Shown here piece after piece: positions 1 to 64,000 of a stretch of DNA of 64,000 nucleotides; the stretch's first letter is position 1, and every line of letters begins with the position of its first letter. This DNA is from Natronospira bacteriovora (GTDB lineage: Bacteria > Pseudomonadota > Gammaproteobacteria > Natronospirales > Natronospiraceae): the NCBI RefSeq assembly GCF_030848495.1, contig NZ_JAVDDT010000003.1, positions 124,001 through 188,000 on the forward strand, read 5' to 3'. The notes beneath the pieces were generated by a model that searched no databases, was not told the origin of the DNA, and saw only the letters and a list, made by a program, of their open reading frames with translations. Position numbers and translations under genes: made by a program.

Positions 1-1545
1 ATCGTGCGCGAGGAAATGGATCGCGCCGGCGCCCTGGAGCTGGTGATGCCGGCGGTGCAGCCGGCCGAACTATGGCAGGAATCCGGCCGCTGGAAGCATT
101 ACGGCCCGGAACTGCTGCGCCTGAAGGATCGCCACGATCGGGAGTTCTGTTTCGGCCCCACCCATGAGGAAGTGATTACCGATATTACCCGACGGGAACT
201 CAAGAGTTACCGCCAGCTGCCGGTCAACTTCTACCAGATCCAGACGAAGTTTCGCGACGAGATCCGGCCACGGTTTGGCGTCATGCGGGCGCGGGAATTC
301 CTGATGAAGGATGCTTATTCCTTCCATATCAGTGAGGCGTCACTGGCGGAAGGCTACGAAACCATGTTCCAGGCCTATACGCGAATCTTCCAGCGCCTGG
401 GACTGCGTTTCCGTTCCGTGGAGGCGGACAGCGGCAGCATTGGCGGCAGCGTCTCCCGGGAATTCCATGTCCTTGCCGACTCCGGCGAGGATGAAATCCT
501 TTCCTCGGATGGCAGTGAGTACGCTGCCAATACCGAACTGGCCAGCAGCCCCGGCCCGGCCATTGACACGCTGGCCCCGGCGGATGCCGAAAAGTGCGCC
601 ACACCGGACACGGAAACGGTGGAGGCCCAGGCGAAGATGCTGGGTCTGGCGCTGGATCGTATCGTCAAGAGCGTGGTGGTGATGAGCGATGACGATACCC
701 CGGCGGTGCTGTTCATTGCCGGTGACGATGAACTCAACCTGATCAAGGCCGCCCGGGCCCTGGCTGCGGAAGAGGTCCGACTGGCCACGGCCGAGGAGGT
801 GCTTGAGGCCACCGGCGTCCCCAAGGGTTTCATCGGCCCCGTCGGCCTCCCGGACGGCTTGCGTGTGCTGGTGGATCATCGCGCCGCCACCGCGACGAAC
901 TTTTCTTCCGGCGCCAATGAGAAAGATCAGCACTGGATCAATCTCAACTGGAACCGGGACGTGCCGCTGCCCGAGACGGCCGACCTGCGAATGGCGAAGG
1001 CAGGTGAGCCCGCTCCCGACGGCAAGGGTACCCTGCATTCCAGTCGCGGCATTGAGGTCGGCCACATCTTCCAGCTGGGACGCAAGTACAGCGAAGCCAT
1101 GAATGCCACCGTGCTGGACGAGAATGGCCGCGATCAGGCCATGTACATGGGCTGCTACGGCATTGGCGTCAGCCGCATTGTGGCCGCCGCCATCGAACAG
1201 AACCACGATCAGAAGGGCATCATCTGGCCGGCTCCCCTGGCCCCCTTCCAGCTGCTCATTATCGGCATCGGCATGGATCGATCGGAGGCGGTGCGTGAGG
1301 CAGCCGAGGATCTGCATGACCGTCTCCAGCAGGCCGGCGTCGAAGTGTTGCTGGACGATCGGGATGCCCGCCCGGGGGTGAAGTTCGCGGATGCCGAACT
1401 GCTGGGCATCCCTCATCGTGTGGTCATCGGTGACCGCGGTCTCAAGGAAGGCAAAGTGGAATACCAGGGCCGGCGGGACGACGAGTCGACGAAGCTGGAC
1501 TATGCTGGAATTGCAGACACCCTGCTGGAAAAGCTGCGAAGCTAG
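1..1545 (+). CDS. proS: Prolyl-tRNA synthetase, 5'-truncated by the window edge
   Basis: Charges tRNA-Pro with proline in the cytoplasm. The reading frame is open from base 1. The visible 514 residues align with E. coli ProS from about residue 58, so only the extreme N-terminus is missing and the full length would be close to the usual 572. Class II synthetase signatures are visible: the FRDEIRPRFGVMR stretch of motif 2 near residues 84-96 and the GIGVSR motif 3 near residue 387. Between them lies the YbaK-like editing insertion of bacterial-type ProS, and a C-terminal anticodon-binding domain follows. A transglycosylase gene begins 9 bases after the stop and is probably co-transcribed. Identity is very secure. 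Confidence 0.97.
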   Translation: MVREEMDRAGALELVMPAVQPAELWQESGRWKHYGPELLRLKDRHDREFCFGPTHEEVITDITRRELKSYRQLPVNFYQIQTKFRDEIRPRFGVMRAREFLMKDAYSFHISEASLAEGYETMFQAYTRIFQRLGLRFRSVEADSGSIGGSVSREFHVLADSGEDEILSSDGSEYAANTELASSPGPAIDTLAPADAEKCATPDTETVEAQAKMLGLALDRIVKSVVVMSDDDTPAVLFIAGDDELNLIKAARALAAEEVRLATAEEVLEATGVPKGFIGPVGLPDGLRVLVDHRAATATNFSSGANEKDQHWINLNWNRDVPLPETADLRMAKAGEPAPDGKGTLHSSRGIEVGHIFQLGRKYSEAMNATVLDENGRDQAMYMGCYGIGVSRIVAAAIEQNHDQKGIIWPAPLAPFQLLIIGIGMDRSEAVREAAEDLHDRLQQAGVEVLLDDRDARPGVKFADAELLGIPHRVVIGDRGLKEGKVEYQGRRDDESTKLDYAGIADTLLEKLRS

Positions 1546-1554
1546 GAAGGAAGC

Positions 1555-2130
1555 ATGCCAAGGCACATGACCCGGGGATTGATCATTGCCTGTAGCGGCC
1601 TGCTGTTCTCACCGGCAGTGGCGGATGAACAGACCGTGGACCCGGGCCTGCGTGACACCCTCAAGGCGGCCGTCGAGGAAAGCAACAGCTTCTCCGATCG
1701 TTTCGAGGCCGAAGTCTGGCTGATGGACATGTCGTCCCGCCTGACGCGCTGGATCGAAGATGAGGAAAAACGCCTGCGCCTGCTGCGCATGGTGCATGCC
1801 GAAGCGCAACGGACCGAGCTGGAGCCGGAACTGGTGCTCGCCGTGATCCATGTTGAGAGCCGCTTCGACCGGTTCGCCATCTCCCGCGTTGGCGCCCGTG
1901 GCCTGATGCAGATCATGCCCTTCTGGCTGGATGAAATCGGCCGCCCGGATGACAACCTCTTTCACCTGGACACCAATCTCCGTTACGGCACCACCATCCT
2001 GCGCTACTACCTGGACAAGGAAAACGGCAACCTGACCCGGGCGTTGGCCCGCTACAACGGCAGCCTGGGCAGCATGCGCTACCCGAGTCTGGTTTATACG
2101 GCACTGGCGGATGTGTGGTATCGGGATTGA
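1555..2130 (+). CDS. Lytic transglycosylase, SLT domain
   Basis: Predicted periplasmic murein lytic transglycosylase of 191 residues that would cleave the MurNAc-GlcNAc bond. Residues 1-23 look like a signal peptide ending at AVADE. The SLT fold covers about residues 85-185. It has the catalytic Glu in HVESRFD (E101), then GLMQIMP and a late ARYNGS motif, as in Slt/MltC-type enzymes. The start at 1555 follows an AGGAAGGA ribosome site; an in-frame ATG at 1567 is an alternative. It is one of the smaller SLT proteins, with no extra binding domain. The precise family and substrate preference cannot be told from sequence alone. Confidence 0.9.
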   Translation: MPRHMTRGLIIACSGLLFSPAVADEQTVDPGLRDTLKAAVEESNSFSDRFEAEVWLMDMSSRLTRWIEDEEKRLRLLRMVHAEAQRTELEPELVLAVIHVESRFDRFAISRVGARGLMQIMPFWLDEIGRPDDNLFHLDTNLRYGTTILRYYLDKENGNLTRALARYNGSLGSMRYPSLVYTALADVWYRD

Positions 2131-2191
2131 CCCGCCGCCGGGTTCAGCCTTTCCGTTGTCGTTGTCGGCATTTTCGGGCGTCGGGAAGGCC

Positions 2192-2217
2192 GATTACGAT
2201 TACGATTACGATTACGA
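2192..2217. repeat. Hexanucleotide tandem repeat (GATTAC)n
   Basis: Four consecutive GATTAC units plus GA lie between the convergent transglycosylase and acylphosphatase genes. This is a short microsatellite outside any convincing gene, so slippage would have no obvious coding effect. Confidence 0.85.
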
Positions 2218-2248
2218 CAACGAGGGTGGTGGCCAAGCCTGTCGTGGC

Positions 2249-2524
2249 TCAACGGGTACGGAAACCTTCTTCCACTTCGCCCTCGTAATCACGGCAAACT
2301 ACATCCTCCACGCTGGAAGAAGGGGATCCTTCCCATAGCCACTCGCACAGGGCATCAACCGACTCTGCCGGTCCGCTGGCCACGACCTCGACTCGACCGT
2401 CCGGCAGATTCCTTGCCCAGCCGGAAACACCGAGTGCCCTCGCCTCCTTCTTGGTACTGGCCCGATAGAAGACACCCTGAACACGACCGGAAACCAGACA
2501 GCGACGCGTGATCGTTCGACTCAT
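2249..2524 (-). CDS. acyP: Acylphosphatase
   Basis: Small cytoplasmic enzyme of 91 residues that hydrolyses acyl phosphates such as carbamoyl phosphate or acetyl phosphate. The family signature GRVQGVFYR is at residues 13-21, with the phosphate-binding Arg21. The second signature, GWARNLPDG, carries the catalytic Asn39. The length is typical of the single-domain family. An AGGAGAATGCC stretch upstream of the ATG on the minus strand provides a ribosome site. It converges with the transglycosylase gene, and a large inverted-repeat region lies upstream. The physiological substrate is unknown for bacterial members. The assignment is confident. Confidence 0.95.
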   Translation of the reverse strand: MSRTITRRCLVSGRVQGVFYRASTKKEARALGVSGWARNLPDGRVEVVASGPAESVDALCEWLWEGSPSSSVEDVVCRDYEGEVEEGFRTR

Positions 2525-2731
2525 GCGGCATTCTCCTTCTGCTGTTCATGCCACCATTCTATGACCCATCGCCCCCTGCAGCCCAGTGGCGTAGCAGCGC
2601 TACGCCTCGAAGGAAGCGCAAGCGATTGCGTTCCCGATTCATCCCTGCCCCGGACTTCCACTCTGGTCAGTGGGCCCCAAAAAAGTTCTTCGCAGAGAAG
2701 CGGGGAGCAAATCGGGAGTGGTTGCCGGGGT

Positions 2732-2833
2732 GGGTCTTGGTGGCCCTGACCAGAACACGCCGTGAATACATCCTTGTAGGCTCGAGGGAAACGTCCCTGT
2801 TTCCCACGGTTCTGGTCAGGGCCACCAAGACCC
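2732..2833. repeat. Long inverted repeat 1 (25-bp perfect arms)
   Basis: The arms 2732-2756 and 2809-2833 are perfect reverse complements and begin GGGTCTTGG. The loop of about 52 bp contains a smaller GGGAAACGTCCCTGTTTCCC stem. The inner GCCGTGAATACATCC-type phrase resembles a dispersed intergenic palindrome that I recall from many gammaproteobacterial genomes. That comparison is from memory. Confidence 0.9.
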
Positions 2834-2854
2834 TTTCCAGAGCGGTGATTCGGC

Positions 2855-2955
2855 GGGTTGGTGGGGATGTTCCCGGAAGCGTAATCAACAGGACGTTGAT
2901 TACGCAGCCTACAGGGACGTACTTGCGGCGGTTCCGGGAACATCCCCACCAACCC
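2855..2955. repeat. Long inverted repeat 2 (24-bp perfect arms)
   Basis: The arms 2855-2878 and 2932-2955, beginning GGGTTGGTGG, are perfect reverse complements. The loop contains a nested GCGTAATCAAC/GTTGATTACGC hairpin and a CCTACAGGGACGTACTTGC phrase related to the loop of the neighbouring repeat. The pair is arranged like a two-unit interspersed palindrome. Confidence 0.9.
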
Positions 2956-2994
2956 GACGCCCCCTAACCGCTCGTACTTCCCCGCTTTTCTGCG

Positions 2995-3030
2995 AAGAAC
3001 CAAAAAAAGGGGCCCCAGTGGGGCCCCTTC
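2995..3030 (-). terminator. Rho-independent terminator of the LysM gene
   Basis: On the minus strand, a GC-rich stem (AAGGGGCCCC, loop, GGGGCCCCTT, at 3008-3030) is followed by a run of seven T. It lies 25 bases past the LysM gene stop. Confidence 0.85.
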
Positions 3031-3055
3031 TTCCTGACGACTTGTCAGAGTCCGA

Positions 3056-3805
3056 TTACCGGCTACCGGCTTCACGCAGGTAGCGACGGTCGGAGTCTTC
3101 CACCCGGCCAATCTGCCAGGCACCGCGGTTGCGGGCATGGTCAACGGCCTTGTCTTTCTCGGCCTGGGTCGGGTGCTTGTAGACCTTGAACTCCTGATCC
3201 GGGTAGATCAGGTCGGCGTCTTCGATCTTGTCGCGGTTGGCGCGGAAGATCAGCGGCCACTGGTAGGGGTCGCCGTAGACGTCGGACTTGCCGGAAATGC
3301 GCCACAGGCTGTCACCGCGCTCCACACGATAGTTCATGGTGGCGGCTTTCAGCTCGGACACCAGGGCACGTGCGGTTTCGTAGGCATCACGGTAGTTGCC
3401 GGCATCGTAGGCACTCTCAGCCCGGCGCAGACGATCACGCTGATCAGCCGTCATGTTGGTGAAGGTCTTGGCCTTCTCGATGTACTCAGCGGCCTTCTCA
3501 GCGTAGCACTCGTCCTGGGCTTCCTGGGCAACCCGGGCGGCACGCTCGGCCAGTTCCTGTGCCTCCTCGAAGTTACCCTCGGCTTCGGCGGCTTCGGCCT
3601 GGGACAGATAGTCCCCGGCGTTACCCACGTCGGTGCAGGGCTCTTCGGCGGATGCAATGATGGCCTGTGCATCATCAATGGCCTGACGGGCCATGTCACG
3701 GGCCTGCTCGTCAACCTCCGGCTCATCCGGAGCAGTCTGGCAGCCCACCGCCATGGCGGCGGCGATCGCCAGAATCGCGGCATGCTTGCGGGAAAGCTTG
3801 ATCAT
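3056..3805 (-). CDS. LysM-domain lipoprotein
   Basis: Predicted outer-membrane or periplasmic lipoprotein of 249 residues. It has an N-terminal signal with a lipobox at AVGC, where the Cys follows a short hydrophobic stretch. Residues 30-150 are an acidic, Ala/Glu-rich helical region that may form a coiled coil or TPR-like array. A LysM domain at about residues 156-205 (YRVERGDSLWRISGK to IYPDQEF) would bind peptidoglycan. The ATG at 3805 is preferred because CAGGAG lies nine bases upstream; a TTG nine bases further out would add three residues. It stands alone with its own terminator. It may be a cell-wall or division-linked protein, but the specific role is unknown. Confidence 0.85.
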   Translation of the reverse strand: MIKLSRKHAAILAIAAAMAVGCQTAPDEPEVDEQARDMARQAIDDAQAIIASAEEPCTDVGNAGDYLSQAEAAEAEGNFEEAQELAERAARVAQEAQDECYAEKAAEYIEKAKTFTNMTADQRDRLRRAESAYDAGNYRDAYETARALVSELKAATMNYRVERGDSLWRISGKSDVYGDPYQWPLIFRANRDKIEDADLIYPDQEFKVYKHPTQAEKDKAVDHARNRGAWQIGRVEDSDRRYLREAGSR

Positions 3806-4079
3806 GGGAAGCAACTCCTGAGTAGCTTGTTATTCTGGTGAGTCGAAAGTAACGAATACTACAGCCTTTCACATACGGAAAACTAGCACTGTACAATTTT
3901 TTCAGTCAAGAAACGCGGCCCAAAGTTCAGGCGCGTTTTCAACCACTCTTCTGCTACCATCCTGACTTCCGGGAAAGCATTCAGCAGCAGAATTTTTCTG
4001 ACTGCAATCAAAAAGCTAGCAGTGCGCGTAAGTAGGGTCAAGCACTCATTTTTTCAAGCCATCGGATGGAGATTCTGGA
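3806..4079. other. Divergent intergenic region, AT-rich
   Basis: This region separates the divergent LysM and arsC genes and is clearly richer in A/T than its surroundings. It probably holds both promoters. I see no repeat or RNA gene in it. Confidence 0.5.
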
Positions 4080-4424
4080 ATGCCGGTAACCATTTACCAT
4101 AACCCGCGTTGCTCAAAATCAAGGCAGACGCTGGAGCTTATTCGTGACGCCGGATTTCAACCGCAGATCATCGAGTACATGAACTCACCACCCTCGGTGG
4201 ACACCTTGCGGGATCTGCTCACGAAACTGGGGCTCGGAGCCGCCGATCTGGTCCGTCGCAACGAGGCCGCCTTCCGGGAAATGGGCCTGTCCTCCGCCAG
4301 CGAGGAAACGTTACTTGAAGCCATGAGTCGGGAGCCGAAACTGATCCAGCGTCCCATCGTGGTAAGAGGTCGCCAGGCCAGGCTGGGGCGCCCCCCGGAA
4401 GACGTGCTGGAAATTCTGGAGTAA
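4080..4424 (+). CDS. arsC: ArsC/YfgD-family glutaredoxin-dependent reductase
   Basis: Small cytoplasmic thioredoxin-fold protein of 114 residues, annotated in the family as arsenate reductase. The active-site Cys11 sits in NPRCSKS, and the downstream QRPIVVRG contains an Arg of the family's anion site. The length matches the short YfgD group rather than plasmid ArsC (141 residues). In E. coli yfgD neighbours hda, and hda is also close by here, so this is probably the housekeeping YfgD orthologue rather than part of an arsenic resistance operon. No arsB or arsR is present. It is followed 12 bases later by wrbA. Activity on arsenate is not proven by sequence. Confidence 0.88.
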   Translation: MPVTIYHNPRCSKSRQTLELIRDAGFQPQIIEYMNSPPSVDTLRDLLTKLGLGAADLVRRNEAAFREMGLSSASEETLLEAMSREPKLIQRPIVVRGRQARLGRPPEDVLEILE

Positions 4425-5389
<965 letters not shown>

Positions 5390-5413
5390 GCCGCTGGCAG
5401 AACCAACCCGCCC

Positions 5414-6139
5414 CTAGTCCGATGCCTCGGGCAGCACTTCGCGCAGGAAGGGGATGGTCAGGCGACGCTGGGCGCTGAGGGACAGGCGATCAAGGCGATC
5501 GGCCAGATCCATCAGGGTATGCATGTCGCGGCGGGCCCGACGCATCAACCAGCGCGCGCTGTCGTCCGGCAGCGCCAGTCCGCGCTGTGCCAGGCGCTTT
5601 TTCAGCGCCCGGACACGGTCTTCGTCGTCCAGGGAAGCCAACTGATAGACCGGGCCGGAGGCCAGGCGAGAGGCCAGATCCGGCAGGGCGAGCCCAAGCC
5701 CGCCAGGCAGAGCGGCGGCCGTCACCAGAAGCCCGCCACCCTGCTCCTTGAGTCCTTCAAAGAGACGGAACAGGGCCCGTTCCCAGTCTCGCAGCCCGGC
5801 CACGGTTTCCAGATCATCGATGCAGACCAGTTCGAAGGATTCCCATCCCGCCAGCAGATCTGGCGATCGCAGGGCAGGCTGACGAAGAGGAAGGTAGGCG
5901 GCCTGCCGCTTCAGGGCATGAGCATGGTGACAGCTGCCCTGCAAAAGATGCGTCTTGCCACTGGCCGGTGGCCCGGCCAGAAAGAGACAACCCGTCATTT
6001 CACCGGCCGCCATGGCGCGGCTGGCCGACACGGCGGCCACGTTGTCACCCTGGAAAAAATCTTCCAGGCGACTTTCCACGGACAGCTCGATACCGAGTGG
6101 CAGCTGCTCTCCCCCTGCGGGTAGCTCGTCCTGACTCAC
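5414..6139 (-). CDS. hda: DnaA regulatory inactivator Hda
   Basis: AAA+ protein of 241 residues that, with the DNA-loaded sliding clamp, stimulates ATP hydrolysis by DnaA and so prevents re-initiation of replication. The N-terminal QLPLGI (residues 12-17) fits the clamp-binding motif. Walker A is AGPPASGKTHLL and Walker B is LVCIDDLE. The remainder resembles DnaA domain III without the DNA-binding domain IV, as expected. The gene start overlaps the end of the upstream CDP-alcohol phosphatidyltransferase gene by four bases, implying one transcript with it. The length and motifs are typical. Confidence 0.95.
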   Translation of the reverse strand: MSQDELPAGGEQLPLGIELSVESRLEDFFQGDNVAAVSASRAMAAGEMTGCLFLAGPPASGKTHLLQGSCHHAHALKRQAAYLPLRQPALRSPDLLAGWESFELVCIDDLETVAGLRDWERALFRLFEGLKEQGGGLLVTAAALPGGLGLALPDLASRLASGPVYQLASLDDEDRVRALKKRLAQRGLALPDDSARWLMRRARRDMHTLMDLADRLDRLSLSAQRRLTIPFLREVLPEASD

Positions 6140-6696
6140 GCCTCCCCCTGACGCGCCTTCTTCATCTGCCGCATCCAGTCCTGCAGATAATCCAGACCGC
6201 TGACCACCACTGACAGGGCGGCAACGGCCACCGCTCCGGATTTCAGAGCCGGCGTCAGGAAAGGCCAGGCGGCATCGGCAATCACCAGCAGCACGAAGCA
6301 GACCTGGACGGCGGTATTGATCTTGCTGGTGAGAAAGGGACGGACTTCAAAGTCAGCCAGGTGATGGCGGTTGTACCAGGCACCCAGCACGATCCAGAGA
6401 TCGCGCACGAAAATCAGTACCACCAGCCAAACGGGCACCAGCCCCTTCCAACCAAGGGCGATGAAAACCGCGGCGATCATGAGCTTGTCGGCGGCGGCAT
6501 CCAGGACAGCGCCAAGCCGGGTCTGCCAGCCGAATCGCTTGGCCAGCCAGCCATCCACGCCGTCGGAGATGCCCGCGATGGCAAACAGGATCAGTGTCAG
6601 AAGGTACTGCTCGGCAAACAGCAGCAGCAGCATGGGCACGATCAGGATCAATCGGGCCACACTCAGGGCGTTGGGCAGCCAGCGCAGGGACATCAT
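6136..6696 (-). CDS. CDP-alcohol phosphatidyltransferase family membrane protein
   Basis: Inner-membrane enzyme of 186 residues with about five hydrophobic helices. It shows the family catalytic signature as SDGVDGWLAKRFG followed by GAVLDAAADK, with the metal-binding Asp residues at the expected spacing. Relatives include PgsA (phosphatidylglycerophosphate synthase) and cardiolipin synthase-like CDP-alcohol transferases. The exact alcohol acceptor cannot be assigned. It lies between the DUF2066 gene and hda on the same strand, overlapping hda by four bases, a common gammaproteobacterial arrangement near purM. Confidence 0.9.
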   Translation of the reverse strand: MMSLRWLPNALSVARLILIVPMLLLLFAEQYLLTLILFAIAGISDGVDGWLAKRFGWQTRLGAVLDAAADKLMIAAVFIALGWKGLVPVWLVVLIFVRDLWIVLGAWYNRHHLADFEVRPFLTSKINTAVQVCFVLLVIADAAWPFLTPALKSGAVAVAALSVVVSGLDYLQDWMRQMKKARQGEA

Positions 6697-6704
6697 CGCT
6701 CTCC

Positions 6705-7802
6705 TTAGCGCAGGCGGTAGGTGGGCAAGGCCTCGACAGGGCTGAGCTCGATCATGGCTCCCTGCTCGCGGTTCCGCTGATCGGACGGATCCACCCGTAC
6801 GAGGCGATCACCGAGCTCGATGGCCTGTTCCAGGCTACGCAAACCACCGCGTGCCTCGACGATGAATATGGCGGTATCCCGCTCAAGGGATTCCAGGCGG
6901 ATCCGCTCCACCGGCGTCAGCCCCTGAAGGTAACGTTCCACCGCGACGTAATCTTCCAGTTCATCAAGGCCGCGAATGCGCAGGCGCAGGCCATCGCCGC
7001 CCCCGGTGGCGGCCGCCACGGCGAAACGCATGGCAAGCCTGTCGGCCGTCTCATGGATACCGTCGCCGAGGGCGAGATGGCGCGCCTGGGGCGAACTCCG
7101 CCAGCGCACCACACCATCCGGCTGATACAGCGTCCAGCGGGCACTCCAGCCGTCACCACCCAGACGATCCACGCGCCCGATCAGGATGGCATTGGGGCCA
7201 TACCGCCCCGACGCTTCCAGCACCTGCTCATCGAACCCGGCCCAGATATCCGCGAAATCCACCTGACCGCGGTCGCTCAGATCCATCAGGGGAAACAAAA
7301 GGGGCAGACCACGCTCGCGCGCCGCTTCCAGCAGCACGGGGGCGCGTTCACGGGCTTCATCCTCGGTCAGTACGCTGCGATTACCGCCGTCACGCAGCGC
7401 CAACCAGACCAGAGTACGCGGGCGTTCCCGACCCCACAGGGGGTGGCCGCTTTCGCGCACCTGACGATCCATGGCATCCGGATCGAAACGCACCCACAAG
7501 GCCAGTTCCCCATCGTCTCCGGATTCAAAGCGGAATCGCTCCACCAGCCCTTCCAGGCGATCCACGATGGGGCCGAGTTCACCGTGCAGCTCCGGATAGC
7601 GTTCACCGGTGATGCGGGTGAGCACCGTGATGCCGGCCGAGCGGATGCCCTCGGACCGAGCCTCGCGGCTGCGATCATCCACCACCACGCGCGCCTCATA
7701 CAGCGCCGCACCGCTCACCTCAGCCGCCGGAGCCGGGGGAACGAGGAGAACGCACAGGGCCAGAAGGCCAATCCATTGACGAAGGTCAGTTAGCAGATTC
7801 AT
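6705..7802 (-). CDS. DUF2066-domain secreted protein
   Basis: Protein of 365 residues with an N-terminal signal peptide (hydrophobic to about residue 27, PAPAAEV) and a DUF2066-type body. It is usually encoded divergently from purM in gammaproteobacteria, as here. The protein is rich in Arg, Glu and Asp, with no evident membrane segment after the signal and no recognisable catalytic motif. It is the first gene of a minus-strand run ending at hda; the next gene starts 8 bases downstream. The function is unknown. Location in the periplasm or envelope is inferred. Confidence 0.82.
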
Positions 7803-7937
7803 CTAGCTGGAAGTCCATCAGAAACGTTGGGAACAGCAAGGCTGGTGTACAATACCACAGCTCCGGGCGGGAGCCGCAGCCGACCATCGGCCCCCGGGCC
7901 TGTCCGCACCCCGAACCCCAAGGAAACAGAGTCAAGC

Positions 7938-8966
7938 ATGAGCAGCAAGCGTCCCCTCAGTTACCGCGACGCCGGCGTGGATATTGATGCCGGCAACGAA
8001 CTCGTCCGCCGCATCGGCAGTGCCGTGGCCGCCACTCGCCGTGAAGGCGTGGTCACCGGCCTGGGCGGCTTCGGTGGCCTGTTCGAGCTGCCCGCAGGCT
8101 ACCGCAAGCCGGTGCTCGTCTCGGGGACGGACGGTGTCGGCACCAAATTGCGCCTGGCCCTGGACCTGAACCGCCACGACACGGTGGGCATCGATCTCGT
8201 GGCCATGTGTGTCAACGACATCGTGGTGACCGGAGCCGAGCCATTGTTCTTCCTCGACTATTATGCCACCGGCCATCTGGACGTGGATGTGGCCGAGGCG
8301 GTAGTTCGGGGCATTGCCCGTGGTTGTGAGCAGGCCGGCGCCGCGCTGATCGGCGGCGAGACGGCGGAAATGCCGGGCATGTACGGAGACGGTGATTATG
8401 ATCTGGCCGGCTTCTCCGTCGGTATCGTGGAAAAGGACGACATCATCGACGGCAGCCGCATCCGTGAGGGCGATGCGGTGCTGGGCCTGGCCTCCTCCGG
8501 CGTGCATTCCAATGGATTCTCCCTGGTGCGCAAGATTCTGGAGCGGGAGGGCGACGTGAGCGATGTACACGTGGATGGCGTGCCACTCGCCGAGGCGCTG
8601 CTGGCCCCCACCCGCATCTACGTCCGTCCCCTGCTCACCCTGTTCAAGGCCCAGACCGTGGGCGGCGTGGCACACATCACCGGCGGCGGCCTGACGGAGA
8701 ACATCCCCCGGGTTCTGCCCGAAGGCCTGGGCGTGGATCTTGATCCCGCCGCCTGGGAGCTGCCCCCACTGTTCCAGTGGTTGCAGGAAAAGGGCGGTGT
8801 GGAAACCCCCGAAATGCGCCGGACCTTCAACTGCGGCATCGGCATGGTGGTGATCGTGCCCGAGGCCGAAGCCGATTCGGCCGCCGAGACCCTGCGGCAG
8901 GCCGGTGAAACCGTGCACCGCATCGGCCGGGTAGTGGCTGAACGGGAAGGCGTGCACTACCTCTGA
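7938..8966 (+). CDS. purM: Phosphoribosylformylglycinamidine cyclo-ligase
   Basis: Fifth step of de novo purine synthesis: converts FGAM and ATP to AIR. The 342-residue protein starts at the ATG at 7938, preceded by AAGGAAACAG. That start gives an N-terminus ([17 protein letters not shown]) that matches E. coli PurM; upstream in-frame codons are not conserved. The [12 protein letters not shown] and [20 protein letters not shown] segments and the [10 protein letters not shown] motif near residue 247 are family hallmarks. The stop overlaps the purN start by one base (TGATG), so the two are translationally coupled, as in E. coli. Confidence 0.97.
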
Positions 8967-9640
8967 TGGGCAGCCGCAGTGCCAAACCCCGCCTGGCGGT
9001 GCTCCTCTCCGGCCAGGGCAGTACCTATGCCGCCATTCAGGCCGCCTGTGACTCGGGTGCCTGCGCGGCCGAGGTGGTGCTGGTACTGAGCGACCGACCC
9101 GCCGCCGGTGGCCTGGCCACTGCCCGGGATCATGGCACCCCGGCCCGGGCCATTCCCAGCCGCGACTTCCCCGACCGGCCCGCCCACGAAACCGCGCTCA
9201 TGGAAGCCATTGACGCCAGCGGTGCCGACTGGGTGGTGCTGGCCGGCTACATGCGGATACTGGGCGCGGATTTCGTCCGCCATTACGCCGGTCGCATGCT
9301 CAACACCCACCCTTCTCTGCTGCCGAAATACCGGGGCCTGAATACCTATCAACGGGCCCTGGACGCCGGCGACCCGCTGCACGGCTGCAGCATTCACTTC
9401 GTTACCGAGGATCTGGATGGCGGCCCGGTGATTGCCCAGGCAGAGGTTCCCATCGAAAGCGGGGACAGCCCCGGGGAACTTGAGGCGCGCACCAAAGCCA
9501 GAGAAAGAAAGCTCTATCCCCGAATCGTTCACCTGGCGGCCAGTGGCCGGCTGGACACCCGGGATGGTGATGTCCTGCTGGATGGCCGTAAACTGCAACG
9601 ACCACTGCGCCTGGCCACGGATGGAGAGACCCTGGAATGA
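8966..9640 (+). CDS. purN: Phosphoribosylglycinamide formyltransferase
   Basis: Third step of purine synthesis: transfers formyl from 10-formyl-THF to GAR. The protein has 224 residues, slightly longer than E. coli PurN (212). The formyl-transferase core is visible: the LLSGQGST phosphate loop at residues 13-20, the catalytic segment NTHPSLLP with Asn113 and His115, and Asp151 in EDLDGGP. It is coupled to purM by a one-base overlap. Its own stop overlaps the next gene (DUF3108) by four bases, so purM-purN-DUF3108 forms one tight operon. Confidence 0.96.
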   Translation: MGSRSAKPRLAVLLSGQGSTYAAIQAACDSGACAAEVVLVLSDRPAAGGLATARDHGTPARAIPSRDFPDRPAHETALMEAIDASGADWVVLAGYMRILGADFVRHYAGRMLNTHPSLLPKYRGLNTYQRALDAGDPLHGCSIHFVTEDLDGGPVIAQAEVPIESGDSPGELEARTKARERKLYPRIVHLAASGRLDTRDGDVLLDGRKLQRPLRLATDGETLE

Positions 9641-10368
9641 TCAGCCGACGCCTTGCCGTATTCCTGCTGCCCCTGCTGCTGAGCACCGCCCTCTGGCCCA
9701 TGGCCGGCAGTGCCAGTGAGCGGGCCTTTGAAGCCGAGTATCGGGCCTTCTATGGATCCATGCGGGGGGCGACCACCCGTTTCTGGCTGGAATCGGCCGG
9801 TGACGATGAATGGTTGTGGCAGTCTCGCAGCGAGCCGGCCGGCATGGTGTCCATGTTCCGGGACGACATCGTCACCGAGCGCTCCCGCTTCCGGGTCAGC
9901 AATGAAGGGCTGCAGCCGCTGAGCTACCGCTACCACCATCAGTACCGTGGTGACACCCGGCGGGAACGGACACTGAACTTCAACTGGAATCGTCAGGAAG
10001 TGCGTTTCGATGATGACGGCGACACGGGCACGCTGCCGCTGAAGAATGGCAGCCTGGATCGCTTCCTGGCCCAGTACGCCCTGATGCGGGATCTGGCTCG
10101 CGGTGAACGGCCGGAACGCTATCTCATCGTCTATCGGGACGAGGCCTTCGAGCAGGACCTGCGCTACCAGGGCGAGGAACGGGTACGCACCCGCGCCGGG
10201 CGCTTCAGCACCGTCAAGGTGGCCATGGAAGACGAGGATTCCGACCGCAAGCTGGTGGTCTGGATGGCCCCGGAGCTGGGCTATCTGCCGGTGCGCCTGG
10301 AACAGCGCGAACCCGGCGAAACCACCGTCCGCATGGAACTGGAAAGCACCAACCGGCAAATGCGGTAA
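9637..10368 (+). CDS. DUF3108-domain secreted protein
   Basis: Protein of 243 residues with a clear signal peptide (residues 1-27, ending GSASE) and a DUF3108-type body. The recurring pattern is FEAEYRAFYGSMRGA, then a beta-rich region and the C-terminal PELGYLPVRLEQ segment. It overlaps purN by four bases and is a frequent purMN neighbour in gammaproteobacteria. No catalytic residues are evident. Periplasmic or outer-membrane association is inferred from the signal. The function is unknown. Confidence 0.82.
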   Translation: MISRRLAVFLLPLLLSTALWPMAGSASERAFEAEYRAFYGSMRGATTRFWLESAGDDEWLWQSRSEPAGMVSMFRDDIVTERSRFRVSNEGLQPLSYRYHHQYRGDTRRERTLNFNWNRQEVRFDDDGDTGTLPLKNGSLDRFLAQYALMRDLARGERPERYLIVYRDEAFEQDLRYQGEERVRTRAGRFSTVKVAMEDEDSDRKLVVWMAPELGYLPVRLEQREPGETTVRMELESTNRQMR

Positions 10369-10443
10369 AACATCTGGCCGCGAAATGAACGCAAAATAAA
10401 CGCGAAATACATTCGACGGATGGCACGACCCTAATCTATGCCC

Positions 10444-11010
10444 CTACGCCTTAGGTAGCGTCACCCCGCGCTGGCCCTGGTATTTCCCGCCGCGATCCTT
10501 GTAGGACACCTCGCAGACCTCGTCGGATTCCAGGAACAGCATCTGGGCCACGCCCTCGTTGGCATAGATCTTGGCCGGCAGGGGCGTGGTGTTGGAGAAC
10601 TCCAGGGTCACATGCCCTTCCCATTCGGGCTCAAGGGGCGTGACATTGACGATGATGCCGCAGCGGGCGTAGGTGGACTTGCCCAGGCAGATGGTCAGCA
10701 CACTGCGGGGAATGCGGAAGTATTCCACCGTGCTGGCCAGGGCAAAGGAGTTGGGCGGAATGATGCAGACGTCCGACTCCACGTCCACGAAACTCTTGTC
10801 ATCGAATTCCTTGGGGTCAACGATGGCCGAGTTGATGTTGGTGAAGATCTTGAAATGCCGTGAGCAGCGGACATCGTAGCCATAGCTGGAGGTGCCGTAG
10901 GAAATCAGGCGATCGCTGCCATTGGTCTTGACCTGCCCGGGCTCGAAGGGCTCGATCATGCCTTCCTGTTCTGCCATGCGCTTGATCCAGCGATCCGACT
11001 TGATACTCAC
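10444..11010 (-). CDS. dcd: dCTP deaminase
   Basis: Converts dCTP to dUTP, the main bacterial route to dTTP precursors. The protein has 188 residues, near the usual length (E. coli Dcd 193). Conserved motifs include [12 protein letters not shown] near residue 44, the active-site segment [12 protein letters not shown], and [17 protein letters not shown] containing the catalytic Glu region. The C-terminal [15 protein letters not shown] closes over the nucleotide. It lies downstream of apbC on the same strand, separated by a heptad-arm repeat element. Confidence 0.96.
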
Positions 11011-11088
11011 GACGTTCTCTCCCTCGGGGTTGTTTGCTGCGATCCGGCACTGGGCCGATCGATGGGATGATACCGGGCAAACGGGTTG

Positions 11089-11263
11089 AGTGAACAGTGA
11101 ACAGTTCCCAGTGAACAGTGGGGCCGTGCCAAAACGGGGTGCCTACTGTTTTCTGATGGGTCGTTGCCACAAGGAAGCATGAGGTTGCCAAGGTTTCGCC
11201 GAAGCGGCACGACACCTTCATGGGCACGGCCCGCTGTTCACTGGGAACTGTTCACTGTTCACT
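11089..11263. repeat. Heptad-arm inverted-repeat element, copy A
   Basis: The left arm is built of TGAACAG and TTCCCAG 7-mers (11089-11119). The right arm CTGTTCA/CTGGGAA (11234-11263) is the inverted counterpart. Inside the arms are GGCCGTGCC and its complement GGCACGGCC. The core carries GCCTACTGTTTTCTG and TCGCCGAAGCGGCAC motifs. It sits between dcd and apbC, both on the minus strand; the right arm is nearest the apbC 3' end. Confidence 0.92.
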
Positions 11264-11300
11264 CCCACTACCTCAGTCGTCCACGACTGAGATAGTGGGA
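11263..11300. repeat. Inverted duplication of the apbC 3' end abutting copy A
   Basis: The arms 11263-11280 and 11283-11300 (18 bp, one mismatch, 2-bp loop) form a hairpin. One arm is the last apbC coding sequence; the other contains the stop codon and runs directly into the element arm, sharing its terminal base. There is no T-run, so it is not a classical terminator. Confidence 0.88.
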
Positions 11301-12352
11301 AAAGCCGCTTCCGCTTCCCCACCCTGGGTGGCCAGTTCACGGGCCATGCGCCGGGCCATGTCCCGATAACGCTGAGCGACCGCACCCGCCGGCTCCACGG
11401 CCACGGTGGGCCGTCCGCTGTCCACTTCCTCGCGAATGCGCGGGTCCAGCGGCAGGCTGCCAAGCAGGGGGGTGTCGAACTGGGCCGCCAGGCGCTGGCC
11501 GCCTCCTTCACCGAAGACGTGCTCTTCATGACCGCACTGGCTGCAGACATGGGTGCTCATGTTCTCCACGATGCCCAGCACCCTGACGTCCACCTTCTGG
11601 AACATCTTCAGGCCCTTGCGGGCATCCAGCAGGGAAATCTCCTGGGGCGTGGTGACGATCACGGCGCCGCTGACCGGCACCCGCTGGGCCAGGGTCAGCT
11701 GGATGTCACCGGTGCCAGGCGGCATGTCCACCAGCAGGTAATCCACCTCGCCCCAGTCGGTATCACTGATCAGCTGATTCAGGGCCTGAGTGACCATGGG
11801 GCCGCGCCAGACCATGGGCTGCTCGGGATCCATCAGAAAGCCCACCGACATGATCTTCAGGCCATGGGCCTCCAGCGGCTGCATGGTCTTGCCATCGCGG
11901 GTGGTGGGCCGGCCGCTGGCGCCCAGCATCTGGGGCTGGCTCGGCCCGTAGATATCCGCATCCAGCACGGCCACGGAGGCACCCTCGGCGGCCAGGGCCA
12001 GGGCCAGATTGGCGGTGGTGGTGGACTTGCCCACCCCGCCCTTGCCGGAGGCCACGGCAATGATGTTCTTCACCCCGGCCATGGGCCGCAGGCTGCCTTG
12101 CACGGCATGACTGGCAATATCCCAATCGATCTCGACAGCGGCGGGCTCACCCAGCCGATTTCCCAGCCAGTCGGCGACCGCCTCGGCCAGGGGCTCACGG
12201 ATTCCGGCGGCCGGGTAACCCAGGGTCAGGCGCAGGGCGAGCGGGGATTCAGTCTCCACCGTCACCCGCGCGCCGGTCAGGGCCCGGCCCAGGATGGGGT
12301 CGTCGAAATCGGCCAGCAGGGGCTCCAAGCGATCAAGAATCTCGCGGCTCAT
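11273..12352 (-). CDS. apbC: Iron-sulfur cluster carrier protein ApbC (Mrp)
   Basis: Cytoplasmic P-loop ATPase of 359 residues that binds and transfers Fe-S clusters. An N-terminal DUF59-like domain (residues 1-85) is followed by the deviant Walker A GKGGVGKSTT at residues 103-112. Then come the DADIYGPSQPQ switch region and a CSQCG pair near residue 280 that would bridge the cluster between subunits. The last codons (VVDD, stop) form one side of an 18-bp hairpin against the neighbouring repeat element. The gene is divergent from metG, as is usual in gammaproteobacteria. Confidence 0.95.
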   Translation of the reverse strand: MSREILDRLEPLLADFDDPILGRALTGARVTVETESPLALRLTLGYPAAGIREPLAEAVADWLGNRLGEPAAVEIDWDIASHAVQGSLRPMAGVKNIIAVASGKGGVGKSTTTANLALALAAEGASVAVLDADIYGPSQPQMLGASGRPTTRDGKTMQPLEAHGLKIMSVGFLMDPEQPMVWRGPMVTQALNQLISDTDWGEVDYLLVDMPPGTGDIQLTLAQRVPVSGAVIVTTPQEISLLDARKGLKMFQKVDVRVLGIVENMSTHVCSQCGHEEHVFGEGGGQRLAAQFDTPLLGSLPLDPRIREEVDSGRPTVAVEPAGAVAQRYRDMARRMARELATQGGEAEAAFPTISVVDD

Positions 12353-12697
12353 GGTCCTTCCGGGGTGTCGTTGGGAGGTGGCGGCATTCTAGCAAATACC
12401 GGGGCGGGAATTCGCCACGGCTACGGCGAACTCCCCCTGGTAGGCGCGGATTCATCCGCGCAATGGTTGGAATCCGACGTTGGCCTGTTCCATAAGGTGG
12501 GTTTCGGATTGCCACGTCGCCCAATAGAGAATCAAACGGCAGCTGCGATCATTGCGCGGATGAATCCGCGCCTACAGGGGGCCAGTTCCAGCGTGTCGCC
12601 AGCACAGCAAGGTTTCCCAGACCCATCTCAGCCTATGGCATAATAAGGGGCTTGATTTTCCGCCATTTTCCCCAATTCAACCGGAGCCCGTCCGCCC
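12353..12697. other. Divergent apbC/metG intergenic region
   Basis: This stretch of 345 bases without a gene holds the long REP-like inverted repeat at 12440-12575. A CATAAT box near 12636 may be the -10 element for metG. An open frame crossing the region on the plus strand reads through the palindrome and is not a gene. Confidence 0.5.
12440..12575. repeat. REP-like inverted pair with 26-bp perfect arms
   Basis: The arms 12440-12465 and 12550-12575 begin GTAGGCGCGGATTC and are perfect reverse complements, separated by 84 bp. Each arm is itself a smaller palindrome (GCGCGGATTCATCCGCGC). This is the layout of paired REP sequences of the GTAGGNGCGG type common in gammaproteobacteria. No RAYT transposase gene lies in the window. 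Confidence 0.9.
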
Positions 12698-14776
12698 ATG
12701 AGCGACCAGCGACGCCGGATACTCGTGACCAGCGCCCTGCCCTATGCCAATGGCCCCCTGCACCTGGGCCATATGCTGGAGTACATCCAGACCGATATCT
12801 GGGTGCGCTTCCAGAAGATGCGCGGGCACGAGTGTCACTATGTCTGCGCCGAGGATGCCCACGGCACGCCCATCATGCTCAAGGCCCGCCAGGAGGGAAT
12901 CGCGCCGGAAGAGCTGATCGCGCGCTTCGCCAAGAGCCACAAGGCGGATTTCGACGCCTTCCGGGTGGATTTCGACAACTACCACACCACCCACTCCGAC
13001 GAGAACCGGACGCTGGCGGAGACCATCTACAAGCGCCTGCGCGAAGGGGGCCACATCGAGGCCCGCACCATCCGCCAGGCCTATGACGAGCAGGAAGGCA
13101 TGTTCCTGCCGGACCGCTTCATCCGCGGCGAATGCCCGAAGTGCGGGGCCGAGGACCAGTACGGAGATTCCTGCGAGGTGTGCGGGGCCACCTACTCCCC
13201 CGCCGAGCTCAAGAACCCGGTGTCGGTGGTCTCCGGCACCACCCCGGTGGAGCGCGAATCCGAGCACTACTTCTTCCGCCTGGGCAACTTCGAGGCCATG
13301 CTGCGGGAGTGGACCGGGGCCGATGGCAAGGTGCAGAACAACCTGCAGGAGGCGGTCTCGGCCAAGCTGCGGGAATGGTTCGACGCCGGCCTGCAGGACT
13401 GGGACATCTCCCGGGATGCCCCCTACTTCGGCTTCGAGATCCCCGATGCCCCCGGCAAGTATTTCTATGTCTGGCTGGATGCGCCCATGGGCTACATGGC
13501 CAGCTTCCGCCAGCTCTGCGATCGCCGGGAAGACCTGAACTTCGACGACTTCTGGGCCGCCGGGCAGGAAGACAGGACCGAGGTCTATCACTTCATCGGC
13601 AAGGACATCATCTACTTCCACGCCCTGTTCTGGCCGGCCATCCTGCACGGGGCGGGCTTTCGCCGGCCCACCGCCGTCTGGGCCCACGGCTTTCTCACCG
13701 TGGACGGGCAAAAGATGTCCAAGTCCCGGGGTACCTTCATCCAGGCCCGCAGCTGGCTGGATCACCTGGACGGGGAATACCTGCGCTATTACTTCGCCGC
13801 CAAGCTCTCCGACCGGGTGGAGGACATTGATCTCAGCCTGGCCGATTTCACCAGCCGGGTGAACTCGGACCTGGTGGGCAAGCTGGTCAACATCGCCAGC
13901 CGCACCGCCAGCTTCGTGCGCAAGAAATTCGACAACCGCCTGGGCGGGGAAATGGATCCCGAGGGGCAGGCCCTGTACCAGGAAGTGGTGGCCGCGGCCG
14001 AGGAAATCGCCGCGGACTACGAGCGTCGTGCCTTCTCCCAGGCCATGCGCAAGATCATGGCCCTGGCCGACCGGGTGAACCAGTACGTGAGCGAGAAGGC
14101 GCCCTGGACCCTGGCCAAGGATGATTCGAAGCTGGCCGAGGTTCAGGCCATCTGCACCGCCGCGCTCAACCTGTTCCGGGTGCTGACCGGCTACCTGCGT
14201 CCGGTGGTGCCCGCCCTGGCCGAGCGCGCCGAGCACTTTCTCAATATCGAGGCCCCACAGTGGCGGGACCTGGGCGAGCCCCTGCTCAATCACGAGATTC
14301 GCAAGTTCAAGCCCCTGCTCACCCGCGTGGAGCCGGAACAGATCGACCGTTTGCTGGAGGCCTCGAAGGAAAACCTCGAGGCCCAGACCGCCGCCGATGC
14401 CGGCAAGCAAAAGAACAAGCCAGAGGAGAAGAAGGCCGTGGATGATCTCGCCCCGGAATGCACCATTGATGATTTCATGAAGGTGGACCTGCGCGTGGCC
14501 AGAATCGTCAAGGCCGATCACGTGGAAGGCGCCGACAAGCTGCTCTGCCTGCAGCTCGACATCGGCGGCGAGACCCGCCAGGTCTTCGCCGGCATCAAGT
14601 CCGCCTACAGCCCGGAAGAGCTGGAAGGCAAGCTGACCGTCATGGTGGCCAACCTCAAGCCGCGCAAGATGCGCTTCGGAATGTCCGAAGGCATGGTGCT
14701 GGCGGCCGGTGACGGCAACAGCCTGCATATTCTGGAACCGGATTCGGGGGCGAAACCGGGGATGCGCGTTAAATGA
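12698..14776 (+). CDS. metG: Methionyl-tRNA synthetase
   Basis: Charges initiator and elongator tRNA-Met. The 692-residue protein has the class I HIGH motif as HLGH (residues 22-25). A zinc-binding knuckle near residues 145-161 reads CPKCG and CEVCG. The KMSKS loop lies near residue 340. A C-terminal EMAP/Trbp111-like tRNA-binding domain (about residues 590-692) follows a Lys/Glu-rich linker. This is the full long form, as in E. coli (677). The stop codon TGA at 14774-14776 is immediately followed by repeat element B. Confidence 0.97.
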
Positions 14777-14971
14777 AGTTCCCAGTGAGCAGTTCCCAGT
14801 GAACAGTGGGGCCGTGCCCGCGAAGAGACCGTACCGCTTCGACGAGGCCCGCGTAATATCAAGTCTTAATGCGGAAGCGGCCTCTCAGGAAACTGTAGGC
14901 CGTCCGGTTGGCACGGCCCCACTGTTCACTGGGAACTGTTCACTGGGAACTCCCCTCGGGAACTGTTCACT
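14777..14971. repeat. Heptad-arm inverted-repeat element, copy B
   Basis: Begins on the base after the metG stop and ends 18 bases before rsxA. The left arm uses TTCCCAG and TGAACAG units. The right arm is longer, with an extra CTGGGAA unit and a small CCC-CTC-GGG hairpin before a final CTGTTCA unit. The core is in the reverse orientation relative to copy A (CAGGAAACTGTAGGC lies near the right arm). The inner GGCCGTGCC/GGCACGGCC pair is intact. Confidence 0.92.
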
Positions 14972-14989
14972 TCACCTGAAAGGTGACAC

Positions 14990-15571
14990 ATGACCGAACT
15001 GGCGTTAATTCTCCTGGCGACCGTGCTGGTGAACAATTTCGTGCTGGTTCAGTTCCTGGGCCTCTGCCCCTTCATGGGGGTGTCGCGCAAGCTGGAGACG
15101 GCCGCCGGCATGGCCCTGGCCACGGCCTTCGTGCTGACCATTGCCTCGGTGGCGGGTTATCTGGTGAACACCTACCTGCTGGCCCCGCTGGGGCTGGAGT
15201 ACCTGCGCACCATCGCCTTCATTCTGATCATTGCCGGGGTGGTGCAGTTCACGGAACTGGTGGTCCGCAAGACCAGTCCATTGCTCTACCAGGTGCTGGG
15301 CATCTTTCTGCCCCTGATTACCTCCAATTGCGCGGTACTGGGCGTCGCGCTGCTGAATGTGCAGGAAGCCCATGGCTTTTTCGAATCGGTGATCTTCGGC
15401 TTTGGCGCCGCGGCCGGTTTCTGTCTTGTGCTAATCCTGTTTGCCGGCCTGCGTGAGCGCCTCGCCGCTGCCGACGTGCCCACCCCCTTCCGGGGCGCGG
15501 CCATCGGTCTGATCACGGCGGGGATGATGTCACTGGCGTTCATGGGCTTTTCGGGGCTGGTTGCGGGGTGA
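14990..15571 (+). CDS. rsxA: Rnf/Rsx electron transport complex subunit A
   Basis: Integral membrane subunit of the Rnf complex, which moves electrons between ferredoxin and NAD and couples this to ion (Na+ or H+) translocation; in E. coli it also keeps SoxR reduced. The protein has 193 residues and six predicted helices. It shows conserved [19 protein letters not shown] near residue 15 and [14 protein letters not shown] near residue 108, with the family Cys residues. An AAAGGTG ribosome site precedes the ATG. It is first in the order rsxABCDGE-nth, and repeat element C follows the stop. Confidence 0.96.
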
Positions 15572-15575
15572 AGAT

Positions 15576-15741
15576 AGTGAACAGTTCCCAGTGAACAGCA
15601 GGCCGTACCCGCGAGTTTGCCGTGCCGCTTCGGCAAGGCTCCGGCAACCCCAAGTTGAAATAAGGCAGCAGCCTACCAGGAAACAGTAGGCAGCTGAGCG
15701 AGCACAGCCTGCTGTTCACTGGGAACTGGGGACTGTTCACT
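15576..15741. repeat. Heptad-arm inverted-repeat element, copy C
   Basis: Fills the rsxA-rsxB gap. The left arm (TGAACAG, TTCCCAG, TGAACAG) begins four bases after the rsxA stop. The right arm has a variant unit CTGGGGA. The core is in the reverse orientation, with TGCCGCTTCGGCAAG near the left arm and CAGGAAACAGTAGGC near the right. Confidence 0.92.
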
Positions 15742-15799
15742 ATTTACCCCCTGATTGGCACCCCATCAGCAACACACACTGGAGCCAACTAGAAGCACC

Positions 15800-16357
15800 A
15801 TGATCGAAGCCGTACTCACATTGTCGGGTCTTGCCGCCGCCTTCGGGCTGGTGCTGGGGTTTGCCTCGGTGTGTTTTCGCACCGAGGGCAATCCCGTGGC
15901 CGATCAGGTGGATGCGCTGCTGCCCCAGACCCAGTGCGGGCAATGCGGCTTTCCCGGCTGCCGGCCCTATGCCGAGGCGATTGCCAGTGGCGAGGCGGAC
16001 ATCAATCAGTGCCCGCCCGGTGGCGAGACCACCATTGCCGCCCTGGCCGACTTGCTGGATCGGGAAGCCAAGCCACTGAATCCCGAGAACGGAGAAGAAG
16101 CGGCCCCCACCGTGGCGGTGATCGACGAGGATGTCTGCATCGGCTGCACAAAATGCATCCAGGCCTGCCCGGTGGACGCCATCCTGGGCGCGGCCAAACA
16201 GATGCACACAGTCATCGAAGAGGAATGCACCGGCTGTGACCTGTGCATCGAACCCTGCCCGGTGGACTGCATTGACATGGTTCCCCGCCGCAAGGGCATC
16301 AGTGACTGGAAACCGCCATTCCCGGATGAAACCCGGGAATGGCGGAGTGAACAGTGA
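15800..16357 (+). CDS. rsxB: Rnf/Rsx complex ferredoxin subunit B
   Basis: Membrane-anchored iron-sulfur subunit of 185 residues. An N-terminal helix (residues 1-25) is followed by the four-Cys Fe-S motif CGQCGFPGC and two ferredoxin-type 4Fe-4S motifs, [12 protein letters not shown] and [12 protein letters not shown], in the last 90 residues. The ATG at 15800 gives the conserved N-terminus MIEAVLTL; the in-frame codons further upstream read into the repeat spacer. The C-terminus is odd: the final residues SEQ and the stop are encoded by the first units of repeat element D, just after a 13-bp inverted repeat in the coding sequence. Confidence 0.96.
16313..16345. repeat. Inverted repeat at the rsxB 3' end abutting copy D
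   Basis: The arms 16313-16325 and 16333-16345 (13 bp, perfect, 7-bp loop) lie wholly inside rsxB. The right arm ends on the base before the first AGTGAACAG of element D. It encodes the [11 protein letters not shown] end of RsxB. Confidence 0.88.
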
Positions 16358-16519
16358 ACAGTTTCCAGTGAACAGCAGGCCGTGCCCACTGAGTTGCCTA
16401 CTGTTTCCTGGTAGGCTGCTGCCTGATTGAGGCTTGGCGTTGCCGGGGCCTTGCCGAAGCGGCACAGCAGAATTTTTGGGCTCGGCCTGCTGTTCACTGG
16501 GAACTGGGAACTGTTCACT
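16346..16519. repeat. Heptad-arm inverted-repeat element, copy D
   Basis: Occupies the rsxB-rsxC gap and encodes the last three RsxB residues and its stop. The left arm is TGAACAG, TGAACAG, TTTCCAG, TGAACAG. The right arm is CTGTTCA, CTGGGAA, CTGGGAA, CTGTTCA. The core is in the forward orientation with GCCTACTGTTTCCTG near the left arm and TTGCCGAAGCGGCAC near the right. Confidence 0.92.
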
Positions 16520-16576
16520 TCCCCACACAGGGACGGCAGACTAGGCCTTCCCCCACAGCAGACAAACGGCAAGCGA

Positions 16577-18133
16577 ATGGACAGCCCCCACTCACTACAC
16601 GGATTCCCCGGCGGTCTTTCGCTGGATCCGCGCAAGGATCAGTCCACCGCGCAGCCGCTGGTGCGGTTGCCGCTGGGCTTCGAGTACGTACTGCCCCTGC
16701 TGCAGCATGAGGGGGATCCGGCCGAGCCGGTGGTGGCCGTCGGTGAGCGCGTTCTGCGGGGGCAGGTCATTGCCCGCGCCGAGGGCTATCTCAGCCTGCC
16801 CATCCATGCCCCCACATCGGGCACGGTGACGGCCATTCTGCCCCGTCCCATCCCGCACCCTTCCGGGCTGCTGGCGGATTGCATCGTGATCGAGGCCGAT
16901 GGTATGGACGAACCGGCCCCGGAGCGGGAACCCATCCGGGATCCGGCTAGTGTTCATCCCTCGCGCCTGCGCAACCGCCTGCGGGAATGCGGTGTGGCCG
17001 GCCTGGGTGGGGCCGCCTTTCCCGCCCATGTGAAACTCAATCCCACCGGCGGTCGCAAGGCCGAGGTCCTGATCATCAACGGTGCCCAGTGCGAACCCTA
17101 TATCAGCTGTGACGACATGCTGCTGCGTGAGCGCTCGGAAGAAGTCGTTGCCGGTGTTCAGTTGATGCTGACCGCCCTGGACTGCCCGCAGGCTCTGGTG
17201 GCCATTGAGTCGGACACGCCCGAAGCGATGGCCGCCGTGGACGCGGCCATCGACAACGCCGGTGACGAACGCATCCGGCGAGTGGCCGTGCCCACGGTGT
17301 ACCCGGAAGGAGGCGAACGACAGTTGATACAGACACTGCTGGGCCGGGAAGTGCCCAGTGGCGGCCTGCCCATCGACGTAGGCGCCATCTGCCACAACGT
17401 GGCCACGGCGCTGGCGGCCTGGCGTGCTGTCTTTCATGGTGAGGCACTCACCGAGCGGGTGGTCACGGTCAGCGGGGAAGGCGTGGCACAACCGCGCAAC
17501 GTGATTGCCCGTCTTGGCACGCCGGTATCCGAGCTGATCGCCTTCTGCGGCGGCTACACCGACCGGGTCAGCCGCCTGATCATGGGCGGGCCCATGATGG
17601 GTTTCGCCCTGGCCAGCGACGAGGTACCAGTCGTCAAGGGCAGCACCTGCATCCTGGCGGCCAGTGACGATGAAGTGGTCGGCGAAAAAGACGCCATGCC
17701 CTGCATTCGATGCGGGGAATGTGCCGAAGTCTGCCCGGCGGGCTTGCTGCCACAGCAGATCTACTGGCACGCCCGTGACCGTGACCTGGAAGAAGCCGCC
17801 AACCATCACCTCTTCGATTGCATCGAATGTGGCTGCTGCGATGTGGTCTGCCCCAGTCACATTCCTCTGGTGCAGTATTTCCGGGCCGCCAAGACCGAGA
17901 CCTGGGCTCGGGAGCAGGAACGACGCAAGTCCGATCTCGCGCGCCGACGCTACGAAGAACGTCAGGCTCGTCTGGCCCGGGAAGCCGAAGCGAAGAGGCG
18001 CCGCCTGGAAGAGAAAAAGGCGGCGCTGGCGGAGAAGAAGAAAGGGGACGAGTCGGTAAAATCCGAGATTGATGCCATCATGTCCCGGGTCAAGGCCCGC
18101 AAGCGGCGGGATGGGGAGCAGAAGGACAACTGA
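16577..18133 (+). CDS. rsxC: Rnf/Rsx complex NADH-binding subunit C
   Basis: Peripheral subunit of 518 residues carrying the FMN/NADH site and two 4Fe-4S clusters. A Complex I 51-kDa-like domain spans about residues 115-330 (GLGGAAFPAHVKL and INGAQCEPYISCDD motifs). Cysteine clusters CIRCGECAEVCP and CIECGCCDVVCP follow, and the C-terminal tail is Lys/Arg/Glu-rich and probably helical. It lacks the long Ala-rich extension of E. coli RsxC (740 residues). The ATG at 16577 is chosen because the longer open frame reads through repeat element D. The stop overlaps the rsxD start (TGATG). Confidence 0.96.
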   Translation: MDSPHSLHGFPGGLSLDPRKDQSTAQPLVRLPLGFEYVLPLLQHEGDPAEPVVAVGERVLRGQVIARAEGYLSLPIHAPTSGTVTAILPRPIPHPSGLLADCIVIEADGMDEPAPEREPIRDPASVHPSRLRNRLRECGVAGLGGAAFPAHVKLNPTGGRKAEVLIINGAQCEPYISCDDMLLRERSEEVVAGVQLMLTALDCPQALVAIESDTPEAMAAVDAAIDNAGDERIRRVAVPTVYPEGGERQLIQTLLGREVPSGGLPIDVGAICHNVATALAAWRAVFHGEALTERVVTVSGEGVAQPRNVIARLGTPVSELIAFCGGYTDRVSRLIMGGPMMGFALASDEVPVVKGSTCILAASDDEVVGEKDAMPCIRCGECAEVCPAGLLPQQIYWHARDRDLEEAANHHLFDCIECGCCDVVCPSHIPLVQYFRAAKTETWAREQERRKSDLARRRYEERQARLAREAEAKRRRLEEKKAALAEKKKGDESVKSEIDAIMSRVKARKRRDGEQKDN

Positions 18134-19167
18134 TGCGATTTGCCACCGGCCCGGCGCCCCATCTGGCGCCGCAGAATTCAGTCACTACCGTGATGCTGCG
18201 GGTGCTGCTGGCACTGGTACCGGCCCTGCTCGCCTGGGTCTGGTTCTTCGGCTGGGGCATCGTTTTCAATATCCTCATCGCTTCGGCCGTGGCCGTGGCG
18301 GCCGAAGTGCTGATGCTCCATCTGCGCGGCAAACCCATCCAGCGCCACCTGCTGGATCTCAGCGCCATCGTCACCGCGGTACTGCTGGCCTTCTGCCTGC
18401 CGCCCACCACGCCCTGGTGGATCACGGCGACGGGCGCGGGCTTCGCCATCATCTTCGCCAAGCATCTATACGGGGGCCTCGGGCACAACCCCTTCAACCC
18501 GGCCATGGCCGGCTATGTGGTGCTGCTGATTTCCTTTCCGGTGGAAATGACCCAGTGGCTGCCACCCCGGCAACTGGTGGACGATGGACAGTTCCCCGGC
18601 GCCTGGGCACAGCTCGTGGCCATCCTGACCGGAGATCTTCCGGCCGCGGCCACCGTGGACGCCATCAGCCGGGCCACTCCCCTGGATGTGATGAAGACGG
18701 AACTGGGCATGGCGCGCACCGTCGCCGAAATCACCATGGATCCGCGTTTTGGCGACCTGGGCGGCTATGGCTGGGAATGGATCGGCAACGGGGTCATCAT
18801 AGGCGGTCTGTGGCTGATCTACATGCGGGTGATCCGCTGGCAGATTCCGGTGGCGGTGCTGGCCGGCCTGCTGGCACCGGCGACGTTTTTCTATCTGCTG
18901 GACCCGGGCAGTCATGCCTCGCCCGCCTTTCACCTCTTCAGCGGCGCCGCCCTGCTGTGCGCCTTCTTCATCGCGACGGATCCGGTTTCCGCGGCCACCA
19001 CCCGGCTGGGCCGCCTGATCTACGGTGCCGGCATCGGTGTGCTGATCTACGTCATTCGCACCTGGGGCGGGTACCCGGACGCGGTGGCCTTCGCGGTCTT
19101 GCTGATGAACCTGGCCGTGCCGTTGATCGACCGCTATACCAAGCCCAGGGTTTATGGAACGAAGTGA
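18133..19167 (+). CDS. rsxD: Rnf/Rsx complex membrane subunit D
   Basis: Integral membrane flavoprotein of 344 residues related to NqrB, with about nine helices. The segment FNPAMAGYVVLL and the downstream SRATPLD carry the region where Rnf D binds covalent FMN at a Thr (ATPLD resembles the S-x-A-T consensus). Its start overlaps the rsxC stop. The stop codon TGA is the first TGA of repeat element E, so the insertion boundary coincides with the end of the gene. Confidence 0.96.
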   Translation: MRFATGPAPHLAPQNSVTTVMLRVLLALVPALLAWVWFFGWGIVFNILIASAVAVAAEVLMLHLRGKPIQRHLLDLSAIVTAVLLAFCLPPTTPWWITATGAGFAIIFAKHLYGGLGHNPFNPAMAGYVVLLISFPVEMTQWLPPRQLVDDGQFPGAWAQLVAILTGDLPAAATVDAISRATPLDVMKTELGMARTVAEITMDPRFGDLGGYGWEWIGNGVIIGGLWLIYMRVIRWQIPVAVLAGLLAPATFFYLLDPGSHASPAFHLFSGAALLCAFFIATDPVSAATTRLGRLIYGAGIGVLIYVIRTWGGYPDAVAFAVLLMNLAVPLIDRYTKPRVYGTK

Positions 19168-19350
19168 ACAGTTCCCAGTGAACAGCCGGCCGCGCCCAAA
19201 GCAATCTGCCGTGCCGCTTCGGCAAGACCCCGGCAGCACCAAACCTCAATCGGGCAGGGGACTATCAGGAAACAGCAGATAGCTGACTGGGCACGGCCTG
19301 CTGGGAACTGGGAACTGGGAACTGGGAACTGGGAACTGGGAACTGGGAAC
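19163..19350. repeat. Heptad-arm inverted-repeat element, copy E
   Basis: Lies in the rsxD-rsxG gap and supplies the rsxD stop codon. The left arm is standard. The right arm is unusual: seven uninterrupted CTGGGAA units (19301-19349) replace the mixed CTGTTCA/CTGGGAA pattern, which suggests unit-level expansion. The core is in the reverse orientation. Confidence 0.92.
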
Positions 19351-19389
19351 CCACAATATACCCGCTACCACCAAAACGGGAACTCGGTC

Positions 19390-20064
19390 ATGGACACACA
19401 GAAATCCAAACTGCTCCGCTCCATGGCCATCAGCGCCGGGCTGCTGGCGGCGTTTGCCGTGGTGGGCGGGGGTCTGGTGGCCCTGACCGAACAGCTGACC
19501 CGGGAGCGTATCGTGGAGAACGAACGCCGGGCGCGGCTGGCGAGCCTGCAGGAAATCCTGCCGGCGGATGCCTATGACAATGACCTGGTGGCCGATACCG
19601 TCGAGCTGGAGAAGGTGAGTGGGCTCAATGTGGCCGCTCCCGTCGTCATCCATCGGGCCTACCTGGACGGTCAAGCCGTTGCTGCAATATTTCCGCTTGT
19701 CGCTCCGGACGGTTATGGCGGGCCCATCCATCTTCTGATGGGCGTGCATGTGGATGGTCGGCTGGCCGGCGTACGCGTCACCCGACACGCGGAAACCCCG
19801 GGCCTGGGCGATCCCATTGAAACCCGTCGCTCGGACTGGATTCACGGCTTTGAAGGCCGAAGGCTGGGTGAGGATCCGGACCGAAAATGGCAGGTCAGAG
19901 CCGATGGCGGCCAGTTCGACCAGTTCACCGGTGCGACCATCACGCCGCGCGCGGTGGTCCGGGCCGTGCATCGGGGTTTGGTATACTTCGACGAGAATCG
20001 GAGCCTGATTTTCCCTGAAGATCCCGAGGAAGGAGGACAGTTCCCAGTGAACAGTTCCCAGTGA
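19390..20064 (+). CDS. rsxG: Rnf/Rsx complex FMN-bearing subunit G
   Basis: Membrane-anchored periplasmic flavoprotein of 224 residues. One N-terminal helix (residues 13-33) is followed by the periplasmic domain. The flavinylation motif appears as TGATITPRAV near residue 181, whose final Thr accepts FMN covalently. The C-terminus is extended by about eight residues (QFPVNSSQ) encoded by heptad units of repeat element F; E. coli RsxG (206 residues) has no such tail. Only a weak ribosome site precedes the start. Confidence 0.95.
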   Translation: MDTQKSKLLRSMAISAGLLAAFAVVGGGLVALTEQLTRERIVENERRARLASLQEILPADAYDNDLVADTVELEKVSGLNVAAPVVIHRAYLDGQAVAAIFPLVAPDGYGGPIHLLMGVHVDGRLAGVRVTRHAETPGLGDPIETRRSDWIHGFEGRRLGEDPDRKWQVRADGGQFDQFTGATITPRAVVRAVHRGLVYFDENRSLIFPEDPEEGGQFPVNSSQ

Positions 20065-20211
20065 ACAGCGGGCCGTGCCAACGAGCCGTCTTCTGTTTCC
20101 AGATAGGCTTTTACCGTATCCTGCCATAAAGTGGTCGAGGCTTCGCCGAAGCTGCATGGCAGATCCCCGGGCACGGTCCCACTGTTCACTGGGAACTGTT
20201 CACTGTTCACT
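20037..20211. repeat. Heptad-arm inverted-repeat element, copy F
   Basis: Fills the rsxG-rsxE gap. The left arm overlaps the rsxG 3' end and encodes its last residues and stop. The right arm ends five bases before the rsxE ATG. The core is in the forward orientation with a degenerate TCTTCTGTTTCC motif and TTCGCCGAAGCTGCA. Confidence 0.92.
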
Positions 20212-20216
20212 TGTTT

Positions 20217-20885
20217 ATGTCGAATTATCGCGACATCGCCCGTGAGGGTCTGTGGACGAACAACCCCGGCCTGGTGCAGTTGCTGGGCCTGTGCCCGTTG
20301 CTGGCGGTGACCGGTACGGCGGTGAACGGTCTCGGCCTGGGCATTGCCACCACCATCGTACTGGTCGGCTCCAACCTGGCGGTGTCCTTCATTCGCCACG
20401 CCGTGCACCCCGAAGTGCGAATTCCGGTCTTCGTCCTGATCATTGCCTCCCTGGTGACCGCCGTGGAACTGGTCATGAACGCCTTTTTCCACGACCTCTA
20501 CCGGGTGCTGGGTATCTTCATTCCGCTGATCGTCACCAACTGCACCATCATCGGCCGCGCCGAAGCCTTCGCTTCACGCAACCCGGTGCCAAGGGCCTTT
20601 GCGGATGGCCTGTCCATGGGCATGGGCTTCACCGCCGTGCTGGTCGTACTGGGGGCGATGCGTGAGCTCATTGGCCAGGGCACCCTGCTCCAGGGTGCGG
20701 AGATGATGTTCGGTACCGCCGTGGATCTGACTCTGCGCCCCATACCGGCCTATGACGGCCTGCTGCTGGCCGTGCTGCCGCCGGGGGCCTTCATCGGCCT
20801 GGGCCTGCTGGTGGCGGCAAAGAACTGGCTGGACAGCCGTCAACGGAAATCTCGCGTGAGGCAAAGCCGGGAGGCGCGAGCATGA
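20217..20885 (+). CDS. rsxE: Rnf/Rsx complex membrane subunit E
   Basis: Integral membrane subunit of 222 residues, homologous to RsxA, with about six helices. The N-terminus ([23 protein letters not shown]) and the [15 protein letters not shown] motif are conserved. The ATG at 20217 is preferred over an upstream in-frame TTG because it matches family N-termini. There is no Shine-Dalgarno: the sequence just upstream is the right arm of repeat element F. It overlaps nth by four bases (ATGA). Confidence 0.96.
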
Positions 20886-21529
20886 ACCGGGACAAGCGCG
20901 TGGCGATATTCGAACGCCTGCGAGCCGCCAACCCAGCCCCGACCACCGAACTCAACTACAGCAGCCCCTTTGAACTGCTGGTTGCAGTGCTGCTTTCGGC
21001 CCAGGCGACGGATGTGGGTGTCAACAAGGCCACGGCCCGGCTGTTTCCGGTGGCCAACAGGCCGGAGACCATTCTGGCGCTGGGCGAGGACGGGCTGAAG
21101 GAGTACATCAAGACCATTGGCCTGTTCAACAGCAAGGCGGCCAATCTGATCAAGACCTGCCGCATCCTGCTGGAAGAGCACGGCGGCGAGGTCCCACGGG
21201 ACCGCGCCTCGCTCGAGGCCCTGCCCGGCGTGGGCCGAAAAACAGCCAACGTGATACTCAACACGGCCTTCGGCCAGCCCACCATCGCCGTGGACACTCA
21301 CATCTTCCGCGTCTCCAACCGCACGCGCCTGGCACCAGGCAAGACGGTTCTGGCCGTGGAAGAGAAGCTGCTGAAGGTGACGCCCGATGAATTCAAGCAG
21401 GACGCCCACCATTGGCTGATCCTGCACGGCCGCTATGTCTGCAAGGCACGCAAGCCCGACTGCTTTCATTGCCCGATTGCAGACCTGTGTGAATGGCCGG
21501 AGAAACCCACCATGAGAAGTGAACAGTGA
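20882..21529 (+). CDS. nth: Endonuclease III
   Basis: Base-excision repair glycosylase/AP lyase of 215 residues that removes oxidised pyrimidines. The helix-hairpin-helix [11 protein letters not shown] carries the catalytic Lys, and [11 protein letters not shown] carries the catalytic Asp. The C-terminal 4Fe-4S loop has the C-x6-C-x2-C-x5-C spacing ([17 protein letters not shown]). It is coupled to rsxE, and rsx-nth linkage is standard in gammaproteobacteria. The final residues SEQ and the stop come from repeat element G. Confidence 0.97.
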
Positions 21530-21678
21530 GCAGTTCCCAGTGAACAGCGGGCCGTACCCGCCGAACTGCCTACTGCTCCCTGATAGAGCGCTGCCCAATT
21601 GAGGCTTGGCGTTATCGGGTCCTTGCCTGAGCGGCACGGCAATTTCGTGGGCACAGCCCCACTGGGAACTGGGAACTG
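21518..21678. repeat. Heptad-arm inverted-repeat element, copy G
   Basis: Begins inside the 3' end of nth and ends five bases before the DUF1841 start codon. The right arm is short (two CTGGGAA units, no CTGTTCA). The core is in the forward orientation with GCCTACTGCTCCCTG and TTGCCTGAGCGGCAC. Confidence 0.9.
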
Positions 21679-21683
21679 AATTT

Positions 21684-22133
21684 ATGTTCGACGCCAACCG
21701 AGATCAGATTCGTCAGATGTTCCTGCGCACCTGGGCCCGGGCCCGAAGCGGTGAGGCTTTACAGGACCTGGAGCGCATCATCGCCGACGTGATCGAGGAA
21801 CACCCGGAGTACCATGCGCTGCTCGAACAGGGGCCGGACAGCGTTGCCCGGGAATGGACACCTGACAGCGGGGAAGAAAACCCGTTTCTGCACATGGGCA
21901 TGCACATCACCATCCGCGAGCAGATTGCGGCGGATCGTCCGCCCGGCCTGCGTGAAGCCCACCGCACACTCGTGCAGCGCCGCGGCAGCGTCATGGGGGC
22001 GGAACACGAAATCATGGAGATACTGGGTCGGATCCTCTGGGATGCCCAGCGGCAGGGCCTGCCACCGGATGAGCAGGCCTATGTCCGGGAAGTTCGCCAT
22101 CTTGCCGGGCTTCCGCCGGCACCCGGAATATGA
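21684..22133 (+). CDS. DUF1841 family protein
   Basis: Soluble protein of 149 residues matching the DUF1841 pattern: MFDANRDQIRQMFL at the start, IADVIEEHPEYHALLE near residue 33, and a conserved HMGMHITIREQIAADRPPG block near residue 72. The ATG at 21684 gives the family N-terminus. The bases in the Shine-Dalgarno window are the right arm of repeat element G, so the translation start has no obvious ribosome site. The gene follows nth in the operon. The function of the family is unknown. Confidence 0.85.
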   Translation: MFDANRDQIRQMFLRTWARARSGEALQDLERIIADVIEEHPEYHALLEQGPDSVAREWTPDSGEENPFLHMGMHITIREQIAADRPPGLREAHRTLVQRRGSVMGAEHEIMEILGRILWDAQRQGLPPDEQAYVREVRHLAGLPPAPGI

Positions 22134-22273
22134 ACGCTGGTCGGATACCGCCGCACTGTGAATGAATTACGTGGTCAAAAAGCCGGGAGTCAGCTACGGC
22201 TTGTGGGAACATGGCGGCGGCAGCCACTTCCTGATAGCCTGCAGAGCGCAACATTATTTGGGAGCAATGCACC

Positions 22274-23014
22274 GTGATCAGATTGTCGAAATTCCTCGTC
22301 CTGTTCAGCTGCCTGTTGGCTGGGGCAGCCCATGCCGGAAACCCGGATACGCGGGAACGGATCATCAACGGACTGAATGAACATCTCCCGGACCTTCAGG
22401 TCGTGCCGGACCAGCTTGAACCCACCCCCATCGACGGGCTCTGGGTCCTTCGCATCGGCCCGGAAGTGGTCTACCTGGATGAAAATGGCCAATACCTGAT
22501 CCAGGGTGATCTGATCGAGCTGGAATCCCGCCGTAACCTGACCGAAGCCACCCGCGCCGAGGCCAGGGCCGCTGCCCTGGAAACGGTGCCGGATTCACGC
22601 AAGATCACCTTCACCGCTGACGATGAGCAATTTCGTCTGACGGTTTTCACGGACATCGATTGCGGCTACTGCCGTCAATTGCACCGGGACATGGAAGCGC
22701 TCAATGAAGCCGGGATCACGGTGGACTATCTTTTCTACCCGCGGGGTGGCCCCGAGAGTGCGGCCTGGGACAAATCCGATCGTGTCTGGTGCTCCGATGA
22801 CCGTCATGAGGCCATGGATCATGCCAAGAGTGGCGGCACACCGGAAGCGGAGCGCTGTGAAGATACCCCGACCGAAGAACACTTTGCACTGGGCCGTCAG
22901 ATGCAGGTAACCGGCACGCCGGCGCTGGTGACGGAATCCGGTCACATGATTCGTGGCTACATGCCCGTGGCTCGGCTCGTGAACGAGCTCCAGTCCCGGG
23001 AAAATCGCCAATAG
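22274..23014 (+). CDS. dsbC: DsbC-type thiol:disulfide isomerase
   Basis: Periplasmic disulfide isomerase of 246 residues. A signal peptide ends near residue 21 (AAHAG). The N-terminal dimerisation domain and linker lead to a thioredoxin domain with the active-site motif CGYC at residues 130-133 and the cis-Pro loop TGTPAL. The GTG at 22274 follows GGGAGC with good spacing, and no in-frame ATG fits. It converges with xerD; dsbC and xerD are also neighbours in E. coli, which supports the assignment over other Dsb proteins. Confidence 0.93.
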   Translation: MIRLSKFLVLFSCLLAGAAHAGNPDTRERIINGLNEHLPDLQVVPDQLEPTPIDGLWVLRIGPEVVYLDENGQYLIQGDLIELESRRNLTEATRAEARAAALETVPDSRKITFTADDEQFRLTVFTDIDCGYCRQLHRDMEALNEAGITVDYLFYPRGGPESAAWDKSDRVWCSDDRHEAMDHAKSGGTPEAERCEDTPTEEHFALGRQMQVTGTPALVTESGHMIRGYMPVARLVNELQSRENRQ

Positions 23015-23036
23015 GGTGATCGGCGGGCCACCACCC

Positions 23037-23954
23037 TCACCCCCGTGGGTGGTGGGCCTGGTGCAGGGATTTCAGACGTTCCCGGGCAATGTGGGTATAG
23101 ATCTGTGTAGTGGACACATCGCTGTGTCCAAGCAACATCTGGACCACGCGCAGATCCGCCCCATTGTTCAGCAGATGGGTGGCGAAGGCATGACGCAGGG
23201 TATGGGGTGACAGCCCGCGCGAGATGCCGGCTTTCTGCGCGTACCGCTTGATGATGTGCCAAAAGGCCTGCCGTGTCATGCAATCACTGCGCCGTGTGGG
23301 AAACATATGGGGGCTCTGACGGCCACCCAGAAGCTCTGCCCGGGCCTGCTCAACGAAACGCTGCAACCAGGCCTGGGCTTCCTCACCGATCGGTACCAGT
23401 CGTTCCCGATCCCCCTTGCCGAGGATCCGGATCACACCCTGGCGAAGATTGACCTGATCAACACGCAGGCCAACCAGTTCGGAAACCCGAAGGCCGGTGG
23501 CGTAGAGCATCTCCAGCATGGCACGATCCCTGAGCCCCAGCGGCTGTCGCGTATCCGGTGCCGCCAGCAATGCCTCGACTTCTTCCTGGCCCAGTGATTT
23601 GGGCAAGGGGCGCCCGAGGCGCGGCATTTCGATCTCGGCAGAGGGATCGTCGCCGCGAACATTCTCGCGCACCAGATAGCGGTAAAAACGGCGAATGCTG
23701 GAAAGCTGGCGTGCCGTCGAGCGAGGGCGGGCACCACCCTGGACTCGCCAGGCCAGAAACTCCAGAATGTCTTCTCGGTCCAGTGATTCAACCGTCCGGC
23801 CAAGGTCTGTCGCCCAACGTGACAGATTCTGCAAGTCAGCGCGATAGGCCGCCAGAGTGTTATCGGAAAGTCCCTTCTCGACCCACATGGCATCGAGAAA
23901 GCGTTCAATCGACTGCTGATCACGGTGAGGGCGAAAATCCGGTTTCTGGGTCAT
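23037..23954 (-). CDS. xerD: Tyrosine recombinase XerD
   Basis: Chromosome dimer resolution recombinase of 305 residues acting with XerC at dif. An N-terminal SAM-like core-binding domain is followed by the catalytic domain. All tyrosine recombinase residues are visible: Arg156 in TGLRVSE, Lys180 in GKG, His251 and Arg254 in HTLRHAF, His277 in LGHSD and the nucleophile Tyr286 in IYTHI. Its position beside dsbC and its length fit housekeeping XerD rather than a phage or integron integrase. Confidence 0.95.
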   Translation of the reverse strand: MTQKPDFRPHRDQQSIERFLDAMWVEKGLSDNTLAAYRADLQNLSRWATDLGRTVESLDREDILEFLAWRVQGGARPRSTARQLSSIRRFYRYLVRENVRGDDPSAEIEMPRLGRPLPKSLGQEEVEALLAAPDTRQPLGLRDRAMLEMLYATGLRVSELVGLRVDQVNLRQGVIRILGKGDRERLVPIGEEAQAWLQRFVEQARAELLGGRQSPHMFPTRRSDCMTRQAFWHIIKRYAQKAGISRGLSPHTLRHAFATHLLNNGADLRVVQMLLGHSDVSTTQIYTHIARERLKSLHQAHHPRG

Positions 23955-23999
23955 TCCAATTCCTTAATTCGAGCGACTCAGTCTGATTATCCAGATATT

Positions 24000-24785
24000 A
24001 TGTCAAAATTAAACCCCTCCGTGCCACTGAGCGACATTCGCAGCGCCAGGGAAAAATTCATCGCTGCTCTGCTGGCACCCTGGTGCTGGTCAGTCACGCT
24101 TCTGTGGAGCCTTCCTCTGGCGGCCCTGATCATCGTGACACCGGGCCTGGCGCGGCGTCGAAACCTGGCCCGCTGGTCAGCGCGCGTACTGCTGCGGCTG
24201 CTGGGCCTGCGAGCGCAGGTTCACGGCGCACAGCGGCAGCCAGCCGGTGCCTGCGTGGTCGTCGCCAACCACGCCTCCTATCTGGACGGAATCATCCTCA
24301 CGGCCCTGCTACCTCCCCGCTTCGCCTTCGTCATCAAGAAGGAGATGGCCGCGGTCCCCATCGCCGGCCTGTTGCTGCGCCGACTGGACTCCCTGTTCGT
24401 GGAAAACCGAAAACGGGCCGACCGCGGCGATACCCGCCGCCTGCTGGAACACACGGCGGCGGGCGATGCGCTGGGCATCTTTCCGGAAGGGACCTTCAAG
24501 CGCAAGACGGGCCTGCTTCCGTTCCGGAGCGGTGCCTTCGTCACGGCGGCCCGGGCACAGGTTCCGGTTCTGCCCATCACGATCAGGGGCAGCCGACGGG
24601 CCCTGCCGGCCAAATCACTGGCCCCACTGCCCGGAACACTCTTCGTTCAGATTCATCCAGCCATTTACCCGCGTGGCGGGGGGCGTGAGGAGCGAGCGTC
24701 ACTTCAGGCCGAAGCCAGGGCTGCCATCCTGCGTGATCTCGATGAACCGGATCTGATGGATGGGAGTGGCCGCCCTCAAACCTGA
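24000..24785 (+). CDS. PlsC-type 1-acyl-glycerol-3-phosphate acyltransferase
   Basis: Membrane-associated acyltransferase of 261 residues. An N-terminal hydrophobic hairpin spans residues 22-50. The catalytic HX4D motif is NHASYLD (His91, Asp96), and the substrate-binding block FPEGTFKRKTG lies about 80 residues later, as in LPLAT enzymes. The ATG at 24000 is the first with a plausible context. It is divergent from xerD. Whether it is the main PlsC or an accessory acyltransferase (for example for ornithine lipids) cannot be decided. Confidence 0.88.
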   Translation: MSKLNPSVPLSDIRSAREKFIAALLAPWCWSVTLLWSLPLAALIIVTPGLARRRNLARWSARVLLRLLGLRAQVHGAQRQPAGACVVVANHASYLDGIILTALLPPRFAFVIKKEMAAVPIAGLLLRRLDSLFVENRKRADRGDTRRLLEHTAAGDALGIFPEGTFKRKTGLLPFRSGAFVTAARAQVPVLPITIRGSRRALPAKSLAPLPGTLFVQIHPAIYPRGGGREERASLQAEARAAILRDLDEPDLMDGSGRPQT

Positions 24786-24955
24786 ATCCCGCGTTCACGG
24801 CTTTCCGTGTTAGGAAGTTCGCACAGCCTGAGGATCCACTGATTCAGAAAGGGAAGGCACTCGCCGCGATACCGACTGAAGGCATCGACGGTTCTTGTGT
24901 CAGTGTGAAGAGTGGAATCGGCTGCGGCTGTGAATGGGTCAATCGGAAGCTCCAT
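24776..24955 (-). CDS. Possible small protein of 59 residues
   Basis: This minus-strand frame begins with ATG at 24955, preceded by GGGAAGG at good spacing. It encodes a 59-residue polypeptide (MELPIDPFTAAADSTLH to ERGIQV) with no recognised domain or membrane segment. It lies just past the terminator of the TPR gene and overlaps the end of the acyltransferase gene by ten bases. It may be a genuine small gene or chance. No similarity is recognised. Confidence 0.3.
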   Translation of the reverse strand: MELPIDPFTAAADSTLHTDTRTVDAFSRYRGECLPFLNQWILRLCELPNTESRERGIQV

Positions 24956-24984
24956 ACAGCCTTCCCGGATGCACAGGTGGAAGC

Positions 24985-25017
24985 AAAAAAAAAACACCCC
25001 GCCTGGGCGGGGTGTTT
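24985..25017 (-). terminator. Rho-independent terminator of the TonB operon
   Basis: Minus strand: stem AAACACCCCGCC/GGCGGGGTGTTT followed by about ten consecutive T. It lies 43 bases beyond the TPR gene stop, closing the seven-gene operon. Confidence 0.93.
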
Positions 25018-25059
25018 CCTGGCCGTGCCATGATCGTTGGCTCGACGAATGACGCCGGC

Positions 25060-26331
25060 TCAGCGATTGCTCATGATCGCACGTTCTTCCTCGATGTAGC
25101 TGAGCCACTGTCGGGCCTGATTGCGGGCATCTTCATAATTGGTTGCCGCTTCAAAGGCCGCCAGAGCCTCGTCGTAGTCCTTCATTTCGGCAGCCGCCCG
25201 GCCGGCGAGCAACAGCGCCCGACCCGGCTCATCCAGGCCGCCTTTCTCATAGGCCCGCATGGCGGCGGAATAGGCATCTTCCCAGTGCGCCCGTTCCTGG
25301 GCAATCTGCGCGATGGTCAGCTCCGGATCACCGGTATCCTTCATTTCTGCCAGCACATTCAGAACCTCTACCGCCCGATCATGCTCTTGCGCCTGAATCC
25401 AGGCGCGGGACAGCATTTCGATATGCTGGACCTTGTGCTCAACGGTACCGTTGTCGAGGCCTTCCTGGAGCACCTGCCCTGCCTCAAAGGGTGACTCCTG
25501 AAGCATGTACATGCGGTACAGGTTGACGTAATGAGTCTCCCGCTCGAACAGGCCCTTACGATGAGCCAGCTTGAGTACGCTCAAGCCTCGCTCTTCCTCC
25601 TCCAGTTCCACGTTAAGACTGAACAGCTGGAACCAGTATTCCATATTATCCGGCCAGTAGCCGATCATCGATTCCAGCGTGCCCCGTGCTGCGCGATAAT
25701 CCTCCAGCTCAAACTCGATACCACGCTTGACCCGATAATAGGATTCCCGCGGTTCATCCTCCAGCTCGATGGCTCGGGTGATGAAGGGCAACGCAGCGCG
25801 CATGTTGTCCAGCGACATATTCGCCTGAGCACCGATCACATAGATTCGCGAAGGCGCATCCTCTTTCTCGTCAGAGTTCTCGACGATACGCAGATAGCGA
25901 TTCACATAATCCAGTGTTTTCTCATAATTCTCGAACTGAATATGGAGCTGGGCGATATTGGAAATGGTGTTGAGCAGCGGATCCTCCGGCAGACCATTCT
26001 CAAACTCCACCGAACGCTCAAACTCCTCAAGCGCCTCCCGGTAGTTTTCAAGCATGATGTGCAGGTGACCTGCCAATTGGGCAATAATCGCCCGCTCATG
26101 ATCATTCTGGGCCCGTTCCCGCGCTGTCCCAAGGCGATTGAGCGCTTCCTCGAACTCGTCTTCGTCCATGAGGTCATGAATGCGCTCAAGTCGATTATAG
26201 GTCTGCTGCGTCATCAGCCCCTGAGCCAGAACCGGCCCCGCGAGGAACAACAGCAGCAAGCCCGTTACCAGGGCGCCAACAAAGAGACTGGGTCGACGCT
26301 TCTCAGAGACGTTAAAACGATCCGCCTTCAT
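25060..26331 (-). CDS. TPR-repeat protein of the TonB energising operon
   Basis: Periplasmic protein of 423 residues. The N-terminal hydrophobic segment at residues 15-36, ending VLAQG, is a signal peptide. The rest is a chain of helical tetratricopeptide-like repeats rich in Glu, Tyr and Ala, such as EDEFEEALNRLGTARERA and MKDYDEALAAFEAATNYEDA. Its start overlaps the tonB stop by four bases. A TPR gene next to a TtpC-ExbB-ExbD-TonB cluster recalls the Vibrio TonB2 system, where a TPR partner aids energy transfer; that role here is inference. Confidence 0.85.
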   Translation of the reverse strand: MKADRFNVSEKRRPSLFVGALVTGLLLLFLAGPVLAQGLMTQQTYNRLERIHDLMDEDEFEEALNRLGTARERAQNDHERAIIAQLAGHLHIMLENYREALEEFERSVEFENGLPEDPLLNTISNIAQLHIQFENYEKTLDYVNRYLRIVENSDEKEDAPSRIYVIGAQANMSLDNMRAALPFITRAIELEDEPRESYYRVKRGIEFELEDYRAARGTLESMIGYWPDNMEYWFQLFSLNVELEEEERGLSVLKLAHRKGLFERETHYVNLYRMYMLQESPFEAGQVLQEGLDNGTVEHKVQHIEMLSRAWIQAQEHDRAVEVLNVLAEMKDTGDPELTIAQIAQERAHWEDAYSAAMRAYEKGGLDEPGRALLLAGRAAAEMKDYDEALAAFEAATNYEDARNQARQWLSYIEEERAIMSNR

Positions 26332-26957
26332 TGTGCGTCCTCCAGGTTGAATTCGATGGTCTGTGTGGCCTGCCGCTCGACAGGGCGCCCGTCGACGATT
26401 CGGGGACGGAAGCGCCAGCGCTGGATGGCCCGCAGCGCGGCCCGGTCAAAGACCCGCCTCGGCTCGGATTCGATCACCCGTGGATTAGCCACGGAACCAT
26501 CTTCACGAATGGTGAACTCGATCCGTACCCAACCCTCGATACCCTGAACCAGGGCTTCCCGGGGCCACTGGGGCTCCACCCGGACAATGGGAATGACATC
26601 TCCGTCCCCCGAGCCCTGGGCCTGTCCACCACGCCCAATGAAGGCGCCACCTTCCATACCCATGGGGATATCCAGGCGGGGCATGTCGAAATCCAGCTGG
26701 GTCTGGGGCGGCTGATCCTGCTGGATCTGCATTTCCGGCGGCGGCGGTGGCTGATCCGGCTCCTGAGGCTCTTCCGGCGGCCGGCGCTCACGCTCACGCA
26801 CTCGTTCATCGCGTTCGACGCGTATGAAATCAATCCGCTCGCCTCGGTCCAGGCTGGGTGCACCGTCCTCGTCGGTCATGATCATGCGCTGCATGGCAAA
26901 GAAGAGCAGCACCGCAACCACGGCACCCCCCAACAGCGCGACAATGAAACGAATCAT
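26328..26957 (-). CDS. tonB: TonB family energy transducer
   Basis: Periplasm-spanning protein of 209 residues. It has one N-terminal membrane helix (residues 3-24), then an Arg/Glu-rich and Pro-rich spacer (RPPEEPQEPDQPPPPP). The C-terminal TonB domain spans about residues 120-205, with the pattern PQWPREALVQGIEGWVRIEF and RAIQRWRFRPR. It would transmit the ExbB/ExbD proton-driven motion to outer-membrane receptors such as the one encoded at 34.7-37.3 kb. It overlaps both neighbouring genes by four bases. Confidence 0.92.
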   Translation of the reverse strand: MIRFIVALLGGAVVAVLLFFAMQRMIMTDEDGAPSLDRGERIDFIRVERDERVRERERRPPEEPQEPDQPPPPPEMQIQQDQPPQTQLDFDMPRLDIPMGMEGGAFIGRGGQAQGSGDGDVIPIVRVEPQWPREALVQGIEGWVRIEFTIREDGSVANPRVIESEPRRVFDRAALRAIQRWRFRPRIVDGRPVERQATQTIEFNLEDAQ

Positions 26958-27373
26958 AGCTGACCTCCCTGCCCTTCAGTGGCGATGGCGATATCCATCA
27001 CTCCCGCTCGCCGGACCTCATCCATCACCTCGATGACGCGGCCGGTTCGGGCAGTCTCATCAGATACGACAACAACACTGCTTTCAGGGTTCTGGGAAAG
27101 CATGTCTTCCACCATGGGACGAACCTGCCCGAGCTCGATCTGTTCCTGGTTCATCCAGATATCGCCATTGGGCGCAATCCCGATCAGAATGTTGCCCCGG
27201 GCCTGCTCCACGGCGGTTTCCGCATCCGGCCGCAGGGGATCAATCCCCGTTTCCCGGATGAAGGAGCTGGTCACGATGAAGAAGATCAGCATGATGAACA
27301 CGATGTCGAGCATCGGGGTCATGTTGATCTCTTCTTCGGTCTCGGCCTCTGCTTGTACCTGTCTTCTGGCCAT
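26954..27373 (-). CDS. exbD: ExbD/TolR family biopolymer transporter (second copy)
   Basis: Protein of 139 residues with one N-terminal transmembrane helix (MTPMLDIVFIMLIFFIVTSSF). The Asp in MLDIVFIMLIFF is the conserved proton-path residue. A periplasmic domain of about 95 residues follows. The ATG at 27373 is chosen; an in-frame TTG two codons earlier is possible. It is adjacent to another exbD, and such pairs are usual in TtpC-type clusters. It overlaps tonB by four bases. Confidence 0.9.
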   Translation of the reverse strand: MARRQVQAEAETEEEINMTPMLDIVFIMLIFFIVTSSFIRETGIDPLRPDAETAVEQARGNILIGIAPNGDIWMNQEQIELGQVRPMVEDMLSQNPESSVVVVSDETARTGRVIEVMDEVRRAGVMDIAIATEGQGGQL

Positions 27374-27417
27374 GTTCAATCCATCTGTCAGACGCCCTGA
27401 CGGGGCGGATTGCCCCG

Positions 27418-27816
27418 TCAGTTAGTGGCGATTGAAACATTCTCCGCGCCGGCACGACGTGCCTGGTCGATCACCCGCACGAGCAGGCCGGACTCGGCAT
27501 CCGCGTGGGAAGAAACGACCACGGGAGCATCCGGGTTGGCGGACAGCAGGTTCTGGACGTTGGCCTGAACCGCACGGATGTCCACCGTGCGTCCATCCAC
27601 CTGGATCTGACCCGTCGCGGTAATTTCGACGAAGATCACGTCCACTTCCTGCTGAACCTCGGCCGGCTCGTCAGAGGGCCGGTCAACGTCAATCCCGAAT
27701 TCACGTGCAAATGATGCTGTCACGATGAAGAAGATCAGCATGATGAACACGATGTCCAGGAGTGGCGTGACATTGACCTCCGCGCTTTCCTCTTGTCTTC
27801 GGTGTTTACGCCGCAT
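27418..27816 (-). CDS. exbD: ExbD/TolR family biopolymer transporter (first copy)
   Basis: Protein of 132 residues with the same plan as its downstream neighbour: a short basic cytoplasmic N-terminus (MRRKHRRQEESAEVN) and a membrane helix with the conserved Asp (VTPLLDIVFIMLIFF). A periplasmic domain ending RRAGAENVSIATN follows. The paralogues share the membrane segment closely but differ in the periplasmic domain, so they may form a heteromeric ExbD pair. Confidence 0.9.
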   Translation of the reverse strand: MRRKHRRQEESAEVNVTPLLDIVFIMLIFFIVTASFAREFGIDVDRPSDEPAEVQQEVDVIFVEITATGQIQVDGRTVDIRAVQANVQNLLSANPDAPVVVSSHADAESGLLVRVIDQARRAGAENVSIATN

Positions 27817-27829
27817 TGATCACTAACCC

Positions 27830-28354
27830 TTAATGGTAACGGAGCAGGTCGGCGGCTCTCTCCACCTCCACCTTGGCGCGCTTGTCCAGACTGGCGCCAA
27901 AATAGAGGCCGGAGAGGGCGGCAACCATGCCCGACATGGTCGGGATGGTGGCGGCCGATACGCCACCGGCCATCGCACGGGGGTTGCCGGTTCCGAGTAC
28001 CGTCATGACATCGAAGACCTGGATCATACCGGTCACGGTGCCGAGCAGCCCCAGAAGGGGCAGCACGGCCACCATGGTCTTGATGTAGAAGATGAACTGA
28101 CCGGAGTCCACCCGGATCTCGGATAACAGCTGCTCGCGGATCTGGCGTGCATACCAGCTGTCATGGTCCGACATGTTGTTCCAGGCTTCCAGCGCCTTCC
28201 GGGTCTTGGCGGGCTGGATCATCCGGAAGTACCACAGGCGCTCCAGGATCAGCGTCCAGAGCATGATGGTGACAACCAGGATGGCCCAGAGCACATCCCC
28301 GCCGGCTTCAAAGAAGTCCCGGAGAGCCGCGAATGACTCAGCAATCCAGATCAT
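27830..28354 (-). CDS. exbB: ExbB/TolQ family proton channel protein
   Basis: Integral inner-membrane protein of 174 residues with three predicted helices (about residues 18-38, 90-112 and 135-155). The MotA/TolQ/ExbB channel motif LLGLLGTVTGMIQVF and the later GVSAATIPTMSGMVAALSG carry the conserved Thr of the proton path. Its start overlaps the stop of the upstream TtpC-type gene by four bases. It pairs with the ExbD proteins to form the motor. Confidence 0.92.
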   Translation of the reverse strand: MIWIAESFAALRDFFEAGGDVLWAILVVTIMLWTLILERLWYFRMIQPAKTRKALEAWNNMSDHDSWYARQIREQLLSEIRVDSGQFIFYIKTMVAVLPLLGLLGTVTGMIQVFDVMTVLGTGNPRAMAGGVSAATIPTMSGMVAALSGLYFGASLDKRAKVEVERAADLLRYH

Positions 28355-29703
28355 TTCTTCTTGTCCGCATGTGTCGCAATGATACCGGTGCTCTGCTCTT
28401 CAAGGATCTGCACCAGACGCTTGCTCTGGGCAGCCACAACGGCGTGAAGCAGAACCAGCGGAATGGCAACGGTCAGGCCCATGGCCGTGGTCATGAGGGC
28501 CTGGGAGATACCATCCGCCATCAGCTGCGGGTCACCGGCGCCGAACAGGGTGATCATCTGGAAGGTACGGATCATACCCACCACGGTACCCAGCAGACCC
28601 AGCAACGGAGCCACGGCGGAGATGATCTTGATCGCACCCAGACGCGCTTCAAGCGCCGGGGTTTCCTTCAGGATCGCCTCGTCGATCTTGAGCTCCAGGG
28701 TCTCGATGTCGTCATCCTTGTTTTCGGCATAGGCACCCATCACGCGGCCAAGGGCGTTGTTCGGGTTGGGCTTGCCGGTACCGACCTGGGCCTTGATGCG
28801 CTGACCGGCCATGGTCAGGAAGATCAGGCGCTCGATCACGAGCAGCAGACCGATGATACCCAGGGCGATGATGACGTAACCGGGCGCACCACCCTGCTGG
28901 ATGCGCTCACCCAGGGAGGGTGTCTGGATCAGCAGTGCGAGCAGGCTGCCGCGGGACGGGTCCACCGCCATGGCGACAATGTCGCCGGAATCGGCATTGT
29001 AGAGATTCTGCGCCATGCTGCGGTAGCGACCGGCCGGCTGGCGACCCAGCTCCACGAGCTGGCCGGTTTCCGGAAGGTAGCGCAGGAAGCGGTCATTGTA
29101 GATGGTGTTGTGCACACCCACGCGAACCACGTCTACGTCCTCACGGGTACCGTCAGCACGCACGATTGTGCTGGGATACTTGACCACCTTGCCGGACTCG
29201 GTCATTTCCTCCTGGAAAAGGAACCAGAGGCTTTCCAGCTGGGCAATGGAGGGCAGCGCACGCCCTTCCGCAAGGCGGGCCACCTGGTCACCCCGTGCCG
29301 GCAACTGCGCCGAGACAATGGAGTTGCGAACGATGCCCTGAGCGTCACCGGACATCTGGCGCACCACGCCCGAGAGCTCGCCCAGCGTGCCCATGCGGGT
29401 CTGCAGGCGGTCGTTGAGCTCCGTCAGGATGCCTTCGTTTTCCTCGAAGGTTCGTGACAGTCGATCACGCCGGGCTTCCTCGCGCTCGTGTTCGCGACGA
29501 GCCTCTTCCAGCATCTGCTGTTGCTCGTTACGGGCCTCGATGAAACGACGCTCACGCTCACGGTTCTTCTGCGCTGCTTCCGTCCGGGCCTCCCGAACCT
29601 GCTGCAGCAGCTCGTCCAGCGTGGTCGGCTGGTTGTCGGCCATCACCGGAGCGGCAACGGCCATCAGGCTGAAGAGAATAAGGCTACGTTTGAAGAAATT
29701 CAT
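28351..29703 (-). CDS. TtpC-type protein: periplasmic coiled coil fused to an ExbB channel domain
   Basis: Protein of 450 residues. A signal peptide (residues 1-22, VMADN) is followed by a long charged coiled coil (about residues 28-110). A mixed periplasmic domain comes next, and then a C-terminal MotA/TolQ/ExbB domain from about residue 270 with three helices and the motif LLGLLGTVVGMIRTF. This architecture matches TtpC of the Vibrio TonB2 system, an extra component of the energising complex. It overlaps the DUF3450 gene and exbB by four bases at each end. Confidence 0.9.
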   Translation of the reverse strand: MNFFKRSLILFSLMAVAAPVMADNQPTTLDELLQQVREARTEAAQKNRERERRFIEARNEQQQMLEEARREHEREEARRDRLSRTFEENEGILTELNDRLQTRMGTLGELSGVVRQMSGDAQGIVRNSIVSAQLPARGDQVARLAEGRALPSIAQLESLWFLFQEEMTESGKVVKYPSTIVRADGTREDVDVVRVGVHNTIYNDRFLRYLPETGQLVELGRQPAGRYRSMAQNLYNADSGDIVAMAVDPSRGSLLALLIQTPSLGERIQQGGAPGYVIIALGIIGLLLVIERLIFLTMAGQRIKAQVGTGKPNPNNALGRVMGAYAENKDDDIETLELKIDEAILKETPALEARLGAIKIISAVAPLLGLLGTVVGMIRTFQMITLFGAGDPQLMADGISQALMTTAMGLTVAIPLVLLHAVVAAQSKRLVQILEEQSTGIIATHADKKK

Positions 29704-30482
29704 TGCACACGCTCCGGAGCCGGGACAGGAAGTTGCAGGATGTCACTGGCGGCCTGCTGGCGCGCGATACGGATACCCTCGTTGATGGAGCTGCGATAGC
29801 GATCCGGCAGGCGCTCCCAGTCACGAGTGACGGGGTTCCAGAACCCGGTTTCTTCACGATCCAGGGTCTGGTAGGCCAGCAGCAGGCGGCCTACGCGCAG
29901 GAAATCCACATTACGCTCGGAGCCATTCATCTCCAGCATGCCGCGGTAGGCTTCCATGTCGCGTCCGAACTCGGCCTCGATCTGATAGGCCTCCATGACA
30001 TTCCGATATTTCTCGGAAATGGTCACGTCGGAACGGTCCATGGTTTCCCACAGGCGCTCGATTCGATTGCGGCGCTCGTCCGGCTGGAAGGGCACGTCCA
30101 GCTCCACGAAGCGCTCAAGGCTCTCAATCATCCGGATCATCAGCGGGATGATCTCGGTTTCGACCACTTCCACTTCCTCGATCTGTTCTTCCAGGGAACG
30201 TTTTTCTTCTTCCTGGGAACGGATCAGACGCTCCACCTGGTCGTTGTAGACCCGGAGCCGGTCGATACGCTGACGGACAGCGAGATAATCATTCAGCATC
30301 GAGCGAGTCTCGTCCGCAAGCTGATCAACACGTTGTTGAGATGCTGCGGCGGACTGGCTGATCTGCCGTTCGACATCAATGGATGTCCTCAGTGGTTCAG
30401 GGGTTCCGGCCACGGAGAGACCCGCAATCGCGAAGCCAAGCGCGGCTACCCCTGCGATTTTCATACTGGTGCGATTGAGCAT
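29700..30482 (-). CDS. DUF3450 family periplasmic coiled-coil protein
   Basis: Protein of 260 residues with an N-terminal signal peptide (MKIAGVAALGFAIAGLSVAG) and a long helical body of coiled-coil character (residues 30-130). The DUF3450 family is found almost always as first gene of TtpC-ExbB-ExbD-TonB operons, as here. The ATG at 30482 follows AGAAGGT; longer in-frame versions read into the promoter region. The molecular role is unknown. It is the first gene of a seven-gene overlapping operon. Confidence 0.88.
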   Translation of the reverse strand: MLNRTSMKIAGVAALGFAIAGLSVAGTPEPLRTSIDVERQISQSAAASQQRVDQLADETRSMLNDYLAVRQRIDRLRVYNDQVERLIRSQEEEKRSLEEQIEEVEVVETEIIPLMIRMIESLERFVELDVPFQPDERRNRIERLWETMDRSDVTISEKYRNVMEAYQIEAEFGRDMEAYRGMLEMNGSERNVDFLRVGRLLLAYQTLDREETGFWNPVTRDWERLPDRYRSSINEGIRIARQQAASDILQLPVPAPERVQ

Positions 30483-30781
30483 GCCAATACCTTCTTTACC
30501 TATGCGTATGGAAGGTTGATGGGAACGGATGAGCCACTTCTGATGCGTGCTCATCCCAGAGCAAACCGACTGTAGCAAAAGACAAAAAAAAAGGAAAGCC
30601 AAGGGAAAAGCAACCCTTTTTCTTGCAATACAGACACTTACGCAACATTCAAACAACCGTTTTGCGACCAGTGGTCGGCTTTCTGCAACAAGTTTGACAC
30701 TCAGGAGGAAGCACCTCGATCAGGACGGTGATTACGACCGATGAGCCGGCAAAGCGGTCTGCGCACGTTCGCCGGGCCGAT
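30483..30781. other. Intergenic region, promoter of the TonB operon
   Basis: This gap of 299 bases between the radical SAM gene stop and the DUF3450 start has long A and T runs (30584-30600). It is clearly AT-richer than flanking genes and is the likely promoter region of the TonB operon. I see no repeat element or terminator hairpin. Confidence 0.45.
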
Positions 30782-33385
30782 CTAGCCGGCGGCCGCATCG
30801 CCGGCAGCGGGTGACTGAAGCGAATTTTCGGCTTCGCCAGCCAGGGTCACCGACCGCGCCCTGGACACCGGCGAGAAAAGTTCCCAGAAATACTGATGGG
30901 TATCGTACTGCTCGCCGGCCACACCCCACAGGGAAAGATGCTCCGGATCCTCAAAAGTGATCCGGCCCGGCCCCAGGTCGGTCAGCGCTTCGGCGTGCAC
31001 GGGCTGTTGCTGATTACGGGCCTTGAACCAGCGCACGAAATCATGCTCCAGCGCCACTTCAGCGGGATACCGCCTGCCTGGCTCCGGCATGGCAAGCTCA
31101 TTGACCGTCAACGCGGTCTCCAGGCCGCTGTCCCGGCCGATGCCGTAGTGCTCACGAATGAAGTCGGCGATCTCATCATAGAAACGCCGCCAGCCGCCCG
31201 GCATGCGCTTATTGGCATTGAAGAACATCAGTACCCAGGTGATCGCCGGAAAGTCATCGGGTGACTGCCTCACGCGGTTCCATACCGCATGCAGAAAATC
31301 AATACCCCGAATACCATGCTCCCATTGCAGATAGCGACGCACATAACGCAGGGTGCCGTAGCCCTCGCAGGCAACATAGACTTCGAAGATATCCTTCATT
31401 GCCCGCAGTTCTTCCGGAGTGTAGCTGTAACAGGCGATAAGGAAATCGTTCTCGTCCGTCTCGATTTGGTAGCGGGCGCGATAACCGGGGTCCGCCATGG
31501 GACTGTTGGGGAGAAGCTGGGTGGGATAAGCCTTGACCGCCACATCAGCGTCCATGTAACGCTGCAGGTCGCGATCGAAGGCCTCCACGGTGATTCCGGG
31601 CAGCCCGATCATCAGGTCCGTGGACAGGGGAAGACCCTGCTCGGCAAAGACCTGGATCAGCTCATCGTATTTCTCGGTCTTGATGTTCTGGCGGTTGATA
31701 ACCTCCAGGGTCTGCTCATCCGAGGTCTGGATGGAAATGATCCCTTGGCTGATGATGCCGCCCTCACCCAGGATGCGGATGATGTCGGCAAGGCGGCGGG
31801 TGGCGTTCTTGGTGTAGTTCACCACCACCTCCCGGGGGTAACCGTAGCGACGCTTCGTCTCGGCAATCCAGCCGGCTATCTCCACATCCCTCGGCAGCAT
31901 GCCGAAATTGGCGTCCGCCACCCAGAGTACCGGGACTCGATGCTGACCCGTCCACTCGATTTCCTGCCGGACGCGGTCCATGTCCAGCTTGCTGACCTTG
32001 CCGTTCGTGGCCGAACCCCAGTCACAGAAGGTACAGGCGAAGGGGCAACCCCGATTGGTTTCGACAATCGCCGCATCAATGCGGCCATCGTAGACATCGA
32101 AGATGCCTTCCGCGTAGGGAGAGGGAATCCGATCCGGCTGCTTCATGCGGATCCGGCGCGGGGCATGCAGGATGGTCGACCCGTTCTGGCGTGAACGCAG
32201 GCTGACCCCGGCCACCTCACGCATGCCGTCCTCATGGAACTGTGGTCCGCCCCCCTCCTGGCGACGGATCTGATCCAGCACCTCGCAAATGGTGACCTCG
32301 CCCTCCCCGTGCACCGCCAGATCCACGGATTCGTGCCGGGCAAAGAAGGCCTCACAGGCGTCGCGGTAGCCGGGCGTGCTCGGCCCGCCATGGATGGTGA
32401 GGTTGGCGCCATGATGCCGTTTTACCAGGGCGGAAACCTCCAGATTGATGTCCACCGACCACATGTAGTTCGAAAACAGCCACACCCCGGGGCCAAACTT
32501 GCGGTACGGGCCTTCAAGAAACGCCCGCGGCTCCATGTAGGTAATGGGTATCAGCTGGAAGCGCTCCAGCAGTCTTCCGCCATCGAAGGCCTCGATGGCG
32601 CTGAACAGCATCCCAAGGGCCAGCGGATAGTGATTTTCCATGTGGGGAAAAAAATAGACGGGAATCCGCTCCGGATCCGCCGGCAGATCCTGCCATCGCG
32701 CCTTGCGCCGGCGGGGTGCATCGTGATCCGGGCGCGGGGCATCTGCCGCATGGCGCACACTGTCCCGGTCCGGACGTTCCATGGCCGGCAACAGCAGGCC
32801 GGCCTCATGGAAGCAGGTGATCGCCTGCCGGCGCTCATCTTCGCCGCCCAGAGACGCCGTTTCCGCCAGCACATCGCGAACGGCCCGGCCTTCTCGAAAA
32901 GACAGCAGCAACATCGCCAATGCGGGCCGCAACTGACACCAGCGCCGCTCGCGGGGCAAATAGATCCGGTATCCCTGTGCCCCGGGCTCCAGCATGAAGT
33001 TCGCACCCAGCTTGAAGCGCTGCCCGGCCTCGACCGGCGCACTGTCATCGGCGACGGATAAATCACAGGCCGGCTCGCTTGGCGGCGTGGCCCAGAGCGA
33101 GGGTTCCGCAGTCAGCAGACCGGCCTGAGCATACTGTCCGAGGCGCTCCAGGAGGGCCGAGGCCGGGGGCATCGCCGGCAACTGGCGCGCCGCCTCGCCT
33201 TCCTGCAGAGCACGAACGGCAGCTTCCGGCCGCGCGGGCTCGAACAGGGTGGACAGGAGCAGCAGATCAGGCAGCTCCAGCGGAAAGGGCCGGGATGTCC
33301 CCGACAGCCGGGCGGCCACGATTCGCCCACCATTCTGGAGAATGACAGTCCCCCGGGTGATTGCGAGGGTCGGACTCGATGACAT
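30782..33385 (-). CDS. Cobalamin-binding radical SAM enzyme with tandem RRE-like N-terminal domains
   Basis: Large protein of 867 residues. The 4Fe-4S motif CPFACTFC (Cys447, Cys451, Cys454) and following DWGS mark a radical SAM core at about residues 430-690. It is preceded by a B12-binding-type Rossmann domain at about residues 245-385 (HGGPSTPGYR and VHGEGEVTICEVL). Residues 7-95 and 123-202 look like two winged-helix PqqD/RRE-type modules, each ending in an AGLL phrase. Class B (B12) radical SAM enzymes often methylate unactivated carbon. The ATG at 33385 has GGAG upstream; a longer frame adds nine residues. The substrate is unknown. Confidence 0.85.
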   Translation of the reverse strand: MSSSPTLAITRGTVILQNGGRIVAARLSGTSRPFPLELPDLLLLSTLFEPARPEAAVRALQEGEAARQLPAMPPASALLERLGQYAQAGLLTAEPSLWATPPSEPACDLSVADDSAPVEAGQRFKLGANFMLEPGAQGYRIYLPRERRWCQLRPALAMLLLSFREGRAVRDVLAETASLGGEDERRQAITCFHEAGLLLPAMERPDRDSVRHAADAPRPDHDAPRRRKARWQDLPADPERIPVYFFPHMENHYPLALGMLFSAIEAFDGGRLLERFQLIPITYMEPRAFLEGPYRKFGPGVWLFSNYMWSVDINLEVSALVKRHHGANLTIHGGPSTPGYRDACEAFFARHESVDLAVHGEGEVTICEVLDQIRRQEGGGPQFHEDGMREVAGVSLRSRQNGSTILHAPRRIRMKQPDRIPSPYAEGIFDVYDGRIDAAIVETNRGCPFACTFCDWGSATNGKVSKLDMDRVRQEIEWTGQHRVPVLWVADANFGMLPRDVEIAGWIAETKRRYGYPREVVVNYTKNATRRLADIIRILGEGGIISQGIISIQTSDEQTLEVINRQNIKTEKYDELIQVFAEQGLPLSTDLMIGLPGITVEAFDRDLQRYMDADVAVKAYPTQLLPNSPMADPGYRARYQIETDENDFLIACYSYTPEELRAMKDIFEVYVACEGYGTLRYVRRYLQWEHGIRGIDFLHAVWNRVRQSPDDFPAITWVLMFFNANKRMPGGWRRFYDEIADFIREHYGIGRDSGLETALTVNELAMPEPGRRYPAEVALEHDFVRWFKARNQQQPVHAEALTDLGPGRITFEDPEHLSLWGVAGEQYDTHQYFWELFSPVSRARSVTLAGEAENSLQSPAAGDAAAG

Positions 33386-33510
33386 AAGAAACTCCGGAGC
33401 CTCCGGCCCCACACTGACGGATCGGCCGTGTCGGCCGGTCTCACCTTGAAATCATGGTAACCAGCCAGCCCGGCCCGGACAAGACAGGCTCAGGGCGCCG
33501 CCGGACCCAT

Positions 33511-34452
33511 TTAATCGTCCTTCTGAAAGCGATAAAAGCGCCCTGCGTGATGGCGCCCGCGATAGAGGATGTCGCCACTGTCCCGCAGGCGGAGCCCGGC
33601 CTCCAGGAAGGGCCGGTACCACTGCCTATCGGCGGCAATGGCACGATTGACACGCAAAAAGTCGCGCAAGCGGGCCCGTCCCAGGCGGAGCTGCTGGTGA
33701 AAGCCCCGGAAATCCTGTTCGCGCCGCTGCATCGCCGCCTCATCCATGCGAGCGGTCGCCACGGCCATATTCAGGGCATTGGCCAGCAAGGGGGAACGAC
33801 GTTTCTTGGCCTCCCGCTCAAGCACAGGCTGCAGTGCCGCCATGGACTGCCTGAAGACAGTTGCGTCGATCTCTGCGGCAAGCCATTGCGCCAGTGCCGG
33901 CATCAGCCCCTGCTGCTCGAGCCAGTCATATTCGGCCTCTTCCCGGCCCATGCGCTCGATCATGGCGGAGTCCGCCGCGTGGGCCACCAGGCTGAAACAG
34001 CCCCCCGACGACAGCCACCTGGCGACTCGCTCGGCAGCCCTGGGCCAGTCACAGTACTCGATTCCGTACTGGCTCATGATGAAGTCGAACTGGCCGGCCG
34101 GAAAGCTCGCCGACTCCAGCGGGGTCTGGTCGATGAAACGAATGGGCTCGAGAAAGGCGGCCGCTTCGGGGTGGGATTCGGCCATGCGCCGGGGTTGCAG
34201 GCGGGCGGCATCCAGGCCGGTAATATGAAATGAACGGGCCTGACGGGCGCTGTACTCGGCCGCCAGCACCGCCAGCGCCCCATTGCCGGTGCACACGTCC
34301 AGGAGACGGGCAGAGGGCGGCAAGGCCTCGAATTCACGCTGCCAGAAGGCCGCCAGCTCCCCATCGTAGTTGCCGGAAAAATCCTGTGGCAGGGACGTCA
34401 GGGCACCACTGGCCCAGAAGTCACTCCAGTGCTCACTGCGGCCACTTGCCAT
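33511..34452 (-). CDS. Class I SAM-dependent methyltransferase
   Basis: Cytoplasmic protein of 313 residues. The SAM-binding motif I is LLDVCTGNGALAVLA near residue 55, followed by a Rossmann acidic residue (GLDAARL) and the motif near FDFIMSQYGIEYCD. The C-terminal half is Arg-rich and helical, without a recognised domain. The ATG at 34452 (MASGRSEHW) has an AAGGAG upstream; 23 extra residues in the longer frame look non-native. It lies just upstream of the radical SAM gene on the same strand, so the two may act on one substrate. Confidence 0.85.
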   Translation of the reverse strand: MASGRSEHWSDFWASGALTSLPQDFSGNYDGELAAFWQREFEALPPSARLLDVCTGNGALAVLAAEYSARQARSFHITGLDAARLQPRRMAESHPEAAAFLEPIRFIDQTPLESASFPAGQFDFIMSQYGIEYCDWPRAAERVARWLSSGGCFSLVAHAADSAMIERMGREEAEYDWLEQQGLMPALAQWLAAEIDATVFRQSMAALQPVLEREAKKRRSPLLANALNMAVATARMDEAAMQRREQDFRGFHQQLRLGRARLRDFLRVNRAIAADRQWYRPFLEAGLRLRDSGDILYRGRHHAGRFYRFQKDD

Positions 34453-34594
34453 TGACTCCACTCTCCTTTTCCTCACTCGCCGGCCCTCTTCCATCCCTTC
34501 GCCATGGCACCGATTCATCATCGTCCGATGACAAGGGGATGGAACAAGGCCTCGACCTTAAGCGGATCACTGACCCGGATCACCATGCTGCCCC

Positions 34595-34630
34595 ACAAAA
34601 AGAAAAGGCGGACCCGAAGGCCCGCCTTTC
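34595..34630 (-). terminator. Rho-independent terminator of the TonB-dependent receptor gene
   Basis: Minus strand: stem AAAGGCGG/CCGCCTTT with a 10-base loop, followed by TTTTCTTTTTG. It lies 25 bases past the receptor stop and separates it from the methyltransferase gene. Confidence 0.88.
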
Positions 34631-34654
34631 CCGACTTGCGTCAACTCAGCCCGA

Positions 34655-37258
34655 TCAGAAGGACTGGGTGTAACGGGCATACACGATACGACCATAACCG
34701 TTGTACAGGTTGAAGTCGTAGTCGCGGCTGCCGATGTTACCCAGGCCAACCGGGGGCATCTTGTTGCCGACGTTCTGGGCACCCAGGGTCACCCGGCCAT
34801 CGAACGGCGTGAAGTAGTTGAACTGCACGTCGTTGGTGGCCCAGGAGGGCACATTGCCACGGCACTCACGCACCGTGCCCAGCTCCGGCGCCGTCACGTA
34901 TTCCACATTGGCAACCTGGTCACACTGGTTACCGATGTAGTTGACGTTCCAGGCGAAGCTGAAATCACCGATGGAGTACTGGTTGGACCAGGTGGCACGC
35001 ATCCGCGGCAGACCGGGGTCACCGGACAGATCCGGACCATCATCGATGCTGAAGCCCAGCACGTAGGAGGCCTGCAGGTTGGTCTGGAAGCGACCACCGC
35101 CAAACTCGGTGTTGGCACGCAGGTTGATATCCACACCGTCAGTCTTCAGCTCACCTTCGTTACCGTAACCCGTGAGGATCTCGGTGATCGCACCGGAGGG
35201 AGCGCGAGTGATGCCGAGGCCCGGAGGAATCGGATCGCCGCGCTGTTCACGGTTGATCAGGTTCTGGGACGAGAAGAAGGCGATCCGCTCATCGATCTCG
35301 ATGCGGTAGTAGTCCAGGGTACCGTTGAACCAGTCAACCGGGGCCCAGGCAGCGCCGATGGAGAACTGCTCGGACTTCTCGGACTCCAGATCCGGGTTGG
35401 CAATGCGGTAGGCATTGATCTGGGTGGTACAGTCTGCCGGCTGGCCCTGGGCCTCACAGGTCTGCGGGTCACGCACCGAGTCGGCGGAGAAGGCGGTCTG
35501 CTGGGACAGGATATCCAGCGACGGAGCGCGGAAACCCTGGCCGTAGGAACCACGGATCACCAGGTCATCGGTGGCGTCCCAGCGCAGTGACAGCTTGGGC
35601 GAGAAGTCATCACCGTAGTCGCTGTAGCTGTCGAAACGACCGGCCACGTTGAGCTCGAGGCGATCGGTCAGGGGCACCAGACCCTCACCGAAGACGGAGG
35701 TCACGTCGCGATCCAGACCGGCACTGTTACCGGCGGAACCACCGATCTGACCGGCTTCGGACAGGGAGTCGTAGCGGTCTTCGTAGTCTTCGGTGCGGTA
35801 CTCGGCACCGACGAACCACTGCATGGGACCGGCACCGGTCGCGCCCGCGTCGAAGGCGATGGAACCGAAGATCTCCTGCTGGTCGTAACGGGCGATGCGG
35901 GAGATGGTGGCCTTCATGGCGTTCAGGACGTCGTCCGGGTTGCCATAGGGATCGGAAAGGTCGTAGATGCCGTCTTCGATGTAGTTGAAGGCGGTGGTAC
36001 GAACCAGGTAGTTCTCACCGATGTCGTAGACCTTGTTGTAGGTCTGACGGCCACCGAACTCGACTTCCATGCCACCCACGTAACCGGTGGTGCCCACCAT
36101 CAGGTCGGCCACTTCGGTGTTGATGAAGTTGTCACGGTTGCCCAGGGCGTCAAAGCGGTGCCAGATGTTGACTTCCTGCTGGGGCAGGCCGGTCTGGTCG
36201 CCGAAGTAGCCGTCCGGGTTGGTCGGGTTGTTGAGGCTGTCTGCGCTCAGCGGGCTGCCGAAGAAGGTGGAATCCGGCACCGGCGCGTAACGGCCGAAGG
36301 ACTCACCCTTGTTCACGTTGATGTTCATCCAGACGGACCAGTCATCATTGATGTAGTGGTCGGCCTTGACGAAGGCGGACTTGTTGCCGGAAGAGGCTTC
36401 GTCCGCGGACACCAGGGCGAAGTTGTAGGCACAAATGCTGCCCAGGGTATAGAAGGCATCACTGCCCATCTCTTCACAGGCACCCGGCAGGGCGGTCCAG
36501 TCGAAGTTGTCGAAACCGCCCGTGAGGGTGGTGTAGTTGTTGCCGTAGATGGAACCACCCGGGGTGTACCAGGGGAAGTCGCGGGCAAAGATGATGTCGC
36601 GGCTGTTCCAGGAAGCACCGGCAATGATGCGGCCGGAGGGGCCGGAGGTGCCGAACACGGCATGACCTTCACGACGGTCACCACCTTCCGGATCCACATC
36701 GGCGGCACCGATCATCAGCTCGGCACCTTCGAAGTCGGTGCGCAGGATGACGTTGATCACACCACCGATGGCGTCGGAACCGTAGACGGCGGAAGCACCG
36801 TCGGACAGGATCTCGATGCGCTCAATGGCGCCCAGCGGGATGGTGCTGAGGTCATTGGTGGAACCGGTCAGCGGGGACTTGGGCTGACGACGGCCGTCGA
36901 TCAGCACCAGGGTGCGGTCGGCACCGATACCACGCAGACTCACCAGGGCGGCACCACCGAAGGAGGAGCCGGACTGGGGACGATAGGAACCGGACGAGTT
37001 GAACGGCATGTTCCGGATCAGGTCGGCGGCGTTGGACTCACCGCTGAGCTCGATCTGCTCGCGGTCAATCGTGGTCACCGGGAGAGAACCTTCCAGGTCG
37101 GTACGCTGAATGCGCGAACCGGTAACCTGGACGCGGTCCAGCTCACGTGCTTCTTCGTCGTTGTCCTGGGCCATGGCGGCCGGAGCGACGAAAGCAGTGG
37201 CCATGCCCGAAGCCAGGGCCATGCGCACTGCGTTACGCAGCATGCTATTGGATTTCAT
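34655..37258 (-). CDS. TonB-dependent outer-membrane receptor
   Basis: Outer-membrane protein of 867 residues. A signal peptide (about residues 1-30, ending AAMAQ) is followed by a TonB-box-like VQVTGSRI near residue 44 and a plug domain (to about residue 170, with LVLIDGRRQ and VYGSDAIGGVINVI). A large beta barrel ends in a C-terminal Phe (YTQSF). The plug style resembles receptors in proteolytic and xanthomonad-like gammaproteobacteria, often for peptides or carbohydrates. A strong AGGAGG ribosome site precedes it. The neighbouring S9 peptidase suggests peptide uptake, which is inference. Confidence 0.93.
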   Translation of the reverse strand: MKSNSMLRNAVRMALASGMATAFVAPAAMAQDNDEEARELDRVQVTGSRIQRTDLEGSLPVTTIDREQIELSGESNAADLIRNMPFNSSGSYRPQSGSSFGGAALVSLRGIGADRTLVLIDGRRQPKSPLTGSTNDLSTIPLGAIERIEILSDGASAVYGSDAIGGVINVILRTDFEGAELMIGAADVDPEGGDRREGHAVFGTSGPSGRIIAGASWNSRDIIFARDFPWYTPGGSIYGNNYTTLTGGFDNFDWTALPGACEEMGSDAFYTLGSICAYNFALVSADEASSGNKSAFVKADHYINDDWSVWMNINVNKGESFGRYAPVPDSTFFGSPLSADSLNNPTNPDGYFGDQTGLPQQEVNIWHRFDALGNRDNFINTEVADLMVGTTGYVGGMEVEFGGRQTYNKVYDIGENYLVRTTAFNYIEDGIYDLSDPYGNPDDVLNAMKATISRIARYDQQEIFGSIAFDAGATGAGPMQWFVGAEYRTEDYEDRYDSLSEAGQIGGSAGNSAGLDRDVTSVFGEGLVPLTDRLELNVAGRFDSYSDYGDDFSPKLSLRWDATDDLVIRGSYGQGFRAPSLDILSQQTAFSADSVRDPQTCEAQGQPADCTTQINAYRIANPDLESEKSEQFSIGAAWAPVDWFNGTLDYYRIEIDERIAFFSSQNLINREQRGDPIPPGLGITRAPSGAITEILTGYGNEGELKTDGVDINLRANTEFGGGRFQTNLQASYVLGFSIDDGPDLSGDPGLPRMRATWSNQYSIGDFSFAWNVNYIGNQCDQVANVEYVTAPELGTVRECRGNVPSWATNDVQFNYFTPFDGRVTLGAQNVGNKMPPVGLGNIGSRDYDFNLYNGYGRIVYARYTQSF

Positions 37259-37445
37259 CGATCAATCCTCCTAAGCGAACGAGGTTGTATTCGTGTCAGT
37301 GGCCGCTGCGGGCACATCCCGTCAGCGGTTACTGCTGTGTCGCCTGAACGGTCACACAATCCCTGTGCAACGTGTAGCGAACAGGCAACATGCTCCTTCA
37401 GCTGCCGATACTAGCAGACTGAAGCCAGAAGAAAAGGGGTTTGTT

Positions 37446-37483
37446 GCAAAAAAATGGGCGGGGGCCTTCCGGTCCGGAAGGCC
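37446..37483 (-). terminator. Candidate terminator downstream of the S9 peptidase
   Basis: Minus strand: palindromic stem GGCCTTCC/GGAAGGCC, then after about eight bases a run of seven T. The gap between stem and T-run makes it a weaker candidate than the others in the window. Confidence 0.45.
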
Positions 37484-37605
37484 TGTCATTGCTGGCCGGA
37501 GAGGAGCGCGGAGCCAAAACCGGATCATCCGCTGTGAAAAAAACAACAATCGGGCCGAGATGCGCGGACCAACTGTCTGTTGTATCGCCGCATCAGCCGG
37601 AAGAG

Positions 37606-37642
37606 CGGGGCCCGCCCCCCCCGGAAAAGGGGGGCCGGGCCT
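37606..37642. repeat. GC-rich hairpin after the S9 peptidase gene
   Basis: The sequence GGGGCCCGCCCCCCCC, then GGAAAA, then GGGGGGCCGGGCC folds into a very strong stem starting 11 bases past the peptidase stop. No T-run follows. It may act as an mRNA 3'-end barrier. Confidence 0.6.
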
Positions 37643-37652
37643 GAGCTCCGGC

Positions 37653-39602
37653 TCAGTCGCCGATATGGCGGGCAAAGAAGTCGAGCAGATCCTGGTAGTA
37701 GGTCTTGCGGTTCTCGACCTTGTAGTAGCCATGCCCCTCGTTTTCGAACAGGCGGCTTTCGTAATCCACCCCGGCCTCGTCAAGCTGCTCCATGAAGAAG
37801 TGGAAATGGGCGATATGGGCGCGAATGTCCTCTTCCCCATGCGCCAGATAGAGGGGCGCGGTGATTTCGTCTGCCCGCCGGGCCGGCGAACGTTCCTGCA
37901 ACTCCGCCTCGTCGGTGCCCAGCACACGCCGCAGATAGGCCACGCCCTGCGGTCGTTGTGGGATATCCCCCTCTTCGAACATCAGCGGCAGATCATAAAC
38001 GCCCACATTGGCCGCACCGCAGGCGTAGAGATCCGGTTCCCGCACCAGGCCCATGGCCGTGGCGTAGCCACCGTAACTGCCCCCGTAGATGCAGATGCGC
38101 TCCGGGTCGGCGATTCCCTGCTCGATGGCCCACAGGGTGGCATCGGTCACGTCATCCTGCATGGCCGCGCCCCACTCCCGGTAACCGGCCTCCTCGAAGG
38201 CCTTGCCATAGCCGCCGGAGCCGCGGAAATTCACCTGCAGCACTGCGTAGCCATGATGGGCGAGCAGCTGCACTTCGGGGTCATAACGCCAGAAGTCACG
38301 CGGGCCGTGGGGGCCACCATGCACCACTACCACCATGGGCTGTGCTTCGTCCTCTTCGGCACCACGCGGCCGGGTCAGATAGCCATGCAGCTCCAGACCG
38401 TCACGGGCCTCCAGGCGGATGGGCTCCATGGGCTGCATCAGCTCGGGATTGACCCAGGGACGGGCGTCCAGGAGGAAACGGGCGGCCATGGATTCCAGGT
38501 CAAACAGATACCAGCCGGCCGGCAGGATATCGGCGTCCACCTGGACAATAGCCCGGTCGGCCTCCCGCGCAAAACTCACGACACGGGCGAACTGCCCCGG
38601 AAAGGCCCGGGCAATGGCCCGCTGAATGCGGCTGGTTTCCTCCTCCGGGTCAACAAAATGCATTTGGGGCCGGCCATCCTCAATGACCGCACCGATCACC
38701 GCCTGGCCGCTCCGATCCCACAGCACATCACTGCCGATCAGGGAGGCGAAACCGCCGATCTCCACATTATCGTGGGCAATCAGCAGTTCGGCTTCACCCG
38801 ACTTGGTGTCGAGACGGTACAAGCCCATGCGATCGGCTTCACGGGTACTCAGATAGATGCCCCGACCTTCCGGACCGAAACCGAAGACGGACAGGCTGTT
38901 GGCCTCGAAATCGCTTTCGAACTCGCGCCAGAGGCTGTCCTTGCTCTCGCGATAGGCATACTGGGCATTGCCCTCTTCGTCGCTGCCATGAGCAAAGCGA
39001 ACCACGCCCTCCTGATCCGCAATGACACCGCCATTATCCAGCGGACTCTCATCCTGAACCGTGGTTCGCCCCCGCAGAACATCCAGTTTCATGACGCGGG
39101 GCTTGAGCTCCGCCCCCGAGGCACCGAAGGCCTGACTCTGCAGCAGGATGTGACGAGGCTCATCCGGCAGCAGGGAAACCACGTTGGCGCGCCGCATGAC
39201 ATAGTCGCCATCGTAATTACCGAACAACAGTCTCTGGTTGCCGCCATCCACATCGATACCGAAGATGCGCCCCGTGGGCATGGGCTGGTAGAGCGTACCC
39301 GCCTCGCGATTGGTGGTGAACAGCACCCGCTCGTTATTCACCCAGAATACCTGGGCGACGTGCTCATTCCGGCGCATGCGCATGGAGGCTGTGGCCTGCA
39401 TGCGCTCGGGGTCGGAAATGTCGAGAATGGCCAGGCCGGTCTGGTCGCCGGCCGGGGCGGCCACGGCCAGATGCCGACCGTCGGGTGACAGGGCCACGCT
39501 GCGAAATTCATTGTGCTTGACGAAATCTTCCAGCGGGATGGTGTCCGCATGGACGGAGAGGCTCAGACCCAGCACCAGGGCCAGGCAATGGAAAAAACGC
39601 AT
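37653..39602 (-). CDS. S9 family (prolyl oligopeptidase-like) serine peptidase
   Basis: Exported peptidase of 649 residues. A signal peptide (residues 1-20, LSVHAD) leads to a beta-propeller-like N-terminal half (about residues 25-370). The C-terminal alpha/beta hydrolase domain has nucleophile Ser509 in GGSYGGY, Asp592 in HGEEDIR and His624 in NEGHGY. The family includes dipeptidyl and acylaminoacyl peptidases. The ATG at 39602 follows GGGGGG; a TTG four codons upstream is possible. It lies between icmF and the TonB receptor on the same strand, consistent with peptide utilisation. Confidence 0.92.
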   Translation of the reverse strand: MRFFHCLALVLGLSLSVHADTIPLEDFVKHNEFRSVALSPDGRHLAVAAPAGDQTGLAILDISDPERMQATASMRMRRNEHVAQVFWVNNERVLFTTNREAGTLYQPMPTGRIFGIDVDGGNQRLLFGNYDGDYVMRRANVVSLLPDEPRHILLQSQAFGASGAELKPRVMKLDVLRGRTTVQDESPLDNGGVIADQEGVVRFAHGSDEEGNAQYAYRESKDSLWREFESDFEANSLSVFGFGPEGRGIYLSTREADRMGLYRLDTKSGEAELLIAHDNVEIGGFASLIGSDVLWDRSGQAVIGAVIEDGRPQMHFVDPEEETSRIQRAIARAFPGQFARVVSFAREADRAIVQVDADILPAGWYLFDLESMAARFLLDARPWVNPELMQPMEPIRLEARDGLELHGYLTRPRGAEEDEAQPMVVVVHGGPHGPRDFWRYDPEVQLLAHHGYAVLQVNFRGSGGYGKAFEEAGYREWGAAMQDDVTDATLWAIEQGIADPERICIYGGSYGGYATAMGLVREPDLYACGAANVGVYDLPLMFEEGDIPQRPQGVAYLRRVLGTDEAELQERSPARRADEITAPLYLAHGEEDIRAHIAHFHFFMEQLDEAGVDYESRLFENEGHGYYKVENRKTYYQDLLDFFARHIGD

Positions 39603-39712
39603 AAATCCCCCCAAGGATCAGCTGTGGTTGTCCGGCCCGGGGGCCGGTGTTGCGACGGCAGCCGGGGCGGGCCGCCAACAGGCGGCCGTCCCGCTGCCAA
39701 TGACATTATTGA

Positions 39713-42700
39713 TTACATGTTGCGGCGATACTGCCCGCCCACTTCATACAAGGCATGGGTAATCTGACCCAGTGAGCAGTACTTGACCGCCTCCATCAGC
39801 TCGGCGAAGAGATTGCCATTCTCGGAGGCGACCTGCTTGAGGCGCTCCAGGCGCTCGGCGGCCTTCTCCTCGTTGTGGCGCCAGAAGCTCTGGATGTTGC
39901 GCAGCTGGCTCTGCTTCTCTTCTTCGGTGGAGCGGATCAGCTCGATTTCTTCCTCTTCCTCGGCGTCTTCCCGCGGCTGGAAGGTGTTCACGCCGACGAT
40001 GGGCAGGGAGCCGTCGTGCTTCTGCTGCTCGTAGTAATGGCTCTCGTCCTGAATCTTGCCGCGCTGGTACATGGTTTCCATGGCGCCCAGTACGCCGCCC
40101 CGCTCGGCGATGCGCTCAAACTCCTGGTACACGGCCTCTTCCACCAGGTCGGTCAGTTCCTCGATGATGAAGGAGCCCTGGATGGGGTTCTGGTTCTTGT
40201 TCAGCCCCAGCTCCTTGTTGATGATCATCTGGATGGCCATGGCCCGGCGCACCGATTCCTCGGTGGGGGTGGTGATGGCCTCGTCGTAGGCGTTGGTGTG
40301 CAGGCTGTTGCAGTTGTCGTACAGGGCATACAGGGCCTGCAGGGTGGTGCGGATGTCGTTGAACTGGATTTCCTGGGCGTGCAGTGAGCGCCCGGAGGTC
40401 TGGATGTGGTACTTGAGCTTCTGGGAGCGTTCGCTGCCCTTGTAGATGTCCCGCATGGCGCGGGCCCAGATGCGGCGGGCCACCCGGCCGATCACGGCGT
40501 ACTCCGGGTCCATGCCGTTGGAGAAGAAAAAGCTCAGGTTGGGCGCGAAGTCATCAATGTCCATGCCCCGGGCCAGGTAGTACTCCACGATGGTGAAGCC
40601 ATTGGACAGGGTCAGGGCCAGCTGGGTGATGGGGTTAGCCCCGGCCTCGGCGATGTGGTAGCCGCTGATGGAGACACTGTAGAAATTGCGGACATTGTTG
40701 TCCGAGAAATACTGCTGAACATCGCCCATCATCTTCAGGGCGAACTCGGTGGAGAAGATGCAGGTGTTCTGGGCCTGGTCTTCCTTGAGAATGTCCGCCT
40801 GCACCGTGCCGCGCACGGTCTGGATGGCCTCGGCCTTGAGCTTTTCATAGACCGCCGGCTCCACCAGCTGATCCCCCGGCACGCCCAGCAGATTCAGGCC
40901 ACGGCTGCCGTGTCCTGCCGGCAGATCGCCTACGTATTCCGGGGCCTCGCCGTCGCTGAACAGGGTCTTTATCTTTTTCTTCGCCTCATCCCAGCGACCT
41001 TCATCGCTCAGGTACTTCTCCACCCGCTGATCAATGGCCGCGTTCATGAACATGGCCAGGATGATGGGGGCCGGGCCATTGATGGTCATGGACACGGACG
41101 TGGTGGGCGCCAGCAGATCGAAGCCGGAATACAGCTTCTTCATGTCGTCCACCGTGGCAATCGACACCCCGGAGTTGCCGATTCGGCCGTAGATGTCCGG
41201 GCGCTCGTCCGGGTCTTCGCCGTAGAGGGTCACCGAATCAAAGGCGGTGGACAGGCGGGTGAAGGGCTGGCCGCCGGCCACATAGTGGAAACGGCGGTTG
41301 GTGCGCTCGGGCGTGCCCTCCCCGGCGAACATGCGGGTGGGGTCCTCGCCCTCGCGGCGGTAGGGATAGACACCGGCGGTGAAGGGGTATTCACCGGGCA
41401 GGTTCTCTTCCATCCGCCACTTGAGAATGTCGCCCCAGTCGCGGTAGCGCGGCACGCCGATCTTGGCGATCTTCAGCCCCGACAGGGACTCGCTGTAGTT
41501 CTCGCCCGTGATTTCCTTGCCGCGAACCTTGTAAGAGAAGGTCTCGCTGCGGGCCGCATCACGGCGCTCGGGCCAGGCCTTGAGCAGCTTGCGGCCCTCC
41601 TCGCCGATGTCATCCAGTGCGGCGTTATAGCGCTGGCGCAGGGTGCGCAAGCTGTTGTCGTCGCCCTCGGTCAGGGCCTCGCCGGCGTAAGGATCGAGCG
41701 GCTCGGGCAGCTTTTCGTCTTCCAGGGTCTTCAGGGCCTCGTAGCAGGCATGGGCGCGAGACGCCGCCTCGGCGGCGTGATCCGCGGCCTCGTGGGCCCG
41801 GCGGCCGGTCTGGGCGATCTCGGCCAGATAGCGCTCACGGGAGGGCGGGATCAGGGCCTGGCGCTCCACGTCCACTTCCGGGAACTCGGCGTCCACCTTC
41901 CAGCGGTCGGCGGCCAGGTCCAGCTTCTCGGTAAAACCGTTCACCAGGGCCTTGAACAGGCGGTTCATGCCCGGGTCGTTGAACTGGCTGGCGATGGTGG
42001 GATAGACGGGGATTTCGTCCTCGCCCTTGTCAAAGGCCAGGTGATTGCGCTTCCACTGCTTGCGCACGTCCCGCAGGGCGTCCTTGGAGCCGCGCTTCTC
42101 GAACTTGTTGATGGCGATCATGTCGGCGAAATCCAGCATCTCGATCTTCTCGAGCTGGCTGGCGGCGCCGAATTCGCTGGTCATCACATAGAGAGAATAA
42201 TCCACCAGATCGACCACCTCGGAGTCGCTCTGGCCGATGCCGGCGGTCTCCAGGATGATCAGGCCGAAGCCGCAGGAGCGCAGGTACTGGATGGACTCCT
42301 TGATGGCCGCGCTGGTGGCGAAATGGGCCCGGCGGGTGGCCATGGAGCGCATGAAGATGCGCTCGTCCATCAGGGAATTCATGCGGATGCGGTCGCCCAG
42401 CAGGGCGCCCCCGGTGCGCCGGCGGGTGGGATCCACCGCCAGCACGGCAATGTCCAGATCCGGGAAGAAGCGGCGGAAGCGGTTGAGCAGCTCGTCGGTC
42501 AGGGAGCTCTTGCCGGCCCCGCCGGTGCCGGTGATGCCGACCACCGGAGGCCGGTTGGCGGTGGCCTGCCATTCCTTGGCCATCTCCTGCAGGGCCGCCT
42601 CGTCATCCGAGGCCTGCTCGATCAGTGAAAGGGTGCGGCCGACGCTGATGTGGTCGGACTTGTCGCCCCGGGCCGGCTCGAAATCCGGTTTCTTCCAGGC

Positions 42701-43153
42701 GCGCACGCGCTCGAAGACATCCTCGATCATGCCCTTGAGGCCCATGGACATGCCGTCATGGGGGGTATAGACCTTCTCGACCCCGTATTCTTCCAGCTCG
42801 GCGATCTCGTGCGGCACGATGGTGCCGCCGCCGCCCACCACCACGCGGATGTGCTCGCAACCCTGCTCGCGCAGCATGTCCACCATGTATTTGAAGTACT
42901 CCATGTGCCCGCCCTGGTAGGAGGACACGGCGATGCCGTCGGCATCTTCCTGGATGGCGGCGCGCACGATGTCGGCCACCGCGCGGTTGTGACCGAGATG
43001 GATCACCTCGGCCCCGTTGGACTGCAGGATGCGCCGGATCATGTTGATGGCGGCATCATGGCCGTCAAACAGGGAAGCGGCGGTGACAAAGCGCAGCGGC
43101 ACCGTGTCTTCAGCGGTGCTTCGGCCCTCGATCTGAGAGGCGGCAGTACCCAT
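39713..43153 (-). CDS. icmF: Fused isobutyryl-CoA mutase IcmF
   Basis: Coenzyme B12 enzyme of 1146 residues that interconverts isobutyryl-CoA and n-butyryl-CoA. The N-terminal B12-binding domain has the lower-ligand His32 in DGHD. The central MeaB-like G-protein chaperone has P-loop [12 protein letters not shown] (about residues 206-217). The C-terminal mutase domain carries Phe609 (MFAG) and Gln795 (DQAQNT). These positions are Tyr and Arg in methylmalonyl-CoA mutase, so this supports isobutyryl rather than methylmalonyl specificity. The ATG at 43153 follows GGAGG. It is divergent from the leucine dehydrogenase gene. Confidence 0.93.
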
Positions 43154-43561
43154 CGGGATCCTCCGGTTTGATCGCAAGACACTGACTGAAAAGGCTTTTC
43201 AGCCAGTGAGGATTTTTTTCGAGCCCCCAATTATAGCCGCCCTGCCCCTTCATAAGCGAATCGCCCTTCTCCGGGCAGCAACGGCAAATTCAAACGAATA
43301 CGTGGCAAGGGCGTTCGTCCTGCTATAATTCGCGCTCCCGAAACCAGGCGGTCGACCCCGATGGGGCCGGCCACACGCAAAAACAGCGGCCCCCGGGCCG
43401 CGTCCGACAGGCCTTTCCGCCCCCCGCAATGACGCGGTGGTGCGGCGCAACCCCAGCCGCCGGAATGACCAGTCCGCCAGCGTCGCGCGCGACCCTGGCC
43501 GCTGGTCACGAACAGTGGCCGGGCAGGCCGAACCGGTTTATTTCCGTCTCAGGAGGACAAT
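43154..43561. other. Divergent icmF/leucine dehydrogenase regulatory region
   Basis: This region of 408 bases has no gene. It carries a TATAAT box at 43325-43330 pointing toward leucine dehydrogenase, a GC-rich 230-base stretch downstream of it, and the AGGAGG ribosome site at 43550. No repeat element of the heptad family is present. Confidence 0.5.
43300..43331 (+). promoter_or_regulatory. Candidate promoter with perfect -10 box
   Basis: TATAAT at 43325-43330 lies in an otherwise GC-rich region 230 bases upstream of leucine dehydrogenase. The -35 side is weak (around GTGGCA, 43303-43308), so activator dependence is possible. Confidence 0.45.
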
Positions 43562-44665
43562 ATGGAGCTTTTCGCCACCGCAGAACAGATGGGTCATGAG
43601 CAGGTCGTGTTCTTCCATCACAAGGAGAGCGGCCTCAAAGCCATCGTGGCGATCCACAACACCGTACTCGGCCCCGCCCTCGGCGGCCTGCGGATGTGGC
43701 CCTATGAGAGCGAAGACGAGGCACTGACCGACGTGTTGCGCCTGTCCCGCGGCATGACCTACAAGGCGGCCGTGTCCGGCCTGAACCTGGGTGGCGGCAA
43801 ATCCGTCATCATCGGCGACCCCAAGAAGGACAAGAGCGAGGCCTTCTTCCGCGCGCTGGGCAAGTTCATCGACTCCCTGGGCGGGCGCTACATCACCGCC
43901 GAGGATGTGAACACCACCGTCAACGACATGGAATACATCTTTGCCGAGACCGACAACGTGGTGGGCGTGCCCGAAGTGCATGGCGGTGGCGGTGACCCCT
44001 CCCCGCTCACGGCCTACGGCACCATTCGCGGCATCCAGGCCTGCCTGAACCGCAAGTACGGCCACACGGACCTGTCCAAGGCCAGCTACGCTGTTCAGGG
44101 CGCCGGCAATGTGGGCATCCACATCATCCGCACCCTGCGTGAGGCCGGTGCCAAGGTCACCGTCTGCGACATGAACGAAAAGCGCCTCGAGGAATGCCGC
44201 GAGATGGGCTGCGAGATCGTGGATCTGGACGCCATCTATGACGTGGACTGCGATGTCTACGTGCCCTGTGCCCTGGGCGCCACGGTCAACGACGACACCA
44301 TTCCGCGCCTCAAGTGCGACATCGTGGCCGGTTCCGCCAACAACCAGCTGGCCGAGGAACGCCACGGTACCGAACTGGAAAAGCGCGGCATGATCTACGC
44401 CCCGGACTACGCCATCAACGCCGGTGGCCTGATGAACGTGGCCATTGAGCTGCAGGGCTATAACAAGGATCGGGCCTACCGCCAGGTCAAGGGCATCTAC
44501 GACATCATCGAGAAGATCTTCGAGATTGCCGACCGGGACAGCATCCCCAGCTGGCAGGCCGCGGATCGCCTGGCCGAAGAACGCATTGAAGCCATGAGCC
44601 ACGTCAAGCTGCCGCACGTGGAGCAGCGCTCCAAGCGCGCCTCCGGCCGTCGGCCGAAGGCCTGA
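43562..44665 (+). CDS. Leucine dehydrogenase
   Basis: NAD-dependent oxidative deaminase of 367 residues that converts Leu, Ile and Val to their 2-oxo acids. The Glu/Leu/Phe/Val dehydrogenase pattern is clear: Lys68 in MTYKAA and catalytic Lys80 in LNLGGGK, at the same positions as in bacillar leucine dehydrogenase. The Rossmann motif is VQGAGNVG. A near-ideal AGGAGG ribosome site stands seven bases before the ATG. It heads the liu gene series and feeds it with branched-chain 2-oxo acids, while icmF is divergent. Confidence 0.94.
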   Translation: MELFATAEQMGHEQVVFFHHKESGLKAIVAIHNTVLGPALGGLRMWPYESEDEALTDVLRLSRGMTYKAAVSGLNLGGGKSVIIGDPKKDKSEAFFRALGKFIDSLGGRYITAEDVNTTVNDMEYIFAETDNVVGVPEVHGGGGDPSPLTAYGTIRGIQACLNRKYGHTDLSKASYAVQGAGNVGIHIIRTLREAGAKVTVCDMNEKRLEECREMGCEIVDLDAIYDVDCDVYVPCALGATVNDDTIPRLKCDIVAGSANNQLAEERHGTELEKRGMIYAPDYAINAGGLMNVAIELQGYNKDRAYRQVKGIYDIIEKIFEIADRDSIPSWQAADRLAEERIEAMSHVKLPHVEQRSKRASGRRPKA

Positions 44666-44732
44666 GGGCCACACCGGAGACTTCGGCAGGCAGATCGACA
44701 GGGATGTGGTCTGCCGGTTTCGATATTGCTTG

Positions 44733-44912
44733 AGTGAACAGTGAACAGCTGGCCGCGCCAGCCGAGAAGCCTACTGTTTCCGGATAGACAGTACGCGTGC
44801 TGAATGGTCACTGCGGGAGCGACGGACGCCGCTGCCACGGAAGAACCGCTACACGCTCACTGTTCACTGGGAACTGGGAACTGTTCACTTCCCTTCTAGG
44901 GAACTGTTCACT
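44733..44912. repeat. Heptad-arm inverted-repeat element, copy H
   Basis: Fills the leucine dehydrogenase-liuA gap. The left arm is short (TGAACAG twice, no TTCCCAG). The right arm has an extra CTGTTCA after a TTCCCT-TCT-AGGGAA hairpin. The forward core has GCCTACTGTTTCC, and a GTGCTGAATGGTCACTGCGG block shared with copies J and K. Confidence 0.9.
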
Positions 44913-44932
44913 GAATTCATGGGGAGACCCCA

Positions 44933-46099
44933 ATGACCGTCATCAACACCCACATCAACGAAGAACTGGACATGCTGCGCGAGTCGGTGGAGCGCTTTGC
45001 CCAGAGTGAGATTGCGCCTATCGCCGCCGAGGTGGACGAGAAGAACGAATTTCCCCAGGCAATGTGGCAGAAGCTGGGGGAGATGGGCCTGCTGGGCATG
45101 ACCGTATCGGAAGAATACGGCGGCTCGGACATGGGCTATCTGGCGCACCTGGTCTGCATGGAAGAGATTTCCCGGGCCTCCGGTTCCATCGGCCTGTCCT
45201 ACGGCGCCCACTCCAACCTCTGCGTCAACAACATTTTCCTCAACGGCACGGAAGCACAGAAGCAGAAATACCTGCCCAAGCTTTGCTCCGGCGAGTGGGT
45301 GGGTGCCCTGGCCATGTCCGAGCCGGGTGCCGGTTCCGACGTGGTCGGCTCCATGAGCTGCCGGGCCGAGAAGAAGGGTGATGTCTGGGTCGCCAACGGC
45401 AACAAGATGTGGATCACCAACGGCCCCGAGGCCGATGTGCTGATCGTCTACATGCGCACCGCCAACAAGGACCTGGGCTCCAAGACCGTCACCGCCTTTC
45501 TGATCGAGAAAGGCATGAAGGGATTCCGCACCGCCCAGAAGCTGGACAAGCTCGGCATGCGTGGCTCCAACACCTGCGAACTGGTGTTCGAAGACTGCGA
45601 GATTCCCGAAGAGAACATTCTGGGTACGGTCAACGAGGGGGTTTACATCCTCATGCGCGGCCTGGACTCGGAGCGCCTGGTGCTGTCCGGCGGCCCCATT
45701 GGCCTGATGCAGGCCGGCATGGATGTTGTGCTGCCCTACATGCACGAGCGCAAGCAGTTCGGCAAGTCCATCGGCGCCTTCGGCATCATGCAGGCCAAGG
45801 TCGCCGACATGTACACCGCCCTGCAATCCTCCCGCGCCTTCGCCTACCGGGTGGCCGAGGCCTTCGACCGGGGCGAGCAGGTGCGCTGGGATGCCGCCGC
45901 CTGTCTGATGTACTGCTCCGAATCCGCCGTCAAGGTGGCACTGGAAAGCATCCAGGCCCTGGGCGGCAATGGCTACATCAATGAATACCCCACCGGCCGC
46001 ATCCTGCGGGATGCCAAGCTGTACGACATCGGCGCCGGAACCAATGAGATTCGGCGGATGCTTATCGGCCGCGAGCTGTTCAATGCGATGAGTCCTTGA
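44933..46099 (+). CDS. liuA: Isovaleryl-CoA dehydrogenase
   Basis: FAD enzyme of 388 residues that oxidises isovaleryl-CoA to 3-methylcrotonyl-CoA in leucine breakdown. The acyl-CoA dehydrogenase fold is clear (EPGAGSDV and [11 protein letters not shown]). The catalytic base is placed as in isovaleryl-CoA dehydrogenases: Glu247 in [10 protein letters not shown], with Gly/Ala at the usual C-terminal position ([11 protein letters not shown]). That distinguishes it from short- and medium-chain enzymes. A GGGGAGA site precedes the ATG. It is followed by the heptad element that contains the four-helix-bundle gene. Confidence 0.95.
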
Positions 46100-46116
46100 A
46101 TTTAGGCGCCGATGCG

Positions 46117-46632
46117 AGTGAACAGTGAACAGTTCCCAGTGAACAGCTGGCCGTGCTAACTCATAGGCCGAGCTGCTTCGGATAGCTTGAGAAGGACAGG
46201 CAGAGAAGAGGATGCAAGGATGCGGTTTGAGGATCTGGAGGTCTGGAAACGATCAGCTCGACTGAGTGCTGAATTATATAAGGCACTGCGGGAGCTGAAG
46301 GATTTTGCATTCCGCGACCAGATCACCCGCTCTGCCTTGTCGATATCGAGCAACATCGCTGAAGGCTGGGAAAGAAACAGCAAACGGGAGTTTTCACAGT
46401 ATTTGAAGTATGCGCTGGGTTCATGCGGCGAGCTTCGAACCCAGTTATACATCGGCATTGAAGCTGAATACCTGAATAGAGAACAGGGTCAGGTCTGGAT
46501 CAGGGAAACACGCGAGTTGAGCGCAATGCTGCGATCGCTCCAAACCTCCACGATTGCCGAAGAGCCTGGCAGCACGTACGAAGCCTGACGGTTTTCTGTT
46601 CACTGGGAACTGGGAACTGGGAACTGTTCACT
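46117..46632. mobile_element. Heptad-arm element enclosing a four-helix-bundle gene (copy I)
   Basis: The left arm 46117-46149 (TGAACAG, TGAACAG, TTCCCAG, TGAACAG) leads to CTGGCCGTGC and a GCTGCTTCGG motif seen in the short copies. The right arm 46596-46632 has CTGTTCA, three CTGGGAA units and CTGTTCA. Between them is a complete 122-codon gene instead of the usual noncoding core. It is the only copy with coding content and so is a candidate for the full-length form; mobility is inferred. Confidence 0.7.
46220..46588 (+). CDS. Four-helix-bundle protein (S23/Avd-like, IVS family)
   Basis: Helical protein of 122 residues with the family signature: FEDLEVWKRSARLSAELY at the start, then DQITRSALSISSNIAEG and FSQYLKYALGSCGELRTQL. 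Relatives are encoded in intervening sequences of 23S rRNA genes, and others act as accessory (Avd) proteins of diversity-generating retroelements. Their biochemical role is mostly unknown. The codons are visibly more AT-rich than in the neighbouring liu genes, a sign of transfer. The ATG at 46220 follows AAGAGG. Its stop lies eight bases before the right arm of the element. Confidence 0.88.
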   Translation: MRFEDLEVWKRSARLSAELYKALRELKDFAFRDQITRSALSISSNIAEGWERNSKREFSQYLKYALGSCGELRTQLYIGIEAEYLNREQGQVWIRETRELSAMLRSLQTSTIAEEPGSTYEA

Positions 46633-46682
46633 AAAAGTTTTCTAGAGAAACCGAATTCCAGAATCACCTGAGGAGGCCAAAC

Positions 46683-47867
46683 ATGCCCACCACCGATCCC
46701 ATCGTCATCGTCGCGGCGCGCCGCACCCCCATCGGCTCTTTCCAGGGCAGCCTTTCCGGCGCCCAGGCCCCGCAGTTGGGTTCGGCCGCCATCAAGGCCG
46801 CCATGGAAGACGCCAAGCTGGGTAGCACGGACGTCAGCGAAGTCATCTTCGGCTGTGTGCTGCCGGCCGGTCTCGGCCAGGCGCCGGCCCGTCAGGCCTC
46901 CCTGGGTGCCGGAATCGACAAGGGCGCCGGCTGCACCACCATCAACAAGGTCTGCGGCTCAGGCATGAAGGCCGTGATGATGGGCCATGACCTGATCGCC
47001 GCCGGCTCCGCCGAGGTGATCGTGGCCGGTGGCATGGAATCCATGACCAACGCCCCCTATCTGCTGCCCAAGGCCCGCGGCGGCATGCGCATGGGTCATC
47101 AGGAAGTCATCGATCACATGTTCTTCGATGGCCTGCAGAACCCCTATGACGGGCAGATGATGGGCGGCTTCGGCGAGACCTGCGCCGACAAATACGGTTT
47201 CAGTCGCGAAGCCCAGGACGAGTTCGCCATCGAATCCGTGAAGCTGGCCCAGACCGCGGTCGAAAAGGGTTACTTCAAGGACGAAATCACCCCGGTCACC
47301 ATCAAGGGCCGCAAGGGCGAAACCGTGGTGGACACCGACGAAGAGCCCGGCAAGTGCAATGTGGACAAGATCCCCACCATGCGCGCGGCCTTCAAGAAAG
47401 ACGGCACGGTTACCGCCGCCACCTCCTCCTCCATTTCCGATGGCGCCTCGGCGCTGGTGATGATGCGGGCCTCGGAAGCCGAGAAGCGCGGCCTTGAGCC
47501 GCTCGGCCGCATTGTCGGTCACGCCGGCCACGCCCAGGAGCCGGAATGGTTCACCACCGCGCCGGTGGGTGCCATCCAGTCCCTGCAGAAACAACTCGGC
47601 TGGTCAGTGGATGATGTGGACCTGTATGAGGTCAACGAGGCCTTTGCCGTGGTCGCCATGGCCGCCATGCACGATGTGGGCATCCCGCGGGAGAAGCTGA
47701 ACATCAATGGCGGTGCCTGTGCCCTGGGTCACCCCATTGGTGCCACCGGTGCCCGCATCATCACTACCCTGCTGCACAGTCTCAAGCGCAACGGCGGCAA
47801 GCGCGGCATCGCCTCCCTGTGCATTGGTGGCGGTGAAGCGACGGCCATCGCTGTAGAGCGGCTGTAA
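46683..47867 (+). CDS. Acetyl-CoA C-acyltransferase (thiolase)
   Basis: Thiolase of 394 residues that cleaves or forms acetoacetyl-CoA or 2-methylacetoacetyl-CoA. The nucleophile is Cys91 in NKVCGSGM; GHPIGATGAR carries the His, and the late CIGGGEAT carries the second Cys. The length is that of the homotetrameric degradative or biosynthetic class. Its place in the liu series suggests the last step of leucine (acetoacetyl-CoA) and isoleucine breakdown. AGGAGG precedes the ATG. The stop codon lies in a 16-bp perfect inverted duplication that abuts element J. Confidence 0.94.
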   Translation: MPTTDPIVIVAARRTPIGSFQGSLSGAQAPQLGSAAIKAAMEDAKLGSTDVSEVIFGCVLPAGLGQAPARQASLGAGIDKGAGCTTINKVCGSGMKAVMMGHDLIAAGSAEVIVAGGMESMTNAPYLLPKARGGMRMGHQEVIDHMFFDGLQNPYDGQMMGGFGETCADKYGFSREAQDEFAIESVKLAQTAVEKGYFKDEITPVTIKGRKGETVVDTDEEPGKCNVDKIPTMRAAFKKDGTVTAATSSSISDGASALVMMRASEAEKRGLEPLGRIVGHAGHAQEPEWFTTAPVGAIQSLQKQLGWSVDDVDLYEVNEAFAVVAMAAMHDVGIPREKLNINGGACALGHPIGATGARIITTLLHSLKRNGGKRGIASLCIGGGEATAIAVERL

Positions 47868-47882
47868 GCCGCTCTACAGCGA
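47848..47882. repeat. Inverted duplication of the thiolase 3' end abutting copy J
   Basis: The arms 47848-47863 and 47867-47882 (16 bp, perfect, 3-bp loop) begin TCGCTGTAGAG. The left arm encodes the C-terminus and the stop sits at the loop. The right arm ends on the base before the element's first AGTGAACAG. Confidence 0.92.
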
Positions 47883-48205
47883 AGTGAACAGTGAACAGAT
47901 GAAAGTGAACAGCTGGCCCTGCCAAGCGAGAGGCCTACTGTTTCCTGACAGGCAGTCGCCATGCTGAATGGCAACTGCGGGGTGCTAGTTGTGGGAGCGG
48001 CATTCGCGCTTGAGCGGCTGTAAGCTTCTCAAGCGCGAGTGAACAGTGAACAGATGAAAGTGAACAGCTGCTCCGGGGAAGACTACAGGCTCACCATTTT
48101 CAGAGCTTCAGTACAGTCCGAAATCCTGAATTGAGGCTAAAGCCTCTCCCGCAGGCACCAAGCTCAAAGGGTTTGCTGTTCACTGGGAACTGGGAACTGT
48201 TCACT
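47883..48205. repeat. Heptad-arm element, composite copy J
   Basis: Composite of 323 bp in the thiolase-liuB gap. It has two successive left arms (47883-47914 and 48039-48070), each with the variant unit ATGAAAG, but only one right arm (48175-48205). The first core shares the GCTGAATGGCAACTGCGG block with copy K. The second core contains half of a REP palindrome (GGCTAAAGCCTCTCCCGCA). Confidence 0.88.
48004..48038. repeat. Hairpin abutting the second left arm of copy J
   Basis: The arms 48004-48014 and 48028-48038 (11 bp, TCGCGCTTGAG) end where the second TGAACAG run starts. The loop contains GCGGCTGTAAGC, identical to the thiolase-end hairpin loop region at 47859-47870. This suggests that hairpin and arm were duplicated together. 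Confidence 0.8.
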
Positions 48206-48250
48206 TAATCCGTGGACCTGCTTAATCTGCACGAAACAAGAGGATTAGGG

Positions 48251-49861
48251 ATGCCCGTCCTAAAGACGACAATAGACCGCTCTGACGCAACCTTCCAGGC
48301 CAACGCCGAACACATGGAAGGGCTGGTGGCGGATCTCAAGGATCAGCTGAGCCGGGCCGCCCAGGGCGGCGGTGAGCGTGCGCGCAAGAAGCACACCGAC
48401 CGGGGCAAGCTGCTGCCACGGGAACGCATCGAAGCCCTGCTGGACAGTGGCAGCGCCTTCCTCGAGTTCTCGCCCCTGGCCGCCCACGGCATGTACGACG
48501 ATGCCGCGCCCGCCGCCGGCATGATCACCGGCATTGGCCGGGTGCGTGGCCGGGAGGTGGTGATCGTGGCCAATGACGCCACGGTCAAGGGCGGCACCTA
48601 CTACCCCATGACGGTGAAGAAGCACCTGCGGGCCCAGGAAATCGCCCGCGAGAACCGCCTGCCCTGCATCTATCTGGTGGATTCCGGCGGGGCCTTCCTG
48701 CCCCTGCAGGACGAGGTCTTCCCCGACAAGGAACACTTCGGGCGCATCTTCTACAACCAGGCCCAGATGTCCGCCGAGGGCATTCCCCAGATCGCCGTGG
48801 TGATGGGCTCCTGCACCGCCGGCGGCGCTTATGTGCCGGCCATGTCGGATGAAGCCATCATCGTCAGGGAACAGGGCACCATCTTCCTCGGTGGCCCGCC
48901 CCTGGTGAAGGCCGCCACCGGCGAGGAAGTGGACGCCGAGTCCCTTGGCGGCGGCGAGGTACATACCCGCATTTCCGGGGTGGCCGACCACCTGGCGGAA
49001 GACGACGCCCATGCCCTGTCCATCTGCCGTGACATCGTTGCCAGCCTCAATAGTCGCAAGTATGTGGACCTGGATCTGGCCGAACCGGTGGAGCCGATCT
49101 ACCCGGCCGAGGACCTCTACGGCATCACCCCGAAGGAAACCCGTCACCCGGTGGATGTTCGCGAGATCATTGCCCGCATCGTCGACGGTTCCGAAATGCA
49201 CGAATTCAAGGCCCTGTTCGGCAAGACCCTGGTGACCGGCTTTGCCCGCATCCACGGCTATCCGGTGGGCATCATTGCCAACAACGGCATCCTGTTTTCC
49301 GAATCGGCCCAGAAGGGCGCGCACTTCATTCAGCTCTGTGAGCAGCGTGGCATTCCACTGGTGTTCCTGCAGAACATCACCGGCTTCATGGTGGGCAAGA
49401 AGTACGAGAACGCCGGTATCGCCAAGGACGGGTCCAAGATGGTCAACGCCGTGGCCACCGCCAGCGTGCCCAAGTTCACCGTGGTCATCGGCGGCTCCTT
49501 CGGGGCCGGCAACTACGCCATGTGCGGCCGCGCCTATGGTGCCCGCATGATGTGGATGTGGCCCAATTCGCGGATTTCGGTCATGGGCGGCGAACAGGCC
49601 GCCTCGGTGCTGGCCACCGTCCGACGCGACGGCCTGGAAGCTCGCGGCAAGGAATGGCCCGAAGCCGAGGAAGAGCAATTCAAGAATGCCATCCGCGAAC
49701 AGTACGAAGACCAGGGCCATCCCTACTACGCCACCGCGCGTCTGTGGGATGACGGCATCATCGACCCCATGGATACACGACGCGTTCTCGGCATGGCGAT
49801 CTCGGCGGCCCTGAATGCGCCGATTGATGAACCGAACGGGTTTGGTGTGTTCCGGATGTAA
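48251..49861 (+). CDS. liuB: Methylcrotonyl-CoA carboxylase carboxyltransferase (beta) subunit
   Basis: Transfers the carboxyl group from biotin to 3-methylcrotonyl-CoA in leucine degradation; 536 residues. The two crotonase-like carboxyltransferase halves are visible: [14 protein letters not shown] and [17 protein letters not shown] in the first, and [18 protein letters not shown] with [16 protein letters not shown] in the second. The ATG at 48251 is preceded by GAGGA; the in-frame codons upstream lie in the repeat spacer. It works with LiuD, encoded two genes downstream. Confidence 0.95.
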
Positions 49862-49868
49862 GACAGGA

Positions 49869-50097
49869 AGTGAACAGTGAACAGTTCCCAGTGAACAGTT
49901 GGCCGTGCCAAGCGAGAGGCCTACTGTTTCCTGATGGGCAGTCGTCATGCTGAATGGCAACTGCGGGGGCGCTAGTTGTGGGAGCGGCATTCCTGCCGCG
50001 ACAGGAGACATATCGAAGCCCCAGTCGCGGCAGGAATGCCGCTCCCACCAGAAAAGGCACGGCCCCACTGTTCACTGGGAACTGGGAACTGTTCACT
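49869..50097. repeat. Heptad-arm inverted-repeat element, copy K
   Basis: Fills the liuB-liuC gap. The arms are standard and the inner GGCCGTGCC/GGCACGGCC pair is present. The forward core has GCCTACTGTTTCCTG and the GCTGAATGGCAACTGCGG block, and is interrupted by a 71-bp REP palindrome (next entry). Confidence 0.92.
49978..50048. repeat. REP-like palindrome nested in copy K
   Basis: The arms 49978-50002 and 50024-50048 (25 bp, perfect) begin GTGGGAGCGGCATTC. This matches the GTGGGAGCGGC-type REP family common in pseudomonads and related bacteria. It sits inside the heptad element, so it is the younger insertion. Confidence 0.92.
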
Positions 50098-50120
50098 CAA
50101 CAACCCCCGGGGGAAGAACA

Positions 50121-50915
50121 ATGTCTGATCAAGTTCAAGTCAAGATCGACGCCCTTGGCGTTGCAACAGTGGCCTTGAACCGTCCCGAGAAGCACAACGC
50201 CTTCAACCAGGATGTGATCAAGGAACTGACGGCCACCTTCTCGAAGCTGAACAACGATGACTCGGTTCGCGTGGTGGTGCTGACCGGCGAGGGCAAGTCC
50301 TTTTCCGCCGGGGCGGATCTCAACTGGATGCGCTCCATGGCGGAGTACAGCGAAGACGAGAACCTGGAAGACTCCCTGCGCCTGGCCGAGCTGATGTGGA
50401 CCCTGGACGGCCTGCAGAAGCCCACCGTGGCCCGCATCAATGGCTCGGTCTTTGGCGGTGGCGTGGGACTGGTGGCCTGCTGTGACATCGCGGTGTCCGT
50501 GGCCGAGGCGAAATTTGCCCTGACCGAGGTGCGCCTGGGCCTGGTGCCCGCCGTCATCTCCCCCTTCGTGATCCGCGCCATCGGCACCCGCCAGGCACGG
50601 CGCTTCTTCATGACCGGCGAGGCCATGGACGCCGAGCTGGCCGAGCGCATCGGTCTGGTGCATGAGTGCGTGGCCGCCGACCAGCTGGACGTAGCCGTGG
50701 ACAAGCATGTCAAGCGTCTGCTCAAGGGCGGCCCCAATGCCCTGCGCGCCAGCAAGGAGCTGATCGACAGCATCCACGGCCAGGGCATCTCCGCGCGGGA
50801 AGCCGCCAAGATGAAAACCTCGCGCCTGATTGCCCAGCTGCGGGTGTCGCGGGAAGGCCAGGAAGGCCTGTCGGCGTTTCTGGAGAAGCGGGCACCGAAT
50901 TGGGTTGAGAAGTGA
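50121..50915 (+). CDS. liuC: 3-Methylglutaconyl-CoA hydratase (enoyl-CoA hydratase family)
   Basis: Crotonase-fold enzyme of 264 residues that would hydrate 3-methylglutaconyl-CoA to HMG-CoA. The motifs SFSAGADLNWM and NGSVFGGGVGLVACCDIAV form the oxyanion hole, and FALTEVRLGLVPAVISPFV follows. The ATG at 50121 follows GGGGAAG; the longer frame reads through copy K. The function is assigned from position among liuB, liuD and liuE. The stop TGA is the first TGA of element L. Confidence 0.92.
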   Translation: MSDQVQVKIDALGVATVALNRPEKHNAFNQDVIKELTATFSKLNNDDSVRVVVLTGEGKSFSAGADLNWMRSMAEYSEDENLEDSLRLAELMWTLDGLQKPTVARINGSVFGGGVGLVACCDIAVSVAEAKFALTEVRLGLVPAVISPFVIRAIGTRQARRFFMTGEAMDAELAERIGLVHECVAADQLDVAVDKHVKRLLKGGPNALRASKELIDSIHGQGISAREAAKMKTSRLIAQLRVSREGQEGLSAFLEKRAPNWVEK

Positions 50916-51139
50916 ACAGTGAACAGTGAACAGTTCCCAGTGAACAGTCGGCCGTGCCTGCCGAAAGGCCTACTGTTGCCTGATAGGCAGTTGCCATGCT
51001 GCTCGCAATCTTAAGCAAATAACAGTGGGAGCGGCATTCCTGCCGCGACAGGAGGCATATCGAAGCCCTGATCGCGGCAGAAATGCCGCTCCCACAGAAG
51101 AACAGCGCCCCACCCACTGTTCACTGGGAACTGTTCACT
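50911..51139. repeat. Heptad-arm inverted-repeat element, copy L
   Basis: Fills the liuC-liuD gap. The left arm starts with three TGAACAG units in a row, which puts a TGA in all three frames; one is the liuC stop. The forward core has GCCTACTGTTGCC and a nested REP palindrome. Confidence 0.92.
51025..51095. repeat. REP-like palindrome nested in copy L
   Basis: The arms 51025-51049 and 51071-51095 begin GTGGGAGCGGCATTC and pair with a few mismatches. It is a sister of the palindrome in copy K; the loop phrase GGCATATCGAAGCCC is also shared. Confidence 0.88.
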
Positions 51140-51199
51140 TAATATCTTTACAAAGCCGGGGCAGCGAATACCGGCCCAATGACCTGAGGAAGGAAAACC

Positions 51200-53188
51200 A
51201 TGTTCCGGAAAGTCCTCATAGCCAACCGCGGTGAAATCGCCTGCCGTGTCATGGATACCTGCCATGCCCTGGGCATCCGCACCGTGGCGGTCTACTCCGA
51301 CGCCGATGCCGGCGCCCGTCATGTGCGCCTGGCGGACGAGGCCGTGCACATCGGCCCGGCGGCCGCGGCCGAATCCTACCTCAATGCCGAACGCATTCTT
51401 GAGGTGGCGAAGGAAACGGGCGCCGAGGCGGTACACCCCGGTTATGGCTTCCTGTCCGAGAACACCGACTTTGCCCGGGCCTGTGACAAGGCCGGCATTG
51501 TGTTCATTGGCCCCAAGCCGGACAGCATCGACAAGATGGGCTCCAAGTCGGCCTCCAAGCGCATCATGGAAGCGGCCGGTGTGCCGGTGGTGCCGGGCTA
51601 CCACGGCGATGACCAGAGTAACGAGACCCTGATCAGCGAGGCGAAGAAGATCGGCTTTCCGCTCATGATCAAGGCCGTCTCCGGTGGCGGCGGCAAGGGC
51701 ATGCGCGTGGTGCATGAGGAAAAGGAACTGCAGGCCGCATTGGATGGCGCCCGCCGCGAGGGCAAATCCAGCTTCGGCGATGACCGGGTCTTGCTGGAGA
51801 AATTCATCGAGCAGCCACGGCATATCGAGTTCCAGGTCTTCGGCGACAGCCACGGCAATGTCATCCACCTCTTCGAGCGGGAATGTTCCCTGCAGCGCCG
51901 CTACCAGAAGATCGTGGAAGAGACCCCCTCCCCGGCTCTCGACGATAGTCTGCGGGCGAAGATGGGCGAAGCGGCCGTTAACGCCGCGAAGGCCGTGGAC
52001 TACATCAATGCCGGCACGGTGGAGTTCATCATGGGGGCCGACGGCGGCTTCTATTTCATGGAAATGAACACCCGCCTGCAGGTGGAGCATCCGGTCACCG
52101 AAATGACCACTGGCCTGGACCTGGTGGAATGGCAGCTGCGGGTGGCCGCCGGCAAGCCACTGCCCATGGAACAGGATGAGGTGGAACAGTTCGGTCACTC
52201 CTTCGAGGTGCGCCTTTATGCCGAGAAGGTCGCCGATGGCTTCCTCCCTGCCACCGGTGTGATTCGGGGTTTCGACTGCCCCGAGGACGAGGACGGTGTG
52301 CGCCTGGACTCCGGCGTGGAGGCCGGTGATGAGATCAGCATTCACTACGATCCCATGGTGGCCAAGCTGATCGTCTTCGATGAGGACCGGGAACAGTCCC
52401 TGCGCCGTCTGCGTGAAACCCTGGCACGCACCGCTGTGTTCGGTCTGGAAACCAATCTTTCCCTGCTGCGGGCCATCGCCGCCGACGAGCGCTTCGCCGC
52501 CGGCGACATGGACACCGGCATGGTGGATGAGCGCCTGGCCGACTGGACCACGATCCCCTCTCCCTCCACTGGCGTCCTGGCCGCGGCTGCAGTGTATCGC
52601 CAGATGGAGCTTGAGCTCGACAACGAAGACGAAGAAGACCCCACCTCCCCCTGGGCCCAGCCGGATGGCTGGCGTGTCTCGGGCGACGGCGGCCTGCGGG
52701 TGCGCGTTGCCACCGCCGGCGAGGAACAGGATGTCTGGCTGCAGAGTGTGGGCCCCGAGCAGTGGGCCCTGAGCCTTGGCGAGGACTCCCTGGCGGTGGA
52801 GCTGGTGGAAGTGGAACCGGAGGCCTTGGTGCTGGCCATCGACGGTCATGTGAAGCGCTTCGAGGTGCTGGCCGACGAGCAGGATCTGCAGATCACCGAG
52901 GCCGGCCTGACCCATGTCCTGAAACGAATCGACCCCTACGCCGCCGCCGGTGGTGCTGCTGCCGATGAAGCCCACCCCGGCAGCCCCATGCCCGGCCGCA
53001 TTGTCGCCGTGCACGTGAAGGAAGGCGACCGGGTGGAAGCCGGCGACCCCATCCTGGTGCTGGAAGGCATGAAGATGGAATTCACCGTCAAGGCCGGCGT
53101 ATCCGGCACGGTGGAAAAGTTGAAATACGGCGAAGGCGACATGGTCGAAGCCGAAGTCCCGCTGGTGGACATTCAGCCGGAGGGCTGA
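51200..53188 (+). CDS. liuD: Methylcrotonyl-CoA carboxylase biotin (alpha) subunit
   Basis: Biotin carboxylase and carrier subunit of 662 residues. It has the N-terminal biotin carboxylase domain (ANRGEIACRV, ATP-grasp loop GGGGKGMRVV, and MEMNTRLQVEHPVTE). The middle BT-type linker leads to a C-terminal biotinyl domain with the biotin Lys625 in EGMKM. A GAGGAAGGAAAA site precedes the ATG. It partners LiuB. The last codons PLVDIQPEG form one arm of a perfect 21-bp inverted repeat that runs to the border of element M. Confidence 0.96.
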   Translation: MFRKVLIANRGEIACRVMDTCHALGIRTVAVYSDADAGARHVRLADEAVHIGPAAAAESYLNAERILEVAKETGAEAVHPGYGFLSENTDFARACDKAGIVFIGPKPDSIDKMGSKSASKRIMEAAGVPVVPGYHGDDQSNETLISEAKKIGFPLMIKAVSGGGGKGMRVVHEEKELQAALDGARREGKSSFGDDRVLLEKFIEQPRHIEFQVFGDSHGNVIHLFERECSLQRRYQKIVEETPSPALDDSLRAKMGEAAVNAAKAVDYINAGTVEFIMGADGGFYFMEMNTRLQVEHPVTEMTTGLDLVEWQLRVAAGKPLPMEQDEVEQFGHSFEVRLYAEKVADGFLPATGVIRGFDCPEDEDGVRLDSGVEAGDEISIHYDPMVAKLIVFDEDREQSLRRLRETLARTAVFGLETNLSLLRAIAADERFAAGDMDTGMVDERLADWTTIPSPSTGVLAAAAVYRQMELELDNEDEEDPTSPWAQPDGWRVSGDGGLRVRVATAGEEQDVWLQSVGPEQWALSLGEDSLAVELVEVEPEALVLAIDGHVKRFEVLADEQDLQITEAGLTHVLKRIDPYAAAGGAAADEAHPGSPMPGRIVAVHVKEGDRVEAGDPILVLEGMKMEFTVKAGVSGTVEKLKYGEGDMVEAEVPLVDIQPEG

Positions 53189-53203
53189 ATGTCCACCAGC
53201 GGG
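53158..53203. repeat. Perfect 21-bp inverted duplication of the liuD 3' end abutting copy M
   Basis: The arms 53158-53178 and 53183-53203 are exact reverse complements around a 4-bp loop (GGAG). The left arm is coding; the stop TGA lies in the right arm. The right arm ends on the base before the element's AGTGAACAG. No T-run follows. Confidence 0.95.
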
Positions 53204-53390
53204 AGTGAACAGTGAACAGTTCCCAGTGAACAGATGAAAGTGAACAGCGGGCCCTGCCCTAAGAGACACTGTGCCGCTTCGGCGAGATACATGTGCACTC
53301 AAGATTCCATTTGGCAACGGCCTGGCAGAAAACAGTTGGCCGTTCCATTGGCACGGCCCACTGTTCACTGGGAACTGGGAACTGTTCACT
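53204..53390. repeat. Heptad-arm inverted-repeat element, copy M
   Basis: Fills the liuD-liuE gap. The left arm includes the variant unit ATGAAAG as in copy J. The core is in the reverse orientation with TGCCGCTTCGGC near the left and CAGAAAACAGTTGGC near the right; GGCACGGCCC precedes the right arm. Confidence 0.92.
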
Positions 53391-53435
53391 CAGAAAGCTT
53401 CCCGTAAGGCACCTGAACACAACGCGAGCACCCAA

Positions 53436-54362
53436 ATGGCAGACTACCCCCAATCCGTGAAGCTGGTCGAGGTGGGCCCTCGCGATGGCCTGCAGAACGA
53501 GGCCGAACCGATCCCGACCGCAACCAAGCGCGAGCTGATCCATCGTCTGGCCGATGCCGGTCTGCCGGTGGTGGAGGCGACCAGCTTTGTCAGCCCGAAG
53601 TGGATTCCGCAGCTGGGGGATGCCGCCGAGCTGTTTCCGAGCATCAAGCGCAAGACCGGTGTTCACTATCCCGTGCTGGTGCCCAACATGAAGGGCATGG
53701 AAGGAGCAGTGAAAGCCGGGGTGGAGGAAATCGCCGTGTTCACCGCCGCCTCGGAAAGCTTCAACAGGAAGAACATCAACGCCTCCATTGCCGAATCCCT
53801 GGAACGCTTCATGCCGGTCATGGCGCTGGCGCAGGACAAGGGCATCCGGGTGCGGGGCTATGTCTCCTGTGTGCTGGGCTGCCCCTACGAGGGGCATATC
53901 GAGGCCACGGCCGTGGCCGAGGTCAGTGAGAAACTGATCAAGATGGGTTGTTACGAGGTGTCCCTGGGCGACACCATCGGCTCCGGCACGCCACTCAAGG
54001 CACAGACCATGCTGGCCACCGTGGCCGAACGCGTGGCCATGGACAGGCTGGCCATTCATTTCCACGACACCCGCGGCCAGGCTCTGGCCAACATACAGGC
54101 CTGCCTGGAACTGGGGGTGGCCACGGTGGATGCCTCGGTGGCCGGCTTGGGCGGCTGCCCCTATGCCGATGGCGCCTCCGGCAATGTGGCCACTGAAGAC
54201 GTGGTCTTCATGCTGGAAGGCATGGGCATCAAGACCGGCGTGGATCTGGAAAAGCTCCACGCCACCGCCGTCTGGATCAGCCGCGAACTGGGCTGCGAAC
54301 CGGCCAGCAAGCTGGGCCGGATCCCGGTGGAGAAGGCGCTTGCGCCTTTGAACTGGCGCTAA
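53436..54362 (+). CDS. liuE: Hydroxymethylglutaryl-CoA lyase
   Basis: Cleaves HMG-CoA to acetoacetate and acetyl-CoA, ending leucine degradation; 308 residues. It is a TIM-barrel HMGL-like enzyme with EVGPRDGLQNE (catalytic Arg-Asp) near residue 12 and the signature VAGLGGCPYADGASGN with the catalytic Cys near residue 236. The ATG at 53436 gives the conserved N-terminus; the longer frame comes from the repeat. Only a weak ribosome site (CGAG) is seen. Confidence 0.95.
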   Translation: MADYPQSVKLVEVGPRDGLQNEAEPIPTATKRELIHRLADAGLPVVEATSFVSPKWIPQLGDAAELFPSIKRKTGVHYPVLVPNMKGMEGAVKAGVEEIAVFTAASESFNRKNINASIAESLERFMPVMALAQDKGIRVRGYVSCVLGCPYEGHIEATAVAEVSEKLIKMGCYEVSLGDTIGSGTPLKAQTMLATVAERVAMDRLAIHFHDTRGQALANIQACLELGVATVDASVAGLGGCPYADGASGNVATEDVVFMLEGMGIKTGVDLEKLHATAVWISRELGCEPASKLGRIPVEKALAPLNWR

Positions 54363-54410
54363 AAACATGGGAACCGACGAACACACCGAATACATGCAAT
54401 AAAAATGATC

Positions 54411-54596
54411 TCGCGCAGAGACGCAAAGACGCAGAGAAGGCAATGCATTTTGGGCGACTGAAGCGGCCGTTGTGGGAGAGGCATTAGCCTCGATATCTGC
54501 TATCTGATAACACAGTCGGGGCTAAAGCCTCTCCCGCAGCAGGTTTGCGCTGGCCCGTAATCCATCTTTCTCTGCGTCTTTGCGTCTCTGCGCGAG
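54411..54596. repeat. Inverted-repeat element with CTCTGCGT-type arms
   Basis: The arms 54411-54438 and 54569-54596 (28 bp, perfect) begin CTCGCGCAGAGACGC and consist of near-tandem short units. It lies in the liuE-dehydrogenase gap and has the same plan as the heptad elements but another sequence. A REP palindrome is nested in its core. Confidence 0.93.
54473..54539. repeat. REP-like palindrome nested in the CTCTGCGT-arm element
   Basis: The arms 54473-54494 (GTGGGAGAGGCATTAGCC) and 54517-54539 pair imperfectly. It is related to the GTGGGAGCGGC palindromes of copies K and L, and its right half resembles the half-palindrome in copy J. Confidence 0.82.
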
Positions 54597-54628
54597 GCTG
54601 GTTTTTCATTTCACCCAAGGAGTCAGCA

Positions 54629-55396
54629 ATGAAATTCGAAAACCTCAACGCCGTCATCAGTGGTGGTGCCTCCGGGCTGGGTTTTGCCACGGCCAAACGC
54701 TTTGTGGAAGCCGGTGGCTCGGTCGCCCTGCTGGACGTGAACGAGGAACAGGGTCAGGCCGCGGCGAAGGAGCTGGGCGACAAGGCCATCTTCGTGCAGA
54801 CGGATGTGACCTCGGAAGCGGCCGTGAACGGAGCCGTGGCGCAGGCGGTGGAGAAGTTCGGTCGAATCGATGTGGCCGTGGCCTGTGCCGGCATCATCGG
54901 CGCCGGGCGGGTGCTGGGTCGCAAGGGCCCCATGCCGAGTGACTTCTTCGCCAAGGTCATTTCCGTCAACCTCGTCGGCACCTTCAACCTGTTCAAGGCC
55001 GCCGCCGAGAAGATGGCCGAGAATGAGCCGCGTGAAGACGGCGAGCGTGGCCTGCTGGTGAGCACCGCCTCCGTGGCCGCCTTCGAGGGCCAGATCGGCC
55101 AGGCCGCCTATTCCGCTTCCAAGGGTGGCGTGTCGTCCATGATGCTGCCCCTGGCACGCGAGTTCTCCCGCATCGGCGTGCGCGCCGTATCCATCGCCCC
55201 GGGCATCTTCTACACCCCCATGATGGATGGCCTGCCGGAAGAGGTTCAGGAGTCGCTCAACAGCCAGATCCCCTTCCCCTCTCGCATGGGCAAGCCGGAA
55301 GAATTCGGCCAGATGGTCGAGGCCGTGTGCGAGAACATCAACCTTAATGGCACCACCATCCGCCTGGATGGCGGCATTCGCATGCAAGCAAAATAA
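54629..55396 (+). CDS. SDR dehydrogenase, HSD10-like (3-hydroxy-2-methylbutyryl-CoA dehydrogenase)
   Basis: NAD-dependent short-chain dehydrogenase of 255 residues. The nucleotide loop is GGASGLGFATA, and the catalytic YSASK lies near residue 168 with an upstream STASVAAFEGQIGQ. These phrases and the C-terminal IRLDGGIRMQ resemble mitochondrial HSD10, which oxidises 2-methyl-3-hydroxybutyryl-CoA in isoleucine breakdown. That fits this cluster. The ATG at 54629 follows AAGGAGTCAGCA. Other 3-hydroxyacyl-CoA substrates remain possible. Confidence 0.88.
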   Translation: MKFENLNAVISGGASGLGFATAKRFVEAGGSVALLDVNEEQGQAAAKELGDKAIFVQTDVTSEAAVNGAVAQAVEKFGRIDVAVACAGIIGAGRVLGRKGPMPSDFFAKVISVNLVGTFNLFKAAAEKMAENEPREDGERGLLVSTASVAAFEGQIGQAAYSASKGGVSSMMLPLAREFSRIGVRAVSIAPGIFYTPMMDGLPEEVQESLNSQIPFPSRMGKPEEFGQMVEAVCENINLNGTTIRLDGGIRMQAK

Positions 55397-55419
55397 ACCG
55401 GCCGGAGGCCGGCTTATTT
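55391..55419 (+). terminator. Candidate hairpin at the dehydrogenase 3' end
   Basis: The stem AAATAAACCGGCC/GGCCGGCTTATTT (one mismatch) overlaps the stop codon of the dehydrogenase. The A/T-rich base could make it bidirectional, but there is no long T-run. Confidence 0.4.
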
Positions 55420-55421
55420 CG

Positions 55422-55566
55422 AGCTGCAAGCAGGCCCCGACAGCGTCAGCGGTCGGGGCCTTTCTCTACCCGCCTCCACTCCTCCCCCCGACAACGCTTT
55501 TTCAAGACCCATCGACCAACGATCTTCCAGAGTCGGCTTGCAGCTTGTAGCTTGCAGCTTGCAGCT
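55422..55566. repeat. Inverted-repeat element with GCTTGCA heptad arms
   Basis: The right arm 55536-55566 is four 7-mers (GCTTGCA, GCTTGTA, GCTTGCA, GCTTGCA) plus GCT. The left arm 55422-55431 (AGCTGCAAGC) is a short inverted match. The core contains a terminator-like hairpin. The architecture parallels the TGAACAG family, with a different 7-mer. Confidence 0.75.
55432..55466 (+). terminator. Rho-independent terminator of the liu operon
   Basis: The stem GGCCCCGAC/GTCGGGGCC (55433-55441, 55452-55460) is followed by TTTCTCT. It lies 36 bases past the last gene of the branched-chain series. Confidence 0.75.
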
Positions 55567-55582
55567 GAATTACCATGCCCCC

Positions 55583-56968
55583 ATGGACAAACCCCTCGCA
55601 CTGATTGTCGATGACGAGCCGGACATCCGGGATCTGCTGGCCATGACCCTGGATCGGATGGCCGTGGATACCGTCACCGTCGAGAACGTGGCCGAGGCCA
55701 TTGCCAGGCTGGAAGCGGCTCACCAGGCACAACGCCCCTTTGATCTCTGTCTGACCGACATGCGCCTGCCGGACGGCCAGGGCATGGAGGTGGTGCGCTG
55801 GCTGCAGGAAAACGAGACACGCACGCCAGTGGCGGTGATCACCGCCCATGGCAATGTGGAAGCGGCAGTCTCGGCCCTCAAGGCCGGGGCCTTTGATTTC
55901 GTTTCAAAACCCGTTGACCTGCAGGATCTGCGAGCCCTGGTGACGACGGCCCTGCGCCTGCGTGAGCGACCCGACTACCTGAGCGGGGAGTCAGTGGAGG
56001 CCGGCGAGGGCAAGAGCCGCCTGGTGGGTGGCAGCAAAGAGATGCAGACCCTGCGCCATATGATCGACCGGGTGGCGCGCAGCCAGGCCCCGGTGCTGAT
56101 CAGTGGTGAGTCCGGCACCGGCAAGGAACTGGTGGCCCGCCTGATCCACGACAGCGGACCCCGGGCTGACGGCCCCTTCGTGCCGGTCAACTGTGGCGCC
56201 ATTCCCGCCGAACTCATGGAAAGCGAGCTGTTCGGGCACCGCAAGGGCAGCTTCACCGGCGCCACCAGCGACCGGGAAGGCCTGTTTCAGTCCGCCCAGG
56301 GGGGAACCCTCTTTCTGGACGAAGTGGCCGAACTGCCGCTTGCCCTTCAGGTCAAGCTGCTGCGGGTGATCCAGGAACGGGCCGTGCGCCCGGTGGGCGG
56401 TCGCGAGGAGATTCCGGTGGACGTGCGCATCCTCAGCGCCACTCACCGCAATCTGGCCGAACGGGTTCAGTCCGGGGAGTTTCGCGAGGACATCTTCTAT
56501 CGCCTCAATGTGATCGAGCTGCGGGTGCCCGCCCTGCGGGAACGGCTGTCGGATCTGGATGCCCTGGTCAACGATATCCTGGGCCGCCTGGCCGAGCGCA
56601 TGAGCCTGCCCCGACCGGCCCTGAGTGAGGCAGCCCTGGCGAGGCTGCGGGGCCATCACTTTCCGGGCAATATCCGCGAGCTGGAAAACATTCTCGAGCG
56701 GGCAATCACCCTCAGTGACGGGGGGCGCATCGAGGCCGAAGAGATCTTCATCAAGACGCCGGCACTCCCCGAAGCGACCAGCGCCTCCGTGGGGCCCCTG
56801 CCTCCTGACAACGGCCACTCCCTCCCCGAGTACCTGGAAAGCGTGGAACGGGCCGCCATCCAGCGGGCACTGGAGCAGTGCCGCTACAACAAGACCGAGG
56901 CGGCGGCCCGCCTGGGCATGAGCTTCCGCCAACTCCGCTACCGGATCAGCAAGCTGGGCCTGGATTGA
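55583..56968 (+). CDS. pilR: Sigma-54-dependent response regulator PilR
   Basis: Activator of type IV pilin transcription, 461 residues. A receiver domain (phospho-acceptor Asp59 in LTDMRLPDG) is followed by a sigma-54 AAA+ domain with Walker A GESGTGKE and the GSFTGAT contact loop, and by a C-terminal Fis-type helix-turn-helix (NKTEAAARLGMSFRQLRYRISKLGL). The ATG at 55583 gives the receiver N-terminus. The sensor gene pilS, usually adjacent, is absent upstream. The two pilins downstream have -24/-12 promoters it would activate. Confidence 0.94.
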   Translation: MDKPLALIVDDEPDIRDLLAMTLDRMAVDTVTVENVAEAIARLEAAHQAQRPFDLCLTDMRLPDGQGMEVVRWLQENETRTPVAVITAHGNVEAAVSALKAGAFDFVSKPVDLQDLRALVTTALRLRERPDYLSGESVEAGEGKSRLVGGSKEMQTLRHMIDRVARSQAPVLISGESGTGKELVARLIHDSGPRADGPFVPVNCGAIPAELMESELFGHRKGSFTGATSDREGLFQSAQGGTLFLDEVAELPLALQVKLLRVIQERAVRPVGGREEIPVDVRILSATHRNLAERVQSGEFREDIFYRLNVIELRVPALRERLSDLDALVNDILGRLAERMSLPRPALSEAALARLRGHHFPGNIRELENILERAITLSDGGRIEAEEIFIKTPALPEATSASVGPLPPDNGHSLPEYLESVERAAIQRALEQCRYNKTEAAARLGMSFRQLRYRISKLGLD

Positions 56969-57034
56969 CTGAGCCTGGATTGAATTGATCCGCCCTCGGT
57001 CTTGTTACATAAACCGCCTTTTGCTTCACCCCGC

Positions 57035-57049
57035 TGACAAAATTTGTCA
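57035..57049. promoter_or_regulatory. Candidate PilR-binding palindrome
   Basis: TGACAAAATTTGTCA is a perfect 15-bp palindrome, 71 bases upstream of the pilin -24 element and followed by GTGTC. Position and TGTC content suit an enhancer for a sigma-54 activator. The assignment to PilR is inference. Confidence 0.5.
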
Positions 57050-57119
57050 GTGTCTCCCCACTCGCGTCAGGAAATGCCCATGTGATGACGAAAATCACCG
57101 AAATACGGGGCTTCCATTC

Positions 57120-57135
57120 TGGCATGGGCATTGCT
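57120..57135 (+). promoter_or_regulatory. Sigma-54 promoter of the first pilin gene
   Basis: TGGCATGGGCATTGCT has the GG and GC dinucleotides exactly ten bases apart (57121-57122, 57133-57134), matching the -24/-12 consensus. It lies about 70 bases before the pilin ATG. Confidence 0.88.
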
Positions 57136-57205
57136 TAGTATTGGACGAGGGTGGAAACCACACCTTGAACCCGAGTCTCTGAAGCCTGTCCTGAGGAGGT
57201 CAGAC

Positions 57206-57739
57206 ATGAAACAGCAAAAGGGCTTTACCCTGATCGAACTGATGATCGTGGTCGCGATCATCGGCATTCTCGCGGCGATTGCCATCCCGCAGTACAACAA
57301 CTACATCGCCCGCTCCCAGTTCGCCGAGTGCAACAACCTGCTGGGCGGTGCCCGTACCCCCATTGAAGAGCGCGTGGTGCGTCGTGGCGTAGACGCTTTC
57401 CAGACCGACTTCACCAACGTTGCGGCCCTGAACGAGCGCCTCGGCATCCAGGTTCGCGGCCGGCACTCCAGCCTGGACAGCCTGGAGGTCACCTCCGAGA
57501 CGGATGCAGACACGGGCGATGTCACCGCTCAGGTCGATCTGTCCTGCCAGTGGGGCACGGGAGGTGAAGGTGCGTCTGTAGGCGGTGATGCCGACCAGAC
57601 CGTCTCCGATGCACTGAACGGCCAGAGCATCACCTACCGTTACAATGGCAACACCGGCCAGTGGACCTGTGCCGCCACCAGCCTGGACGCGACTCAGCTT
57701 GACCGCTGGGCCACCGGTCTCTGTGAAGACGGTGTCTAA
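57206..57739 (+). CDS. pilA: Type IV major pilin (PilA)
   Basis: Prepilin of 177 residues. A short leader MKQQKG is cut before Phe by PilD, which is encoded further downstream. The mature N-terminus [20 protein letters not shown] is the classic pilin helix, with Glu5 conserved. A beta-rich globular part follows with two C-terminal-region Cys residues that may form the D-region loop. AGGAGG precedes the ATG. It carries its own sigma-54 promoter and a strong terminator, and a paralogue follows. Confidence 0.93.
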
Positions 57740-57799
57740 AGCCAGGCCGGTGACGCCCGGCGGCTGAAAGGCCACCAAAAGCGGGCGAAGCCGACCACG

Positions 57800-57832
57800 A
57801 AAACCCCCACCCCGGTGGGGGTTTTCTTTTTC
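57800..57832 (+). terminator. Rho-independent terminator of the first pilin gene
   Basis: The stem AAAACCCCCACC/GGTGGGGGTTTT is followed by CTTTTTC, 60 bases past the pilA stop. It isolates pilA from the second pilin gene. Confidence 0.92.
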
Positions 57833-57878
57833 CCGTCGACAAACTGCCACCGCCCGATCCTGATACCGTGTTCGCGAA

Positions 57879-57894
57879 TGGCACAGGCCTTGCA
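57879..57894 (+). promoter_or_regulatory. Sigma-54 promoter of the second pilin gene
   Basis: TGGCACAGGCCTTGCA has GG (57880-57881) and GC (57892-57893) ten bases apart, a close match to the -24/-12 consensus, about 40 bases before the second pilin ATG. An ATTACATAAA phrase just downstream recurs at 57004 upstream of pilA as TTACATAAA. Confidence 0.88.
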
Positions 57895-57934
57895 TATTAC
57901 ATAAAACGTCCATCATGAATCCGGGAGCCGCATC

Positions 57935-58456
<522 letters not shown>

Positions 58457-58608
58457 GTCGGCTTTCCCGCCGCCCCCGGTGGTGACCCGCGGGCTGGGCA
58501 CAATGCCCGCCAGCACCGCCATCACGCCGAGATGGGAGCGCTATTCTGTAGGCATGCCCCTCGCCATGATGTAAGCTTTCCGAATATTCCACAATTCGGG
58601 TGGCAAGC

Positions 58609-60330
58609 ATGTCGGCAACCCAGAACAAAGTTCGGCTCACAGGTCTGGCGCGGCGCCTGGTCAATGACGGCCTGCTGAGCGAGGACACGGCCGTGCAAGC
58701 CAACCAGGGCGCGGCCAAGGCCGGCCAGTCCCTGGTGAGTTTTCTGGTCGAGAACAAGAAGGTGGACGCCCGAACGCTGGCGCACCTTGCCGCCGAGGAA
58801 TTCGGCGCCCCCTTGCTGGATCTGGCTGTCTTCGACCTGAGTCAGGCCCCGGTCAAGGACGTTGAGGAAAAGCTCCTCCGCCGTCATCACGCCCTGCCCC
58901 TGTTCAAGCGTGGAAAGCGCCTGTTTCTCGGCCTGTCCGATCCCACCAATTTGCAGGCCCAGGATGAAATCAAATTCCACACCGGTTGCATCGTCGAGCC
59001 GGTGGTGGTGGAAGACGACAAGCTGCTGACGGCCCTGGACAAGGCCTTCGAGAGCATGGACGACGCCCTGGGCGACCTGGGCGACGATGATCTCGACCTC
59101 GAGGTGGGCGAGGAAGATGAACAGAAAGACAGCAGTGGCGCAGTCTCGGCCACCAGCGATGCCGATGATGCACCGGTGGTGCGCTTCGTCAACAAGGTGC
59201 TGCTGGATGCCATCAAGCAGGGTGCCTCGGACATCCACTTCGAGCCCTACGAGAAGTTCTACCGGGTCCGCTTCCGCCAGGACGGCATGCTGCGGGAGGT
59301 GGCCAAGCCGCCCATCAACCTGTCCAACAAGCTGGCGGCCCGCCTGAAGGTCATGTCCCGCCTGGACATCTCCGAGCGACGCATCCCCCAGGACGGCCGC
59401 ATCAAGATGAAGCTGTCCAAGAACCGGGCCATCGACTTCCGTGTGAGTACCTGCCCGACCCTGTTCGGCGAGAAGATCGTGATGCGTATTCTCGACCCGG
59501 GCAGCGCCATGCTGGGCATTGACGCCCTGGGTTACGAAGAACATCAGAAAAAGCTCTACCTGGACGCCCTGGAAAAGCCCTACGGCATGATTCTCGTCAC
59601 CGGCCCAACCGGTAGTGGTAAGACGGTGTCGCTCTACACCGGGGTGAACATCCTGAACACGCCCGACCGCAATATCTCCACCGCCGAGGATCCGGCGGAA
59701 ATCCAGCTGCCCGGGGTGAACCAGGTCAATGTGCAGCCCAAGGTGGGCCTGACCTTTGCCGCCGCCCTGCGCGCCTTCCTGCGTCAGGACCCGGACGTCA
59801 TTCTGGTGGGTGAGATTCGTGACCTGGAGACGGCGGAGATCGCCATCAAGGCCTCCCAGACCGGCCACCTGGTGCTTTCAACCCTGCACACCAATGATGC
59901 GCCCAAGACCCTTTCGCGACTTGTCGACATGGGCGTGCAACCCTACGCCATCGCCAGCTCGGTGACCCTGATCATTGCCCAGCGTCTCGGCCGACGCCTG
60001 TGCAACAACTGCAAGAAACCCATGGAAATCCCCCGGGAGGCCCTGCTCAAGGCCGGCTTCAGCGAAGAGGAAGTGGATGGCGGCCTCAAGCCCTATGGAG
60101 CTGTTGGCTGCGACCAGTGCAATGAAGGCTACAAGGGCCGGGTGGGCATCTACCAGGTCATGCCGGTCACCGAGGGCATTGGCCGCATCATCATGGAGGG
60201 CGGGAACTCCATGGACATTGCCGCCGCGGCGAACAAGGACGGCATCCAGGATCTTCGCCGCTCCGGCCTTAACCGGGTGGCCGATGGCACCACCAGTCTG
60301 GAAGAAATCCTGCGAGTGACCACGGACTGA
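58609..60330 (+). CDS. pilB: Type IV pilus assembly ATPase PilB
   Basis: Hexameric cytoplasmic ATPase of 573 residues that powers pilus extension. An N-terminal MshEN-type domain is followed by the secretion ATPase core with Walker A GPTGSGKT, the Asp box region EDPAEIQLPG, and DPDVILVGEIRDLETA (Walker B). A four-Cys zinc site (CNNCKK and CDQCNEG) follows. The ATG at 58609 is chosen over a GTG three codons earlier. It is followed by pilC. Confidence 0.95.
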   Translation: MSATQNKVRLTGLARRLVNDGLLSEDTAVQANQGAAKAGQSLVSFLVENKKVDARTLAHLAAEEFGAPLLDLAVFDLSQAPVKDVEEKLLRRHHALPLFKRGKRLFLGLSDPTNLQAQDEIKFHTGCIVEPVVVEDDKLLTALDKAFESMDDALGDLGDDDLDLEVGEEDEQKDSSGAVSATSDADDAPVVRFVNKVLLDAIKQGASDIHFEPYEKFYRVRFRQDGMLREVAKPPINLSNKLAARLKVMSRLDISERRIPQDGRIKMKLSKNRAIDFRVSTCPTLFGEKIVMRILDPGSAMLGIDALGYEEHQKKLYLDALEKPYGMILVTGPTGSGKTVSLYTGVNILNTPDRNISTAEDPAEIQLPGVNQVNVQPKVGLTFAAALRAFLRQDPDVILVGEIRDLETAEIAIKASQTGHLVLSTLHTNDAPKTLSRLVDMGVQPYAIASSVTLIIAQRLGRRLCNNCKKPMEIPREALLKAGFSEEEVDGGLKPYGAVGCDQCNEGYKGRVGIYQVMPVTEGIGRIIMEGGNSMDIAAAANKDGIQDLRRSGLNRVADGTTSLEEILRVTTD

Positions 60331-60443
60331 TGCGCAGGGCCGAATCAATTGGGCACCGTGGGAAATCCGCCTCATGAAAGTGCTATGCTGACAGCAGACG
60401 ATCGGCGTGGACCGCTGGCGAGACTTGCCTAACGAGGAAGACC

Positions 60444-61679
60444 ATGGCCAAGGCAGCTGCAAAGACCAAGCCCAAGAAGGAATACAAGTTCAAGTGGGAA
60501 GGGACTGACCAGAAGGGCAACAAGGTCACGGGCACCACCATGGGCCCGTCCGAGGCCACCGTGAAACAGGAAATTCGGCGCAAGGGCGTAATCCCGGTGA
60601 AGGTCAACCGAGAGAGCGCCCTGGCCGGCCTGGGCAAGGGAAAGAAGATCACTGCCGGCGACATCGCCATCTTCTCCCGCCAGATGGCGACCATGATGAG
60701 CTCGGGTGTGCCCCTGGTTCAGTCCTTCGAGATCATCGGCCGAGGCAGCGACAACCCCAAGTTCCGCGAGTTGCTGCAGGAAATCCGTGAGGACATCGAA
60801 TCCGGTACCAACCTGGCCGACGCCCTGGCCGCGCATCCGCAGTACTTCGATAAGCTCTACATCAACCTGGTGCGCTCCGGTGAGCAATCCGGTGCCCTGG
60901 AAGCCCTGCTGGACAAGATTGCCACCTACAAGGAAAAGACCGAAGCCCTGAAGGCCAAGATCAAGAAGGCCCTGTTCTATCCCACGGCGGTGATGATCGT
61001 CGCTTTCATCGTCACGGCCATCCTGCTGATCTACGTGGTGCCCCAGTTCGAGGAACTCTTCGCCGGCTTTGGCGCCGACCTGCCTGCCTTTACCCGCTTC
61101 GTGATTGATTTATCGGAATTTGCCCAGACCCGGGGCTGGCTGGTGGTCATCGGCATGGTTGCCGTCGGCAGCGGATTCGTTTACCTGAAAAAACGCAGCC
61201 CCGGCTTCCAGCGAGCCATTGACCGCATGGTACTCAAGATCCCCCAGCTTGGCCCTATCATGCAGGACGCCGCCGTGGCGCGCTTCTCGCGCACTCTGGC
61301 GACCATGTTCAGCGCGGGTGTGCCATTGGTGGAAGCGCTGGAATCGGTTGCGGGTGCGACCGGCAACGTGATTTACGAGGAAGCCATCCTCAAGATGCGA
61401 GATCAGGTAGCAACCGGCCAGCAACTGAATGTGGCCATGAACGAAGCCGGACTCTTCCCAAGCATGGTGACTCAGATGATCGCGATTGGCGAAGAAGCCG
61501 GCTCCATTGACACGATGGCCGGCAAAGTGGCGGACTTCTACGAAGAACGCGTGGACAACGCCGTGGATTCCCTCTCCAGCCTGCTGGAACCGCTGATCAT
61601 GGCCATTCTCGGCGTCCTTGTGGGTGGCCTGGTGATCGCAATGTATCTGCCCATCTTCCAGCTGGGTTCGGTTGTTTAA
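60444..61679 (+). CDS. pilC: Type IV pilus inner-membrane platform protein PilC
   Basis: Platform protein of 411 residues with two GspF-type domains, each with the pattern FSRQMATMMSSGVPLVQ and FSRTLATMFSAGVPLVEAL. The membrane helices lie near residues 175-200, 225-245 and 380-405. It transmits PilB motion to pilin assembly. GAGGAAG precedes the ATG. Repeat element N separates it from pilD; pilB-pilC-pilD-coaE is otherwise the standard order. Confidence 0.95.
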   Translation: MAKAAAKTKPKKEYKFKWEGTDQKGNKVTGTTMGPSEATVKQEIRRKGVIPVKVNRESALAGLGKGKKITAGDIAIFSRQMATMMSSGVPLVQSFEIIGRGSDNPKFRELLQEIREDIESGTNLADALAAHPQYFDKLYINLVRSGEQSGALEALLDKIATYKEKTEALKAKIKKALFYPTAVMIVAFIVTAILLIYVVPQFEELFAGFGADLPAFTRFVIDLSEFAQTRGWLVVIGMVAVGSGFVYLKKRSPGFQRAIDRMVLKIPQLGPIMQDAAVARFSRTLATMFSAGVPLVEALESVAGATGNVIYEEAILKMRDQVATGQQLNVAMNEAGLFPSMVTQMIAIGEEAGSIDTMAGKVADFYEERVDNAVDSLSSLLEPLIMAILGVLVGGLVIAMYLPIFQLGSVV

Positions 61680-61682
61680 AGA

Positions 61683-61858
61683 AGTTCCCAGTGAGCAGTT
61701 CCCAGTGAACAGTGGTGCCGTGCGGACGGAGATGCCGTGCCGCTTTGGCGAAGCCGAAGTAGGCACCAGATGCTCTGTGGCAACGGGACATCAGGAAACT
61801 GTAGGCTAGGCGATCGGCACTGCCCCGCTGTTCACTGGGAACTGTTCACTGGGAACTT
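61683..61858. repeat. Heptad-arm inverted-repeat element, copy N
   Basis: Fills the pilC-pilD gap, starting three bases after the pilC stop and ending four bases before the pilD ATG. The reverse-oriented core has TGCCGCTTTGGCG near the left arm and CAGGAAACTGTAGGC near the right. It shows that the family is not confined to the Rnf and liu operons. Confidence 0.92.
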
Positions 61859-61862
61859 ATCA

Positions 61863-62747
61863 ATGATCGACTACCTCAACCTCCTCCAGACCGATCTGCC
61901 CTGGCTGTTCTGGTCCGGGCTGGCCGCCTTTGGCCTGATTGTCGGCAGCTTCATCAATGTAGTCATTCATCGTCTTCCCATCATGATGATGCGGGGCTGG
62001 AAGGCGGAATGCGCGGAACTGCTGGAGACACCGGATAAGGCACCGGATGGTGAGCAAACCTATGACCTGGTGCGGCCCCGTTCGGCCTGCCCCGGCTGCG
62101 GGCGGGCCATCCGCGCCTGGGAGAACATCCCGATCATCAGTTACCTGATCCTTCGTGGCCGCTGCCCGGGCTGCGGTATGCGGATCTCCCTGCGTTATCC
62201 CCTGGTGGAACTGCTGGTGGGCCTGTTGACCGTGGGGGTTATCGCGGCCTTCGGTGTAAGCATCTTCAGCCTGGCCCTGCTGCCCCTGGTCTGGGCCCTG
62301 GTGGCCATGAGCTTCATCGACCTGGAACATCAGCTGCTGCCCGACCAGCTCACCCTCCCCCTGCTGTGGCTGGGGCTGCTGGTCGCCCTTCATCCATCCG
62401 CGCCGCTGGATCCCGCCGATGCCATCATCGGAGCCACCGTCGGCTACCTTTCCCTGTGGTCGGTCTATCAGCTCTTCCGTCTGCTGACCGGCAAGGAAGG
62501 CATGGGTTTTGGTGATTTCAAGCTCATGGGGCTGCTGGGGGCCTGGATGGGCTGGACGGTGGTGCCTCTGGTGGTTCTGCTGGGTTCGGGACTGGGCGTG
62601 CTGGCGGCCATCGGCATGGCACTGGCAGGTCGCAAGGTCAGCGGGCAGCCCATGCCCTTCGGGCCCTTCCTCGCCGGTGCCGGGCTGGTGGCCCTGTTCT
62701 GGGGCGATCACATCATTGAAGGCTATCTGCGTCTCTCCGGTCTTTGA
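61863..62747 (+). CDS. pilD: Prepilin peptidase / N-methyltransferase PilD
   Basis: Inner-membrane aspartic peptidase of 294 residues that cleaves and N-methylates prepilins. The N-terminal methylation domain has two CxxC pairs (CPGCGRAI and CPGCGMRI). The peptidase Asp residues lie in SFIDLEHQLLPDQ and GFGDFKLMG. About seven helices are predicted. The ATG at 61863 gives the conserved start; the Shine-Dalgarno window is the arm of element N. CoaE follows 16 bases after the stop. Confidence 0.95.
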   Translation: MIDYLNLLQTDLPWLFWSGLAAFGLIVGSFINVVIHRLPIMMMRGWKAECAELLETPDKAPDGEQTYDLVRPRSACPGCGRAIRAWENIPIISYLILRGRCPGCGMRISLRYPLVELLVGLLTVGVIAAFGVSIFSLALLPLVWALVAMSFIDLEHQLLPDQLTLPLLWLGLLVALHPSAPLDPADAIIGATVGYLSLWSVYQLFRLLTGKEGMGFGDFKLMGLLGAWMGWTVVPLVVLLGSGLGVLAAIGMALAGRKVSGQPMPFGPFLAGAGLVALFWGDHIIEGYLRLSGL

Positions 62748-62763
62748 CGGCACCCGGTTCACC

Positions 62764-63390
62764 ATGCGTGAGAAGCCGCGAAAAGCCCCATTCAAGGTTG
62801 CCCTGACCGGAGGTGCCGGCAGCGGCAAGTCCGCCGTGGCAGCCCGCCTGCGGGAAAAAGGGGTGACCGTGATCGACACGGATCAGCTGGCGCGGACGGT
62901 GGTGGCACCCGGCAGTGAGGGCCTGGAAGCGGTGGTTGGCGCTTTTGGCAGCGATGTACTGGATGACGACGGCCAGCTGGATCGCCGACGCCTGCGGGAA
63001 CGGATTCTGGGGGATGCCAGCAGCCGGCGGCAGCTCGAAGCCATCCTTCACCCCCGTATCATGGCGGCCCTGGCCTCGGCCATGGAAGCGGCTGATGGGG
63101 CCTATGTGGTCGCTGAGATTCCGCTGCTGGTGGAATCCGGACACGCCGGAAGCTTCGACCACGTAGTCACCGTTGAAGCGCCCATGGCGACGCGGCTGAA
63201 ACGCATGATGGCCCGGGACGGTGTCACTGAACCGGCTGCCCGTGCCCTGATCGACGCCCAGGCCAGCACGGAGCAACGGTGCGCCATTGCTGACAGCGTG
63301 ATCGAGAACGACGGCACTCTTGCAGCACTGAACGAGCAGGTGGATGCCCTCCACCACCGGCTCGTGCAGCTCGGCGCCCCAACCGCCTGA
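62764..63390 (+). CDS. coaE: Dephospho-CoA kinase
   Basis: Final step of coenzyme A synthesis: phosphorylates dephospho-CoA at the ribose 3'-OH. The protein has 208 residues with the P-loop TGGAGSGKSAVA near residue 15. The DTDQLARTVV motif carries the catalytic Asp, and a lid region with RLKRMMARDG follows. The length and neighbours (pilD upstream, zapD downstream) match gammaproteobacterial coaE. The ATG at 62764 replaces a much longer frame that overlaps pilD. Confidence 0.95.
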   Translation: MREKPRKAPFKVALTGGAGSGKSAVAARLREKGVTVIDTDQLARTVVAPGSEGLEAVVGAFGSDVLDDDGQLDRRRLRERILGDASSRRQLEAILHPRIMAALASAMEAADGAYVVAEIPLLVESGHAGSFDHVVTVEAPMATRLKRMMARDGVTEPAARALIDAQASTEQRCAIADSVIENDGTLAALNEQVDALHHRLVQLGAPTA

Positions 63391-63446
63391 TCCGTTCCCA
63401 GGCGGGCCTTGGACAAACCCGCTTTCCTGGTTGAGAATACCCGCCC

Positions 63447-64000
63447 ATGACAGGCCGCACCTCTTCCAGCCGTGTAATCTATGAACAGCCGCTCACCGAG
63501 CAGGTGCGCAGTTTTCTGCGCCTGGAGCATCTGTTTCGCCGTGCCCGGCACGCCGTGTCACGACAGTCGTCCTGGGACAGCCTCTGTGGCGCCGAAACCG
63601 TGCTTGAACTCCTGGCCCTGCTGAGCCGGGGTGACATTCGCCGCGAGGTGCTCAAGGAAGCCGATCGAATCGCCCGTGCACTCAAGGATTACAGCAACCA
63701 CGAAGGTGTGGATGAAAATCGCCTCAGTGGTGTTCTCGACCGCTTGCGCAGCATGCGCGAACACTTGGGTGCCGGTACCGTTTCTCCCGACCGCCCCCTG
63801 CGGGAAAACGATTTTCTCGCAATGATCCAGCAACGACGTTCCATCCCGGGTGGCAGCTGCGGCTTCGACCTGCCGCGACTGCATGCCTGGCTGGAACAAC
63901 CCGCCGATGTACGCAAACCGGATCTGGAGGCCTGGCTGGAGCAACTGGCACCATTGGAGAACGGCATCAATGAACTGCTGAAGCTGATTCGTGGCAGCGC
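63447..64000 (+). CDS. zapD: Cell division protein ZapD, 3'-truncated by the window edge
   Basis: Protein that cross-links FtsZ filaments at the division ring (formerly YacF). The 184 visible residues start MTGRTSSSRVIYEQPLTEQ and continue RSFLRLEHLFRRA, the typical ZapD N-terminus. A helical domain follows, then a partial beta domain with IPGGSCGFDLPRLHAWL. The frame stays open to base 64000, where the window ends. The position after coaE matches E. coli and relatives. Confidence 0.93.
   Translation, partial: MTGRTSSSRVIYEQPLTEQVRSFLRLEHLFRRARHAVSRQSSWDSLCGAETVLELLALLSRGDIRREVLKEADRIARALKDYSNHEGVDENRLSGVLDRLRSMREHLGAGTVSPDRPLRENDFLAMIQQRRSIPGGSCGFDLPRLHAWLEQPADVRKPDLEAWLEQLAPLENGINELLKLIRGS

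What the first reader, a model, noticed from the sequence alone, without database searches (positions are those of the whole stretch)
46117..46632. A four-helix-bundle gene sits between the arms of one element
Copy I has both heptad arms and the GGCCGTGC and GCTGCTTCGG parts of the core. The rest is replaced by a 122-codon S23/Avd-like gene of visibly lower GC. S23 proteins are known from 23S rRNA intervening sequences and Avd from retroelements, both linked to RNA or cDNA processes. The short copies may be coding-deleted derivatives of this form, much as MITEs relate to transposons.
Basis: partly seen in the sequence, partly recalled or inferred. Interest (0 to 1): 0.75.

Follow-up and report, generated by a model that had tools for sequence, protein, structure and literature searches.

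The report
S23 gene inside heptad-armed mobile element
A small 122-residue four-helix protein gene sits between two mirror-image arms built of 7-base repeats, and the same arrangement surrounds most relatives of this gene across bacteria, with clean insertion sites that show it is a tiny, widespread and apparently unrecognised mobile element.

Summary
Window 46118-46632 is a 515-bp unit: heptad arms GTGAACA/GTTCCCA, two pieces of the local short-element core, and a 122-aa S23 (PF05635/TIGR02436) gene of lower GC. The pattern is general. Inverted tandem-heptad arms score above threshold at 55/80 S23 loci from many phyla, 19/29 S23 genes in an independent Pseudomonadota sample and 12/13 plasmid copies, against 0/30 ParE genes (Fisher 1.4e-8). 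The best period is 7 in 89 of 98 positives. The heptad differs between families but matches within each element, and tracks the protein clade. A 23S rRNA intervening sequence found here carries such arms too. Near-identical cyanobacterial plasmids with and without the element show exact 423- and 413-bp insertions with 5-bp target duplications; other sites show 4, 3 or 0 bp. At one 81-genome site the gene is under purifying selection (dN/dS 0.07), and arm-retaining deletion derivatives exist. However, the window's short elements hold no S23 remnants and also occur in sister genomes without S23. Best reading: a minimal foldback-type mobile element whose only gene is S23; the integrating enzyme is unknown.

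The parts
46118..46146 (.). Left arm: four heptads GTGAACA GTGAACA GTTCCCA GTGAACA (CAGT + 3 variable bases)
   Evidence: pairs with 46597-46632
46149..46156 (+). GGCCGTGC, left end of the core shared with short elements
   Evidence: 24 in window, 7.1 expected; at the same place after the arm in sibling elements
46172..46181 (+). GCTGCTTCGG, internal core piece
   Evidence: similar offset in siblings (GCCGCTTCGG)
46220..46588 (+). S23 / four-helix-bundle protein gene, 122 aa
   Evidence: AF2 model pLDDT 92.5, fold of 2gsc/2rld and Avd
46597..46632 (.). Right arm: TGTTCAC TGGGAAC TGGGAAC TGGGAAC TGTTCAC T (inverted copy of the left arm)
11090..11263 (.). gene-less element with the same arms
14777..14971 (.). 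gene-less element with the same arms
15577..15741 (.). gene-less element with the same arms
16347..16519 (.). gene-less element with the same arms
19164..19350 (.). gene-less element with the same arms (right arm expanded to about seven TGGGAAC-type units; end approximate)
20039..20211 (.). gene-less element with the same arms
21519..21678 (.). gene-less element with the same arms
44734..44912 (.). gene-less element with the same arms
   Evidence: a different element occupies this spacer in G001 and G002
47884..48205 (.). gene-less element with the same arms (an internal third arm array)
49870..50097 (.). gene-less element with the same arms
50912..51139 (.). gene-less element, orthologous copy in G001
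53205..53390 (.). gene-less element; same-arm element at the same site in G001
61683..61858 (.). gene-less element with the same arms

Best explanation
The unit at 46118-46632 is one member of a widespread class of very small mobile elements (about 410-570 bp). Their ends are inverted arms of tandem heptads and their only gene is S23. SHOWN: the arms belong to the element and end where it ends. It is present or absent as a block between near-identical flanks, and it is found at different sites. Insertions lie between ORFs without breaking them, and in one case inside 23S rRNA. The S23 protein is under purifying selection at the site tested. The arms of one element match each other while the heptad differs from family to family. 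INFERRED: (1) at the DNA level the arms are the terminal inverted repeats recognised for integration, with a staggered cut that can leave about 5-bp duplications. (2) At the RNA level they pair into a long stem that RNase III can cut. That would excise the S23 message from operon mRNA or pre-rRNA and make insertion in an operon tolerable. (3) The S23 ring (homopentamer in XCC0516) binds the repeats and helps mobility, as Avd does for its reverse transcriptase. (4) Gene-less short elements are non-autonomous partners or descendants that spread with the same arms. (5) The arms stay matched by slippage plus copying of one arm from the other through the foldback. The enzyme that joins DNA is not identified.
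For: S23 against controls: 55/80, 19/29 and 12/13 against 0/30 ParE genes and no outer flank of the Pseudomonadota sample. Exact insertions: site A (L379 against L387/L388, 6 mismatches in 640 bp of flank) is 423 bp with TSD GTAAT; site C (L383 against L391) is 413 bp with TSD TTCTA. The two elements are about 78% identical and their homology stops at the arms. Random 5-bp agreement is 0.0019. 81-genome site: 45 empty, 19 with full S23 elements, 4 deletion derivatives, 9 gene-less arm-like inserts, 3 other. dN/dS median 0.074. Arms vary with protein clade. In the home genome three of four S23 genes have paired arms, each of a different repeat that is also multi-copy elsewhere in that genome. 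A 23S rRNA insert with S23 and heptad arms: L099. Coxiella IVS: heptads upstream of S23, terminal stem, RNase III excision (PMC4990558). RNA fold z = -5.6 with the arms paired.
Against: TSD is clean at only two of five exact or near-exact sites; L268 has 4 bp, L266 at most 3 bp, and L273 none with about 15 bp of target lost. At the 81-genome site inheritance is mostly vertical (5 changes against 19 for shuffled labels), so movement is infrequent there. 28% of S23 loci lack arms above threshold. G002 and G003 carry armed short elements without any S23 gene. No transposase is encoded. Neither binding of S23 to heptads nor its oligomeric state was tested here.
Confidence: 0.66

Rival explanations
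1. The element is a passenger mobilised in trans. A resident transposase, reverse transcriptase or other host recombinase recognises the foldback arms, and S23 has another job such as RNA chaperone, arm binding or copy control.
For: No enzyme lies within 413-515 bp. Short gene-less elements are multi-copy in G002/G003 without S23. TSD size varies. Arm sequence drifts quickly between clades.
Against: S23 recurs between such arms and is kept under purifying selection. No candidate partner gene is known, and Y1_Tnp is absent from G108 and G210, which carry the element.
Confidence: 0.45
2. The arms are ordinary intergenic heptad arrays made by replication slippage, and S23 genes merely happen to lie in such spacers.
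For: Heptad arrays without S23 are common in some genomes (PMC4679880). Unit number varies in steps of one unit.
Against: Control genes have no such arms (0/30). Arms appear and disappear together with the gene in exact insertions. Both arms are the same repeat in inverted orientation, including a joint 7-to-8 change in G314. Elements at different sites are homologous only up to the arm ends.
Confidence: 0.05
3. It is a host-useful RNA-processing cassette in operons: the arms are RNase III sites that separate cistrons and S23 regulates this. Mobility is incidental.
For: Most annotated plasmid copies lie between co-directional genes. Long vertical retention at one site. Strong RNA fold. RNase III cutting is shown for the Coxiella IVS.
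Against: Insertion sites share no function. Empty relatives are common. The gene decays into deletion derivatives and pseudogenes.
Confidence: 0.2
4. The short elements are REPIN-like and are moved by a Y1 (RAYT-type) transposase; S23 was captured by one of them.
For: G000, G001 and G002 each have one or two Y1_Tnp matches. REP-like palindromes occupy the same spacers in G001 and G002.
Against: G003 has armed elements and no Y1_Tnp match; G108 and G210 have S23 elements and no Y1_Tnp match. HUH insertion makes no TSD (general knowledge), whereas 4-5 bp duplications are seen.
Confidence: 0.08

Closest known systems
23S rRNA intervening sequences (IVS) with S23 ORF, e.g. Coxiella burnetii (PMC4990558)
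   Same: S23 gene, terminal inverted stem, tandem heptads (GACAGAT) upstream of the ORF, size about 430 bp, selfish behaviour; L099 here is such an IVS with heptad arms
   Different: The window element and most others lie in intercistronic DNA, not rRNA. The general heptad-arm rule, exact insertions with TSD and the gene-less families were not found in that paper
TAACTGA-type heptamer repeats of Beggiatoaceae, Cyanobacteria and Bacteroidetes (PMC4679880); STRR heptamers of heterocystous cyanobacteria (from memory)
   Same: Intergenic tandem heptads, a scattered phylogenetic range suggesting horizontal spread; several S23 arms here contain TCAGTTA, the reverse complement of TAACTGA (L036, L037, L093)
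   Different: There they are described as direct repeats with a proposed regulatory role; the terms S23 and four helix do not occur in that paper
Foldback and Galileo-type transposons (from memory)
   Same: Long terminal inverted repeats built of short tandem units; arms expand, contract and homogenise
   Different: Eukaryotic, much larger, different coding content
MITEs and REPIN/RAYT
   Same: Many short gene-less relatives of a rarer gene-bearing form
   Different: The gene is S23, not a transposase; arms are heptad arrays
Avd of diversity-generating retroelements (4dwl, 8ub7)
   Same: Same fold (TM 0.75)
   Different: Below the Avd family cut-off; immediate neighbours are acyl-CoA dehydrogenase and thiolase ORFs, not a reverse transcriptase

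Membership tests
S23 / 23S_rRNA_IVP (PF05635, TIGR02436) | profile score over curated cut-off and four-helix fold | tested here: met
   111.2 against 33.8 bits; 103.9 against 24; model matches 2gsc, TM 0.83
23S rRNA IVS | located within a 23S rRNA gene | tested here: not met
   no rRNA in the window by Rfam; flanks are acyl-CoA dehydrogenase and thiolase ORFs. Met for the relative L099
Avd / DGR | Avd profile cut-off | tested here: not met
   15.7 bits against cut-off 80
Avd / DGR | linked reverse transcriptase with template and variable repeats | not tested
   only the immediate neighbours were seen; no search for a reverse transcriptase was made
Insertion sequence / DNA transposon | terminal inverted repeats that move with the element | tested here: met
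   arms at the ends of exact insertions
Insertion sequence / DNA transposon | fixed-length target site duplication | tested here: inconclusive
   5, 5, 4, 3 and 0 bp at five sites
Insertion sequence / DNA transposon | encodes a transposase | tested here: not met
   only an S23 ORF in 413-515 bp
MITE-like derivative relation | gene-less copies are internal deletions of the gene-bearing form | tested here: inconclusive
   seen at the 81-genome site (G360, G354, G372); no S23 remnants in the window's short copies
REPIN/RAYT | dependence on a Y1 transposase | tested here: not met
   no Y1_Tnp match in G003, G108 and G210; genomic co-occurrence only, function not testable

The most novel reading that the evidence does not exclude
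S23 is itself the mobility protein. A ring of a 120-residue four-helix protein recognises heptad foldback arms and drives insertion, making these 410-570 bp units the smallest autonomous mobile elements known. They would be the common source of rRNA intervening sequences and of the unexplained heptamer repeats (STRR, TAACTGA) of many bacteria.
Probability: 0.2. Interest if true: 0.95.

Novelty: new variant of a known kind. Interest (0 to 1): 0.8.

Why it matters
S23 proteins have had no known role since their description in rRNA intervening sequences, and heptamer repeats in cyanobacteria, Beggiatoaceae and other bacteria have had no accepted origin. Linking the two as gene and ends of one mobile element gives both a testable explanation. 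It also supplies exact empty/filled pairs for bench work, and adds a very small element with foldback arms that keep their two copies matched while changing sequence between lineages.

Tried and rejected
First arm-versus-protein correlation used wrong-strand translations for 17 loci; it was redone correctly and became stronger. The idea that the upstream arm is G-rich relative to the gene was dropped: an inverted repeat reads the same on both strands, so the 92% G-skew says only that the arms read inward are G-rich. A strict 4 constant + 3 variable heptad rule holds for the window family but only weakly in general (63% of loci above expectation). Slippage-only origin was rejected because of the exact insertions. 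Literature searches for heptad repeats plus S23 gave only the Coxiella IVS paper. The library holds open-licence PubMed Central papers only, so a subscription paper or preprint could be missed. STRR sequences are from memory and were not matched to S23 arms here. TAACTGA was matched only by eye to arms containing TCAGTTA.

Full report
1. What is there. Window 46118-46632 holds a left arm of four heptads, a right arm of five inverted heptads plus a T, and between them two short core pieces and a 122-codon gene at 46220-46588. The protein is PF05635 (3.5e-32) and TIGR02436, with sequence relatives 2gsc and 2rld in the PDB. An AlphaFold2 model (pLDDT 92.5) matches 2gsc at TM 0.83 and Avd 4dwl at 0.75. 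Gene GC is 52% against 62% for the window, and the arm score of 34 exceeds all 500 shuffles (maximum 29). About 13 gene-less elements with the same arms lie in the window; a search of the home genome with this copy finds 93 matches, nearly all to its arms.

2. The arrangement is general. The home genome has four S23 genes. Three have paired arms, each with a different unit: GTGAACA/GTTCCCA, GAGTTCT/GAGTGCT and the hexad CGTTGT. Each unit recurs in many gene-less arrays in that genome, often nested. Among 80 S23 loci from many phyla, 55 have inverted arms scoring at least 30; in the first test 56 of 84 loci exceeded every outer-flank control. In an independent sample of 249 Pseudomonadota genomes, 43 have S23 over the cut-off and 19 of 29 loci have arms. 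ParE toxin genes from the same sample gave 0 of 30 (Fisher 1.4e-8), and 12 of 13 plasmid copies were positive. Of 98 positives, the best period is 7 in 89, 8 in 7 and 6 in 2. Arm similarity falls with protein distance: Mantel r -0.35, 0 of 2000 permutations, still -0.14 at distances of 0.4 or more. Shared ancestry of hosts contributes to this, so it shows co-inheritance rather than recognition.

3. It inserts as a block. On cyanobacterial plasmids, Trichormus plasmid C (L379) and its near-identical relatives differ by a 423-bp S23 element: the left flank differs at 6 of 640 positions and GTAAT is duplicated. A Nostoc plasmid (L383) has a 413-bp relative, about 78% identical, at a different site with TTCTA duplicated; empty relatives are L390-L392. 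Homology between the two stops at the arm ends. Random 5-bp agreement is 0.0019. Three further sites are less clean: L268 has 4 bp (GCCT), L266 at most ATG plus about 38 bp outside the arm, and L273 no duplication with about 15 bp of target lost.

4. Decay series at one site. In one genus the spacer between an acyl-CoA dehydrogenase gene and the next ORF is contiguous (empty) in 45 of 81 genomes. Of the rest, 19 hold a full S23 element (about 420-570 bp), 4 hold internal-deletion derivatives, 9 hold gene-less arm-like inserts and 3 hold another palindrome (one genome unresolved). In G360 the deletion joins the S23 start to the S23 end between arms that remain on both sides. In G314 both arms consist of octads instead of heptads, so the two arms changed together. 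A tree of the flanks needs 5 changes for S23-or-derived against a shuffled mean of 19, so the element here is mostly inherited. dN/dS among the S23 genes is 0.074 (147 pairs).

5. The window's own short elements. At 46117 the sister genomes G001 and G002 have the same gene order without the S23 element; instead they carry REP-like palindromes, and CAAGCTN-heptad elements lie in neighbouring G002 spacers. G002 and G003 have short elements of the window's arm type but no S23 by Pfam or by a family profile at E up to 1. No S23 remnant was found in short elements of the window (best E 0.015) or in related loci. They may have arisen independently of S23, or by full replacement of the interior.

6. 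Link to rRNA intervening sequences. L099 is an S23 gene with two in-frame stops inside a 23S rRNA gene, with arms built of AGAAGACAG-type heptads. The Coxiella IVS paper reports tandem heptads (GACAGAT) upstream of its S23 ORF, a terminal stem, RNase III excision, and notes the S23 homopentamer of Xanthomonas (PMC4990558). The window element as RNA folds with its arms paired, z = -5.6.

7. Mechanism. Shown: block insertion, arms as ends, matched arms, purifying selection, deletion derivatives. Inferred: the arms serve both as DNA ends and as an RNA stem that can be cut out of operon transcripts; S23 binds the repeats; the DNA-joining enzyme is unknown. A Y1 transposase does not seem to be required, since no match is found in some genomes with the element.

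8. Novelty. Each part was known separately: S23 in IVS, heptamer repeats in several phyla (PMC4679880), foldback arms and MITEs. I found no paper that joins them, within the limits of an open-access library.

Noticed in passing
L095, L096, L098, L148 against L147, L150: In one genus the spacer before ahcY holds an S23 element, of two different S23 clades with two different heptads (GTGCTGC or GTGAGGG), whereas genomes without it (one of that genus, one of a neighbouring genus) have an SAH riboswitch there (Rfam RF01057).
   Followed up: partly
L203 1-901 (home genome): Nested armed elements: GAGTGCT arms enclose CGTAATC hexad arms, which enclose GTGAGGC heptad arms.
   Followed up: no
window 43500-54500 against L151, L152, L153: The same intercistronic spacers are occupied by different repeat families in three genomes of one genus (GTGAACA heptads, REP-like GTAGGAGCG palindromes, CAAGCTN heptads).
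   Followed up: partly
L270, L272, L380: S23 elements sit inside CRISPR-cas operons of cyanobacterial plasmids (cas6-cas4 twice, cmr2-cmr3 once).
   Followed up: no
L365 (G314): Arm unit length changed from 7 to 8 bases in both arms of one element, pointing to copying between the arms.
   Followed up: no
window 2868-2943: An unrelated inverted pair (GGGATGTTCCCGGAA ... TTCCGGGAACATCCC) with no heptads.
   Followed up: no
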